Shown piece after piece: positions 1 through 64,000 of a DNA stretch of 64,000 bases. Source of the DNA: Lagopus muta (Eukaryota > Chordata > Aves > Galliformes > Phasianidae); the NCBI RefSeq assembly GCF_023343835.1, contig NC_064436.1:70671545-70735544 (forward strand), read 5' to 3'. The translations under genes were made by a program, and so were the position numbers. Position 1 is the stretch's first letter; every line of letters begins with the position of its first letter. The notes under the pieces are model-generated. The model made no database searches. It was not told the DNA's origin and saw only the letters and a list, made by a program, of their open reading frames with translations.

Positions 1-131
1 CCCCAAAACCCCCCCCCATAACAGGGACTCCGTATGAAGCCAGCACCCTGCATAACCCCCCCCCCCTCATATTTCCCCTATTAAACCCCCCCCCCCAGCT
101 CAGACCCCTGCACGCTGATAGGTTTTGCCAT
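1..131. repeat. Duplicate of the segment at about 3764-3877
   Basis: The sequence from the CATAACAGGGACTC motif to GATAGGTTTTGCCA recurs almost base for base at about 3764-3877. The differences are mainly C-run lengths and a few added cytosines. The two copies flank DYSF exon 1 in direct orientation, about 3.7 kb apart. It could be a true short duplication or an assembly echo. Confidence 0.8.
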
Positions 132-2870
132 CCCCCCCCCCCCCCCCCCCCCCCCCCCCCTTCCCCGGGACCCCCAGACAGAGACAGAGCCCTGCATTGG
201 GACCCCCACACAGACCCTCCTAAATGGGGCTCCTGGGACCCCCCCCCAATATTGAACCCCCCCCCCCCCAGATTAGGACCCCATCCCATATAACTGCCCC
301 CCCCCCCCCAAAATGGGACTCCTGGAGCCCCCCCCCCACCCATACAGACACCCCTGTCCCCCCCCAAAACGAGCCTCCTTGGAACCCTCCCATACAGAAC
401 CCCCCAGAATAGGACCCCCCCCCAATGCCCCCCCCCAAATGAGGCTCCTTGGACCACTCCCCTACTGAACCCCCCCCCATAGAATGAAACCCCACCCCAT
501 ACAACTTCCCCCCCCCCCCAAATAGGACTCATGAGATCCCATACAGGACCCCCCAAATGGGACCCCCCCCTCTATACAGACACCCCCCCCCCCAAAATGG
601 GGCTCCTAGGACCCCCCCCACACTGAACCCTCCCCCCACAATAGGACCCCCCCCATACAGACCCCCCCCCCAATTGGGACTCTTGAGATCTCCCCCTTAA
701 TGAACCCCCCCCCCCAAATGGGACCCTTCCCATATGGAACCCCCCCCAAATGGGACCCCCCCCTCTACACAGACACCCCCCCTCCAAAATGGGGCTCCTA
801 GGACCCCCCCCATACTGAACCCTCCCCCCAAAATAGGACCCCCTATACAACCAGCCCCCCCCAAAATGGGACCCACCTCCATAGAGACTCCCCCCCCTTT
901 TTTCCCCCCCAAAATGGGTCTCCTAGGACCCCCCCCATACTGACCCCCACCAAAACAGGACCCCCTATACAACCCCCCCCCCAAAATGAGACCCCTGAGA
1001 TCCCTCCCATACTGAACCCCTCCCGATGTGACCCCACCCCCCACATAACCCCCCCCCCCCCCCCCAATAACCCCCCCCCTCCCAAATGGGTCTCCTAGGA
1101 CCCCCCCCATACTGAACCCTCCCCCCCACAATAGGACCCCCCCCATACAGACCCCCCCCCAATTGAGACTCTTGAGATCTCCCCCCCTACTGAACCCCCC
1201 CCAAATGGGACCCTTCCCATATAGAACCCCCCCAAATGGGACCCCCCCTCTATACAGACACCCCCCCCCCCCCCCAATTTGTCTCCTAGGACCTCTCCCA
1301 TAATGACCCCCCCCCCACAATAGGACTCCCCCATACAAACCCCCCCCCCCCAAATTGGGACTCCTCAGATCTCCCCCCTACTGAACCCCCCCCAAATGGG
1401 ACCCTTCCCATATAGAACCCCCCCAAATGGGACCCCCCCCCTTACACTCCCCCCCCCAAGCAGGTCTCCTTGGACCCCTCCCATACTGAACCCCCCCCAC
1501 ACACAATGGGACCCCCCCCCCCCTCATACAACTTCTCCCCCCCCCCAGTTGGGACTTCTGAGATCTCTCCCATACAGGACCCCCCCCCAAATGGGACCCC
1601 CCCTCTATACAGACACCCCCCCCCTCCAAAATGGGTCTCCTAGGACCCCCCCCCATACTGAACCCTGCTCCTACAATAGGACCCCCCCATACAGACCCCC
1701 CCCCCAATTGGGACTCTTGAGATCTCCCCCCTACTGAACCCCCCCCAAATGGGACCCTTCCCATATAGAACCCCCCCAAATGGGACCCCCCCCTCTACAC
1801 AGACACCCCCCCCCCCCAATTTGTCTCCTAGGACCTCTCCCATAATGACCCCCCCCCCCCCACAATAGGACTCCCCCATACAAACCCCCCCCCCCCCAAT
1901 TGGGACTCCTCAGATCTCCCCCCTACTGAACCCCCCCAAATGGGACCCTTCCCATATAGAACCCCCCCAAATGGACCCCCCCTCTACACAGACACCCCCC
2001 CCCCCAATTTGTCTCCTAGGACCTCTCCCATAATGACCCCCCCCCCCCACAATAAGACCCCCCATACAGACCCCCCCCCCCCAATTAAGACTCCTCAGAT
2101 CTCCCCCCTACTGAACCCCCCCAAATGGGACCCCCCCCTCTATACAGACACCCCCCCCCCCCAAAATGGGTCTCCTGGGACCCCTCCCAAACTGAACCCT
2201 CCTCCCACAATAGGACCCCCCCCATACAGACCCCCCCCCAATTGAGACTCTTGAGATCTCCCCCTTAATGAACCCCCCCAAATGGGACCCTTCCCATATA
2301 GAACCCCCCCAAATGGGACCCCCCCTCTACGCAGACCCCCCCCCCCCCAAAATGGGTCTCCTGGGACCCCTCCCATACCGACCCCCCCCCCCCAAATTAG
2401 GACCTCCTATACAGCCAGCCCCCCCCAAAATGGGACCCCCGAGATCCCTCCCATACTGAACCCCCCCCAGATGTGACCCTACCCCACATAAACCCCCCCC
2501 CCAAAATGGGTCACCTGGGACCCCTCCCATACTGAACCCCCCCCCCAGAATAGGACCCCCCTATACAACCCCCCCCCCCCCCCAAAGTGGGTCTCCTAGG
2601 ACCCCTCCCATACTGAATCCCCCCCCCCCATACAACTTCTCCCCCCCCCCCCCAATTGGGACTCCTGAGATCTCTCCCATACAGGACCCCCCCCAAATGG
2701 GACCCTCCTCTATACAGACCCCCTCCCCCCCCCAAAATGGGTCTCCTGGGACCCCTCCCATCCTGAACCCCCCCCAGAACAGGACTCCCTATACAGAACC
2801 CCCCCCCAAATGGGACTCCTGACACCCTGTCATACTGACTTCCCCCCCAGAACGGGACCCGACCCCATAT
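132..2870. repeat. C-rich higher-order minisatellite in DYSF intron 1
   Basis: Blocks such as AAATGGGACCC, CCCATACTGAACC, CTATACAGACA and AATTGGGACTC are separated by runs of 6 to 30 cytosines. The AATTGGGACTC-type block recurs mostly every 145-205 bases, so the array has a higher-order unit of roughly 190 bases. It lies downstream of DYSF exon 1 on the minus strand, so it is intron 1. The transcribed RNA would be G-rich. The long frames on both strands here only reflect stop-free repeat units. Confidence 0.9.
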
Positions 2871-3152
2871 AAAGCCCCCAAAATGGATCTCCAGCCCCCC
2901 CCCCCCCGAATCCCCCCCAAACCCCCCCCCACCTAACAGACCCCCCCCCCCACCAAACCAAGACCCCCGTACAGCAACCAGACCTCACCTCACTCCCCCC
3001 CCCCCCCCCCCCCCCCCAGCGCCCCTCCGTTGGGCCCCACATCCCCGCCCCCAGCACAAAACCTCCGGGGGAGAGGGGGGGGGGGGGGGGGGGGCCACCG
3101 CAGCCTCCGAGACCCCCAACACAACCCCCCCTCCCCCCCCCAAACCCCGCAC

Positions 3153-3240
3153 CTCTGAACACCACCCCGCAATACGCATCGCTGATGTCGGCGTCCGGCG
3201 TGCGGAGCTCCTCCGCGTGCAGCACGAAGACCCGCAGCAT
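3153..3240 (-). CDS. DYSF: Dysferlin, first coding exon (N-terminus of C2A)
   Basis: The ATG is at 3240-3238 and the exon ends with GAG|GTGCGG at 3153/3152. It is 88 bases (29 codons plus one base), the same length and phase I recall for human DYSF exon 1. The encoded start [20 protein letters not shown] continues DAYCGVVFR, closely matching the dysferlin/myoferlin C2A N-terminus with its conserved TPDxDISDAYC block. Dysferlin is a tail-anchored multi-C2 membrane protein that acts in calcium-dependent plasma-membrane repair in muscle. C2A binds calcium and phospholipid. Only this exon is in the window; the rest lies beyond base 1. DYSF follows ZNF638 on the same strand, as in human 2p13. Myoferlin is the alternative, but the neighbours favour DYSF. 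Confidence 0.9.
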
Positions 3241-3720
3241 CGCCCCGCACCGCCCCCCCCCCCTCCCTCCGACCCCCCCCGCACTGCGGCACACCCCCTC
3301 CCCCCCCCCCCCCTCCCAACCCCCCCCCTCGGTCTCTCTTAAAGGGGAACGCACCACGCTTGGCCCTGCTGCCACCGCCTCAGTTTCCCCAGCAGCGAGG
3401 TCCTCCCTTTCGCCCCCCTCCCCATTTAACCCCCCCTCCCCCCCCATGGGCTGCCCACTCCCTCCGTGCCCTGGAAGAGCAGCCAGAAGGGAAGGAAGGC
3501 AGAATGACGCAGTGAGACCCCCCCCCTCCCTCCCTCGCCCCCCCCTACCCCCCCTCGCCCCCCCCCCCACCTACAGCAGCGTCAGCACCGACGGCCCCTC
3601 CTGCACTGAGATGGGGGGGGGATTGGGGGGGGCCTTACAGCACAGAGCAGCCGTGGGGGGGGCCGGAGACCCCTGAAGGGGGGGTGGAATTCTCTGGGAC
3701 CCCCCAGCCTAGGGTCAATG
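3241..3720 (-). promoter_or_regulatory. DYSF: Probable DYSF 5' UTR and promoter, GC-rich
   Basis: This stretch lies immediately upstream of the DYSF ATG. It is GC-rich with several CpGs near 3180-3250, long C runs at 3257-3330 and 3517-3570, and no ATG-initiated competitor that resembles a gene. I see no TATA box. The transcription start cannot be fixed from sequence alone. Confidence 0.5.
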
Positions 3721-3763
3721 CATACAGATGGGATTCCGCACACTGGGACCCCCCCAAACCCCC

Positions 3764-3877
3764 CACCCCCCATAACAGGGACTCTGTATGAAGCCAGCAC
3801 CCTGCATAACCCCCCATATTTCCCCTATTAAGCCCCCCCCCCAGCTCAGACCCCTGCACGCTGATAGGTTTTGCCAA
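3764..3877. repeat. Second copy of the segment at 1-131
   Basis: Direct-orientation copy of 1-131. After TTTTGCCA the two copies diverge: this one runs into AGGTCCTCCATGG, while the copy at 131 runs into poly-C. Confidence 0.8.
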
Positions 3878-3884
3878 GGTCCTC

Positions 3885-4325
3885 CATGGCCTATTGGGGT
3901 CCCCATGCCCCACTGATGCCCCATTGATGCCCCACAGCCCCATTGGGGTCCCAGTGTCCCATCAGGGTTCTCCATGTCCCGTTGTGTCCCCATGGTGTCC
4001 CCACTCCCTTCAGCAATGAGGTCTGCACTGAGCCTCCTCTCCTCCACACTCAAGGTCCTCAAGGTCCTCCATACCCCACTGATGCCCCACTGCTGCCCCA
4101 CTGATGCCCCACTGATGCTCCCCGGCTGCCCATGGAGGTGGTGGAGCCTCCTGCTCTGGAGATGCTCCAGACCTGCCTGGATGCTGACCTGGTTTTGTGG
4201 TGGCCAAAGCGCAGGACCCGGCCTATGGCCTTGTTGTAACTCATCCCACTGCCTTCAGCCCAGCATTCCACAGCCTGCACAGATCCCCCTGCAGGGCCTC
4301 GCTGCCCCCAGGCAGCTCCATGCTC
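3885..4325 (-). mobile_element. CR1 fragments, minus orientation
   Basis: The segments ATGGAGGTGGTGGAGCC, GCGCAGGACCCGGCC and CCTTGTTGTAACTCATCCC are typical of the CR1 3' half. An internal CCCCACTGATGCCCC micro-repeat is present at 3900-4115. The element is truncated and decayed, and the 20-bp minisatellite begins just after it. Confidence 0.6.
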
Positions 4326-4333
4326 GCAGCCAA

Positions 4334-6722
4334 CCCATAGAGACACAGTGGGACCCATAGAGACACGTTGGGACCCACAGAGACACGTTGGGACCCATAG
4401 AGACACATTGGGACCCATAGAGACACATTGGGACCCACAGAGACACGTTGGGACCCATAGAGACACAGTGGGACCCATAGAGACACGTTGGGACCCATAG
4501 GGACACATTGGGACCCATGGAGACACGTTGGGACCCATAGAGACACATTGGGACCCATGTTGGGACTCATAGAGACACATTGGGACCCATGGAGACACAG
4601 TGGGACCCATGTTGGGACCCATAGAGACACATTGGGACCCATGGAGACACGCTGGGACCCATGGAGACACGCTGGGACCCATTGGGACCCATAGAGACAC
4701 GTTGAGACCCATGGAGACACGTTGGGGACCCACAGAGACACACTGGGACCCATAGAAATACGTTGGGACCCATGGAGACACGTTGAGATCCATAGAGACA
4801 CATTGAGATGCATTGGGACCCAATGGGACCCAGAGACACGTTGGGACCCATAGAGACACGTTGGGACCCATTGGGACCCATAGAGACATGTTGGGATCCA
4901 TAGAGACACATTGGGACCCATGGAGACACATTGGGACCCATGGAGACACGTTGGGACCCATAGAGACACATTGGGACCCATGGAGACACGTTGGGACCCA
5001 TGGAGACACAGTGGGACCCATAGAGACACGCTGGGACCATTGGGACCCATAGAGACCCATTGGGACCCATGGAGACACGTTGGGAGCCATAGAGACACGT
5101 TGGGACCCACGTTGGGACCCATGGAGACACATTGAGACCCATAGTGACACGCTGGGACCCATAGGGACATGTTGGGACCCACAGAGACACACTGGGACCC
5201 ATAGAGACACGTTGGGACCCATTGGGACCCATAGAGACATGTTGGGACCCATAGAGACACATTGGGACCCATGGAGACACGTTGGGACCCATAGAGACAC
5301 GTTGGGACCCATAGAGACACATTGGGACCCATGTTGGGACTCATAGAGACACATTGGGACCCATGGAGACACAGTGGGACCCATGTTGGGACCCATAGAG
5401 ACACATTGGGACCCATGGAGACACGCTGGGACCCATGGAGACACGCTGGGACCCATTGGGACCCATAGAGACACGTTGGGACCCATAGAGACACGTTGGG
5501 ACCCACAGAGACACGCTGGGACCCATAGAAATACGTTGGGACCCATGGAGACACGTTGAGATCCATAGAGACACATTGAGATGCATTGGGACCCAATGGG
5601 ACCAGAGGACACGTTGGGACCCATAGAGACACGTTGGGACCCATTGGGACCCATAGAGACACATTGGGGACCCATTGGACCCATGGAGACATGTTGGGAC
5701 CCATGGAGACACATTGGGACCCATGGAGACACGTTGGGACCCATAGAGACACATTGGGACCCATGGAGACACGTTGGGACCCATGGAGACACGTTGGGAC
5801 CCATGGAGACACAGTGGGACCCATGGAGACACGTTGGGACCATTGGGACCCATAGAGACCCATTGGGACCCATGGAGACACGTTGGGAGCCATAGAGACA
5901 CGTTGGGACCCACGTTGGGACCCATGGAGACACATTGAGACCCATAGTGACACGTTGGGACCCATAGGGACACGTTGGGACCCACAGAGACACACTGGGA
6001 CCCATAGAGACACGTTGGGACCCATTGGGACCCATAGAGACATGTTGGGACCCATAGAGACACATTGGGACCCATGGAGACACGTTGGGACCCATAGAGA
6101 CACGTTGGGACCCATAGAGACACATTGGGACCCATGTTGGGACTCATAGAGACACATTGGGACCCATGGAGACACAGTGGGACCCATGTTGGGACCCATA
6201 GAGACACATTGGGACCCATGGAGACACGCTGGGACCCATGGAGACACGCTGGGACCCATGGAGACACGTTGGGACCCATAGAGACACGTTGGGACCCATT
6301 GGGACCCACAGAGACATGTTGGGACCCATAGAGACACATTGGGACCCATGGAGACACATTGGGACCCATGGAGACACGTTGGGACCCATGGAGACACGTT
6401 GGGACCCATGGAGACACAGTGGGACCATTGGGACCCATAGAGACACGTTGAGACCCATTGGGACCCATAGAGACACATTAGGACCCATAGAGACACATTG
6501 GGACCCATAGAGACACATTGGGACCCATTGGGGACCCATGGAGACATGTTGGGCCCCATAGAGACACGTTGGGACCCATTGGGACCCATAGAGACACAGT
6601 GGGACCCATAGAGACCCATTGGGACCCATGGAGACCCATTGGGACCCATAGAGACCCATTGGGACCCAAGGAGACACGTTGGGACCCAAGGAGACACGCT
6701 GGGACCCATTGGGACCCACAGA
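4334..6722. repeat. 20-bp minisatellite (family B), with 0.8-kb higher-order copies
   Basis: The unit is CATAGAGACACGTTGGGACC with variants (CATGG for CATAG, CATTG/CGCTG for CGTTG). About 115 units are present. A marked variant series beginning GTTGGGACTCATAG recurs near 4561, 5336 and 6137, so blocks of about 0.78-0.80 kb were duplicated. No unit contains a stop in most frames, which creates spurious frames up to more than 800 codons. It lies between DYSF and ZNF638. CR1 sequence flanks both ends. Confidence 0.95.
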
Positions 6723-7080
6723 CTCCCCCCCTCCCTGTCCCATTGCTCCTCCCCTCACTGCACAGCCGTTCCTTCGCACATTGCTGCACAACTTCCTATG
6801 CTCAGTTCCCGGCCGTTTCCCCTCCTCCTGTCTCCACTCCCCACTGATCAGAGCCCATCCTCTCCATGCTGCCCCACACCTCAGATACTCACAGCCCTGG
6901 CTCAGCTCCCCTCTCAGCCTCCTTCCCTCCATGCTGCACAGCCCCAGCTCACCCAGCTTTCTCCATAGCACAGATGCTCCATGCCGCTCTCCATCTTGCT
7001 GCCCTGCGCTGGACTCTTCCAACAGCTCCTCATCCTTTTTGTGCAGTGCAGCCCAGAGCTGCATGCAGTGCAGATGAGGC
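6723..7080 (-). mobile_element. CR1 fragment, minus orientation
   Basis: The segments GCCGTTTCCCCTCCTCCTGT, CTCCATAGCACAGATGCTCC and GTGCAGATGAGGCC are shared with the other minus-oriented CR1 copies at 12.9-14.6 kb. It begins directly where the 20-bp minisatellite ends. Confidence 0.75.
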
Positions 7081-8100
7081 CTGGCTCAGCACCGACCCCC
7101 GGGGCGCCGCTGGCTGCCAGCTGCACTCGGCTCCGTTCAGCTCCACTCTCCGGCCCCACATCAGCTCCTCATGCAGCCCAGTGTTCACCCCGGCCAAGGG
7201 CTGCCGGCTCCTGCAGTGCGAGTCGGTGCCCAAGGCCTTGCCAGGTGCAGGCAGACATCAGCAGCCTTTCCCCCACCGACCAGAGGTCTGTGGAGCAGCA
7301 CCTGCCCTTGGTGAACCCATTAAGGCTGGCCTTCACCCCCCCGCTCGCCTTCCCTGCTCCGAGCTCAGGCTGACGGCCTGCAGCTCCCCAGCTCCCCCTT
7401 ACAACCCTTCCTGGAGGTGGGAGCGAGCCTCCGGCCTGCTGGCACCTCACCAGTCAGCATGGAGAGCCAACAGAAGGCAGCAAACGGCTGTGGGCTCTGG
7501 CAGCTGCCTCGGTGCTCCGGTGGATCTCAGCCGGCCCCACGGCTGTGGCAGCTCCATGTTGGAGCAGAAATGACGAGCCGAAGCCCCATGGCTGCACGGC
7601 CCCAGAGCATCGGGTTCCAACCCCCCCCAGGGTGATGGGCCACTCCATGATGCTCCAAGGGGGGCCTGAAGGGAACCAGAGCCCCCCCCAGCAGCTGGGG
7701 GAGGTGCAGGCAGGCAGAAGGGACCCCCCCTCCTTCCCCCCATCCAAGGTGAGCTGAAGACCCACAGCACAGCATGGGAAACTTGGCCACGATGCCATGG
7801 ATCACCCAGAGCACTGCAGGGCCCCCCAGAGGCAATGGGGCGCTCCAGGAGGTGGGGGTCAAAAGAGAAACCAGAGACCCCCCCCCTGCCTCTCAACAGG
7901 CAGGGCATAAGGGATCCCCTCCCCCCCCCCTGGGTGGGGGTCCCAAGAGAAAACAGAGACCCCCCCCCTCTTAACAGGCAGGGCATAAAGGACCCCCCCC
8001 CCCCAAGGTGATGCGTGGAGGGCACCCAACCAACACCAGGAGCCCAGGTTGGGGGGCAGGGGGAGGCACAGCACACACGAAGCCCTGGGGGCTGTACAAG
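7081..8100. other. Intergenic sequence downstream of ZNF638; short tandem duplication at 7850-8010
   Basis: No gene was recognised. At about 7850-8010 a segment of some 75 bases (GGTGGGGGTC, AGAGAAA, CAGAGACCCCCCCC, AACAGGCAGGGCATAA) occurs twice in tandem, with a weaker related copy near 7650-7750. C runs of 7-13 are frequent. Confidence 0.6.
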
Positions 8101-8107
8101 GAGGGTG

Positions 8108-8113
8108 TTTATG
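8108..8113 (-). terminator. ZNF638: Candidate ZNF638 polyadenylation signal (CATAAA)
   Basis: On the minus strand CATAAA lies about 216 bases after the ZNF638 stop codon. It is followed about 30 bases later by a GT-rich stretch (GTGTGTGCTGTG, near 8068-8080), the expected downstream element. No AATAAA is seen between the stop codon and this point. CATAAA is a weak variant hexamer, so this is tentative. Confidence 0.4.
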
Positions 8114-8328
8114 GCAGGTGAGCGGAGGGGAGGGGGGGGGGAGCAGCCCCCCAGCACCCCGATGCTTTGGGACACAAACCAAAGCCCCCTACCCACCCCC
8201 CCCCCCCAACGGGTGTCTCAGTCTGGCTCTGTGCAACACCAACGGATCGCAGCCGGGCCCCACGCTGGATGGCACGGAGGGGTGGAAGGATGGAAGGATG
8301 GAGGCTCCTCTCCTCTCCTCTCCTCCCG

Positions 8329-8391
8329 TCACCTCGGGCTCTGCTCAGCCCCGCTGCTCTCCTCCTCCTCCTTCTTTGTGGCCATGAACCT
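8329..8391 (-). CDS. ZNF638: ZNF638 exon 25 (last coding exon, stop)
   Basis: The acceptor CTGCAG precedes AGG TTC ATG. It encodes [20 protein letters not shown] followed by TGA at 8331-8329. This parallels the human C-terminus (KFMAKQRKEKEQ...). Phase 0 with exon 24. Confidence 0.93.
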   Translation of the reverse strand, partial: RFMATKKEEEESSGAEQSPR

Positions 8392-11300
8392 CTGCAGGAA
8401 GAAAGGCACAGTGAGCGGGCAGCCCAACAGATCCATGCAGCCCAACAGATCCATGCAGCCCAACAGATCCGTGCAGCCCAACAGATCCATGCAAACCCCC
8501 CCATATCTGTGCAGCCCAACAGATCCATGCAGCCCCCCAGATCCATGCAGCCCCCCAGATCCGTGCAAACCCCCCCAGATCCTTGCAGCCCCCCCAGATC
8601 TGTGCAGCCCCCCCAAACTGTGCAGCCCCCCAGATCCGTGCAGCTCCCCATATCTGTGCAGCCCCCCAGATCCGTGCAGCCCCCCAAGATCCATGCAGCC
8701 CCCCCAGATCCATGCAAACCCCCCCCAGATCCATGCAGCCCCCCCCAGATCCCTGCAGCCCCCCTGATTTGTGCAGCCCCCCCACCCAGATCCATGCAGC
8801 ACCCCCGATCAGTGCAGCCCCCCCAGATCCCTGCAGCCCCCCAGATCTGTGCTGCCCCCCAGATCCATGCAGCCCCCCCAGATCCGTGCAGCCCCCCAGA
8901 TCCATGCAAACCCCCCATATCTGTGCAGCCCCCCCATATCTGTGCAGCCCCCCCACCCAGATCCATGCAAACCCCCCCAGATCATTGCAGCCCCCCCCAG
9001 ATCTGTGCAGCCCCTCCAGATCCATGCAGCCCCCCCCCAGATCCGTGCAGCCCCCCATATCTGTGCAGCCCCCCCCCCCCCAGATCCATGCAGCCCCCCA
9101 GATCCATGCAGCCCCCCCGGCCCACAGCCCACCTCTGCGTTCTGCTGGTGCAGCGCCGTGCGGCAGTGATTCTTCACTGAGGTCTCATCTGAGTAGAACA
9201 GGGAGCAGATTTGGCAGAAGAAGCCGGCCTTGGGGAGGAGGTAATCCAGACCTGAGAAGGATGGCAGTGAGCTGAGGGCCGTCCCGGCCTTTGGGATGCA
9301 GGAAACAGCACTTGTGGGCACCCACAGCCTCAATGGGGGACCTGTTTAGAACCCTAGAATGGCCTGGGTTGCACAGGAGCACAGCTCTCATCTCATTCCA
9401 AGCCCTGCTGTGTGCAGGTCACCAACCAGCAGCCCAGGCTGCCCACAGCCACATCCAGCCTGGCCTCCAATGCCTGCAGGGCTGGGGCATCACAGCCTCC
9501 TTGGGCAACCTGCTCCTCATGAAGGATGCCCTCCTATCACCCAGTCTAAATCCACCCCCTTTAAGTTTCAAGCCATTTCCCCTCCTCCTCTCACTACCTG
9601 CCCTTATGAAGTCCCTCTCCAGCTTTCCCATAGGGCCCCTTCAGGTCCTGGAAGGTCACAATACGGTCTCCTCCAAGCCCCCTCCATGCTGCACAGCCCC
9701 AGCTCCCTCCCTGTCCCCATAGCAGAGGTGCTCCAGCCCTTCTCTGGCTCCCAGCACAGCCTCCCTTCAGCCCTGCCTGCCAGCTGGGCTCAGATGTCAC
9801 AGCCTGCAGCTCCCTGGGTTACCTAGAGCTCTCTTGGCTCCCTTACGCCTCCCTTCACCCTTTCCCAGCTCCATTCTGCACACAGACCCACTCTGCAGCT
9901 CTCCTCTCACCCCACACGTCTCCCTTCATCCCTTCCCCACGCACCCCATTCCTGCTCCCCATCTACCAGCACTTCCTCACCTTTTGGTTTGGAGGCAGCA
10001 CTTTCTTCTTCTTCCTCTGGATGAGCAGCACCCAGAACTTCCATCTCTTCCGGCCCTGCAACAGCAACGATGTCCTCCTCTTCTGGTCCTGCACTGGTTG
10101 CTGTTTCCTCCTCTGGTCCCACAGCAGCAGCAATTTCCTCCTCGTCTTCACCTCCCTTCGGCTCTTTCCCTGTCAAAGCGCTTTCTTCCTCCTCCTCCTC
10201 ATCCTCCTCCCCAACCTCGTCCACCGTCACAAAGTTCAGCTCCTCCTTCAGCCGGTTGAAATCAGCCAGGAAATCATCCTCATCCTCGTTGCCCTCATCC
10301 CACGCCGCGCCGCCGTCCTCCTCGCGGATCTCATCCACCGTCACCAAGGCGCTGGGATCATCAGGCACCTGGCACGGATCCTCAGCGCCGCCCCCCTTCT
10401 CCTCCTCCTTGCCGCTCAGCTCCGTGGGTTCGTTCAGCGGCAGCTCCTCCACCTCCCCGATTTCATCCACGGTCACCAAAGGCTCCGGTTTCGATCGCCG
10501 TCCCTCCGTAACGCCGCCGTCCGTCGATGTGTCGCCCCGCTCGCGCAGCTCATCCAAAGCCACGAGCGCCCGCTGCTCGCCACCCGCCTCCCCCGCCAGC
10601 TCGTCCTCCTCCACCACCTCGTCCACCACCAGCATCCCCAGCTGGGCCTCCTCCTCCTCCTCGCCGATCTCATCCAACATGACGAAGGACAGCCGGCCCT
10701 CGGCCAGGCGCTGCGGGGAGCTCCTGTCCTTCCTCCTCTTGGAGCTGGGCTCCCAGGCGCTCCTGGAAGCTTCCTTCCTCTTCCCCTTGGGCTCAGAGTG
10801 CTGCGTTCTCACCGGAGATTCGCTCTCCTCCATCACCTCGTCCACCGTAACGAACTCGTCCAGGTTGAAGGGGAACAGCTCTTCTTCCTGGGCAGGGGAA
10901 CAGCAGGATTGAAGCGAGGGCGGCACGGCGCAGACAGCCAACGTCTGTGCTCAATGGGAGGCACCAACAGGACAAGGAGGGATGGAGGGAGAACAAGGAG
11001 GGATGGAGGGACAACAAGGAGGGATGGAGGCACAACAAGGAGGGATGGAGGGACAACAAGGAGGGATGGATCCTCATCCCATGTGGGAGGGATGGAGGGA
11101 CAACAAGGAGGGATGGAGGGACAACAAGGAGGGATGGAGGGACAACAAGGAGGGATGGAGGGACAACAAGGAGGGATGGAGGGACAACAAGCAGGGCTGC
11201 ATCCTCATCCCATGTAGGAGGGATGGAGACACAACAGGCAGGGCTGGATCCTCATCCCACATGGGATGGACGGAGGCACAACAAGCAGGGCTGCATCCCC

Positions 11301-14300
11301 ATTCCAGGTGGGAGGGATGGAGAGACAACAAAAGCAGGGCTGGATCCCCATCCTACGTGGGATGGAGACACAACAATGAAGGATGGATACACAACAAGCA
11401 GGGCTGGATCCCCATCCCAGGTGGGAGGGATGGAGGGACAACAAGGAGGGATGGAGGGACAACAAGGAGGGATGGAGGCACAACAAGGAGGGATGGAGAG
11501 ACAACAAGGAGGGATGGAGGGACAACAAGGAGGGATGGAGGGACAACAAGGAGGGATGGAGGGACAACAAGGAGGGATGGAGGGACAACAAGCAGGGCTG
11601 GATCCCTGTCCCAGGTGGGAGGGATGGAGAGACAACAAAAGCAGGGCTGGATCCCCATCCTACGTGGGATGGAGACACAACAATGAAGGATGGATACACA
11701 ACAAGCAGGGCTGGATCCCCATCCCAGGTGGGAGGGATGGAGGGACAACAAGGAGGGATGGAGGCACAACAAGGAGGGATGGAGGCACAACAAGGAGGGA
11801 TGGAGGCACAACAAGGAGGGATGGAGGCACAACAAGGAAGGATGGAGGGACAACAAGGAGGGATGGAGGGACAACAAGGAGGGATGGAGGGACAACAAGG
11901 AGGGATGGAGGCAGAACAAGGAGGGATGGAGGCACAACAAGGAGGGATGGAGGGACAACAAGCAGGGCTGGATCCCTGTACCACATGGGATGGAGACACA
12001 ACAAGCAGGGCTGCATCCTCATCCCATGTGGGAGGGATGGAGGCACAACAAGGAGGGATGGAGAGACAACAAGGAGGGATGGAGGCACAACAAGGAGGGA
12101 TGGAGGCACAACAAGGAGGGATGGAGGGACAACAAGGAGGGATGGAGGGAGAACAAGGAGGGATGGAGGGACAACAAGGAAGGATGGAGGCACAACAAGG
12201 AGGGATGGAGGGACAACGAGGAGGGATGGAGGGACAACAAGGAGGGATGGAGACACAACAAGGAGGGATGGAGGGACAACAAGGAGGGATGGAGGCACAA
12301 CAAGGAGGGATGGAGGGAGAACAAGGAGGGATGGAGAGACAACAAGGAGGGATGGAGGGACAACAAGGAGGGATGGAGGGACAACAAGGAGGGATGGAGG
12401 GACAACAAGGAGGGATGGAGGGACAACAAGGAGGGATGGAGGCACAACAAGGAAGGATGGAGGGACAACAAGGAGGGCTGGATCCCTGTCCTACATGGGA
12501 GGGATGGAGGGAGGGATGGAGACACAACCAGCACCATCCATCAAACCAAGCAGATGCCCCCAATCTCAGCATCCCCCTGTAGGAGGTGCAGTGACCTCCT
12601 GACCGCCCTCCCTCCCACAGCCCCACGTTCCTACTTGCATTTCTTCCATGCAGGATTTGGAATTCTCTATTTCTTTGCTAAACTTTCTGTCCCTCCATCC
12701 AGTCCTGCGTTGAGTCCAACACAGGAAGCGGCAGAGCCCTGTTAGGGCAGGACTTCAAGGCCAAGGCAGAAGCACTGAGAGCTGAGCCATCAGCTCCGCG
12801 CTGTTCTTCACACCGAAACGGAGGCGGATAGAGGGAAACAGCTGAGCATGGAAGGGGAAGGTGGATGGAGCAGTTCTGATCTCCTGCACTGCAGAGCTGC
12901 TTATAAGAGCCTTCAACCTTCCTTGAATCATAGAATAGAATGACAGAATCATTCGGCTGCAGCTTGTGTCCGTTTCCCCTCGTCCTGTCTCCATGTACTG
13001 CTGAACAGAGCCTGGCCTCACCACCATGCCTGCACACCTCAGATATTCACAGCCCTGGATCAGCTCCCCTCTCAGCCTTCTTTTCTCCATGCTGAACAGA
13101 CCCATAGAGACACACTGGGACCCATAGAGACACACTGGGACCATAGAGACACGTTGGGACCCATAGAGACACAGTGGGACCCATAGAGACACATTGGGAC
13201 CCATTGGGACCCATTGGGACCCAGAGACATGCTGAGACCCATAGAGACACATTGGGACCCATAGAGACACAGTGGGACCCATAGAGACACATTGGGACCC
13301 ATAGAGACACATTGGGACCCATTGGGACCCATTGGGACCCATAGAGACATGTTGGGACCCATTGGGACCCATTGGGACCCATAGAGACACGTTGGGACCC
13401 ATAGAGACACATTGGGACACATTGGGACCCATAGAGACACATTGGGACCCATAGAGACACTGGGACCCATTGGGACCCATAGAGACACGTTGGGACCCAT
13501 AGAGACACGTTGGGACCCACAGAGACACGTTGGGACCCATAGAGACACATTGGGACCCATAGAGACACGTTGGGACCATAGAGACACACTGGGACCCATA
13601 GAGACATGTTGGGACCCAGAGACACGTTGGGACCCATTGGGACACGTTGAGACCCACAGAGACACGTTGGGACCCATAGAGACACGTTGAGACCCATTGG
13701 GACCCATAGAGACACACTGGGACCCATAGAGACACGTTGGGACCCATTGGGACCCATAGAGACACGTTGAGACCCATAGAGACACATTGAGACCCATAGA
13801 GACACAGTGGGACCCATAGAGACACAGTGGGACCCATAGAGACCCATTGGGACCCATAGAGACACGTTGGGACCCATAGAGACCCATAGAGACCCATAGA
13901 GACACGTTGGGACCCACAGAGACACGTTGAGACCCATAGAGACACATTGGGACCCATAGAGACACGTTGAGACCCATAGAGACATGTTGGGACCATAGAG
14001 ACACGTTGGGACCCATAGAGACACGTTGGGACCCATTGGGACCCATAGAGACACATTCGGATCCATAGAGACACGTTGGGACCCATAGAGACCCGTCGGG
14101 ATCCATAGAGACACGTTGGGACCCATAGAGACCCGTTGGGACCCATAGAGACACACATCTCTCCATAGCAGAGATGCTCCAGGCCGCTCTCCATCTTGCT
14201 GCCCTGCGCTGGACTCTTCCCAACAGCTCCCCGTCCTTTTTAGAACCATGGAATCACACAGGTTGTTACAGAGCTCCAAGCTCCCCCAGTCCAACCGTTC

Positions 14301-17300
14301 CCCCATGGCCAACAGCTCCCACTGAAGCCCGGCCCTCAGCACAGCACCCAGCCTTGCCTTCAACACCCCCAGGCTCGCTGCCTCCCCCACCTCCCTGGGC
14401 ATCCATTGCAGTGCTGCCCACCTTGCTGACCAGCAATTCTTCCTCACGCCCAGCCTCAATCTCCCCTGCCGCAGCTTGAAGCCGTTCCCTCTGCTCCTAT
14501 CGCTGATGGCACGAGAGCAGAGGCCGCCCCCCAGCTCCCTGCAGCAGCCATAGAGAGCAGTGAGCTCTGCCCTCAGCTCCTCTTCTCACACTGAACATTC
14601 CCAGCTCCTTCAGCCTCTCCTGATGTGCTCCAGCCACCCGCTCTTCTTGCACATCACAGATGTGAATCTCAGGTGGTGTCCAGGCTCTCAGGACCCCCAG
14701 GTGGAGTTCAGCCCCCCCAGCCCTCACCTCCTGCTTGCTGCTGCTGCTGCTGCCGCTGCTTTTGGCCGTTCTGGTGCTGCCTCCGATGGAAACCTGCAGG
14801 GCGAGAAGGGAATCCACGTGAAATCGGTGGCAATAACCACAAACCACGAGCAGGAGATAAACTTCCACATTCATTGCAAGGAAATTCCGCTGTTTGTTTC
14901 TGTTTTGCTTTTTCAAGCTGGCCAGGTTTTGCTGCTTCTGGCCACGTCCTGGCAAACGGAGCTCAGCATGCAGCCCAGCTCAGCCACAGCTCAGCCACCT
15001 CCTCCAGCAGCCCGGCTCTGCGCAGGGCTCAGCGCAGCCAACGCGGCTCACAGGAGGACGAGGATCCGCAGGCAGAACCATCAGACGACACGCGGTGCAG
15101 ACCTGCACCTTCCTGCTATGAATCACAGCATCACAGAATGGCCAGGGCTGGAAGGGACCCCAAGGATCACGAAGCTCCAACCCCCTGCTGCATGCAGGGC
15201 CACCAACCTCCACGTTTAATGCTGAACCAGGCTGCCCAGGGCCCCATCCAACCTGGCCTTGAACACCTCCAAGGACGGGGCATCACAGCCTCTCTGGCAG
15301 CTGTTCCAGCCCCTCACCGCTCTCTGGGTAAAGAATTTCCCCCTGATGTCCGACCTCAATCTCCCCTCCCTCAATTTCAAGCCATTTCCCCTCATTCTAC
15401 ACACATCAACCCTTTCACAGAGTTGATTCCCCTCCCCTCTGCAGGCTCCCTTTAGGTATTGAAAGGCTGCACTGAGGTCACCCTGCAGCTTCTCTCCTCC
15501 ATGCTGAACAGCCCAGCTCCCTCAGCCTGTCCTCACAGTGGAGCTGCTGCAGCCCCTGCTCATCTTTGTGGCCCCTCTCCAACAGCCCCCTGTCTTTCTT
15601 GTACTGGAGGCTCCACACTTGGATGCAGTGCTGCAGATGGGGCCTCCCAGGAGCAGAGCAGAGGGGGACCATCACCTCCCTGTCCCTGCTGCCGCCCCTC
15701 TGCTGATGGAGCCCAGGATCCCATTTGCTTTCCGAGCTGCAGGAGCTGCACTGCTGCCTCATAGCAAGTTTTTCATCTATCAGGACCTCTCCACAGGGCT
15801 GCTTTCAAGGGCTGCTCCATCCAGCCTGTCCTGTTTCAAACCTGGGCCACATTTCGCCCCCGTTTTGGCTCCCATGCGACTCCAAGGCGGCCGCTGGCCC
15901 AAAGCAGAGCAAGGATGGGGAAGGGGAACGCAGCCCCACCGGCCCACGCTGCACACAAGCCAGAAGCACCCAGTCAGCCAGCAGCCCTCGTGCCCTGCTC
16001 ACCTTAGTGCTGCCGTCTCTCCTCATGCTGGACGATCTGCTCTCCCCCTGCTGGGATGGCTTGGAGCCGGGCCTGGGCTCCACATGGGAGTCCTTCTCCT
16101 GCTGGGACGCATTCCTCCCATTGCCGCCCTTCGCAGAGCTGCTCGGCTGAGTCGTGCCGGCTCTGGGCTGGCCTTCCTCCTTCCACGCTGCCTTCTTCTG
16201 CCCCGCTGCTGCTCCCTGGGGCCTGGCTTTGGAGGAAGCTGCCTGCTCCTCTCCTTTGCACAGGTTTGCAGGTTTGCTTCTGTGCACCGCAGCCCCCGGC
16301 GTCAACGCATCAGGAACAGACGCCTTCAGGATGGCTTTAGGAGCGGATGAAGGCTCCTGGATGGACGAGGAGGAGTTGGACGCGGCAGCTTTGCCAGCTT
16401 CTTTTGTTTTTGCTGCCCTCGTCTCCTTGCTTTGAGGCCCTTTGCTGCAACTTCCCTTCTTTTCCTTCCCGTTCCTACCGGCGTTTTCCACCGCAGCCCC
16501 AACCTCAGCCTCGCACCGCTCGCGTTTCTTCTCCACCTCTGCTGCACCCTTCAGCCTGCAGCCCTGCTCCCCAGCAGCCCCTTCTGCTCTCACCTCCACG
16601 TCCATTCCGGCCCCATCTCCAGCCATCATCCCCCCCGCTGCCGCCCCATCCTCAGGCTCAGGATTCAGCCCTGCTGTCGGAGCCCCCTGCTTTTCACGGT
16701 CCGTTTGCTCATCAACGCTTGTCTTTTTGCCACAAGGGCCCATCTGGGCAGGCCCAGCAGCAGGCACTGCTTTGGGGTCGGCCCCCGACGTCCTCCCTGC
16801 TGCCAGCGGTGCAGCAGCCCTGCCTGCTTCTGCTCCTGGCTGCTCCAGCCCTGCAGCTCCCAGCTCCTCTCCCTTCTGCACCATGGATCCGACTGCGTGC
16901 ACAGGGAGCTTTGAGGCAGCGCCGTCTGCAATCACCTCCTCTTTCCCCATGCTGGGAGGAGGCAGCAGCTTCTCTTCTGCCTTCACTGCGGGTAACTGGG
17001 CCCCAGCTGCTCCCATGGGTGCACCAGTGAGTTCAGCCCCTGCCTCCCCGCTGCTTTGTTCTGCCAGCCCTGCACCAGGATCCCTCTGTGCTCCTTCAGG
17101 ATGTGGCTCCGAAGGCTCCGTCTTCACCGCTGGCAGCTCATCCTCCACAGCAGGGATGGAGTCGGGTTCTTTCTTCACGGCGCTGGGCTCCACTGCGGGA
17201 TGAGCAGCTGCCGTCTGCACGGCTCCCGATCCCTCTGTGGATTTCTTCAAGCCAGAGCTGAATGCAAACGAACAAACAGGAAAAAACAACACAGAAGTGA

Positions 17301-20300
17301 TCAAACTATGGGGAGAAACCCCCAGTTAGCAGTAAGTCCTGGTGAGCCGCGTCCTGCCGCGTTTGGAAGTCGCACCGAGGGGTGTTAAAGCAAATAAAAC
17401 ACGGAGGAAGATGGCTGGTCAGTTCTATGTGAGCCCTGCAGCCAAACCAAACCAAACCCTGCAGCCAAACCAAACCAAACCCTGCAGCCAAACCAAACCC
17501 TGCAGCCAAACCAAACCCTGCAGCCAAACCAAACCCTGCAGCCAAACCCTGCAGCCAAACCCTTTCCATGTCCCCACGACTCGGAGCCCCCAGGCCGCTC
17601 TCACACCCTGTGCCCCATCTCTGTGCTGCTCTGCACCCATCCAGCAGCTCGAGGCCCTGCTGCAGGCCCAGCTACAGCCAACAACCTGCTGCTGTTGATT
17701 CGGCAGCTCAGAGGACAGCACAAATCCTGTGCTGTTTGAGGGCTGTCTACGACTGGGTGAGCAGGCTGCAAGGTGAGGAAGGGCTGCTGATGCAGTCTGC
17801 ATCAGCATGGGATGAGATGGGATGAGATGGGATGGGATGGGATGGGATGAGATGGGATGAGATGGGATGAGATGGGATGAGATGGGATGAGATGGGATGA
17901 GATGGGATGAGATGAGATGAGATGAGATGAGATGAGATGAGATGAGATGAGATGAGATGAGATGAGATGAGATGAGATGGATGCCCTGAGAGAAGCGTGG
18001 TGGGGAGAGGTGCAGGGAGAGCCCATAGAGCAGCAGTGGGGGAGCTGGGCTGCAGGCAGTGTGCAGTGTGCAGGCAGTGTCCTGTGTAATATCCTCATTG
18101 ATGACCTATGAGGGCAGGGAGGGCAGCCTCATAAGTGTGCAGGTGACAGCAAGCTGGGAGGTGGTGTGGATGTGCCTCAGGGCAGGGAGGCCCTGCACCT
18201 CTCCCCTGCTTCTCACAGGGCATCCATGTCATCTCATGTCATCTCATGTCATCTCATGTCATCTCATGTCATCTCATGTCATCCCATCTCATCCCATCTC
18301 ATCCCATCTCATCCCATCTCATCTAATCCCATCCCCATCCCATCTCATCTCATCTCATCTCATCCCATGTCATCCCATCCCATCCCATCCCATCCCATCC
18401 CATCCCATCCCATCTCATCCCATCTCATCCCATCTCATCTCATCTCATCTCATCTCATCCCATGTCATCCCATCCCATCCCATCCCATCCCATCCCATCT
18501 CATCCCATCCCATCCCATCCCATCCCATCCAGGCCATTCAGGACAACCACCACCTGCAAAGCTCACCTTCCTCTGCTCGCCTCCTCCTTCTTCACTTCTT
18601 TTTTCACAGCTTCAGGCTGAAAAGTAAAAGTCAAAGTAAAAACCAGCGCAGTGGAGCAGCCACAGCCCCAGCCCTCGCTGCTCCACAACCCAGAGCGCAG
18701 GAGGTGCTGCTGAACATAGAAACATAGAGAATCACGCAGGTTGTTACAGAGCTCCAAGCTCCCCCAGTCCAACCGTTCCCCCATGGCCAACAGCTCCCAC
18801 TGAAGCCCGGCCCTCAGCACAGCACCCAGCCTTGCCTTCAACACCCCCAGGCTCGCTGCCTCCCCCACCTCCCTGGGCATCCATTGCAGTGCTGCCCACC
18901 TTGCTGACCAGCAATTCTTCCTCACGCCCAGCCTCAATCTCCCCTGCCGCAGCTTGAAGCCGTTCCCTCTGCTCCTATCGCTGATGGCACCAGAGCAGAG
19001 GCCGCCCCCCAGCTCCCTGCAGCAGCCATAGAGAGCAGTGAGCTCTGCCCTCAGCTCCTCTTCTCACACTGAACATTCCCAGCTCCTTCAGCCTCTCCTC
19101 AGCCCTGTGCTCCAGACCCCTCACCATTTCCCTGCCCTCCTTTCAACACGTTCCAGGCCCTCCATGTCTTCCCTGCAGTGAGGGGCCCAAAACTGCACCC
19201 AGCACTCGAGGTGCGGCCTCACTGATGCCAACAGGAGCAGCACATCGCTGTGCTTTTACTGCCTCACCTTCTGAGGTGGCTCTGGGCAGAAGATGGGCTT
19301 TCAAACTTGCTGCCTCTGTTTCCTGCCATGCAGAGCTAGCTAAAACAAATAGCTTTGGAAAGCATACCAGTACCCAGCACAGCTCTGCAGCCGCCTGCTT
19401 GTAGCACAAGGCTGAGTGATGGTGAGAAAAGCACTGAGATTTCTTTCCTAACAGCGTTCTGCAGGCTGTGCCACTGCCTGCTGAGCTCCAACCACACAGA
19501 TGGGCATCACAGCACGGCCTGGGTTGCACAGGAGCACAGCTCTCATCTCATCCAAGCCCTGCTGTGTGCAGGTCACCAACCAGCAGCCCAGGCTGCCCAG
19601 AGCCACATCCAGCCTGGCCTCCAATGCCTGCAGGGCTGGGGCATCACAGCCTCCTTGGGCAGCCTGTAACAGTGCATCACTGCCCTGTGTGTGAAATAAA
19701 GCATCACTGCTGTGTTTACAGAGAGAAATTCATTCATTGGAGGAACTGAACCACAGGCGATGCTGACAGAGCAACCGAGCCTTGAAGCCAAGGGAGCAAA
19801 CGTAGCCAAACTGCTGGAAGACAAATCAAGCAGCAGCGCAGCTCCTCCATTCCTTGCAGCCATTGCTCCCTTTCTAAGCTGCATGAAGGAGGTGCTTTCC
19901 TGCTCTCTTCCCCTCTCCCCTCATCCTTCCTTAAGGAATATTGCATCGATCAAAGAGACCCAACAAATGTTTGTGGAACAGAGACAGGCAGGCAGCCAAG
20001 CCTGCAGCGCTGCGTCCTTAACAGGGGCTCTGACCCAGCTCCCCCATCATCCCACAAATGCTTGGTGCCAAACCAACCACAGACTGCTGGTAGGGCAAAG
20101 GCTGCTCTGTGCCACCATAAGGTCATAAGGAGAGAAGGCAGCTTACGTCGGCCTGCTGCCGGCCGGGGGACAGGGCGCAGGTCAGCGTGTGCTCCCCCAT
20201 GGTGTACGAGTACTGGTTGAGGAAGCAGAACATGGACCTGGCAGCCTTGGGACTCTCCAGCTGCAGGATTGCCTGGAACAAAGGAAGCCGGCTTCAAATG

Positions 20301-23300
20301 GAGCTCTTTGCTCTTATTCCTGTAGTGCAGGGCAAGCTGAAGGGCATGGCTGTGAAAATCAGTCAGCAATGCAGCCTGCACTCGCACTGCAGACCCATCA
20401 CCTCCTCACCCTGCGACCCGCAGAGCTTTGCAGCTCTATCGTGAAATATCTGAGCAATAAAAGAAGCAGCCAGCAGCCATGATGACCTTCCTGCATCCGT
20501 CATCAGCCAAGCATTGCTGGCACCCCGTGTTTTTGCTGTGTGGTGCTGCTGCAGGGCACAGAGAAGCGCTCACCTTGTTCCTGTTCTTCAGCACAACGTA
20601 GTGATCGACCTTCCCGAAGCGCAGCCCCACACAAACCACCTCGAATTCTCTGTACCCTTCCTCTGGTAAGTTGCCCAGGTGCACAAAGTGCTGCTGCAGC
20701 GTCTCAGCGTTCACCTAAAGGCCAGGGAAGGGCTGCCTCAACCTCAGCACTGCTGCAGGGCCAGGAGAGGAGGGCAGCGTGGAAAGCATCCATCGCTCAG
20801 CACTACAGCCAGCGTTTGCCCCTTCAGTTGGCCCATGGAAGCACACAGAAATGTTTCATTCCACAGCAGTCTGAGACATGTGGGCCAGCTCCCATTTTAG
20901 CCTGCAGGAAGCTGAGTTTCCCCCAGGGCTCGGGGCTGGGGCCCATCCTGTGTAATATCCTCATTGATGACCTATGAGGGCAGCCTCATAAGTGTGCAGG
21001 TGACAGCGAGCTGGGAGGTGGCGTGGATGTGCGTGAGGGCAGGGAGGCCCTGCACAGGGATGTGGATCAGCTGCAGCACTGGGCCGAGGTGAACGGGATG
21101 AGGTTCAACAAGGCCAGGTGCCGAGTCCTGTTTTGGGCACAGCAACCCCATGCAGCGCCGTGGGCTGGGGATGAGCGGCTGTGAGTGTGGAGAGCAAAGG
21201 GAGCTGGGGCTGTTGGTTGGTGCTGGGCTGAAGGCGAGCCCACAGGGCGCCCAGGTGGCCAAGAGGGCCAGCGGCAGCCTGGGCTGCATGAGGAATGGGC
21301 AGCAGAGCAGGGAGGGGAGCATCCCCTGCACTCAGCTGTGGGGAGGCCGCACCTCGAGGGCTGGCTTCAGTTTGGGGCTCCTGAGTGCAGGAAAGATGTT
21401 GAGGCCCTGCAGCGTGCAGAGAAGGGCAGCGAAATGGGGAGGGGTGCGGAGCACAGGGCTGCTGAGGAGCTGAGGGAGCTGGGAGGGTGGAGGGGGAGAA
21501 GAGGAGCTCAGGGGAGACCTGGCTGCACTCTGCCACCTCCTGAAGGGAGGCCGTGATGTCAAAGGGCCTGGCCTCTTGTCCCATGCAAATAGTAGGAGCT
21601 GAGGAAACGGCCAGCAGTTGTAGCAGAGGAGCTTTGGGTCGGACAGGAGGCAGAACTGCTTCTCTCAGGGCTCAGGCCCTGCAATGGCTGCCCAGGAGGT
21701 GGGGGAGGCGCCTGGCTGAGGAGCTGCGTGCTGTGCTTTGGTGCTGGTGCTGCTGATAGCAATGGGACGGGGGTTGGACTGCGTGATTTATGGGTGGCTT
21801 CCAAGCTCGTGGTTCTATGATCCTATGATCCTATGAATGCAGCTTTACAGCTGGACTGGCAGCAGCTCACCTTAGGGTCGGAGTCTTTGATGATGGCAGT
21901 GAATATCGCTTCCTGGAAGGGGAGGATGGAAAAGCTGTAAGGTTTGAACTGCAAAACACAGCTTCAGCAGCAGCAGGCAGCAGCCACACAGCGTGATGTT
22001 AATGCCACCTGCCTGCTTAATTAATAGCATGAGCATAACGTGCATCTGTGACACCTATCAGTTGTGTTCATATCAGGACATGGGCACCAAAAAGACACTG
22101 AACAGCGCCCAGCACCCGGCACCCAGCACCCAGCACCCAGCACCCAGCACCCAGCACCCAGCACCCAGCACCCAGCACCCAGCACCCAGCACCCAGCGCC
22201 CCAGCACCCAGCACCCGGCACCCAGCACCCGGCACCCATCATCCAGCACCCAGCACCCAGCACCCAGCGCCCAGCACCCAGCGCCCCAGCGCCCAGCACC
22301 CAGCACCCGGCACCCATCATCCAGCACCCAGCACCCGGCACCCGGCTCCCGGCACCCAGCACCCAGCGCCCAGCACCCAGCGCCCCAGCACCCCAGCACC
22401 CCAGCACCCCAGCACCCAGCACCCAGCACCCAGCACCCAGCACCCATCATCCAGCACCCATCATCCAGCACCCATCATCCAGCACCCAGCATCCCGGCAC
22501 CCAGCATCCCGGCACCCAGCATCCCAGCACCCAGCATCCAGCACCCAGCGCCCAGCACCCAGCACCCAGCACCCGGCACCCTGCACCTCAGCACCCAGCA
22601 TCCCAGCACCCAGCACCAGGCACCCAGCACCCGGCATCCAGCGCCCAGCAACCAGCGCCCAGCAACCAGCGCCCAGCAACCAGCACCCGGCACCCCAGCA
22701 CCCCAGCACCCCAGCACCCAGCACCCAGCACCCAGCACCCAGCACCCAGCGCCCATCATCCAGCACCTGGCACCTGGCGCCCAGCACCCAGCACCCAGCA
22801 TCCCGGCACCCAGCACCCAGCACCCAGCATCCAGCACCCAGCACCCCAGCACCCAGCACCCAGCACCCGGCACCCAGCACCCAGCACCCGGCACCCAGCA
22901 CCCAGCACCCAGCACCCAGCATCCAGCACCCAGCACCCAGCGCCCAGCGCCCAGCGCCCAGCATCCCAGCTTCCAGCACCCAGCACCCGGCACCCAGCAC
23001 CCAGCACCCCAGCACCCGGCACCCGGCACCCAGCACCCAGCATCCCAGCACCCAGAACCAGGCACCCAGCACCCGGCATCCAGCGCCCAGCAACCAGCGC
23101 CCAGCACCCAGCACCCGGCACCCCAGCACCCCAGCACCCCAGCACCCCAGCACCCAGCACCCAGCACCCATCATCCAGCACCCATCATCCAGCACCCATC
23201 ATCCAGCACCCAGCACCCATCATCCAGCACCCAGCACCCAGCACCCGGCATCCAGCACCCAGCACCCAGCACCCGGCACCCAGCATCCAGCGTCCAGCAC

Positions 23301-26300
23301 CCAGCACCCAGCATCCAGCACCTGGCACCCGGCACCCGGCACCCGGCACCCAGCGCCCAGCACCCAGCACCCGGCGCCCAGCACCTGGCGCCCAGCACCC
23401 AGCGCCCAGCACCTGGCACCCAGCACCCATCATCCAGCGCCCAGCGCCCAGCACCCAGTGCCCAGCGCCCAGCGCCCAGTGCCCATCATCCAGCATCCAG
23501 CACCCAGCACCCAGCACCCAGCATCCAGCATCCAGCATCCAGCATCCAGCACCAGCACCCAGCATCCAGCACCCAGCACCCACCACCCAGCACCCAGCAC
23601 CCAGCACCCAGCATCCCGGCACCCAGCATCCCGGCACCCAGCATCCCGGCACCCAGCACCCGGCACCCGGCACCCAGCATCCCAGCACCCAGCACCCAGC
23701 ACCCCAGCGCCCGGCACCCAGCACCCCAGCGCCCGGCACCCAACAGCCGGCGCCCGGCACCCAGCACCCAGCACTCAGCATCCCAGCACCCAGCACCCCA
23801 GCGCCCAGCGCCCAGCACCCAGCACCCAGCACCCGGCACCCAGCACCCGGCACCCATCATCCAGCACCCATCATCCAGCACCCATCATCCAGCACCCATC
23901 ATCCAGCACCCAGCACCCATCATCCAGCACCCCAGCACCCAGCATCCCAGCACCCGGCACCCAGCACCCGTCATCCGGCACCCAGCACCCACCACCCATC
24001 ATCCAGCACCCAGCGCCCCACATCCAGCACCCATCATCCAGCACCCAACATCCAGCACCCACCACCCACCACCTACTTCATCTTTCACACTGCTGTGCTG
24101 CGGCGCCACAGCGATGCTCAGCTGGTTCCCATCCAGCGTCATGGGGAAGCAGCTGTAGAACTTCACCATGGATTCTGCCGACCTTCTGCTGATTTCAAGA
24201 TACGCCTTTGCAAAGGAAGGGAGCAGCGCCGTGAGCAGGGGCTGCCTTGAACAGAGCCGCCTCAAAGCCCCACCGCTGGCCACATTGCGTGCACTAAAGG
24301 TGCATTTGCTGCCGGTCAGGAGGGCGCCCCCAGCTGAGCTCCATACCTTCTTATGGGACGACACAATTAACACATCTCTCAGGCCTCCAAACGGCTTGGT
24401 CAGGTTGGAAACTTCCTCCACTGAATATCCTTTGTCAGGCAGGTTGGAAACCACAACCACGCACACGTCATCAGCATCCTGCAAGCAAAGGGAAGCAGCG
24501 CTGCTGGATGCCCGGCTGGAAGCTGCTGGGAGACCGAGGGCAAGGATCACAGCACGGCCTGGGTTGCAAAGGAGCACAGCGCTCATCCAGCTCCAAACTG
24601 CTGGGTGCAGGTCGCCAAGCAGCAGCACAGGCTGCCCAGAGCCACATCCAGCCTGGTTTTGAATGCCTGCAGGGATGGGGCATCACAGCCTCGCTGGGAA
24701 AGGGCAGGCATCAGCAGGAAGAAACTGGTGTGGCCTGAGTAAGTGTGCAGGTGACAGCGAGCTGGGAGGTGGCGTGGATGTGCGTGAGGGCAGGGAGGCC
24801 CTGCACAGGGATGTGGATCAGCTGCAGCACTGGGCCGAGGTGAACGGGATGAGGTTCAACAAGGCCAGGTGCCGAGTCCTGTTTTGGGCACAGCAACCCC
24901 ATGCAGCGCCGTGGGCTGGGGATGAGCGGCTGTGAGTGTGGAGAGCAAAGGGAGCTGGGGCTGTTGGTTGGTGCTGGGCTGAAGGCGAGCCCACAGGGCG
25001 CCCAGGTGGCCAAGAGGGCCGGCGGCAGCCTGGGCTGCATGAGGAATGGGCAGCAGAGCAGGGAGGGGAGCATCCCCTGCACTCAGCTGTGGGGAGGCCG
25101 CACCTCGAGGGCTGGCTTCAGTTTGGGGCTCCTCAGTGCAGGAAAGATGTTGAGGCCCTGCAGCGTGCAGAGAAGGGCAGCGAAATGGGGAGGGGTGCGG
25201 AGCACAGGGCTGCTGAGGAGCTGAGGGAGCTGGGAGGGTGGAGGGGGAGAAGAGGAGCTCAGGGGAGACCTGGCTGCACTCTGCCACCTCCTGAAGGGAG
25301 GCCGTGATGTCAAAGGGCCTGGCCTCTTGTCCCATGCAAATAGTAGGAGCTGAGGAAACGGCCAGGAGTTGTAGCAGAGGAGCTTTGGGTCGGACAGGAG
25401 GCAGAACTGCTTCTCTCAGGGCTCAGGCCCTGCAATGGCTGCCCAGGAGGTGGGGGAGGCGCCTGGCTGAGGAGCTGCGTGCTGTGCTTTGGTGCTGGTG
25501 CTGCTGATAGCAATGGGACGGGGGTTGGACTGGATGCTCTTGCAGCTCGTTTCCAACCTCGGGATGCTGTGCAAGCTGCCCTTCGTCACCAGAGATCAGC
25601 AGCGCATCTCAAGCAGAGGTGTGCAGGCAGCAGATGAGCAGGGAAGGGCCCCTCACTGCAGGGAAGACATGGAGGGCCTGGAACGTGTTGAAAGGAGGGC
25701 AGGGAAATGGTGAGGGGTCTGGAGCACAGGGCTGAGGAGAGGCTGAAGGAGCTGGGAATGTTCAGTGTGAGAAGAGGAGCTGAGGGCAGAGCTCACTGCT
25801 CTCTATGGCTGCTGCAGGGAGCTGGGGGGCGGCCTCTGCTCTGGTGCCATCAGCGATAGGAGCAGAGGGAACGGCTTCAAGCTGCGGCAGGGGAGATTGA
25901 GGCTGGGCGTGAGGAAGAATTGCTGGTCAGCAAGGTGGGCAGCACTGCAATGGATGCCCAGGGAGGTGGGGGAGGCAGCGAGCCTGGGGGTGTTGAAGGC
26001 AAGGCTGGGTGCTGTGCTGAGGGCCGGGGTTCAGTGGGAGCTGTTGGCCATGGGGGAACGGTTGGACTGGGGGAGCTTGGAGCTCTGTAACAACCGGCGT
26101 GATTCCATGGTTCTCTATGGTTCTATGAGCTGTGCGACCGGCTGTAGGAACGGCTTGGGCAGGGGGTTGGACTCCATGAGCTCTGCAGCTCCCTTCCAAC
26201 CCCTGCCATTCTGTGGGATTCTGTGTCTCTATGGGTCCCAGCGTGTCTCTATGGGTCCCAATGGGTCCCAATGTGTCTCTATGGGTCCCAACATGTCTCT

Positions 26301-29300
26301 ATGGGTCCCAATGGGTCTCTATGGGTCCCAATGGGTCCCAACGTGTCTCTATGGGTCCCAACGTGTTTCTATGGGTCCCAATGGGTCCCAACGTGTCTCT
26401 ATGGGTCTCAATGTGTCTCTGGGTCCCAATGTGTCTCTATGGATCCGAATGTCTCTCTATGGGTCCCAATGGCTCCCAACATGTCACTATGGGTCCCAAC
26501 GTGTCTCTATGGGTCCCAATGGATCCCAACGTGTCTCTAGGGATCCCAGTGTGTCTCTAGGCGTCCCAACATGTCTCTATGGGTCCCTATGGGTCTCAAT
26601 GTGTCTCTATGGGTCCCAACGTGTCTCTATGGGTCCCTATGGGTCCCAATGGGTCCCTATGGGTCCCAGCGTGTCTCTATGGGTCCCTATGGGTCTCAAT
26701 GTGTCTCTATGGGTCCCAACGTGTCTCTGTGGGTCCCAACGTGTCTCTAGGGGTCCCAGTGTTTCTCTATGGGTCCCAATGTGTCTCTATGGGTCCCTAT
26801 GGGTCTCAGTGTGTCTCTATGGGTCCCAATGGGTCTCTGTGGGTCCCAATATGTCTCTATGGGTCCCAGTGTTTCTCTATGGGTCCCAATGTGTCTCTGT
26901 GGGTCCCAACATGTCTCTATGGGTCCCAACGTGTCTCTATGGATCCCAATGGATCAGAGCTTGGAGCTCTGTAACAACCTGCGTGATTCCATGGTTCTAT
27001 GAAGCAGCCCCAGGCCGAAGCCCCATGGCACTGACCTTGCTGCCCAGCTCCGCTGCTTCTTCGCTCTTCACCATCACTTCAGAAGCTCCTATTTGACAAA
27101 ACAAACGGGAGAGGGGCGTCACTTCAGCAGCTGTGCACAGCTCTGCAGCTGCAGCAGAGCCTGAAGGACGTCTGGTGTCATCCTTAACATTTCATCACTG
27201 CTGTTGTGGGGAAAAGCAAGAGAGCCACGTGCAAGAGCTCTCAGGAAGAACAGCCTTAAGGCAGAGCAGAGAAACCCCTCCAAGTTGTGCCGGTTTGAAT
27301 TCACCACAGCAGAGATTTGGGGTAGAAAAGAGGAAGCACCGCGTCAGTTTGCAGCTCACCTCCATCACGTAAAGCTTCCTTCTGCCCATCCGAGCCCACG
27401 GGCGCCGCCTGCAGCACCCAGGCGGCTTTGTCTACAAAAGCAGAGCAAAATGAAACCCCAAGATATCCCAGCATTGCAGTTGAGCGAGCAGGAGCCCAGC
27501 TCTAACAGCAGGATTACCCGGTAAGGGCGCAGCATTGCCCGCTGCTTTGCACTGAGCCCCTCCTGCCTTCGTTGGCTCTGTGACGCCGTCGTCCCCTCCT
27601 GCGGCGCCGCTCGGCTCGGCCGGCTCTCCTTCCCCAGCTGCCGTCCCGCTTTCTGGTGAGCTCTGAAGCTCTTTGGATTCACTTTCTTCCGATGGAGCTG
27701 GAAGGAAGAGGCAGATAGAAAGGGTTCTTCAGTTCCATGTGCTGCACAGAGCAGAGCTGAGCTGTGAGCCCGGCGCTGGAGATGCCCTGCTGCAAACCCC
27801 CACTCGCTGCTGCACAGTTGGAGATGCGCACAGGAGGAGCCCCCACGGCCAGCATCCCCCCCTCCAGCGCCCTGCGTGGTCTCCTGTCTCACCTGCAGTA
27901 TCTGAAGTCTTCCCAGGTTTGCTCTCTGTGGTCCCCAGGGGCTTCTTGCTTTTCTCCTTTTTGCCTAGGTGGAACATCCAGCCATGGGTCAGCATGAATG
28001 CTTTACCTCTCATCTCATCCATTGGTGAACATTCAAACCAGAAAAGGCACAGAGAAGAGCTCCATCTGCAGCAGCCACGACCAAAAAGCACCAAAACAGA
28101 GCCTGCATGGCAACCGACAGCGGCCACGAAGGAAAGCCAGAAGCGCAGCAGCTTTGGTGCTCAGCTGAACTCAGCTCCTGCTGACCAAACTGCTGCAGAA
28201 GCTTTGCTTCCTCCTCCTTGCAGGACCGTGAAGTCGGTTATGGAGGATGAAGTGCTGCAGGCAGACAAGCAGTGAGAGCCGCAGAGTGCAGGCACAGATC
28301 ACAGCATCACAGAACTGCAGGGGTTGGAAGGGAGCTCCAGAGATCATGGAGTCCAACCCCGCTGCCAAAGCAGTTCCCTACAGCAGGTCATCAAATCCTG
28401 ATCCGTTCCTGCATCTCCTGTTGGTGCCTTTTGAGGCTTGGAGCCTCAAGGCAGGGTTCCACCCCAGGAAGGCACTGGGACGGAGCCCCAGCACGGCTCT
28501 CAGTGCTGCAAAGAGGCACTCATACAAAACCAGGGAGATGGGAACCCATTGAGGAGGCAAAGCAGGGCGATGACAGACGAGAGGTGGACAAAACCTCACC
28601 TGCAACCATTCGTGAGGTCTTGGTGGCGGCGGTGGAGGTGGTTGGGTGCTTCCTATTAAGAGCAAAAGATAAGGAACACTGAGTTTCAAATACAGGTGAT
28701 GAAGGCGAGCAGCTGAACGTGTTCCCAAAGCAGCAAATCTCAACAAGGAAAGGAATCCGTTTGGTTTGCAGCGGCTCTAAGGAGCGGGGACACGGCTGGA
28801 GGGAAGCGCAGGGCTCACCTGGTGCTTGGGGCCACTTTCTTGGTGATGCGAGGCTTCTTTCTGATGCTTGTTTTGGCCTAGAGGAGGCAGGAGGAGGAAC
28901 ATCAGTGCCCCATGCACACAGCTTGCTCCTCTGACTGTTAAACTACAGCAGCTGGCAATTCAGCTGAGAAAAACATCAAGCTGCAATTGGGATTTGCAAG
29001 AGGGGCTTCCTGCCCATCTCAGCCCGCTGTGGGTACGAAGGAACGTGAAACACAAGTGCTAAAATCACTGTTTTCCTGGTGCAGGTCAGTTTGTGGATGG
29101 GAATAGCAAGGCAAGCACACGCAGCGCTCAGCAGCGCCGTTACCTGGCTGGGAGACGCTTTGGGCTTCTCTGCCACGCTGATCTTCACCTGCTTCCCGTT
29201 CACCAGCACCGGCACGGTCTCACCGTATTTCACAGCTGCTATCACCGCCTCCTTGTAGTTCATCTCCAAGTAGGCCTGAAACAAAGGCGCCTTCAGCCTC

Positions 29301-32300
29301 CAGTGCTGCAGCTCTGTGAGGAACCCGCTCACAACAGCCCCCATTCCTCCCTGTGTTCAATGCTGCATCAAGCAGCCCAGCAGCGCACAGCAATGCAGCG
29401 CACGGCCCAGCCAAGCCGTGACCACATGCCCTGCTTCTGACTGTCTGCAAGGAACCACAGCATCACAGGGTTGGAAATGATCTATAGATCATGCAGTCCA
29501 ACCCCCCTGCCATTGCTATCAGCACCACCAGCACCAAAGCACAGCACGCCTCCCCCATTGGGACCCATAGAGACACGTTGGGACTCATAGAGACACATTG
29601 GGACCCACAGAGACACGTTGGGACCCATAGAGACCCATTGGGACCAATAGAGACACGTTGGGACCCATAGAGACACGTTGGGACCCATAGAGAAACGTTG
29701 GGACCCATAGAGAAACACTGGGACCCATAGAGAAACACTGGGACCCATAGGTACACGTTGGGACCCATAGAGACACATTGGGAGCCATAGAGACACAGTG
29801 GGAGCCATAGAGACACAGAATCCCACAGAATGGCAGGGGTTGGAAGGGAGCTGCAGAGCTCATGGAGTCCAACCCCCTGCCCAAGCCGTTCCTACAGCCG
29901 GTCGCACAGCTCATAGAACCATAGAGAACCATGGAATCACGCAGGTTGTTACAGAGCTCCAAGCTCCCCCAGTCCAACCGTTCCCCCATGGCCAACAGCT
30001 CCCACTGAACCCCGGCCCTCAGCACAGCACCCAGCCTTGCCTTCAACACCCCCAGGCTCGCTGCCTCCCCCACCTCCCTGGGCATCCATTGCAGTGCTGC
30101 CCACCTTGCTGACCAGCAATTCTTCCTCACGCCCAGCCTCAATCTCCCCTGCCGCAGCTTGAAGCCGTTCCCTCTGCTCCTATCGCTGATGGCACGAGAG
30201 CAGAGGCCGCCCCCCAGCTCCCTGCAGCAGCCATAGAGAGCAGTGAGCTCTGCCCTCAGCTCCTCTTCTCACACTGAACATTCCCAGCTCCTTCAGCCTC
30301 TCCTCAGCCCTGTGCTCCAGACCCCTCACCATTTCCCTGCCCTCCTTTCAACACGTTCCAGGCCCTCCATGTCTTCCCTGCAGTGAGGGGCCCTTCCCTG
30401 CTCATCTGCTGCCTGCACACCTCTGGTTGAGATGCGCTGCTGATCTCTGGTGACGAAGGGCAGCTTGCACAGCATCCCGAGGTTGGAAACGAGCTGCAAG
30501 AGCATCCAGTCCAACCCCCGTCCCATTGCTATCAGCAGCACCAGCACCAAAGCACAGCACGCAGCTCCTCAGCCAGGCGCCTCCCCCACCTCCTGGGCAG
30601 CCATTGCAGGGCCTGAGCACTGAGAGAAGCAGTTCTGCCTCCTGTCCGACCCAAACCTCCCCTGCTACAACTGCTGGCCGTTTCCTCAGCTCCTACTATT
30701 TGCATGGGACAAGAGGCCAGGCCCTTTGACATCACGGCCTCCCTTCAGGAGGTGGCAGAGTGCAGCCAGGTCTCCCCTGAGCTCCTCTTCTCCCCCTCCA
30801 CCCTCCCAGCTCCCTCAGCTCCTCAGCAGCCCTGTGCTCCGCACCCCTCCCCATTTCGCTGCCCTTCTCTGCACGCTGCAGGGCCTCAACATCTTTCCTG
30901 CACTCAGGAGCCCCAAACTGAAGCCAGCCCTCGAGGTGCGGCCTCCCCACAGCTGAGTGCAGGGGATGCTCCCCTCCCTGCTCTGCTGCCCATTCCTCAT
31001 GCAGCCCAGGCTGCCGCTGGCCCTCTTGGCCACCTGGGCGCCCTGTGGGCTCCTGTTCAGCCCAGCACCAACCAACAGCCCCAGCTCCCTTTGCTCTCCA
31101 CACTCACAGCCGCTCATCCCCAGCCCACGGCGCTGCATGGGGTTGCTGTGCCCAAAACAGGACTCGGCACCTGGCCTTGTTGAACCTCATCCCGTTCACC
31201 TCGGCCCAGTGCTGCAGCTGATCCACATCCCTGTGCAGGGCCTCCCTGCCCTCACGCACATCCACGCCACCTCCCAGCTCGCTGTCACCTGCACACTTAT
31301 GAGGCTGCCCTCATAGGTCATCAATGAGGATATTACACAGGATGGGCCCCAGCCCCGAGCCCTGGGGGAAACTCAGCTTCCTGCAGGCTAAAATGGGAGC
31401 TGGCCCACATGTCTCAGACTGCTCTGAGCTGCTGTGCCCAAGGATGAGCAGAGGATCAACACAGAGGTGCTCAGTGTCCGCCCGTCCCATCGGAGGGAAC
31501 TGACCTTGTTCCTGGAGCGCAGCACGATCAGGTCGCTGACTTTGCCGAAGGGCTGCACGATCTTTTTGATGTCCTGGTCTGAGAAGCCATCGTCCGGTAA
31601 GTTGGAGATCTGAAGGACCGTCCCACAGTTCAGCAGCTCCTCTCTCAACAGCTGCACGTTAAAGACAAAGCCACACATCAGCACCTTCCACATCTATTCC
31701 AACAAGAGGCAGGACTCGGCCTGTCACAGAGCTTGCTGAGCCCAAAGCAGACAGAGCAACCAGAAGGGAGCTCATTCAGCTGCCGAAATGCAGGGACAGC
31801 AGCACCGCAGGGTGAGGAGCAGCACAGCCCCACAGCCCTCCTTTCAATGCCATCTCCCGGCATCACAGGCCAGGAACTACCAGGAACAGCAGAGGAGGAT
31901 GTCACAGCATCACAGCATCACAGGATTGTAGGGGTTGGAAGGGAGCTGCAGAGCTCATGGAGTCCAACCCCCTGCCAAAGCAGGTTTTCCCTACAGCAGG
32001 TCGCACAGCTCAGCATCCAGGCAGGTCTTGAACATCTCCAGAGCAGGAGACTCCACCACCTCCATGGGCAGCCTGCTGCAATGAACAGTGGGACCATAGA
32101 GACACGTTGGGACCCATAGAGACACATGGGGACCCATAGGGACTCATAGAGACACATTGGGACCCATAGGGACCCCTAGAGACACATTGGGACCCCTAGA
32201 GACACGTTGGGACCCATAGAGACACGTTGAGACCCACAGAGACCCATTGGGACCCATAGGGACCCATAGAGACACATTGGGACCCCCAGAGACACGTTGG

Positions 32301-35300
32301 GACCCCTAGAGACACATTGGGACCCACAGAGACACATTGGGACCCATAGAGACACATTGGGACCCATAGGGACCCATAGAGACATGTTGGGACGCCTAGA
32401 GACACACTGGGATCCATTGGGACCCACAGAGACACATTGGGACCCATAGAGACACGTTGGGACCCATAGTGACATGTTGGGAGCCATTGGGACCCATAGA
32501 GAGACATTCGGATCCATAGAGACACATTGGGACCCAGAGACATGTTGAGACCCATAGAGACACGTTGGGACCCATTGGGACCCATAGAGACCCATTGGGA
32601 CCCATAGAGACACACTGGGACCCGTTGGGACCCATAGAGACACGTTGGGACCCATAGAGACACATTGGGACCCATAGAGACACATTGGGACCCATAGAGA
32701 CACGCTGGGACCCATAGAGACACGTTGGGACCCATAGAGACACGCTGGGAGCCATTGGGACCCATAGAGACATGTTGGGACCCATAGAGACCCATTGGGA
32801 CCCATAGGGACCCACAGAGACATGTTGGGACCCATAGAGACCCATTGGGACCCATAGAGACCCATAGAGACACGTTGGGACCCCTAGAGACACATTGGGA
32901 CCCATTGGGACCCATAGAGACATGTTGGGACCCATAGAGGCACAGAATCCCACAGAATGGCAGGGGTTGGAATGGAGCTGCAGAGCTCATGGAGTCCAAC
33001 CCCCTGCCCAAGCCGTTCGTACAGCCGGTCGCACAGCTCATAGAACCATAGAGAACCATGGAATCACGCAGGTTGTTACAGAGCTCCAAGCTCCCCCAGT
33101 CCAACCGTTCCCCCATGGCCAACAGCTCCCACTGAACCCCGGCCCTCAGCACAGCACCCAGCCTTGCCTTCAACACCCCCAGGCTCGCTGCCTCCCCCAC
33201 CTCCCTGGGCATCCATTGCAGTGCTGCCCACCTTGCTGACCAGCAATTCTTCCTCACGCCCAGCCTCAATCTCCCCTGCCGCAGCTTGAAGCCGTTCCCT
33301 CTGCTCCTATCGCTGATGGCACCAGAGCAGAGGCCGCCCCCCAGCTCCCTGCAGCAGCCATAGAGAGCAGTGAGCTCTGCCCTCAGCTCCTCTTCTCACA
33401 CTGAACATTCCCAGCTCCTTCAGCCTCTCCTCAGCCCTGTGCTCCAGACCCCTCACCATTTCCCTGCCCTCCTTTAACACGTTCCAGGCCCTCCATGTCT
33501 TCCCTGCAGTGAGGGGCCCAAAACTGCACCCAGCCCTCGAGGTGCGGCCTCACAGAGCTGCACACAGGGATGGATGCTCAGCTCCCTGCTCTGCTGGCAG
33601 CGCTGTTTCTGATGCAGGCCAGGCTGCCTTTGCCCTTCCTGGCCACACTGCTGGTCCCGTTCAGCCCAGCATCCATCCACACCCCCAGCCCCATTTCCTC
33701 TATGCCGTCCTCCACCCCCATGCCTGCAGCGTCGCCTGGGGTCATTGCAGCCCAAGCGCAGGACCCGGCATTTGGCCTTGTTGCACCTCAGCCCATGGGC
33801 TTCAGCCCAGCTCTGCAGCCTGTCCTGTTTTGTGCTGAGAGCCCAGAACTGGACGCCGTGCTGCAGATGAGGCCTCACAGGGCAGAGCAGAGGGGAAGGA
33901 TCACATCCCTCAACCTGCTGGCCACGCTCTGTGCAATGCAGCCCAGGCTGCCATGCTGGCCACGAGGGCACCCTGCTGGCTCATGGCAACCTGTTGTTCC
34001 CCAGCTCCCTGCCCGCAGAGTTCCCCTCCAGCACCTCATCCCCCATCCTGTACCGCTGCACGCCGTTATTCCTCCCCAGATGCAAGACTCCACACTTGCT
34101 GTTGTTAAACCCCATCTGGTTTCTTCCTGCCCAGCTCTCAGCCTGTCCAGCTCTCGCTGCACAGCAGCACGGCCTTCAGGCTGTCAGCCAATCCTCCCCA
34201 TCGTCAGCAACGCCGATAATCACCCGGTTATACGGCGCAGCACGAGGCCTGCTGGGCCCTGCGGCTGAGTCGTCCTCCTCCTCTTCCACCTCCTGCTCTT
34301 GGGGCAACTCATCGCTTTGAGGAGAGGAGCCGGATGCAGGCAGAGGAACCGCGTCCTTCTTTATGGCCTTGGCAGCAGGGCTCGTTTTGGGGCTTTTCTT
34401 CCCTGCGGCCCCATGGCTGGGCGCTGACTTCCCCGATCCCGACGCCCCGGGTGCGGATGCTTGCGATGATTTGTGCTTGTTGAACTCCGCCACAAAGCCG
34501 GGTCCCAACGTTTTCATCACCGCCTCCAGAGCTGCCTTCCTGTCTGCCAAAGGAAGGGAAAAGAAGCCTGGTTTTGTCTTTGCTTTACCTCTACTGTTGC
34601 TCAGGTCACTGCAGCTTCAGCTTCCTCCAGACCTGATGTCACTGTGCCGCTTGCAGTGAGCTCACACACCTCCAATCCCCTGCATGTCTTTGGGTGGAGA
34701 TCAGGGGAAATGAAGCCCCAGCCCTGCAGGCATTGGAGGCCAGGCTGGATGTGGCTGTGGGCAGCCTGGGCTGCTGGTTGGTGACCTGCACACAGCAGGG
34801 CTTGGAAATGAATGAGCACTGTGGGCCTTTGTAACCCAGGCTGTTCTATGGTTCTATGAAGGCTGGCCTGGTCTGTTCTCTGTGCTCTGCTCCATAAGAA
34901 AGGCCTGATTTCATCACCACCGTTCCTTTCCCCACCTCCTTGACACATCCTTCCAATATTTGAAGGGAGCACATAAACAGGAGGGGGAACGGCTGTTTGT
35001 GAGGGTGGATGGTGATGGGACAAGGGGAATGGTTTTAAAGTGAGACAGGGGAGGTTTGGGTTGGATATGAGGAGGAAGTTTTTCACACACAGGGTGGTGA
35101 GGCACTGGAACAGGTTGCCCAAGGAGGCTGTGATGCCCCATCCCTGCAGGCATTGGAGGCCAGGCTGGATGTGGCTCTGGGCAGCCTGGGCTGCTGGTTG
35201 GTGACCTGCACACAGCAGGGCTTGGAGCTGGATGGGTGCTGTGCTCCTGTGCAACCCAGGCCATGCTGGGATTCCATCCACTCTATGATCCCAAACATCT

Positions 35301-38300
35301 GCCCCAACCTCTCTCCCCCAGGAGCTCTCTTGCAGTTTGTATCCTTCAAGCTGACAAACCACAAAGCCAGCCAAACCTCCAACACTGCAGTATTGGGGGC
35401 AGAGGCCACGCTGGCTGGATTTACTCAGCATTTCCTACAGCTACGGAGCAGAGAGCAGAGCAGGGAGCAGAGCAGGGAGCAGAGCAGGGAGCAGAGCAGG
35501 GAGCAGAGCAGGGAGCAGAGCAGGGAGCAGAGCAGAGAGCAGAGCAGGGAGAGAGCAGGGAGAGAGCAGGGAGAGAGCAGGGAGCAGAGCAGAGAGCAGG
35601 GAGCAGAGAGCAGGGAGCAGAGCAGAGAGCAGAGCAGGGAGCAGAGCAGGGAGCAGAGCAGAGAGCAGGGAGCAGAGCAGGGAGCAGAGCAGGGAGCAGA
35701 GCAGGGAGCAGAGAGCAGAGCAGAGAGCAGAGCAGGGAGCAGAGCAGGGAGCAGGGAGCAGAGCAGGGAGCAGAGCAGGGAGCAGGGAGCAGAGCAGAGA
35801 GCAGAGCAGGGAGCAGAGCAGAGAGCAGGGAGCAGAGCAGGGAGCAGAGCAGGGAGCAGAGCAGAGAGCAGAGCGGAGCCACTGGGCAGCCCAACAAACT
35901 GAACCAGATCCTAGGATGCTGCACTGAATCACAGAACAGCCCAGGTTGGAAGGGACCTCAAGGATGATGAAGCTCCAACCCCCTGTTGCACACAGGGCCA
36001 CCAACCTCCCCATTGCACAGCAGCCCAGGCTGCCCAGGGCCCCATCCAACCTCCAACACCTCCAGGGATGGATGGGATCATAGGATCACAGCACGGCCTG
36101 GGTTGCAAAGGAGCACAGCTCTCATCTCATCCAACCCCTGCTGTGTGCAGGTCACCAACCAGCAGCCCAGGCTGCCCAGAGCCACATCCAGCCTGGCCTC
36201 CAATGCCTGCAGGGCTGGGGCATCACAGCCTGCTTGGGCGACCTGTAACAGTGCCTCACCTCCCTGTGCAATAACCTTCCTCCTAACATCCAACCCAAAC
36301 CTCCCCTGTCTCACTTTAAACCATTCCCCTTGTCCCATCACCATCCACCCTCACAAACAGCCGTTCCCCCTCCTGTTTATCCGCTCCCTTCAAGTCCTGG
36401 CAGGCCACCATGAGGTCTCTCCTGACCTTCTCTGCTCCAAGCTGAACAATCCCAGTCCCCTCAACCCTTCACAAACAGCCACCCCAGGAGGGCTCAGAAC
36501 TGCTGGGAATCCCACAGCAGCTCACACAGAACCACAGAACGGCCGGGGTTGGAAGGGACCTCAAGGGTGATGAAGCTCCAACCCCCTGCTGCATGCAGGG
36601 CCACCAACCTCCATATCCAAGGCTACACCAGGCTGCCCAGGGCCCCATCCAACCTCCAACACCTCCAGGGATGGACGGGGCATCACAGCCTCTCTGCAGC
36701 TGTTCCAGCCCCTCACCTCTCTCTCTAAAGAACTTCCCCTGACATCCAACCTCATTCTGCCCTCCCTCAGCTCCCAGCCGTTTCCCCTCGTCCTGCTGCC
36801 ATCTCCCCTTGCACAGAGCTGCCTCCCCTCCTGGCTGCAGGCTCCCTTCAGGCACTGCAGGCTGCACTTTGCTCACCCTGCAGCTCCTCTCCTCCGTGCT
36901 GCAGAGCCCAGCTCCCTCAGCCTGGCTTTGTGATCAATGCTGCAGCCCTCTGAGCATCTCTGTGGCTCCTCTGCTCCCTCTCCAACAGCTCCCTGTCTTT
37001 CTCACAGCATCACAGAATGGCCGGGGTTGGAAGGGACCTCAAGGATCACGAAGCTCCAACCCCCTGCTGCATGCAGGGCCACCAACCTCCATATCCAAGG
37101 CTACACCAGGCTGCCCAGGGCCCCATCCAACCTCCAACACCTCCAGGGATGGACGGGGCATCACAGCCTCTCTGCAGCTGTTCAGCCCCTCCCCGCTCTC
37201 ACAGCACACAACTTCCCCTCACACCCAACCCCAATCTGCCCTCCCTCAGCTCCCAGCTGTTTCCCCTCGTCCTGCTGCCATCTCCCCTTGCACAGAGCTG
37301 CCTCCCCTCCTGGCTGCAGGCTCCCTTCAGGCACTGCAGGCTGCACTTTGCTCACCCTGCAGCTCCTCTCCTCCGTGCTGCAGATCCCAGCTCCCTCAGC
37401 CTGCCTTTGCGATCGATGCTGCAGCCTCCACTGCAAGCCTTTCAGGACCAGCCCTTCCCTACAAGCAAACCCTCCTGAACGCCCACCCCGAGGCCACGAC
37501 CCGTCCACCCCCCCGCGTCCCCTCCGTACCTTGGGATCTGCTGGTCCTCCTCGACGCCCAGTCATTGCTGGAGGAGCGCTGCGGCCGCGGGCTGCCCCGC
37601 AGGGGGTTCCTGGACCTCTGAGGTGACCGTGACCAGTGCCTGGGGCTCAGGCGTCGCACCGGCCGCGGGCTTCGGCTCCTGGGTCGTGCTGGGCGATAGC
37701 GGCCCGGGCTCCTGGAGCGCGAGCGGGAGTGGCGGGGAGCATGGCTGGAGGCCGCGGGCCTGGGGCGCCTGGGGCCGGGGCTGGCCGAGTTGGAGCGGTG
37801 CTTGGGGGTCTGGTTCTCCTTCCTGTCCGCGGCATTCCTGAGGAAAGAGAGGATGCTGGTGAGTCCTGACCTGGAGGTAAATCATAGAGTCGCTGAATGG
37901 GGTGGGTTGGAAGGGAGATCAAAGAGAGAAGAACCATGGAGTGATGGGGTTGGGTTGGGAGGGTCCTAGAAGGGCACAGAACCATGGAGTGCTGGGGTTG
38001 GAAAGGTCCTTGAAGGTCATAGAACCATGCAATGCTGGGGTTGGGTTGGAAAGGTCCTTAAAGGTCACAGAACCATGGAATGCTGGGGTTGGGTTGGAAG
38101 GGTCCTTAAAGGGCACAGAATGCTGGGGTTGGGTTGGAAGAGTCCTTAAAGGGCATACAACCATGGAATGCTTGGGTTGGGTTGGAAGGGTCCTAGAAGG
38201 GCAAACAACCATGGAATGCTGGGGCTGGAATGGTCCTTAAAGGAAACAGAACCATGGAATGCTGGGGTTGGGTCAGGAGGGTCCTAGAAGGGCAAACAAC

Positions 38301-41300
38301 CATGGAATGCTGGGGTTGGAAGGGTCCTTAAAGGTCACAGAATGCTGGGGTTGGGTTGGAAGGGTCCTTAAAGGTCACAGAACCATGGAATGCTGGGGTT
38401 GGAAAGGTCCTTGAAGGTCACAGAACCATGGAATGTTGGGGTTGGGTTGGGAAGGTCCTTAAAGGTCACAGAACCATGGAATGCTGGGGTTGGGTTGGGA
38501 GGGTCCTAGAAGGGCAAACAACCATGGAATGCTGGGGTTGGAAGGGTCCTTAAAGGGCACAGAACCATGCAATGAGCTGACTTGGGTTGGAAGGGTCCCC
38601 AAAGATCACAGAAGGACAGAATCATATCACAGTTGGGTCGGAAGGGATCCAAAATCCCCCCCAGTCCCTCCCCCATCATCTCAGGCTGCCCAGGGCCCCC
38701 CAGCCCTCTGAGCGGTGGGACCCAACGCAGTGCAGATGAGGCAGGGCACGCACTGAGCCCAGCAGCCCAGCCTGCCCCTCGTCATCCTCCTGCCCACACC
38801 GAGCCCTACAGTGCCAAACACACAGCCTGCCCCACAGCGCCCCAACCAGGCACAGCCTGGTGGATCTGACGCTGAGGAGCCTTTCAGAGACACTCCGGGC
38901 CCACTCTGCAAAATGAACCTGACTTCTTTCCGTGCTCCTTTGCTTGTTAACTCAGTATTCGGCTTCTCAGGATGTCTAACAGACGGCAAAAGCCCCTTTA
39001 CTCCCATTTGCACTGCGGTCGAAACGCGCGCATCGAAGCAGTAAAACAACCCAAACTCACTGAGCCGCTCTGCTGAGCTGGCCCCAAGTTCTGTGCCAAC
39101 ACAACACTGGAGTTATTAAGGAACTCGGGACAATAGCTGCTCTGATGGCCCATGTGATGGCACCACAGAAAGGGAAGGCAAGGCTCATAGAGCCCGGCAG
39201 TAAACAAAGCTGGGAAACGAACCGTGTTAACGAGCATAGCGGCAAATTAAGAAGCTGTAATCAAGGAGTGGTTACCGCTTTGAAGAGCGAGACTCGGGGT
39301 TCCAGTCGGGGTACCTGTGGGGTCAGAACACAGCCATCAGCCACAGGATCCCATCCTCAGCCAAATGCAGCTCCCAGGGAACGCTGCAGCTCAGCCCCGC
39401 GGCGCCCACCCCCAGCCCCGGCCCAGCTGGGCTCAGTGGTGCACAGGGAGCCTCATCCGCACCGAAAACATTTGTGCCCCCCTCCCCCGTTTTGAAACCG
39501 AAGCCTTACTGTTGTCGTAAGTGGCGGCAGCTCTCGATGTGGGAAGGGGTGTTCTGGTGCAGGATCCAGTCCTGGGGGGAGAGAGAACACAGGCACAGGG
39601 GTGGGTGAGCACACAGCATGCCCATGGCGGGCCACAAGCTGCAGGGCCTCAAGCTGCAGGGCCACAAGCTGCAGGGCCTCAAGCTGCAGGGCCACAAGCT
39701 GCAGGGCCGTGGTGCCTCCCCTCCCATCGCCAGCCAGCCCTGCCAGCGAGGCGGTGAGGTCGGAGCGCTCTCCTGGCATCAGCACTCTTGGTGCAAGAGA
39801 TGAAACACGGCAACGACTGGGGGAGGCTGCTGCAGAACACAGAGCACGACCGCCTCCCTGGCTGTTGGGCTGTGTGAGCCCCTGTGCTGTGCTGAGCTGA
39901 GCTGCCAACACGATGCAGCACCAGGAGGGCCCCGGTGCTGCAGCCGAAGCACGGCTCGCCCTGCCTGGCACCATCACCCAGCACTCCTGGCACCCAGAGG
40001 CCATGAACGAGTCCCACGCGCCTCGCCAGCCCCAGCCATCGCTCTGTAGGAGAGCTGCGACCACAGCCCTGCCTGAGGAGGGGTGAAGCACAACACAAAC
40101 CCAGAGCCACAGCACCAGCCCTAGGAACTCCTCCATGCGGTCGAAGGAAAGCACAACAGAGCAGGCAGCTGCACCAAGACTGCCCTCAAAGTGCCAGCGC
40201 CGAGCTGCTGGTGGGTGCTAAACCTGCTGCCGAAGGGTTGGCAGGGGGACCAGCGCTGAGCCCTGCAGGCAGCGCCCGCTGCGGTGCTTGGGGAGCGCAG
40301 CAGCCATCTCACAAACCAGGGCTGCCCTTCCAATTGCACGCCGGTTGCTAACAAAGCACAATAAAACCGTTCTAACGCTCCACAAAAGCGCTCAGCTGGC
40401 ACAAAGTTGCTCGTGGGCTGCAAGGCCGACGCGGGGCCTCGATGGAAAGTCGGTGGTGGCTTCCTCGAAGCGTGCCGGGGGGGGGGACACCACGTGCCAG
40501 CACACCACTGCTTGGTGCTTGTGAGGAAAGCAGAGTTATTTCCAGTGCCTGAAGCAGAATGTGAGTCTGTGTGTCCCAGCCAAGGGAAGGGCTGATGGAA
40601 CAGCCTGCAGGCTCTCAGCAGCACCGCGTGCACAGCACCAGGAGCAGCAGCGCAGCACTGTGAGCTCTGTGCATCCCCGCTGTGCTGCTGGAGAGCATCC
40701 TCACTCTTCAGCTCAGAGATCCTCCTTCCCAACAAGCTCACGTCCTTCTCTTCTTCCAGCCTTCGCTGCAGCAACGCATCCTCACATCGTTACAGGAGCC
40801 TCCATCCGTGTGCATTCCTCCCCTCCAGCACTGAGGGCTGCAGGCACCTCTGTGGGTCACCCAGCCCAGGAGCCTCACCATTCAAGCAGAGAGCAAGCAC
40901 TGCAAGGTTGGACGTCAGGGGAAGTTGTGTGCTGTGAGAGCGGGGAGGGGCTGAACAGCTGCAGAGAGGCTGTGATGCCCCGTCCATCCCTGGAGGTGTT
41001 GGAGGTTGGATGGGGCCCTGGGCAGCCTGGTGTAGCCTTGGATATGGAGGTTGGTGGCCCTGCATTGGCGGGGGTTGGAGCACTGGAACAGGCTGCCAGG
41101 GGAGCTGTGGGGTCTCCTCCTCTGGAGATGTTCAAGTCTCACCTGGACGCCTACCTGTGCAACCTGCTGTAGGAACTGCTTTGGCAGGGGGTTGTTCTCC
41201 ATCATCTCTAGAGGTCCCTTCCAAGCCCTGCAATGCTGTGATCACCCCTGAGGTCCCTTCCAACCCGGGCCATCCTGTGGTTCTGTGAAGCCGTGGTGCT

Positions 41301-44300
41301 GGGCTGGAGATGCAGAGCTGCTGCTGAGCGTCACCATTCCACGTGGGCTGGAAACGAGGTGGCTGAAGGCAGAAATCACCCTTCAGTACTGCGCCTGAAG
41401 TACTGAAGTGAAAGCAAAGCGCTCACAACACGCTTCACCCCGCTGGGAGGCTGCCAACAGTCCTGCAGAGAACAGCAAGGTGAGATTGCAGCTAACAGGC
41501 AGCGGGATGGATCTCCATCGGGACACAAACGTGCTTCTGCTGACCCACCGTGCACACAAGGACTGCACTGCGCCTCACAGCAGCACCGCGGGGCTCCCTG
41601 TGGGTCCCTTCCCAGAGCAGAGCTGTGCCATGCTGAGCGCTGCCCTCAGTGCAGGCAGCTCCATGGAGAGGCATCCGAGGAGCGCAGGCACATTCAGGTG
41701 CGTGACTCTCCAAACACAGCTCTCCTTTTTATGCTGAGGTCTCCCTGAGCTGCTTCAGCTTCGGTTTCATCCGAGCTCGTTAATGAGCAATGTTAATTAC
41801 CCAAGGAAAACGAGCGGATGCTGCAGGGTGCGTCGGGCTGGGCTCCACGAGGGACAGGGAGGCTGGGGGGCCAAAGGGACGCAGCCCAGGGATGCAGAGA
41901 TGGAGCGGCGGGGGCACGGCTCTGACGTGGGCTGTCCTCCATGGGCGCCGCTGCCAAAGAGTCACAGCACAATGAATGCTGCTGGCGAGCGCTGAGCTCT
42001 GAGTCCATCATTTCAGCAACGCTGTAACTCTGCTGCTGGACCTGGAGTCGCTTTCAGTGCTGGATAAGAAGGCTCTTCTCATTCGATACGCTCCATCCTC
42101 TCCAAAACTCAGCAGCTGCTGTGCCGTGAGCCATCGCCGCGCTGCTTCCTTCTGAACACACGCAGATGTTGCTACAGGACTCAGTGGGGAAATAGCAGGT
42201 TGGACCTGGTGCTCTCAGAGGACCCTGCCAATCTCGGTGATGCCACGATCAAACCTTCCCAGCCGGCCCCGTCACGAAGGCAGCACTTTGTAGCGCGGCA
42301 TCTCAAAGCCGCACATCGCAGCTCGGCCCCACGCGGCACAACTCGCCACCTCCCAAAAGCAGCCCTGTGCTCCCACTGAGCTCAGGGAGGGAGGAAAGGC
42401 AGCGAGGTCGATGTAGGAACCCACATAGGGACACAAAGCTGCAGCCCCACAGCGCCGAGGGCAGCGAAATGGGGAGGGGTGCGGAGCACAGGGCTGCTGA
42501 GGAGCTGAGGGAGCTGGGAGTGTGGAGGGGGAGAAGAGGAGCTGAGGGGAGACCTGGCTGCACTCTGCCACCTCCTGAAGGGAGGCCGTGATGTCAAAGG
42601 GCCTGGCCTCTTGTCCCATGCAAATAGTAGGAGCTGAGGAAACGGCCAGCAGTTGTAGCAGAGGAGGTTTGGGTCGGACAGGAGGCAGAACTGCTTCTCT
42701 CAGGGCTCAGGCCCTGCAATGGCTGCCCAGGAGGTGGGGGAGGCGCCTGGCTGAAGAGCTGCGTGCTGTGCTTTGGTGCTGGTGGTGGCAGCGGTGATGA
42801 GGAGATGGTTGGACTGCATGATCTTACAGGTCGTTTCCAACCTTGGGATCCTATGATTGTATGAAAAGTCAGCTCCTCTGGCAGCGCCGGCAGTCCATGG
42901 AGCAGGAGGAAGCTCAGTCCTTCAGCTCACACGGGAACTGAGGGCGCTTCTCCAAGCCCTGCCCCGTGGTGAACACAAACCCTCGTCTGTTACCTGTTCC
43001 ATTTCAGACGTTCTTCTCTGGAACGCAGCTTCCCCTCCAGTTTCCCGTCCTGCTGCATTTCTTCCCAACCAGGAGAGCTCCAGCACTGCGATGCCCCTGG
43101 TGCAGCTGCCAGCACTGCAGCAGCCACGCGCCATCCGAAACGCAGCAACCTTGCACAGCTCTGCCCCCACAGGCTTCATGTTTGGGGAGAGCTACTTCCA
43201 ATTCCAACACACGGAGCCAATAACCAAACCACACAGTTGTTTCAAGTCACGTTCTTGTGGGTTCCGCCACGTCAAGCTCAGCTCCTTCAAGGAACACCTA
43301 CGGCTTTCAGGATTCTCTTCTCCCTCTTCTTCCTTCCCGTCCTGGTTTTATGGGTTTTGTTTGTCAGTATTCCACACCATAACGTCATGTAATGCACTGG
43401 GGTTTGATTTCTGATGCTCGAGTTCCGAATGTTTGTCTGATGGAGAAGAATGACATTTCCCCAGGAGGCTTTGTGCTCAGCAAGGAGATAAAACTCCATG
43501 CAAGCTCACCAGATTCCTTCTTCTTCACCTGCTCTTCTTCACCTGCTCTTCGCCGTCTGCTTCTCTTCATTCACTCCACTGGGCTGCACTTCTCACCCCA
43601 GCACTGCGCTGAGCCCTACCTACCATTCACACAAACTCTCCCTCTCTCATTGCACTTTGCTAATACTACATTTAACAAATCATTTGTTCCACCTCGGATT
43701 ATTGCCGTTGTTTTCCAGTATTTTGGGGTCCCCCGTTTCCCTTTTCCGGAGGCACAGATCCGCAGATCCCTCTGCCCTGCTGGTCACGGAACCGGGCCGA
43801 AGCAGCCCGCAAACCGCTGACGCTTCCTCTTCTTCCACCACGGGCTGATGCCACCCACAGCTCCGCGGCCCGGCTGGGTGGATGGAGAGCTGCACGCACC
43901 GCTCACAGCTGGGAGCCTCCCCTGGGCCAGCCTGGAAGGCGATGTGGGTACAGAGCGGCAGCGCTCTGCCGGCGTCGCCTCTGCAGCAGCGGGGCTGAGC
44001 ACACCAACGTGGGGTGCTCTCACCTGCCCCCCCTGGGTCAGCACAGCGCCGCCGACAACCAGGCAACGTCAGTGGTTTAAGCAGGCGACGAAGGGTTCGT
44101 TCTGCTGCTCGGAATCCAAAGGCAGACCTTGCTTTTAACACGAGAGCAACCCGAACAACGCGCACGAGGTTGGACACAGAGCACGCTGTGCGGCACGGCG
44201 CTCGTCCTGCGCCGCCTGACATCGGCACCTCGGCACTCAGGCCGCTGAGCAGCAGCACAGCCAGTAAAACATCAGCTCCCCACCCAGAGCAGCGGGTAAG

Positions 44301-45710
44301 GAGCTGGGTACAACTACGGCAATAAGCTGTAAAGACACTCACCTTCATACGAGCGCATTCTACGTTACACAGAGAACACATATGTGGGAATATTCTCGGC
44401 GACGTCGCATAGTAGTCATTCATCATTGACGGGGTGGGCAAGCGTTTGATCTTCTGCGAGTCCGACTGCAGGAAGGACGGCAGCCACGACGCCTTCACAA
44501 CGCCAAAGGGGGACTTAATGGGCCCTTCGGGCTGCGGCTGGAAGGGCTTCTGCCCCATCCCGGAGCTCTGGGCGCTGGGCTGGCTGCTCCCGGCCTCGTG
44601 CTGGATCCTGTCCCGCTGCTCCAGGATGGCCAGCAGCTCTGCCGAGAAGGGCGGCTGGGGGAGGACGGGGACGACGGGCTGCGAGATGAGCGGCGGCACG
44701 ACGGGCTGCGCCATGGGCGGCACGGCCAGCGGCAGGATGGGCGGCATGACAGGCAGCACCGCGGGCGGGGGGCCGGCCTTCCCCACGGGCGCCGCGCACA
44801 GCCCGCCCGCCTTCCCCGCTGGCTCCGCTGGGAAAAATGGGTGAGGGTTGGCCGGGTCGCTCTGGAAAGCCGGCGGGGGCTTCATGACGTCCTGCGGTGG
44901 GAAGGCCGGGCCGCACGCCACGCCGGCCGGCGGGACGCCCATGGGCACGCTCTGCTCTCGGTGGAACTCTTCCCTCTTCTCTCCGCCCGGCGCTTCGGGG
45001 TTGTAGGGCCGTGCTTCCAGAGGCTCCTCTCTCAGCGCTTCCACGTTGTAACCGCGCACCTCCAGAGGATCCTCGGTGTACCCGTACTTGCTGGCGTGCC
45101 CGTAGTCGATCACCTTGCCCTTGACGGCCGCGCCGCTCGTCCCGCTCATCGCTTCTCCTCGGCTCTGGGAATGCAGGCTGGGCAAAGGCTGGCCCATCTT
45201 CCGCATCCGTATCTCTCTGAGGATGAGCGGCATGTTCTCGGGGGTCAGCTGGTCATCCGGGTAGCGACTGAGCTCCTCCAGATCTTCGTTGGACAGCCCG
45301 AAGCTCGCCAAGATGCTGGACGCGCTCTCCGGCGTGTAGCGGTTCTGCGCTGCGGCGTTCTGCTCCGGGATTCGGGCCGGGGGCTTCTGCGAGACCACCG
45401 GCGGGGGCGGGCAGGGGCTGCCGTCCCAGCGGCCGGCGCGCACGTCGCCCTTCTGCTCCTGGTGCAGGCTGCCCTTGGCCTTGGCCTGCCGCGGGTCGGC
45501 CCTGTGCAGGGTGACGCGGACGTTGATGCGCTGCGAGCCGGTCCACGGGACGCTGTCCTGCCCCGACGCGCGCGGCGCTGCCCCCCGGGGTGCTCCTGGG
45601 GCCGGGGGTCTCTGCGGGCCCGTCACACCCTGGAAGGATCCCGGGGGCTTCGCTGCCGACGGGTTGGGTCCTCTCGGCCGCTGCGGCAACGCTCCTCTGG
45701 GGCTAAACAT
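8329..45710 (-). CDS. ZNF638: Zinc finger protein 638 (NP220), complete coding region, 24 coding exons
   Basis: This is the span of the spliced coding region; exons are listed separately. Joining 24 blocks at GT-AG boundaries gives 5,895 bases (1,964 codons plus stop) with no frameshift; human ZNF638 is about 1,978 residues. Order: N-terminal region with the near-invariant [20 protein letters not shown] block; matrin-type finger (Cx2Cx12Hx5H, about 445-472); RS region (about 490-592); RRM-like domains at about 700-792, 956-1042 and 1043-1145; a charged lysine/alanine/proline-rich region (1162-1580); an acidic domain with seven LVTVDEV-type repeats (1603-1904); a second Cx2Cx12Hx5H finger (about 1914-1938); and a basic/acidic tail. 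The family protein is nuclear, is reported to bind cytidine clusters in DNA, recruits HUSH-type silencing and acts in splicing. The start was chosen because MFSPRG aligns with the human N-terminus. Confidence 0.96.
8402..9125. repeat. ~19-bp minisatellite in the last ZNF638 intron
   Basis: The unit is roughly CAGATCCATGCAGCCCCCC, with CATATCTGTG, GATCCGTG and CAAACCCCCC variants. About 38 units occupy almost the whole 741-base intron between exons 24 and 25. They begin within about 10 bases of both splice sites. C runs of 5-11 occur in most units. Confidence 0.93.
9133..9251 (-). CDS. ZNF638: ZNF638 exon 24 (C-terminal matrin-type zinc finger)
   Basis: The acceptor is TTCTCAG|GTCTGG and the donor GCAGAG|GTGGGC. 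It encodes the finger C-QI-C, twelve residues, H-CRTAL-H, preceded by the family hallmark LPKAGFFC. The human block (LVPKAGFFCPICSLFYS) is nearly identical. Length is 119 bases, in phase with both neighbours. Confidence 0.95.
9353..9830 (-). mobile_element. CR1 fragment, minus orientation
   Basis: It starts with AGAATGGCCTGGGTTGCACA (the inverted CR1 3' end) and continues CAGGCTGCCCACAGCCACAT and TGGGGCATCACAGCCTCC. The same series recurs at 19.5, 24.5 and 36.1 kb, and inverted at 34.7, 35.0 and 50.1 kb. It lies in the intron between exons 23 and 24. Confidence 0.85.
9981..10887 (-). CDS. ZNF638: ZNF638 exon 23 (acidic LVTVDEV repeat domain)
   Basis: 907 bases. Acceptor TGCCCAG|GAAGAAG, donor CCAAAAG|GTGAGG. 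It opens with [18 protein letters not shown], as in human ZNF638. Seven repeats of the type [LF]V[TM][VL]DE[VIL] followed by acidic residues are present: FVTVDEV, FVMLDEI, LVVDEV, LVALDEL, LVTVDEI, LVTVDEI and FVTVDEV. The human protein (NP220) was described with nine such repeats. After the last one a further glutamate-rich stretch with GPEEE copies appears to be lineage-specific. Confidence 0.95.
10950..12535. repeat. 20-bp minisatellite (GGATGGAGGGACAACAAGGA)n in ZNF638
   Basis: About 75 units lie in the intron between exons 22 and 23. Blocks are interrupted by longer variants containing CAGGGCTGGATCCC and CATCCCATGTGGGAGGG. One complex block (AACAAAAGCAGGGCTGG to ACACAACAATGAAGG) is repeated at 11327 and 11633, showing a duplication of about 305 bases. 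Frames are open on both strands, without coding meaning. Confidence 0.95.
12925..14640 (-). mobile_element. CR1 fragment, minus orientation, split by a minisatellite
   Basis: CR1 sequence at 12925-13097 (CAGCTCCCCTCTCAGCC, TTTTCTCCATGCTGAACAGA) resumes at 14156 (CTCCATAGCAGAGATGCTCC) and runs through GTTGTTACAGAGCTCC to about 14640. The 20-bp array at 13098-14155 interrupts what is one continuous element in other copies. Confidence 0.8.
13098..14155. repeat. 20-bp minisatellite (family B) inside CR1
   Basis: Same unit as at 4334-6722 (CATAGAGACACGTTGGGACC), about 53 units. It lies in the intron between exons 22 and 23 and is embedded within a CR1 fragment. Confidence 0.93.
14728..14793 (-). 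CDS. ZNF638: ZNF638 exon 22
   Basis: 66 bases. Acceptor CCCTGCAG|GTTTCC, donor CAGGAG|GTGAGG. It encodes [20 protein letters not shown] followed by QE, corresponding to the serine/lysine-rich linker before the acidic domain in human ZNF638. The serine run is encoded by an AGC repeat. Confidence 0.85.
15121..15840 (-). mobile_element. CR1 fragment, minus orientation
   Basis: Begins CACAGCATCACAGAATGGCC and GGGACCCCAAGGATCACGAA and continues to TTTTCATCTATCAGGACCTC, a typical 3' part of CR1 in reverse. About 720 bases, ending about 160 bases from the exon 21 donor. Confidence 0.88.
16003..17257 (-). CDS. ZNF638: ZNF638 exon 21 (large lysine/alanine/proline-rich exon)
   Basis: 1,255 bases and fully open. 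Acceptor TGCATTCAG|CTCTGG, donor AGCACTAAG|GTGAGC. It encodes about 418 residues of low complexity: repeated acidic motifs near the start ([15 protein letters not shown]), many alanine/glycine/glutamate stretches, and a basic end ([13 protein letters not shown]) aligning with human IMKRDDSNNKT. Human has a large exon at the same place. This is the least conserved part of the protein. Confidence 0.9.
17431..17566. repeat. Short minisatellite (CTGCAGCCAAACCAAACC)n
   Basis: Eight or so units of CTGCAGCCAAACC with one to three AAACC pentamers each. In the intron between exons 20 and 21, about 175 bases upstream of exon 21. Confidence 0.9.
17806..17982. repeat. Pentanucleotide array (GATGG/GATGA)n
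   Basis: About 35 pentamers, GATGGGATGA first and then pure GATGA. Purine-rich on the plus strand. It is complementary in type to the array at 18225-18532. Confidence 0.95.
18058..18222 (+). mobile_element. CR1 fragment, plus orientation
   Basis: Contains TGTGTAATATCCTCATTGAT, GACCTATGAGGGCAG and GTGTGCAGGTGACAGCAAG, as in the CR1 copy at 20940-21050. Short, between two pentanucleotide arrays. Confidence 0.75.
18225..18532. repeat. Pentanucleotide array (CATCC/CATCT)n, inverse of 17806-17982
   Basis: About 61 pentamers of CATCC, CATCT and CATGT type. It ends about 35 bases from the donor of ZNF638 exon 20. Together with the GATGG array 243 bases away it forms an imperfect inverted repeat. 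Confidence 0.95.
18567..18616 (-). CDS. ZNF638: ZNF638 exon 20
   Basis: 50 bases. Acceptor CTTTTCAG|CCTGAA, donor GAGGAAG|GTGAGC. Encodes [16 protein letters not shown] plus two bases that join exon 21. Small charged linker after RRM3. The frame fits both neighbours exactly; homology is weak at this length. Confidence 0.75.
18712..19260 (-). mobile_element. CR1 fragment, minus orientation
   Basis: Starts with the CR1 tail region (ATAGAATCACGCAGGTTGTT-like), then CCTTGCCTTCAACACCCCCA and CAGCAATTCTTCCTCACGCC. Near-identical to the copies at 14245, 29930 and 33050. Confidence 0.85.
19500..19700 (-). mobile_element. CR1 fragment, minus orientation
   Basis: GCACGGCCTGGGTTGCACAG through CAGCCTCCTTGGGCAGCCTG, the same sub-family as 9353-9830. 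Confidence 0.85.
20147..20272 (-). CDS. ZNF638: ZNF638 exon 19 (second half of RRM-like domain 3)
   Basis: 126 bases. Acceptor TTTGTTCCAG|GCAATC, donor CCGAC|GTAAGC. Encodes [20 protein letters not shown] and onward to [13 protein letters not shown]. Human has [20 protein letters not shown] at this place. It provides the last strands and helix of the RRM fold. Confidence 0.95.
20574..20714 (-). CDS. ZNF638: ZNF638 exon 18 (first half of RRM-like domain 3)
   Basis: 141 bases. Acceptor CCTTTAG|GTGAAC, donor AACAAG|GTGAGC. Encodes [20 protein letters not shown] and [18 protein letters not shown], aligning with human FVHLDNLPEDG...[20 protein letters not shown]. The RNP2-like VHLGNLP is visible. 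Confidence 0.96.
20866..21836 (+). mobile_element. CR1 element, plus orientation, with intact 3' tail
   Basis: About 970 bases, from AGCAGTCTGAGACATGTGGG to the tail GGTTCTATGATCCTATGATC. Near-identical over most of its length to 24736-25535 and to the reverse complement of 30500-31426. It ends about 35 bases from exon 17. The first and third copies share the same 5' breakpoint. Confidence 0.9.
21871..21912 (-). CDS. ZNF638: ZNF638 exon 17
   Basis: 42 bases, 14 codons. Acceptor CCCTTCCAG|GAAGCG, donor CCTAAG|GTGAGC. Encodes [14 protein letters not shown]; human has EAIFITLVKENDPE at this place. Micro-sized but well supported by frame and homology. Confidence 0.92.
22105..24076. repeat. Heptanucleotide array (CAGCACC)n, about 2 kb, G-quadruplex type on the sense strand
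   Basis: About 280 heptamers with CAGCATC, CAGCGCC, CGGCACC, CATCATC and single-base-shift variants. On the minus strand, the sense strand of ZNF638, it reads (GGGTGCT)n. That is GGG every 7 bases with TGCT loops, a textbook G-quadruplex pattern. It fills the intron between exons 16 and 17 and runs directly into the 5' splice site of exon 16 (GAA|GTAGGTGGTGGGTGG). The long proline/histidine or glycine/cysteine frames here are artefacts. Confidence 0.96.
24077..24205 (-). CDS. ZNF638: ZNF638 exon 16 (second half of RRM-like domain 2)
   Basis: 129 bases. Acceptor TTTGCAAAG|GCGTAT, donor GATGAA|GTAGGT. Encodes [20 protein letters not shown] and onward to [20 protein letters not shown]; human has [17 protein letters not shown] here. 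A donor four bases further on (GTAG|GTGG) also exists but would break the frame with exon 17. Confidence 0.95.
24347..24478 (-). CDS. ZNF638: ZNF638 exon 15 (first half of RRM-like domain 2)
   Basis: 132 bases. Acceptor GCTTGCAG|GATGCT, donor AAGAAG|GTATGG. Encodes [20 protein letters not shown] and [17 protein letters not shown], nearly identical to human [20 protein letters not shown]...KPFGGLKDILILSSHKK. Confidence 0.96.
24545..24710 (-). mobile_element. CR1 fragment, minus orientation
   Basis: CACAGCACGGCCTGGGTTGC through GGGATGGGGCATCACAGCCT. It abuts the plus-oriented composite beginning at 24736. Confidence 0.8.
24736..26221 (+). mobile_element. CR1 composite, plus orientation
   Basis: 24736-25535 is a near-identical copy of 20985-21780. 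It then continues through GCAGCTCGTTTCCAACCTCG, GAAGACATGGAGGGCCTGGA, AGCAGAGGGAACGGCTTCAA and the tail CCCTTCCAACCCCTGCCATT. The whole composite reappears inverted at 29815-31350. Several CR1 3' segments are joined in one block, so it is a mosaic, not one clean insertion. Confidence 0.85.
26222..27003. repeat. 20-bp minisatellite (family B, reverse orientation) and CR1 tail
   Basis: The unit GGTCCCAACGTGTCTCTATG is the reverse complement of the unit at 4334. About 36 units lie at 26222-26952, followed by a CR1 tail (GTAACAACCTGCGTGATTCC, ATGGTTCTATGAA) to 27003. It starts from the CR1 tail GGATTCTGTGTCTCTATGGG. It ends 33 bases from exon 14. Confidence 0.93.
27036..27088 (-). CDS. ZNF638: ZNF638 exon 14
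   Basis: 53 bases. Acceptor TCAAATAG|GAGCTT, donor AGCAAG|GTCAGT. Encodes [17 protein letters not shown], an acidic linker before RRM2. Assigned from phase and splice sites; sequence homology is weak. Confidence 0.75.
27360..27431 (-). CDS. ZNF638: ZNF638 exon 13
   Basis: 72 bases. Acceptor TTTTGTAG|ACAAAG, donor GATGGAG|GTGAGC. Encodes [20 protein letters not shown] and a few more residues. Linker between RRM1 and RRM2. Frame-consistent (phase 1 at both ends) but not clearly homologous, so it could be skipped in some transcripts without a frameshift. Confidence 0.7.
27518..27697 (-). CDS. ZNF638: ZNF638 exon 12
   Basis: 180 bases. Acceptor CCTTCCAG|CTCCAT, donor TACCGG|GTAATC. Encodes [20 protein letters not shown] and an alanine/glycine/glutamate-rich continuation. 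Corresponds by position to the human SNKPVTIPENSE linker. 180 bases keeps the frame if skipped. Confidence 0.78.
27893..27964 (-). CDS. ZNF638: ZNF638 exon 11
   Basis: 72 bases. Acceptor CCACCTAG|GCAAAA, donor ACTGCAG|GTGAGA. Encodes [20 protein letters not shown] and SDTA, a lysine-rich linker resembling human GGKKSLEAKKTGNVKNK. Confidence 0.8.
28296..28410 (-). mobile_element. CR1 tail fragment, minus orientation
   Basis: CACAGCATCACAGAACTGCA, GGTTGGAAGGGAGCTCCAGA and CATGGAGTCCAACCCC are the reversed CR1 3' end. In the intron between exons 10 and 11. Confidence 0.75.
28600..28652 (-). CDS. ZNF638: ZNF638 exon 10
   Basis: 53 bases. Acceptor TTAATAG|GAAGCA, donor GTTGCAG|GTGAGG. Encodes [17 protein letters not shown]. 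Short basic linker; phase agrees with exons 9 and 11. Confidence 0.78.
28819..28877 (-). CDS. ZNF638: ZNF638 exon 9
   Basis: 59 bases. Acceptor CCTCTAG|GCCAAA, donor CACCAG|GTGAGC. Encodes [19 protein letters not shown], a basic stretch right after RRM1 like human KKAQNKEVKKKTLESKK. Confidence 0.82.
29144..29275 (-). CDS. ZNF638: ZNF638 exon 8 (second half of RRM-like domain 1)
   Basis: 132 bases. Acceptor TTGTTTCAG|GCCTAC, donor AGCCAG|GTAACG. Encodes [40 protein letters not shown] and SPSQ; human has [20 protein letters not shown] here. Confidence 0.96.
29455..29562 (-). mobile_element. CR1 tail fragment, minus orientation
   Basis: AGCATCACAGGGTTGGAAAT and CCATTGCTATCAGCACCACC. It leads straight into the 20-bp array. 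Confidence 0.75.
29563..29815. repeat. 20-bp minisatellite (family B)
   Basis: About 13 units of CATAGAGACACGTTGGGACC with AGAAACA and GGTACAC variants. It ends in the CR1 tail (GACACAGAATCCCACAGAAT). Mirror partner of 26222-26952. Confidence 0.93.
29816..31426 (-). mobile_element. CR1 composite, minus orientation (inverted copy of 24736-26221)
   Basis: Begins AGAATCCCACAGAATGGCAG and runs through the same segments as 24736-26221 in reverse, then further to GCCCACATGTCTCAGACTGC, matching the 5' edge of the copy at 20866. It ends about 80 bases from exon 7. Confidence 0.88.
31505..31651 (-). CDS. ZNF638: ZNF638 exon 7 (first half of RRM-like domain 1)
   Basis: 147 bases. Acceptor AACGTGCAG|CTGTTG, donor AACAAG|GTCAGT. 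Encodes [20 protein letters not shown], then [20 protein letters not shown] and LIVLRSRNK. Human [21 protein letters not shown]...PFGKVNDVLIV is clearly homologous. Confidence 0.95.
31895..32087 (-). mobile_element. CR1 fragment, minus orientation
   Basis: CACAGCATCACAGGATTGTA, GGTTGGAAGGGAGCTGCAGA, and TCTTGAACATCTCCAGAGCA to CCTCCATGGGCAGCCTGCTG. Followed directly by the 20-bp array. Confidence 0.82.
32088..32940. repeat. 20-bp minisatellite (family B)
   Basis: About 43 units. A GACCCCTAGAGACAC variant marks its first third. Between two CR1 fragments in the intron between exons 6 and 7. Confidence 0.93.
32941..34220 (-). mobile_element. CR1, minus orientation, reaching the exon 6 splice donor
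   Basis: Runs from the tail (AGAATCCCACAGAATGGCAG) through CAGCAATTCTTCCTCACGCC and AGGTGCGGCCTCACAGAGC to CTCTCGCTGCACAGCAGCAC. Read on the minus strand, the far end would encode a GVADDG stretch that resembles the FADD catalytic block of CR1 reverse transcriptase. If so, the element reaches to within a few bases of the exon 6 donor. Confidence 0.75.
34224..34543 (-). CDS. ZNF638: ZNF638 exon 6
   Basis: 320 bases. Acceptor TTTGGCAG|ACAGGA. It encodes [40 protein letters not shown] and onward to an acidic block [11 protein letters not shown]. It aligns with human [24 protein letters not shown]. The only donor restoring phase 0 for exon 7 is the weak CGG|GTGATT at 34224/34223, at the edge of a CR1 element. 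The 3' end is therefore less certain than the 5' end. Confidence 0.82.
34705..34862 (+). mobile_element. CR1 fragment, plus orientation
   Basis: GCCCTGCAGGCATTGGAGGC through the tail CAGGCTGTTCTATGGTTCTA. Intron between exons 5 and 6. Confidence 0.85.
34925..35292 (+). mobile_element. CR1 fragment, plus orientation
   Basis: Starts CTTTCCCCACCTCCTTGACA, includes AATGGTTTTAAAGTGAGACA and GGAGGAAGTTTTTCACACAC, and ends at GGGATTCCATCCACTCTATG. Same sub-family as the copy at 50.1 kb. Confidence 0.85.
35441..35876. repeat. 12-bp minisatellite (GGGAGCAGAGCA)n
   Basis: About 36 units, including 10-base (GGGAGAGAGCA-like) and 8-base variants. In the intron between exons 5 and 6. Confidence 0.95.
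35925..36480 (-). mobile_element. Two adjacent CR1 fragments, minus orientation
   Basis: 35925-36080 carries AGGTTGGAAGGGACCTCAAG to CCCCATCCAACCTCCAACAC. 36083-36480 carries the other sub-family (CACGGCCTGGGTTGCAAAGG to CCTCCTGTTTATCCGCTCCC). Confidence 0.85.
36525..36995 (-). mobile_element. CR1 fragment, minus orientation (tandem copy 1)
   Basis: Begins CAGAACCACAGAACGGCCGG and ends near CCAACAGCTCCCTGTCTTTC. Over about 420 bases it is almost the same as the next element. Confidence 0.88.
37005..37460 (-). mobile_element. CR1 fragment, minus orientation (tandem copy 2)
   Basis: Begins CAGCATCACAGAATGGCCGG. Its 5' part closely matches 36525-36950. It ends about 70 bases from the exon 5 donor. 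Confidence 0.88.
37530..37837 (-). CDS. ZNF638: ZNF638 exon 5 (arginine/serine-rich region)
   Basis: 308 bases. Acceptor TTTCCTCAG|GAATGC, donor CCCAAG|GTACGG. Encodes [20 protein letters not shown], then [20 protein letters not shown] and a run of RSP/SRSP dipeptides ending RRTSRSQ. Human has [20 protein letters not shown] followed by its RS region. RS domains mediate nuclear speckle localisation and splicing-factor contacts. Confidence 0.94.
37885..38660. repeat. ~48-bp minisatellite derived from a CR1 3' end
   Basis: About 16 units of the type ACAGAACCATGGAATGCTGG, GGTTGGGTTGGAAGGGTCCT, TAAAGGTC. The unit is the reversed CR1 tail region (AATGGTTTGGGTTGGAAGGGACCTTAAAGATC in the canonical element). 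Lies just upstream of exon 5. Confidence 0.9.
39276..39314 (-). CDS. ZNF638: ZNF638 exon 4
   Basis: 39 bases. Acceptor CCCACAG|GTACCC, donor AAAGCG|GTAACC. Encodes [12 protein letters not shown]; human has QYPDWNPEILPSRR here. The shared first base completes the glutamine codon of exon 3. Confidence 0.93.
39510..39571 (-). CDS. ZNF638: ZNF638 exon 3 (second half of matrin-type zinc finger 1)
   Basis: 62 bases. Acceptor CCCCCCAG|GACTGG, donor CAACA|GTAAGG. Encodes [20 protein letters not shown], supplying the two zinc-binding histidines (H-x5-H). Human [20 protein letters not shown] is nearly the same. Confidence 0.97.
39634..39712. repeat. 15-bp tandem repeat (AAGCTGCAGGGCCAC)n
   Basis: Five to six units alternating GCCACAAG and GCCTCAAG. 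Intron between exons 2 and 3. Confidence 0.9.
39713..40904. other. ZNF638 intron 2 sequence without recognised features
   Basis: Single-copy-looking intron. No exon, tail-bearing element or array was seen. Confidence 0.5.
40905..41290 (+). mobile_element. CR1 fragment, plus orientation
   Basis: GACGTCAGGGGAAGTTGTGT, CAGCCTGGTGTAGCCTTGGA and CTGGAGATGTTCAAGTCTCA, with two successive tail-like segments ending CGGGCCATCCTGTGGTTCTG. Confidence 0.85.
41291..42450. other. ZNF638 intron 2, no recognised features
   Basis: No exon, repeat array or recognisable transposon was found. Confidence 0.5.
42455..42866 (+). mobile_element. CR1 fragment, plus orientation
   Basis: From AGGGCAGCGAAATGGGGAGG to the tail TTGGGATCCTATGATTGTAT. 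It matches 21424-21760 with few differences. Confidence 0.88.
42867..44342. other. ZNF638 intron 2, portion next to exon 2
   Basis: No feature was recognised beyond a small duplicated TCTTCACCTGCTCT near 43523-43548. An open frame that runs on from exon 2 past its donor at 44342 is intronic read-through. Confidence 0.5.
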
Positions 45711-45903
45711 GGCGCTTTTCAGAACGGCCCGGCCGAAGGAAGCATGAGGAGGCGCGGAGCTGCTGGCGGTCAACTGCTGCAGAGCCAACTGGGTCTTAAT
45801 GTGAGCAAGCTGAAAAGGAGGAGGGCCCAACACAAGCGGGCTGGCAATGCCAAGGTTCAAGGAATTCACAAGTGGAGCGAAACTTTCCAAGAACAACACA
45901 AAG
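44343..45903 (-). CDS. ZNF638: ZNF638 exon 2 (initiator, N-terminal region, first half of finger 1)
   Basis: Acceptor AACTTTCAG at 45904, donor ATGAAG|GTGAGT at 44343. The ATG at 45710-45708 was chosen because [18 protein letters not shown] aligns with human PRGDFPLQRPRAPNPSG. The coding part is 456 codons. Blocks nearly identical to human: [71 protein letters not shown], and [20 protein letters not shown]. The last leads into the CSLC of the matrin-type finger. The middle is proline-rich. Upstream of the ATG the frame stays open to the acceptor (see findings). 5'-UTR status of 45711-45903 is therefore uncertain. Confidence 0.96.
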
Positions 45904-48900
45904 CTGAAAGTTAAAAGACAAGGGTTAGATGGTTCAGCGGTGCACCGGCTGCGCGCTGTGGGTTCTATAACCAGTGAGAAAAACAGGGCAGGTCAGAAAA
46001 CAGCACTTCAATGGCCCTTCGAATGGCACTTCTACATCCAAGTTCACAAAGCCGCCAACAACAGCGCTGCCCGTCGCTCACACGGCCTCACCCCGCAGTC
46101 TGCTCCCAGGCAGACAGGTTGGACCCAACGCGTTCAGTGTCACAGAGAACAAAATCCCGAGACGACAGCATTTTCCAAGACCCGACATTTCAGGTCTTTA
46201 AGAACAACGTTATCGCGCGCGCCGTGTCGGGAGCCGTAAACCAAAGGGTTTGGAGCCCACTGCGAACGCTTCGCAAAGTGAAATCGTGGTGCAGAGGAAT
46301 GAGAACAGAGGCAGTTTGGGAGTGAGGCGGCTGCGGAGCTGCAGGCAGGACGGCTGGCAGAGCTCCCACGGCAGCTCCCTTGGGGAACTACAGCATCCTG
46401 AAAGCATCCGCGGGGCGCGGTGGCCGCATCCTGCGCCTGCAGCTCCGTCTGGCAGATGTGCGAGGCAAGATTTGGTACTGAGACAACTTGAGATGGAAAG
46501 GTGTAAAGTCGTACGAAGGCTGGGGATACGGCATGCAGAACGGCAGCGGAACCCGTCGGCTTTTAACTCAGCTGAGACCAGCCGTGCAGCAGAACGCGTG
46601 GATGCAGGCAGAACACAGCAGGGCTTCGCAGCTCGGCTCTGCCTCCCGCCTGCACACCGCACACAGGTGAACCCCCAACCCCTGGAGGCGGGCAGCGACC
46701 CGAACAAAGCTGGACTCAACACAGCCACAGTGAAACCAGGGGCAAGGAGACGCATGGAGAACATGGAAGAACCTTCTCTAGTCACTGGGGAAGGTCTGCC
46801 CTGCAGACGCAGCCCGGCACAATCAGGGCAAAGATAATTGGCTGCTGATTTCTCTCACTAAACGCTGCTGAATTTGCAGGCTCCGTGTGAGTTACATTTC
46901 AACAGAACAAGCTGGGAAGCTGAGCGTGGCGCAGAGGCAGCCAGCAGTGCTGTCCAGACCTTCACCCAAATGCCCCTGAGCATCCTCACTGCTCAGCCGA
47001 GCTCAGCGCCACACAACCCCTCCGCTCCCTGCAAAGCCACAGCACGCAGAGCAGCTCGCTGGCAGCCCCCTGCTGGAAGCCACCGCTCCGCGTCCTGCCA
47101 GCCAGCCCTGACATCGCAGCCACCAGCACAGGTAGAGAAGAAAACAGCCAAGTGAAGCACAGGCACCCATCTCCTTCCACAGAAGCACGGGCTGTAAAAC
47201 AGCCTCAAAAGCCAAGCAACATCCTTTGCTTCTGCCACCCCCCAGCTGCGTACCCACGCTGCTCAGCAGCGGCCACAACGCGCGGCTTGCTCCGTGCTGC
47301 GGTGCAGAACCTGCTGCTGGAACCCAGCCTGCCACGGTCTAACCCAGCAATGCTCTCCTGCTGGATGTGTGTGAATGCCTGCTGCCAGGCCCCTGCACGC
47401 AGCACCCAGCAGAGAGCAGCCACACACATTCACAACCCAGTGCATGAGCTCTCCAGAAACCCACAGCGCCGAGGAAAGCTGTCCTGGCTCTGCTGGGATG
47501 CAGCTGCGTCCATCCCAAGGCCTGGATGCCCCATGCAGCTCCCTTGGCTCTGCTGTTTCACAAGGACCTCCCCGAGTCCTCGAGGAGTCTCTTCCCTTCT
47601 CCAGCTGTGCTGCCCCACACAGTGATGCTGGTGGGGTCCTGCAGGCACTCGGGTGCTGCTCTCACAGTCCCTGACAACACCAAGGGCTGTGCTTCCAGTC
47701 AGCCACCAGCAGATTTCTGCCACGAAGCCCAGTACAACCTGCCCAGAAACGGGGCCCTGCTCCACCGACTGCTGGATCTGCAGACAGGAGTCCCTTAGGG
47801 AGACCTCAGCCCTCCTGCTGCGCCTGCAGACCCGCCTGCCAGCAGCCCATGCAGCACTGTTCCTGCATGGACCCTTTCCAGCTTCACAGCCCCCCACAGC
47901 CCGCATCCGCAGCACTGAGGTCTGAGATGACACCACCCCCTCTTCCAGTCCTCTCCATGGTGGCACAGGGCCTGCAGCTCCATCCCCTGCGCAGGGACAA
48001 CAGACAGCACAAGGCAGTAGGAACGCTACAGCAGGCTGAGAAACTGAAAGTCGCTGCAGGCAGCTGGGCAGGATCCATCCCAGAGGGGAGGAGGAGGAAG
48101 GTGAAGCTGTTGTGCCCGCAGCACCAGGATGAGGCCGGGCCCCAGGTGCTGCTTCTTCTGCAAGCTGCCCAGGCAGAGCAAAACAGGGAGATGTTTGTGA
48201 GAGCAGTCCTTATTTCCTTATCAACAGCTCTAAGGCAACATTAGGCCACAGCTACCAAAGGGAAACGAGTAAAAGACACTCAAGAGAAAAGAGAAGAGGG
48301 GAGAGAGAGACAGAAAACGGAGAGGTTTCACCACCCTTTGGATCCAGCGCTGTTCCAGGCTGGGGATGTGGGCTGGAAGGCAAACACGCACGCTCGCTGT
48401 CGCAGTCGGGCTGTGCAGGGCTGCCCTCGGGGCAGCAGCTCCTTCGTGTCTGCCTGGGTTCCACATTCGGGAGTCCTCAGCAGGGGCCTCTGTTGGCCAC
48501 GCTCCCCCCAGTGAGGTCAGTCTGAGCTGTCAGTCCATTCACACTCAGATGGTTCTCAGCCGCCGGAGTCGCCCAGCACTGAGAGCAGCAGGTGCCAGTC
48601 CTTAGGAAGCAGAGAAAGCAGCTTGCTGCTCCACCGCAGGCCTCGATCCGTCTCTCCCGGCTTCCCTCCTGCAATGCTTCCCGCTCCGCTTGCTTCACAC
48701 AAGACAGGCCAAGCCCCTCCATGGCCGCAGACACCCCACCAAGCACAGTAAGCTCCATCCAGCCTGCTCCAAGTCATCTCCGTGCCCCAAAGGCTGCAGC
48801 CAAGCACCTGCAGCGCTGCCAGGCCTCCCCCACCTCAGCAGGGCCAAGGAAAGGTACAAAAAAAAGAGCAAGAAGTGCTGAGAAAACTCACAGGTAAGAT

Positions 48901-50104
48901 AAAGGTGGCCTCGAGGCACGAGAATAAAACCCTACAGCTCTGATGCTGCCACAGGTTCCCTCCCAGCACCGGTCACGTCAGGACACTTCACATCCCAATA
49001 GAAGGAAATCCGTGGGAGTCTTCCAGGAAGGAACCCTCCCAAGAAGGCCAACAAACGATGCTTCAGCACTGTTATGGAACACCAGCAGCAAGAATGGGTG
49101 TCTTCTCCAAATTCCACCTCCCGTGTGAAACTGCAGAGCAGCACAGATCCTGCGCTGCTTCCTTCGCGCACGCATCCACACACAGCGGCTCTGAGGCACG
49201 CAGAGCTCTGAGCACCAACGCTTCAGCCTCGAAGCCCCTACGTAAAGCATCCAGCTCTGTTCACAAAACCCCCCGGTGGCAAAGGAATAAGAAACCATTT
49301 CATTTACCTTTAGACCCCAGAGAGCATTTCTGCGCCGCTCCCCATCCGCAGGCAGAACCGAACGGGGTGGTGGAGCCCTGCAGAACCCAGCCTGCGCCCA
49401 ACCACGCAGCATTTGGGCAGGGGAAGGGAATGTTTTGCAGGCAACGCGGAGCCCCACCCCGGGATAAACAGCTCCCACTGCCACTCGTCATAGAGAGCAG
49501 CACATCCCCACCCCTCCAGCACAGGCTGCTCTGTTTGTTCTGGCAGGAGGCCCTCAAAGGATTGGGAAAGAATGCGATGCAACGCAAGATATTCCTTGCC
49601 CCCGAGGAGAGCTTCTCCTTACCTCACAGCATCCACCCTCCAGCACAGCTCAGGGCAGCGCCAGGACTTCGTCTCAGCTGCGAGAGCCACGAGCAGGAGG
49701 GCTGAGCCTGGAGCTGAGCTCAGGGCTGGGCTGTGGATCGTGAGGGCGACCGCTGCTTTCCGGTCTTCTAAACGCACACTGAGTTCTTGTCACCGAACCG
49801 CAGCGTATCCCGAGAGGAAAGGAACCCACAAGCATCATAGTGCTGTGCCCCTTCAGTGCTCTTTTCCAATGACTCCGTGGAGGAACAGAACAGGAAGAGG
49901 CTGCCCAGAGACGTGGTGGAAGCTCCATCCCACGAGCCATGCAGGCAGGATGGGGCCTGGGCTCCTGCTCAGGGCAGGGCGGTGGGAGCAGACGGCTCCT
50001 GAAGGCCCCCCCCAACTCTATGAAAATAAACCTGAAGAATTTAACGACCTGTACCTCGTTACTGCACTGGAACAAGTGGCTTGGAGAAGAGAAGGGTCCA
50101 GGGA
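45904..50104. other. ZNF638 intron 1, mostly unique sequence
   Basis: This is the longest stretch with no minisatellite and no recognisable CR1. Frames here are short and overlap on both strands without similarity I know. No RNA gene was recognised. Confidence 0.55.
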
Positions 50105-50565
50105 GACCTCACAGTGCCATTCCAATACTTGAAGGGAGGGAATAAACAGGAATAAGAATGTTTGTTTGGTGACAGGACAAGGGGGAATGGTTTGAAACTG
50201 AGACAGGGGAGGTTTAGGTTGGATGTTAGGAGGAAGTTTTTCACACACAGGGTGGTGAGGCACTGTTACAGGTTGCCCAAGGAGGCTGTGATGCCCCAGC
50301 CCTGCAGGCATTCAAGGCCAGGCTGGATGTGGCTCTGGGCAGCCTGGGCTGCTGGTTGGTGACCTGCACACAGCAGGGGTTGGAACTGGATGAGCGCTGT
50401 GCTCCTTTGCAACCCAGGCCATGCTGTGATTCTATGGGGGGATCTATGGGGGGGGGGGAATCTATGGAGGGGGGATGTATGGGTCCCTTGGTGACCCTGC
50501 ACACGGCAGCAGTGAGATGCTCGTTGTGGCCCTTTTCAACCCAGGCCATTCCATACCGCCCTAGG
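50105..50565 (+). mobile_element. CR1 fragment, plus orientation
   Basis: AGTGCCATTCCAATACTTGA, GAATGGTTTGAAACTGAGAC, GTTGGATGTTAGGAGGAAGT and the tail AGGCCATGCTGTGATTCTAT, then a TATGGGGGG stretch and a second tail-like fragment to 50565. Confidence 0.88.
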
Positions 50566-51430
50566 AGGTGAAGCAGCGCAGCTCCGTGCCTCACAGGCAG
50601 CCCAACATCCGCGCACCGATGGCTACGGAAGCACGGCAGAAACCCTCGGGTGGGAAAAAACCCTTTGGGATCGCACAGCCCACAGCACTGAGCGCAGCCC
50701 AGCGGGGCCGCCGGGCACAACGAGACACCCGGCACAACGCGGAGCCGCCGGCGGACAAAGCGCCCGCAGCGTCCGTCAGCGCCGAGGGAAACGAGAGGAA
50801 CCGCGGCTCCGGGCTCCTCTCAGCGCTCCTGAGGCTGCGCGGGATGCGGGCCCGGAAGAGAAGCGGCCCCAAGGGACGCGGGCCCAAAAGGGATGCGGGC
50901 CCAAGGCTCCCCTGCGGGCTCCCCGGCCTCTCCGGAGCCGCACGACCCCCCGACCGAGCGGAGATGGAGCCCGGCTGCAGCGCGGCGCCTCCTTGCACAA
51001 ACCGCCCCGCAGCTCCGAACCGCCGCTCCCGGCCCGCCGCCCCGCAGCGCGGCTCCGGCCGCCATTTTGTGCGGCCCCTCAGCGCGGCGCAGGCCCGGGG
51101 GGCGGCCTGGCGGCCTTGCGGCCCTACCTCTCCCGGCCGCCCGGGGCGGCTCCCCCGTCCTCCTCCGGTTCCTCCCGCCGCCTGCGGGCCGAGACGAGCC
51201 GGGCCGAGCGGAGCGCCTCGGCGACGCGGCCTTAACGGACGGACGGAGCGACGCTGCGGGCGCCGCGCCGAGGCGCATGCGCGATGCGCCGCCGCGCCTG
51301 CGCGCCGGACGCGGAGAGGATCTGCAGTGCGCATGCGCGGCCGCTCGTCTGGGCTCCGAGGGCCCGTGCGCATGCGCTGAGCGCTGTGCGACGGGGCATC
51401 CCGGGAGCGCCGCTATCAGAGAGCGCCCCC
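50566..51430 (-). promoter_or_regulatory. ZNF638: ZNF638 CpG-island promoter and noncoding first exon
   Basis: Very CpG-dense (for example CGCGCATGCGC-type runs at 51270-51375). It lies upstream of exon 2 on the minus strand, where human ZNF638 has a CpG-island noncoding exon. A candidate exon 1 donor on the minus strand is GGGAGAG|GTAGGGC near 51124. A YY1-type element AAAATGGCGGC occurs on the minus strand near 51060-51070. The exact start and donor are not determinable from sequence. Confidence 0.7.
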
Positions 51431-51464
51431 GTGTGGGCTGGAGGAGTGAGCTGCCACCTTGCTG

Positions 51465-52605
51465 CCCACCAGCGCACCCGCTGGCTCACGGTCAACGTAT
51501 GGCCAACCGTTGGTCAACTGCTGACCAACAACTGGTCACCCATTGGTCAACGAATGGGCTCTCAGTCAACAGCCAGGGCACCATTTGTGTCACAGCCACC
51601 ACGGCACCCTCCTGGCTCTGCTCACCCATCGCTCAGTGCTCTTTCTTGGCCACCAGGGCACCCTGCTGGATCGTGGTCACCCTGTGGGCAACCATTGGTC
51701 AACTGATGGTCAGCCAGGACGCCTCCTTGGCCACCAGAGCCCCCTGCTGGCTCACGGTTACCCCGTGGTCACTTGTTGGTCAACTGCTGGTCATCCAGGA
51801 CACCATTTGTGTCACCTTCTTGGCCACCAGGGCACCTTGATGGCTCATGGTCACCTTCTGGTCAACCGTTGGTCAACTGTTGGTCAAGTGATGGTCAGCC
51901 AGGACACCTCCTTGGCCACCAGGGCACCCTGCTGGCTCGTGGTCACCCTGTGGGCAACCATTGGTCAACTGTCAGTCAAGAACTGGTCACCATTGGTCAA
52001 CCGTTGGCCATCCAGGATGTCATTTGCATCACTTTCATGGCTACCAAGGCACACTGATGGCTCATGGTCACCCTGTGGTCAATCACTGGTCAACTGCTGG
52101 TCATCCAGGATGCCATTTGTGTCACCTCCTTGGCCACCAGGGCACCCTGATGGCTCATGGTCACCTTCTGGTCAACCGTTGGTCAACTGTTGGTCAAGTG
52201 ATGGTCAGCCAGGACACCTCCTTGGCCACCAGGGCACCCTGCTGGCTTGTGGTCACCCTGTGGGCAACTGTCAGTCAACAACTGGTCACCCATTGGTCAA
52301 CTGCTGGTCATCCAGGACACCATTTGTGTCATTTCCTCAGCCCTCAGGGCACCCTGCAGACTCGTGGTCACCCCATGGCCTTCTTGGCCACCAGAGCACC
52401 CTGATGGCTCATGGTCACCCTGTGGTCACCTGTTGGTCACCTGTTGGTCACCTGTTGGTCATCCAGGACGTCATTTGCATCACTTTCATGGCTACCAGGG
52501 CACACTGTTGGCTCATGGTCACCCTACGGTCAACCACTGATCAACTGTTGGTCATCCAGGACGCCATTTGTGTCACCTTCTTGGCCACCCTGTTGGCTCA
52601 CAGGA
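51465..52605. repeat. Complex minisatellite with TTGGTCAAC core, upstream of ZNF638
   Basis: Repeats of GGTCAACTGTTGGTCA, CATCCAGGACACCATTTGTG, CTTGGCCACCAGGGCACCCT and GGCTCATGGTCACCCTGTGG. They are arranged in irregular units of about 60-140 bases. The TTGGTCAAC core is shared with the array at 61265-63640. Confidence 0.9.
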
Positions 52606-53190
52606 AGCAGCAGGAGGGGTTTGATGGTTCCAGCTGTGAAAGGACGCAGATGACGAGGAGATCGGCTCCATCTGAAGCGCAGCTCCTCTCCAGCTGCCCT
52701 CATTGAACCTCGGAGTGCCGTCAGCTCCCAGATCCCCAGCAGCAGCAGCGCGGAGCTTCGGGGGACCCTGCAGCCCCCAACCCAGCACAAAAGCACCCAA
52801 AAAAGCCCCCAGAGGAGCTGATAGAAAGGCAAGAAGCCAAAATCAGCAGCCATGGAGGAGGGGAGCGCGGTGCGATGGGAGCTGTGTGGGGTGGGAGCCC
52901 CACGGCGGCAGCGGCTCCCGTTGGTGATGGAGATGAGCTGAAGCCCAGCAGCCCGACTGGGAGCAGTGGGGAGCAGCAGCAGCTCAGCTCCAGCGCCAAA
53001 CGCCGCCCCTCCAGCGCTGCCAACAGCCTGCAGGACGTCGGGATTTGCGCCTGTCAGCAGCTGCAAGCAGATCCACGGCCCCCGCGCCGAGGTCGCAGAC
53101 GGGCTCTGATCCCCTGCGCTGCTGCGTGCCCCACCGCTGCCCGTCACCCCAAAGAGGGGCGGCGGGGGGAGCTGCAGGATGGGGTCACCG
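52606..53190. other. Unique spacer between the ZNF638 and PAIP2B promoters
   Basis: No gene, transposon or array was recognised. An open frame on each strand is short and lacks recognisable similarity. Confidence 0.5.
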
Positions 53191-53194
53191 TGGG

Positions 53195-54420
53195 GAACGG
53201 GGGGGTGGGGGACAGCGTGGGGATCCCATAGGTTGTGGGATGTGGGGACATGCAGAACGGCGTCCTATGGGGAATGGGGGTGGGGTCTACAACGGTGTCC
53301 CTATGGCAATGGGGGGGTGGGGGACATTCCAGTGTCCCTATGGGGAACAGGACATGGGGCACAGCTTGGTGTCCTATGGGTCACGGGATATGGGGCACAG
53401 CTTGGTGTCCTATAGGTCATGGGATATAGGGCACAGCTTGGTGTCCCCATCAGTTATGGGATATGGGGCACAGCATGGTGTCCTATAGGTCATGGGATAT
53501 GGGGCACAGCTTGGTGTCCCCATCAGTTATGGGATATGGGGCACAGCATGGTGTCCTATAGGTCATGGGATATGGGGCACAGCCTGGTGTCCTATAGGTC
53601 ATGGGATATGGGGCACAGCATGGTGTCCTATAGGTCATGGGGATATGGGGCACAGCATGGTGTCCTATAGGTCATAGGATATGGGGACACACAGAATGGC
53701 GTCCCTATGGGAATGGGGGTGGGTGACATTCCAGTGTCCCCATGGGGAATGGAACATGGGGACGTGCAGCTTGGTGTCCCCATAGGTCATGGGATATGGG
53801 GCACAGCTTGGTGTCCCATAGGTCATGGGATATGGGGCACAGCATGGTGTCCTATAGGTCATAGGATATGGGGCACAGCATGGTGTCCTATAGGTCATGG
53901 GATATGGGGCACAGCTTGGTGTCCTATAGGTGATGGGATATGGGGCACAGCATGGTGTCCCCATAAGTCATGGGATATGGGGCACAGCTTGGTGTCCTAT
54001 AGGTTATGGGATATGGGGCACAGCTTGGTGTCCTATAGCTCATGGGATATGGGGCACAGCTTGGTGTCCTATAGGTCATAGGACATGGGGCACAGCTTGG
54101 TGTCCTATAGGTCATAGGACATGGGGCACAGCTTGGTGTCCTATAGGTCATGGGATATGGGGCACAGCATGGTGTTCTATAGGTCATAGGACATGGGGCA
54201 CAGCTTGGTGTCCTATAGGTCATAGGATATGGGGATGTACAGAACGGCGTCCTATGGGGATGGGAGGTGTTTGACATTCCAGTGTCCCCATGGGGAATGG
54301 GACACGAGGGACACGTAGCTTTGCGTCCCCACAGGTTATGGGATATGGGGACACACAGAACGGCGTCCTATGGGGCGCACCTCAAGGTCCCCATAGGTTA
54401 TGGGACACCCAGCCCAGCAG
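53195..54420. repeat. 36-bp minisatellite (ATAGGTCATGGGATATGGGG type)
   Basis: About 33 units of the form TATAGGTCATGGGATATGGG, GCACAGCTTGGTGTCC, with CATGGTG/CTTGGTG and CCCCATAGG variants. Lies about 0.5 kb upstream of the PAIP2B CpG island. Confidence 0.94.
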
Positions 54421-54424
54421 GTCA

Positions 54425-54445
54425 GCGCTATATTTAAGATGGCAG
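54425..54445 (+). promoter_or_regulatory. TATA-like plus YY1-like motif pair
   Basis: GCTATATTTAAGATGGCAGC: a TATATTTAA segment runs straight into AAGATGGCAGC, one mismatch from the YY1 consensus AAGATGGCGGC. On the plus strand, directly after the 36-bp array and about 1 kb upstream of the inferred PAIP2B exon 1. It could mark an alternative start; no transcript evidence can be given. Confidence 0.3.
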
Positions 54446-54469
54446 CGGGGGCCGATGGGGGCTGCCGCT

Positions 54470-54935
54470 CTCCTCCCCCCCCCCCATTGCGCCCTTCCTG
54501 ACCTTGGGGGCACCGACGGCTCCGCAGTGCCGCCCCCCAGCGCTGCCCCCCCACCGCCCCCAAACCTGTGGGTCGCAGCCCCGTAAACCCCCCCCCCCCC
54601 CCCGCCCCGGCACGGAGCCCAGCCCCCCCCCCCCCCATAACATCCATAGGGTGAAAACGGGGGACGGAATGGGGGGGGGGGCGGTGGTGTTGGGGGGGGG
54701 GGGGGGGGTCACTCACCGTCTGAACGGGTCGAGGGGCAGCGGGGGGGGGGCTCGGGACCCCCGCACCGGGGGAGGGGGGCGGCCGCCCGCAGCCCGCATC
54801 TCTCGGCCATGGGGGTGGGGGGGCACGATGGGGGTTGCCCCCCCCCCCCCCTCCCATGGGTGCCCCCCCCCCAAGGTGGGCGGGGCCGGGAAATCCCAGC
54901 TCCTCCCACCGGGGGGGATGGGGGGGGGGCAGCCG
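54470..54935. other. Poly-C/poly-G rich block upstream of the PAIP2B promoter
   Basis: C runs up to about 17 (near 54589-54603 and 54626-54637) and G runs up to about 17 (near 54694-54709). No gene was recognised. Length errors in the homopolymers are likely. Confidence 0.7.
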
Positions 54936-55484
54936 CAGCCACGCGCACAACACGTGACCGCCCTCACCACGTGACCGCCCCGACACGTGACCGCCCCCTC
55001 CGGCGCTCCGGAGCGCCACGGGAATCCCCGCCCCCCGCGTTGTGTTGACGCGCAACCCGCCAATGAGCAGCGCGCTAACGGCGCTCCCTCCGCGTCCGGC
55101 TCGTAACGCCTCCTCGCCATTGGTCGCCTCCTCTCAGCCAATCGGAGGCCGCGCCGAGTGTTGACATCCCGTCTCTCCCCCACGTGGGAGACGCACGCCG
55201 CGGAGGCGAGCCAATCCCTCGCTTCTCTTCGCCGCCTCTCCCTCTCATTGGCCAGCGCTTGAACCCGCGCAGCCAATCCGGCGAGCGCACGGGCGGGACG
55301 CAGGCCAAGCCTCTCTCCCGCCCCCCGCCCCCCCCGGTCGTCCAATCCTCTCGCGGCCCGATCCTCTCCCCCTCCTCTCATTGGTCAGCGCCAGCGGGGG
55401 CGGCCCAATGGCAGCGCGGCGGGGGCGGGGCGCTGTGGCGGTGGCGGCGCTGCGGGCGGACGGGGCGGCAACGGGGGTCCGCAG
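54936..55484 (+). promoter_or_regulatory. PAIP2B: PAIP2B CpG-island promoter with E-boxes, CCAAT boxes and noncoding exon 1
   Basis: CACGTG E-boxes lie at 54951, 54968, 54984 and 55181; the first three are CACGTGACCGCC repeats spaced 16-17 bases. Nine CCAAT boxes (either strand) are at 55060, 55119, 55138, 55211, 55247, 55273, 55342, 55380 and 55405. The first exon would end at the strong donor CCGCAG|GTACGG (55484/55485), about 75 bases after the last CCAAT box. No TATA box is present. This fits an NF-Y-type, bHLH-regulated CpG promoter. The assignment to PAIP2B rests on strand and position. Confidence 0.75.
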
Positions 55485-55619
55485 GTACGGGGGGGGGGGG
55501 GGGGGGCGGGGGGACGCGGGGCGCTGGGGCTGAATGGGGGGCGGGCCCCACGGGGGGGGGGGGGGGCGGCGTTGTCGCCTCGGGGCGTCGCGGCTCAGCG
55601 CCTCCATCGGGCCCCCCAT

Positions 55620-57805
55620 CCCGGGACCCCCCCCAATGCAGGGACCCCCAATTCAAGGACCCCCATCCAAGACCACCCCCAAATCCGGGGACCCCCAGCC
55701 CCAAATCAGGGACACCCAGTTTAAGGACCCCCCATCCAAGGATCCCCCCCCCCCCCCAAATCCAGACACCCCCAGCCCCAATCCAGGGACCCCCCCCCAA
55801 GTGCAAGGACCCCAATCCAATGACCCCCCCCCCACACCCCCAATCCAGGGACCCCCGGTCCAATGATCCCCCCCCAGTCCAAGAACCCCCCCCACCCAGG
55901 GACCCCAGCCCCCAATCCAAGGCCTCCCCCCCTCCCCACTGTCCATGCACCCCCAATCTAAGGACCCCACATCCACGACCCCCCCCCAATCCAGGGACCC
56001 CCAATCCAAGGTCCCCCCTCACCTCCCCATTCCAGAGACCCCCCCCCTCCCAAAGAGCCCCAGCCCCCAATCCAGGGACCCCCCCAGCAATGCAAGGACC
56101 CCTCCCCACCTCCCCAATCCATGGACCCCCAGTTTAAGGACCCCCCATCCACGACCACCCCCCCCAATCCAGGGACCCCCATCCCCAATACAGGGACCCC
56201 CCCCGCAATGCAAGGACCCCTCCCCACCTCCCCAGTCCAGGGACCCCCAGTTTAAGGACCCCCCCCCATCCAAGGACCCCAACCCAGGGTCCTCCCCCCC
56301 CCCCCAATCCAGGGACCCCCCAATCCAAGGTCCCCTCTCACCTCTCCAATCCAGAGACCCCCCCCTTCCAAAGAGCCCCAGCCCCAATCCAGGGACCCCC
56401 CCCCCAAGTGCAAGGGCCCCCAATCCAACGACCACCCCCCAATCCAGGGACCCCCGATCCAATGATCCCCCCCCAGTCCAAGAACCCCCCAGCCAGGGAC
56501 CCCAGCCCCAATCCAGGGACCCCCTCCGCAATGCAAGGACCCCTCCCCCACCTCCCCAGTCCAGGGACCCCCCAGTCTAAGGACCCCCCCATCCAAGGAC
56601 CCCCCAACCCAGGGTCCTCCCACCCCCAATCCAGGGACCCCCAATCCAAGGTCCCCCCTCACCTCTCCAATCCAGGGACCCCCCCCCCCTCCCAAAGAGC
56701 CCCAGCCCCAATTCAAGGACCCCCCCCCCCCAAGTGCAAGGACCCCCAATCCAACGACCACCCCCCAATCCAGGGACCCCCAGTCCAATGATCCCCCCCC
56801 CCAGTCCAAGAACCCCCCCTCCCACCCAGGGACCCCCAGCCCCAATCCAAGGCCTCCATCCCTCCCCACTGTCCATGGACCCCCAATCTAAGGACCCCCC
56901 ATCCACGACCCCCCCCCAATCCAGGGACCCCCATCCCCAATACAGGGACCCCCCCCCCAATGCAAGGACCCCTCCCCACCTCCCCCAATCCATGGACCCC
57001 CAGTCTAAGGACCCCCCATCCAAGGACCCCCAACCCAGGGTCCTCCCCCCCCCCAGTCCAGGGACCCCCAATCCAAGATCCCCCCTCACCCTCTCCAATC
57101 CAGAGACCCCCCCCTCCCAAAGAGCCCCAGCCCCAATACAGGGACCCCAATCCAATGACTCCCCCCCCACCCAGGGACCCCCTGCCCCAATCCAGGGACC
57201 CCCCCCCCAAGTGCAAGGGCCCCCAATCCAACGACCACCCCCCAATCCAGGGACCCCCAATCCAATGATCCCCCCCCAGTCCAAGAACCCCCCCCTCCCA
57301 CCCAGGGGACCCCAGCCCCAATCCAAGGCCTCCCCCCCTCCCCACTGTCCATGGACCCCCAATCTAAGGACCCCCCATCCACGACCCCCCCCCCAATCCA
57401 GGGACCCCCATCCCCAATCCAGGGACCCCCCCCGCAATGCAAGGACCCCTCCCACCTCCCCAGGTCCAGGGACCCCAGTTTAAGGACCCCCCCCATCCAA
57501 GGACCCCCAACCCAGGGTCCCTCCCCCCCCCCCAATCCAGGGACCCCCAATCCAAGGTCCCCCCTCACCTCTCCAATCCAGAGACCCCCCCCCTCCCAAA
57601 GAGCCCCAGCCCCAATCCAGGGACCCCAATCCAATGACTCCCCCCCCACCCAGGGACCCCAGCCCCAATCCAAGGCCTCCCCCCCTCCCCACTGTCCATG
57701 GACCCCCAATCTAAGGACCCCCCATCCACGACCCCCCCCCCCAATCCAGGGACCCCCCCCCCCCAATCCAGGGACCCCCCCCCAATGCAAGGACCCCCAG
57801 CTGTT
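55620..57805. repeat. C-rich higher-order minisatellite in PAIP2B intron 1
   Basis: Short modules AATCCAGGGACCCC, AATCCAAGGACCCC, ATGCAAGGACCCC, CAAAGAGCCCCAGCC and CTCCCCACTGTCCATG occur in recurring order. For example, the CACTGTCCATG module occurs at about 55938, 56868, 57345 and 57690, about 345-930 bases apart. Runs of 5-12 cytosines lie between modules. It ends about 60 bases before exon 2. Confidence 0.93.
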
Positions 57806-57867
57806 CTGTGGGGGGGGGTGTTAGAGGTGCTGCTCCCCCCCCCCCCTGAGCTCAGCCCACCCCACAG

Positions 57868-58009
57868 CGGCAGCAGCCATGAACGGCCCCGATGCAGCCG
57901 GCGGCGCCCAGGGCAGCGAAGGGAAGGGGGGAGATGGGCGAGAGAAAAAGGAGAGCAACCGTTTGCTGAGTACATGTGGATGGAGAACCAGGAGGACTTC
58001 GACAGGCAG
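57868..58009 (+). pseudogene. PAIP2B: PAIP2B exon 2 (first coding exon), with an apparent 1-base deletion
   Basis: Acceptor CACCCCACAG|CGGCAG, ATG at 57879, donor GGCAG|GTGAGG. It begins MNGPDAAGGAQGSEGKGGDG and REKKESN. The conserved family block PFAEYMWMENQEDFDRQ follows in a different frame: the sequence has AAC CG TTT where AAC CCG TTT is expected, so one C is missing near 57960. PAIP2B binds PABPC1 and represses translation. The N-terminal acidic region belongs to its PAM1 side. Listed as pseudogene only because the frame is broken; an assembly error is at least as likely. Confidence 0.8.
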
Positions 58010-58079
58010 GTGAGGCTCAGGGGGCCTTGAGATCCTGCGGCTCCTGACAGCCACCATGAGGGTCCTTGCAGGTCGCATG

Positions 58080-60645
58080 GGAGGGTTGGTGTCAGCTGGA
58101 AAGGTCCTAACTGATCCTAGCACTGTGGGGTGGTTGGGTTGGGTTGGAAAGGTCCTAACAGGTCACGGAGCCATGGGATGGTTGGGTTGGAAAGGTCCTG
58201 ACAGATGATAACACCATGGATGGTTGGTTGGAAGGGTCCTTATAGATTACAGACATGGGGTGGTTGGGTTGGGTTGGGTTGGGTTGGAAAGGTCCTAACA
58301 GGTCACAGAGCCATGGGGGGGTTGGGTTGGGTTGGGTTGGAAGGGTCCTTATAGATCAGAGACATGGGGTGATTGGGTTGGAAAGGTCCTAATAGATCAG
58401 AATCATGGGACGGTTGGGTTGGGTTGGAAAGGTCCTAACAGGTCACAGAGCCATGGGATGGTTGGGTTGGAAGGGTCCTTACAGATCAGAGACATGGGAT
58501 GGTTGGACTGGGTTGGAAAGGTCCTCACAGGTCACAGTCATGGGATGGTTGGGTTGGAAAGGTCCTGACAGATCAGAGACATGGGATGGTTGGGTTGGGT
58601 TGGGTTGGAAGGGTCCTTACTGATCAGAGACATGGGGTGATTGGGTTGGAAAGGTCCTAACAGGTCACAGAGTCATGGGATGGTTGGGTTGGGTTGGAAA
58701 GGTCCTAACAGGTCACAGAGATGTGGGTTAGGCTGGAAAGGTCCTAACATATCGCAGAGCCATGGGATGGTTGGGTTGGAAAGGTCCTGACAGATCATAA
58801 CACCATGGGGTGGTTGGGTTGGGTTGGGTTGGAAAGGTCCTAACAGGTCACGGAGCCATGGGATGTTTGGATTGGGTTGGGTTGGAAAGGTCCTAACTGA
58901 TCCTAGCACCATGGGATGGTTGGGTTGGGCTGGGTTGGAAGGGTCCTTGCAGGTCACAGAGCCATGGGACAGTTGGGTTGGGTTGGAAAGGTCCTAACAG
59001 GTCATAGAGCCGTGGGATGGTTGGGTTGGAAAGGTCCTTACAGATCAGAGCCATGGGATGGTTGGACTGGGTTGGAAGGGTCCTAACAGGTCACAGTCAT
59101 GGGATGGTTGGGTTGGAAAGGTCCTTACAGATTACAGACATGGGGATGGTTGGGTTGGGTTGGAAAGGTCCTAACAGGTCACAGAGCCATGGGGTGGTTG
59201 TGTTGGGTTGGAAAGGTCCTTATAGATCACAGACATGGGATGGTTGGGGTTGGGTTGGGTTGGGTTGGAAAGGTCCTAACAGGTCACAGAGCCATGGGAT
59301 GTTTGGATTGGGTTGGGTTGGAAAGGTCCTAACAGGTCATGGAGTCGTGGGATGGTTGGGTTGGGTTGGAAGGGTCCTAACAGGTCACAGAGTCATGGGA
59401 TGGTTGGGTTGGAAAGGTCCTTACAGATTACAGACATGGGATGGTTGGGTTGGGTTAGAAAGGTCCTCACAGGTCACAGAGCCATGGGATGGTTGGGTTG
59501 GAAAGCTCCTAACTGATCCTAGCACCATAGGATGGTTGGGTTGGGTTGGGTTGGGTTGGGTTGGGAAGGTCCTAACAGGTCACAGAGTCATGGGATGGTT
59601 GGGTTGGGTTGGGTTGGGTTGGAAAGGTCCTAACAGGTCACAAAGATGTGGGTTAGGCTGGAGAGGTCCTAACATATCGCAGAGCCATGGGATGGTTGGG
59701 TTGGAAAGGTCCTGACAGATGATAACACCATGGGGTGGTTGGGTTGGGTTGGAAAGGTCCTAACAGGTCACGGGAGCCATGGGATGGTTGGGTTGGGTTG
59801 GAAAGGTCCTTATAGATCAGAGACATGGGGTGATTGGGTTGAAGGGTCCTAACAGGTCACAGAATCATGGGATGGTTGGGCTGGGTTGGAAAGGTCCTTA
59901 TAGATCACAGAGCCGTGGGACGGTTGGGGTTGGGTTGGAAAGGTCCTTACAGATCAGAGACATGGGGTGATTGGGTTGGAAGGGTCCTAACAGGTCACAG
60001 AGCCATGGGACGGTTGGGTTGGGTTGGAAAGGTCCTAACTGATCCTAGAACCATGGGATGGTTGGGTTGGGTTGGGTTGGGTTGGGTTGGGTTGGAAAGG
60101 TTCTAACAGGTTACAGAGCCATGGGATGGTTGGGTTGGAAAGGTCCTTATAGATCACAGAGCCGTGGGACAGTTGGGTTGGGTTGGGTTGGAAAGGTCCT
60201 AACAGGTCACAGAGCCATGGATGGTTGGGTTGGGTTGGAAAGGTCCTTACAGATTACAGACATGGGATGGATGGGTTGGGTTGGAAAGGTCCTAACAGGC
60301 CACAGAGCCATGGGATGGTTGGGTTGGGTTGGGTTGGGTTGGGTTGGGTTGGAAAGGTCCTAACAGGTCACAAAGATGTGGGTTAGGCTGGAAAGGTCCT
60401 AACATATCGCAGAGCCATGGGATGGTTGGGTTGGGTTGGAAGGGTCCTTACAGATCACAGAGCCATGGGACGGTTGGGTTGGGTTGGAAAGGTCCTTGCA
60501 GATCACAGAGCCGTGGGATGGTTGGGTTGGGTTGGGTTGGAAGGGTCCTTACAGATTACAGACATGGGATGGTTGGGTTGGAAAGGTCCTTGCAGATCAC
60601 AGTCATGGGATGGTTGGGTTGGGTTGGAAGCGTCCTTGCGTGCTG
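58080..60645. repeat. ~48-bp CR1-derived minisatellite rich in TTGGG, PAIP2B intron 2
   Basis: About 50 units of CATGGGATGGTTGGGTTGGG, TTGGAAAGGTCCTAACAGG and TCACAGAGC, with 1-6 GGGTT pentamers per unit. Like the array at 37885-38660 the unit is the reversed CR1 tail. It occupies nearly the whole intron between PAIP2B exons 2 and 3. A decayed CR1 remnant continues to about 60790. Confidence 0.93.
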
Positions 60646-60993
60646 TCACTGAGTGCCCTCCTAAAGCAGCCCTGCCACAGCTTTCCTGTAGGCCCCCTTC
60701 AGGTCCTGGAAGGTCACTATGAGATCTTCTCTCCTCCAGGCTGCAGAGCCCCAGCTCCCTCCCCCTGTCCAACCCTCGGCCTCTCCGCAGGCCTCTCCAA
60801 GGGGTGATGGAGAGCTGGGGACGGACGGCCTGCGGCATCGAAAGGGGCTGCGAGGAGGAAGGGAGCAGACGCAGAGCGCGTAGGAGAGGCCGGGGGAAAC
60901 GGTGTAAAGAAGAGAGATTTAAGGGGGACGGAAGGGAAGAGTTTGACGCCAAGGGTGGGGAGGCACTGAAGCGGCGCCTTCCCTCGGGGGCAG

Positions 60994-61172
60994 GTGGAGG
61001 AGGAGCTGCAGGAGCAGGAGTTCCTCGACCGCTGCTTCCAGGGAGATGTTGGACGAGGAGGACCAGGAGTGGTTCGTGCCGTCGCGAGATCTGCCTCAGC
61101 GCGTGGGGCAGCTGCAGCAGCAGCTCAATGGGCTCTGCGTCGCCGACGGCCGCGGCCCCCGAGGATGTCGTG
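60994..61172 (+). pseudogene. PAIP2B: PAIP2B exon 3, with two apparent 1-base insertions
   Basis: Acceptor GGGGGCAG|GTGGAG, donor TCGTG|GTAGGG. Encodes VEEELQEQEFLDRCFQ, then an extra G (CAGGGAG for CAGGAG, near 61040) shifts the frame. MLDEEDQEWFVPSRDLPQ and GQLQQQLNGL follow in the next frame. A second extra C (GGCCCCCGAG for GGCCCCGAG, near 61158) separates these from the expected PEDVV end. Without the two bases the exon would be 177 bases, 59 codons, matching the family. No conserved residue is otherwise lost. Central PABP-contact region (PAM1). Confidence 0.82.
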
Positions 61173-61264
61173 GTAGGGGGCTGCTGGGGGGGGGGGGACC
61201 AGGGGGGGGTGGGGGGTGGGGGGTGGCCTTTGGGGTTTTGCTTGAGGTGGAGGAGGTGCCTGAG

Positions 61265-63640
61265 GAGCAGGATGGGCTGTTGGTCAACTGTTGGCCGACC
61301 TACTGATAGTTGGTCAACCGTTGGCCAAGCATCGATCAGCACGTGGTCAACTGTTGGCCAATCCACTGAGCAATCATTGGTCAACTATTGGCCAATCCAT
61401 TGGTCAACCATTGGCCAACCATTGGCCAACCACTGCTCAGCACGTGGTCAACTCTTGGCCAATCCATTGAGCAACCATTGGTCAACCATTGGCCAACCAT
61501 TGATCAGCACGTGGTCAACTATTGGCCAATCCATTGAGCAACCATGGGTCAAATGTTGGCCAACCATCGATCAGCACGTGCTCAACCATTGGCCAACAAT
61601 TGCTCAGTACTTGATCAACTATTGGCCAATCCACTGATCAACCATTGGTCAACTATTGGCCAATCCACTGATCAACCATTGGTCAACTATTGGCCAATCC
61701 ACTGAGCAAACCGTTGGTCAACCATTGGCCAACCATTGATCAGCACGTGGTCAACTATTGGCCAATCCATTGAGCAAACCATTGGTCAACCGTTGGCCAA
61801 CCATTGATCAGCACGTGGTCAACTATTGGCCAATCCATTGAGCAATCATTGGTCAAATGTTGGCCAACCCATTCATCAAGCATCGATCAACCATTGGCCA
61901 GCCCGTTCATTGACTGTTGATCAACCATTGGCCAACCCACTGATAGTTGGTCAACCATTGGCCAACCATTGATCAGCACGTGGTCAACTATTGGCCAATC
62001 CACTGAGCAACCATTGGCCAGCCATTGATCAGCAGGTGGTCAACTACTGGCCAATCCATTGAGCAACCATTGGCCAACCATTGATCAGCACATGGTCAAC
62101 CATTGGCCAACCATTGATCAGCACATGGTCAACCATTGGCCAACCATTGATCAGCACGTGGTCAAGTCTTGGCCAATCCATTGAGCACCCATGGGTCAAA
62201 TGTTGGCCAACCCATTCATCAACTGTTGGTCAACCACTGGCCAACCCACTGATAGTTGATCAACCATTGGCCAACCATTGCTCAGCACGTGGTCAACTAT
62301 TGGCCAATCCACTGATCAACCATTGGTCAACTATTGACCAATCCATTGAGCAACCATTGGCCAACCATTGATCAGCACGTGGTCAACTATTGGCCAATCC
62401 ATTGAGCAATCATTGGTCAAATGTTGGCCAACCCATTCATCAACCATCGATCAACCATTGGCCAACTCGTTCATTGACTGTTGGCCAACCATTGGCCAAC
62501 CCACTGATAGTTGGTCAACCATTGGCCAACCCACTGATCAGCAATTGGTCAACTGTTGGCCAACACATTGATCGACCATTGGCCAACCATTGGCCAACCC
62601 ACTGATAGTTGGTCAACCATTGGCCAACCCACTGATCAGGAGTTGGCCAACCCTTTCATCAACTGCTGGCCAACCATTGGCCAACCATCGATCAGCATTG
62701 GTCAAACTGCTGGCCAACCACTGGCCAACCACTGATCAGGAGCTGGTCAACTGTTGGCCAACCATTGGTCAACTCATTCATCAACTGCTGGCCAACCATT
62801 GGCCACCCACTGATCAGCCATTGGTCAACTGTTGGCCAACCCATTCATTGACAGTCAGTCAACCATTAGCCAACACACTGATAGTTGGTCAACTATTGGC
62901 CAACCCACTGAGCAACCATTGGCCAGCTACTGGCCAATCCGTTGATCCACAGCAGGTCAACCATTGGCCAACCCATTCATCAACTGTTGGTCAATCATTG
63001 GCCAACCCACTGAGCAGCAGTCGGTCAGCCATTGGACAACTCATTGATCAACCATTGGTCAACCACTGGCTAAGCCATTCGTCAACCATTGGTCAACTGT
63101 TGGCCAACACATTCATCAACTGTTGGCCCATGCATTGATCAACCATTGGTCTGTTGGCCAATCATTGGCCAACCCACTGATAGTTGGTCAACCATTGGCC
63201 AACCACTGATCAGCAATTGGTCAACTGTTGGTCAACCCATTCATCGACTGCTGGCCAACCATTGGTCAGACCACTGACCAGCAATTGTTCAACTGTTGGC
63301 CCATGCATTGATCAACCATTGGTCTTTTGGCCAATCATTGGCCAACCCACTGATAGTTGGTCAACCATTGGCCAACCCACTGATCAACAGTTGGCCAACC
63401 ATTGGCCAACCTGTTCATCAACTTCTGGCCAACCACTGGCCAACCGCTGATCAGCAATTGGTCAACCATTGGCCAACCCACTGATCAGGAGTTGGTCAAC
63501 TGTTGGTCAACCATTGGCCAACCCCCTGATCAACAGTTGGCCAACCATTGGTCAGCCCATTCATCAACTGCTGGCCAACCATTGGTCGGTCAATCCTTTC
63601 ACCAACTGCTGGCCAACCATTGTGACCCGTTGGCCAACCG
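61265..63640. repeat. ~11-bp minisatellite (CATTGGCCAAC)n in PAIP2B intron 3
   Basis: Dense repeats of ATTGGCCAACC, ATTGGTCAACT, ATTGATCAGC and CACTGATAGTTGG, many at 11-base spacing. TTGGCCAA is palindromic. CCAAT or ATTGG occurs many times per 100 bases. The array fills the intron between exons 3 and 4 up to about 25 bases from the exon 4 acceptor. Confidence 0.95.
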
Positions 63641-63663
63641 CCGGCCCCCCCCTTGTCTTCCAG

Positions 63664-63721
63664 ATCAAAAAGCACCTTGAACCCCGACGCCAAGGAGTTT
63701 GTGCCGGGCGTGAAGTACTGA
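63664..63721 (+). pseudogene. PAIP2B: PAIP2B exon 4 (last coding exon, PAM2 motif), apparent 1-base insertion at its start
   Basis: Acceptor GTCTTCCAG|ATCAAAAAGC. In the reading frame that ends at TGA (63719-63721) it encodes KSTLNPDAKEFVPGVKY, the PAM2 motif that binds the MLLE domain of poly(A)-binding protein, with the key LNPxAxxFxP residues intact. It is 58 bases; 57 would join exon 3 in frame, so the AAAAA run may hold one extra A. C-terminus matches PAIP2/PAIP2B family members. The 3' UTR runs on to the window end. Confidence 0.85.
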
Positions 63722-64000
63722 GCGCCGCAGCCGAGCTGTGCGCCGCGGGAGGCTTTGCTGCGCAATGGAGTGGCTGCGCTGTGGCCCTTGGTGGGTTTTT
63801 CCTCTGTGATCATGACTTCGATGTCTTTTTCCATCTCCCCTCGTGCCGTCTCTCGGTTTTGGGCAGCTCTCTCGCTTTCTAGGACTCTCGCAGGCCTGAG
63901 CTCCATGCTGGAGCCCCTCTATGAATTTGGGCCGCACCACTGTTCCCTTCCCCTGGGATCCCCTGTAGGCCAGGCTGAGGCCGAGGGCACGGCGACCCCC
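63722..64000 (+). other. PAIP2B: PAIP2B 3' UTR, incomplete
   Basis: Follows the PAIP2B stop codon. No polyadenylation signal is seen before the window ends. Open frames here, on either strand, have no recognisable similarity. Confidence 0.6.

Follow-up and report, generated by a model that had tools for sequence, protein, structure and literature searches.

The window, by which we mean the whole stretch of 64,000 nucleotides of Lagopus muta DNA that was analysed, lies on contig C7 (71,213,224 bases), about 478 kb from the contig end. Its plus strand carries three coding exons of PAIP2B: the first, counted from the ATG, at 57879..58009 with a GT donor, the second at 60994..61172 with an AG acceptor and a GT donor, and the last at 63664..63721 with an AG acceptor, the PAM2 motif and a TGA stop. 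PAIP2-type proteins bind poly(A)-binding protein through their PAM1 and PAM2 motifs and damp translation. Beside PAIP2B, on the minus strand, are coding exons of ZNF638 (9133..45707), which we take from human gene order to be the expected neighbour.

The window is dense in minisatellites throughout. They include an array of 277 copies of the 7-mer CAGCACC at 22103-24073, and a 20-mer close to ACCCATAGAGACACATTGGG is repeated in several further arrays. The two introns between the PAIP2B coding exons each hold one array, with repeats of a 48-mer type in the first (58097..60639) and of a 34-mer type in the next (61310..63587), and both arrays were used as gauges of sequence error.

Across the three PAIP2B coding exons, four homopolymer runs are each one base off the length implied by the reading frame, and conserved blocks on opposite sides of each run lie in different frames. 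The frame is broken in the first exon at the run CC (57959-57960, in the motif AACCG at 57957), in the second at GGG (61041-61043, in CAGGGAG at 61039) and at five C (61156-61160, in GGCCCCCGAG at 61154), and in the last at five A (63667-63671, in ATCAAAAAGC at 63664). An earlier note on this DNA had described four one-base homopolymer indels in about 366 coding bases that otherwise keep their amino-acid blocks, splice sites and stop. All four motifs are present where that note placed them, the GT/AG sites, the TGA and the conserved blocks are all in place, and 368 nt were counted from ATG to stop as assembled, the sum of the four changes being net +2.

Since the first two changes cancel each other, the frame of the spliced message as assembled is open for 108 codons, after which it meets a premature stop that leaves PAM2 out of frame; the forecast that automated annotation would truncate the gene is thus reasonable. 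Read in the conserved frame and not in the assembled one, the C-terminal PAM2 is intact as had been claimed, matching Pfam PF07145 (E 5.9e-9, 35.4 bits against a cut-off of 20) and PDB chain 1jgn_B of PAIP2 (E 4.3e-5). The other three pieces of the protein, including the PAM1-type blocks, matched no Pfam family. PF15807, considered as a family for the PAIP2B search, was discarded because this accession is the unrelated MAP17. Judged by titles and the openings of abstracts, none of the literature retrieved on PAIP2B in bird or chicken treats the avian gene.

The paralogue PAIP2 is intact in the same genome, on contig C17 near 2.20 Mb, and the blocks that match PAIP2B run through it uninterrupted. 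A DNA search of the assembly with PAIP2B coding exon 1 returned this locus and PAIP2, the latter with 87% identity to part of the exon over 52 bases. A protein search with coding exon 2 returned this locus at E 1.9e-32; the matches at five other loci had E values of 0.05 or weaker. Neither search found a second PAIP2B copy in the assembly, with the proviso that a strongly diverged one would escape them. The gene at this locus resembles known PAIP2/PAIP2B proteins in its PAM2 (PF07145, 1jgn_B) and in blocks that can be aligned with those of the genome's own PAIP2; unlike them, it is interrupted at four runs in its assembled frame. The two genes share the same residue in 60 of the 88 codons compared and differ in 28. 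In PAIP2 on C17 (L005/L006), the exon encoding the NPFAEYMWMEN block is followed by a GC donor, CAG|GCAAGT.

Coding controls from the same assembly show no such breaks. With a human ZNF638 protein as the query, tblastn gave 12 matches within 9133..45707; every one of them stays in a single frame, and some contain whole-residue gaps. This agrees with the earlier statement that ZNF638 is completely in frame, although the 5.9 kb named there compares with 3,136 nt counted here in 10 stretches; two secondary matches and a gapped match near 39.5 kb were left out, and one match was split in two around an unmatched insert. Among runs of at least two bases, frame-breaking ones number 4/68 in PAIP2B and 0/830 in the controls (626 in ZNF638, 127 in an EBF-type gene, described below, and 77 in PAIP2), with a Fisher p of 3e-5 that is optimistic because tblastn is biased towards intact frames and PAIP2B was selected for its broken appearance.

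We have also addressed the question of whether the four changes are real. A very recent loss would make them genuine slippage indels and PAIP2B a young pseudogene: slippage in a hypermutable, minisatellite-laden stretch near the chromosome end would have disabled it, and PAIP2 would cover its role as the sole PAIP2-type brake on translation. The gene as assembled is indeed broken by four frame-breaking indels, and PAIP2 is intact, as such a loss would have it. We nevertheless regard this course of events as unlikely, on the evidence of constraint that follows and of the introns.

For the comparison of 88 PAIP2B codons, the N-terminal 26 codons and the codons beside the runs were left out. Base differences from PAIP2 number 23, 8 and 45 at the first, second and third codon positions, and the conserved frames contain no in-frame stop in these codons. 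Relative to human PAIP2B, 15 of the 88 residues differ, with a mean BLOSUM62 score of +1.27; random missense changes average -0.42, and the observed mean was reached in none of 20,000 draws. The amino-acid differences are conservative, which is unlike neutral decay. About ten SNPs per indel are given for non-coding DNA of the great tit in PMC6543879. With four neutral indels, that ratio predicts about 20 missense changes in 88 codons, of which about 10 would be non-conservative. The non-conservative differences observed from the human protein number two (P 0.004), and this argument against a loss weakens to P 0.14 at a ratio of 5 and to 0.45 at a ratio of 3, so that the test depends on the assumed indel ratio as well as on the human sequence used. 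The absence of stops is weak evidence when taken alone (P 0.22 at a ratio of 10). Beside the indels, PAIP2B carries none of the marks of neutral decay, i.e. stops, lost splice sites or random missense changes, and slow decay of the gene appears disfavoured on this comparison, which leaves a small probability to a very recent burst of slippage.

The minisatellites provide a gauge of run-length error in the surrounding DNA. Of the 29 arrays that are about 350 bases long or longer it covers 28, the omitted one being without a testable run, and it counts run-length changes seen in one repeat copy only, per run tested (flank 6). Such unique changes amount to 11/1352 (0.8%) in arrays at 1-57.8 kb, 9/896 (1.0%) in the PAIP2B intron arrays, 19/749 (2.5%) in arrays between 64.5 kb and an assembly gap to the right of the window, and 4/638 (0.6%) in arrays right of that gap. 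They are commonest of the four zones at the gap edge, where the excess over the far-left arrays gives p = 0.003, 0.08, 0.005 and 0.13 at four settings, two of which are not significant. For runs of at least three bases the counts are 10/652 far left, 5/175 in the PAIP2B introns, 14/256 from 64.5 kb up to the gap, and 3/331 to its right.

The intron arrays of PAIP2B are no worse than distant arrays, so a uniformly bad stretch of 6 kb, or a uniform failure of the local sequence, is not supported. The arrays right of the gap are clean, which indicates that being next to a contig edge is not in itself enough to produce errors. That the introns do not point to a generally poor consensus is a point in favour of a real loss, and the same result counts equally against real neutral decay, which is expected to touch introns like exons. 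The exons themselves (4/68) exceed the intron arrays, with p 0.006 to 0.010 at four settings, and 3/16 against 5/175 for runs of at least three bases (p 0.02). This excess is probably due in part to the way in which the finding was selected.

The gap is a run of 500 N at 71181-71680 on the scale of the window (G000:C7:70742725-70743224), 7.5 kb downstream of the PAIP2B stop. It is the sole run of N in the 264 kb examined, i.e. the window and 200 kb downstream of it. A run of exactly 500 N denotes a gap of unspecified size. The contig to its left stops partway through a tandem array (68182-71179) that abuts the gap, and PAIP2B lies 7.5 to 13 kb from this gap-side contig end.

Right of the gap is a gene of EBF/COE type (Pfam COE1_HLH), the matches to which start at about residue 344-346 and comprise its 3' half only. 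Between PAIP2B and the gap, no match to an EBF-type gene exceeded 22 bits. When the genome was searched with residues 1-375 of human EBF1, there were 27 matches, 11 on C17, 6 on C8, 9 on C30 and 1 on C7, the last being a single exon of the gene beside the gap. The best-conserved early EBF exon (about residues 40-99) is found on C17, C8 and C30 and was not found at the C7 locus. The 5' half of the C7 gene was not found in the assembly among these 27 matches, in a search that is not exhaustive, since it failed to return some of the middle exons of the gene on C8. By elimination we infer that the gene on C7 is EBF4, the 5' half of which is presumably located inside the gap. A literature search for EBF4 together with birds and missing genes returned nothing, and the main text of PMC6321700 names neither PAIP2B nor EBF4.

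MPHOSPH10, which we assume to be a neighbour of PAIP2B in human, matched on contig C13 in a search with PF04006 and so provides no local control for PAIP2B. Its position on C13, together with an EBF-type gene across the gap from PAIP2B, may reflect a rearrangement in birds or a scaffold join and is worth checking. A six-frame Pfam scan of 10 kb of locus L014 gave a single extensin-like match, just under the cut-off.

The half EBF-type gene shows that sequence is missing at the gap, where an intact PAIP2B might also lie unassembled, the copy in the window being a broken duplicate. This is very improbable: the window copy adjoins ZNF638, the neighbour expected from human gene order, it has kept its introns, its changes are conservative, and the two exon searches of the assembly yielded no second copy. 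It is scarcely credible that real run-length changes are tolerated in a shortened, functional PAIP2B of this lineage. The second change does compensate for the first, and the 108-codon frame retains a later portion of the conserved region; but such a protein would lack the NPFAEYMWMEN-type block and PAM2, the DNA of which has nonetheless remained conserved in another frame, where nothing would maintain it.

The earlier note had left open a choice between consensus error and a very recent loss. Error is favoured, because of the gap 7.5 kb away, the 5' half of the EBF-type gene that was not found, and the conservative amino-acid differences. We therefore consider, with a probability of roughly 0.85, that PAIP2B is an ordinary functional gene and that its four frame breaks are one-base errors of run length in the consensus. 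Poor read coverage or polishing near the gap-side contig end may have come first, and a few short homopolymers in the gene would then have been assigned an incorrect length. If so, the real protein is expected to act like known PAIP2-type proteins.

Errors of this kind are documented in birds. False indels in GC-rich exons are described in PMC9516821, and PMC13320880 reports frameshift errors for 2.2% of BUSCO genes in VGP genomes and 4.9% in other genomes. The closest likeness is with PCDH17 in the former zebra finch assembly (PMC9516821), where false indels lie in a GC-rich exon of an otherwise intact gene. That case rests on reads and a second assembly, whereas ours is drawn from the surroundings and the sequence of the gene.

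The locus is a warning for claims of gene loss, since a conserved PAIP2B near an assembly gap looks broken. Automated annotation will probably truncate or drop the gene, and half of an EBF-type transcription factor gene seems to be concealed by the same gap. Were the indels true after all, one bird lineage would have lost a regulator of translation very recently.
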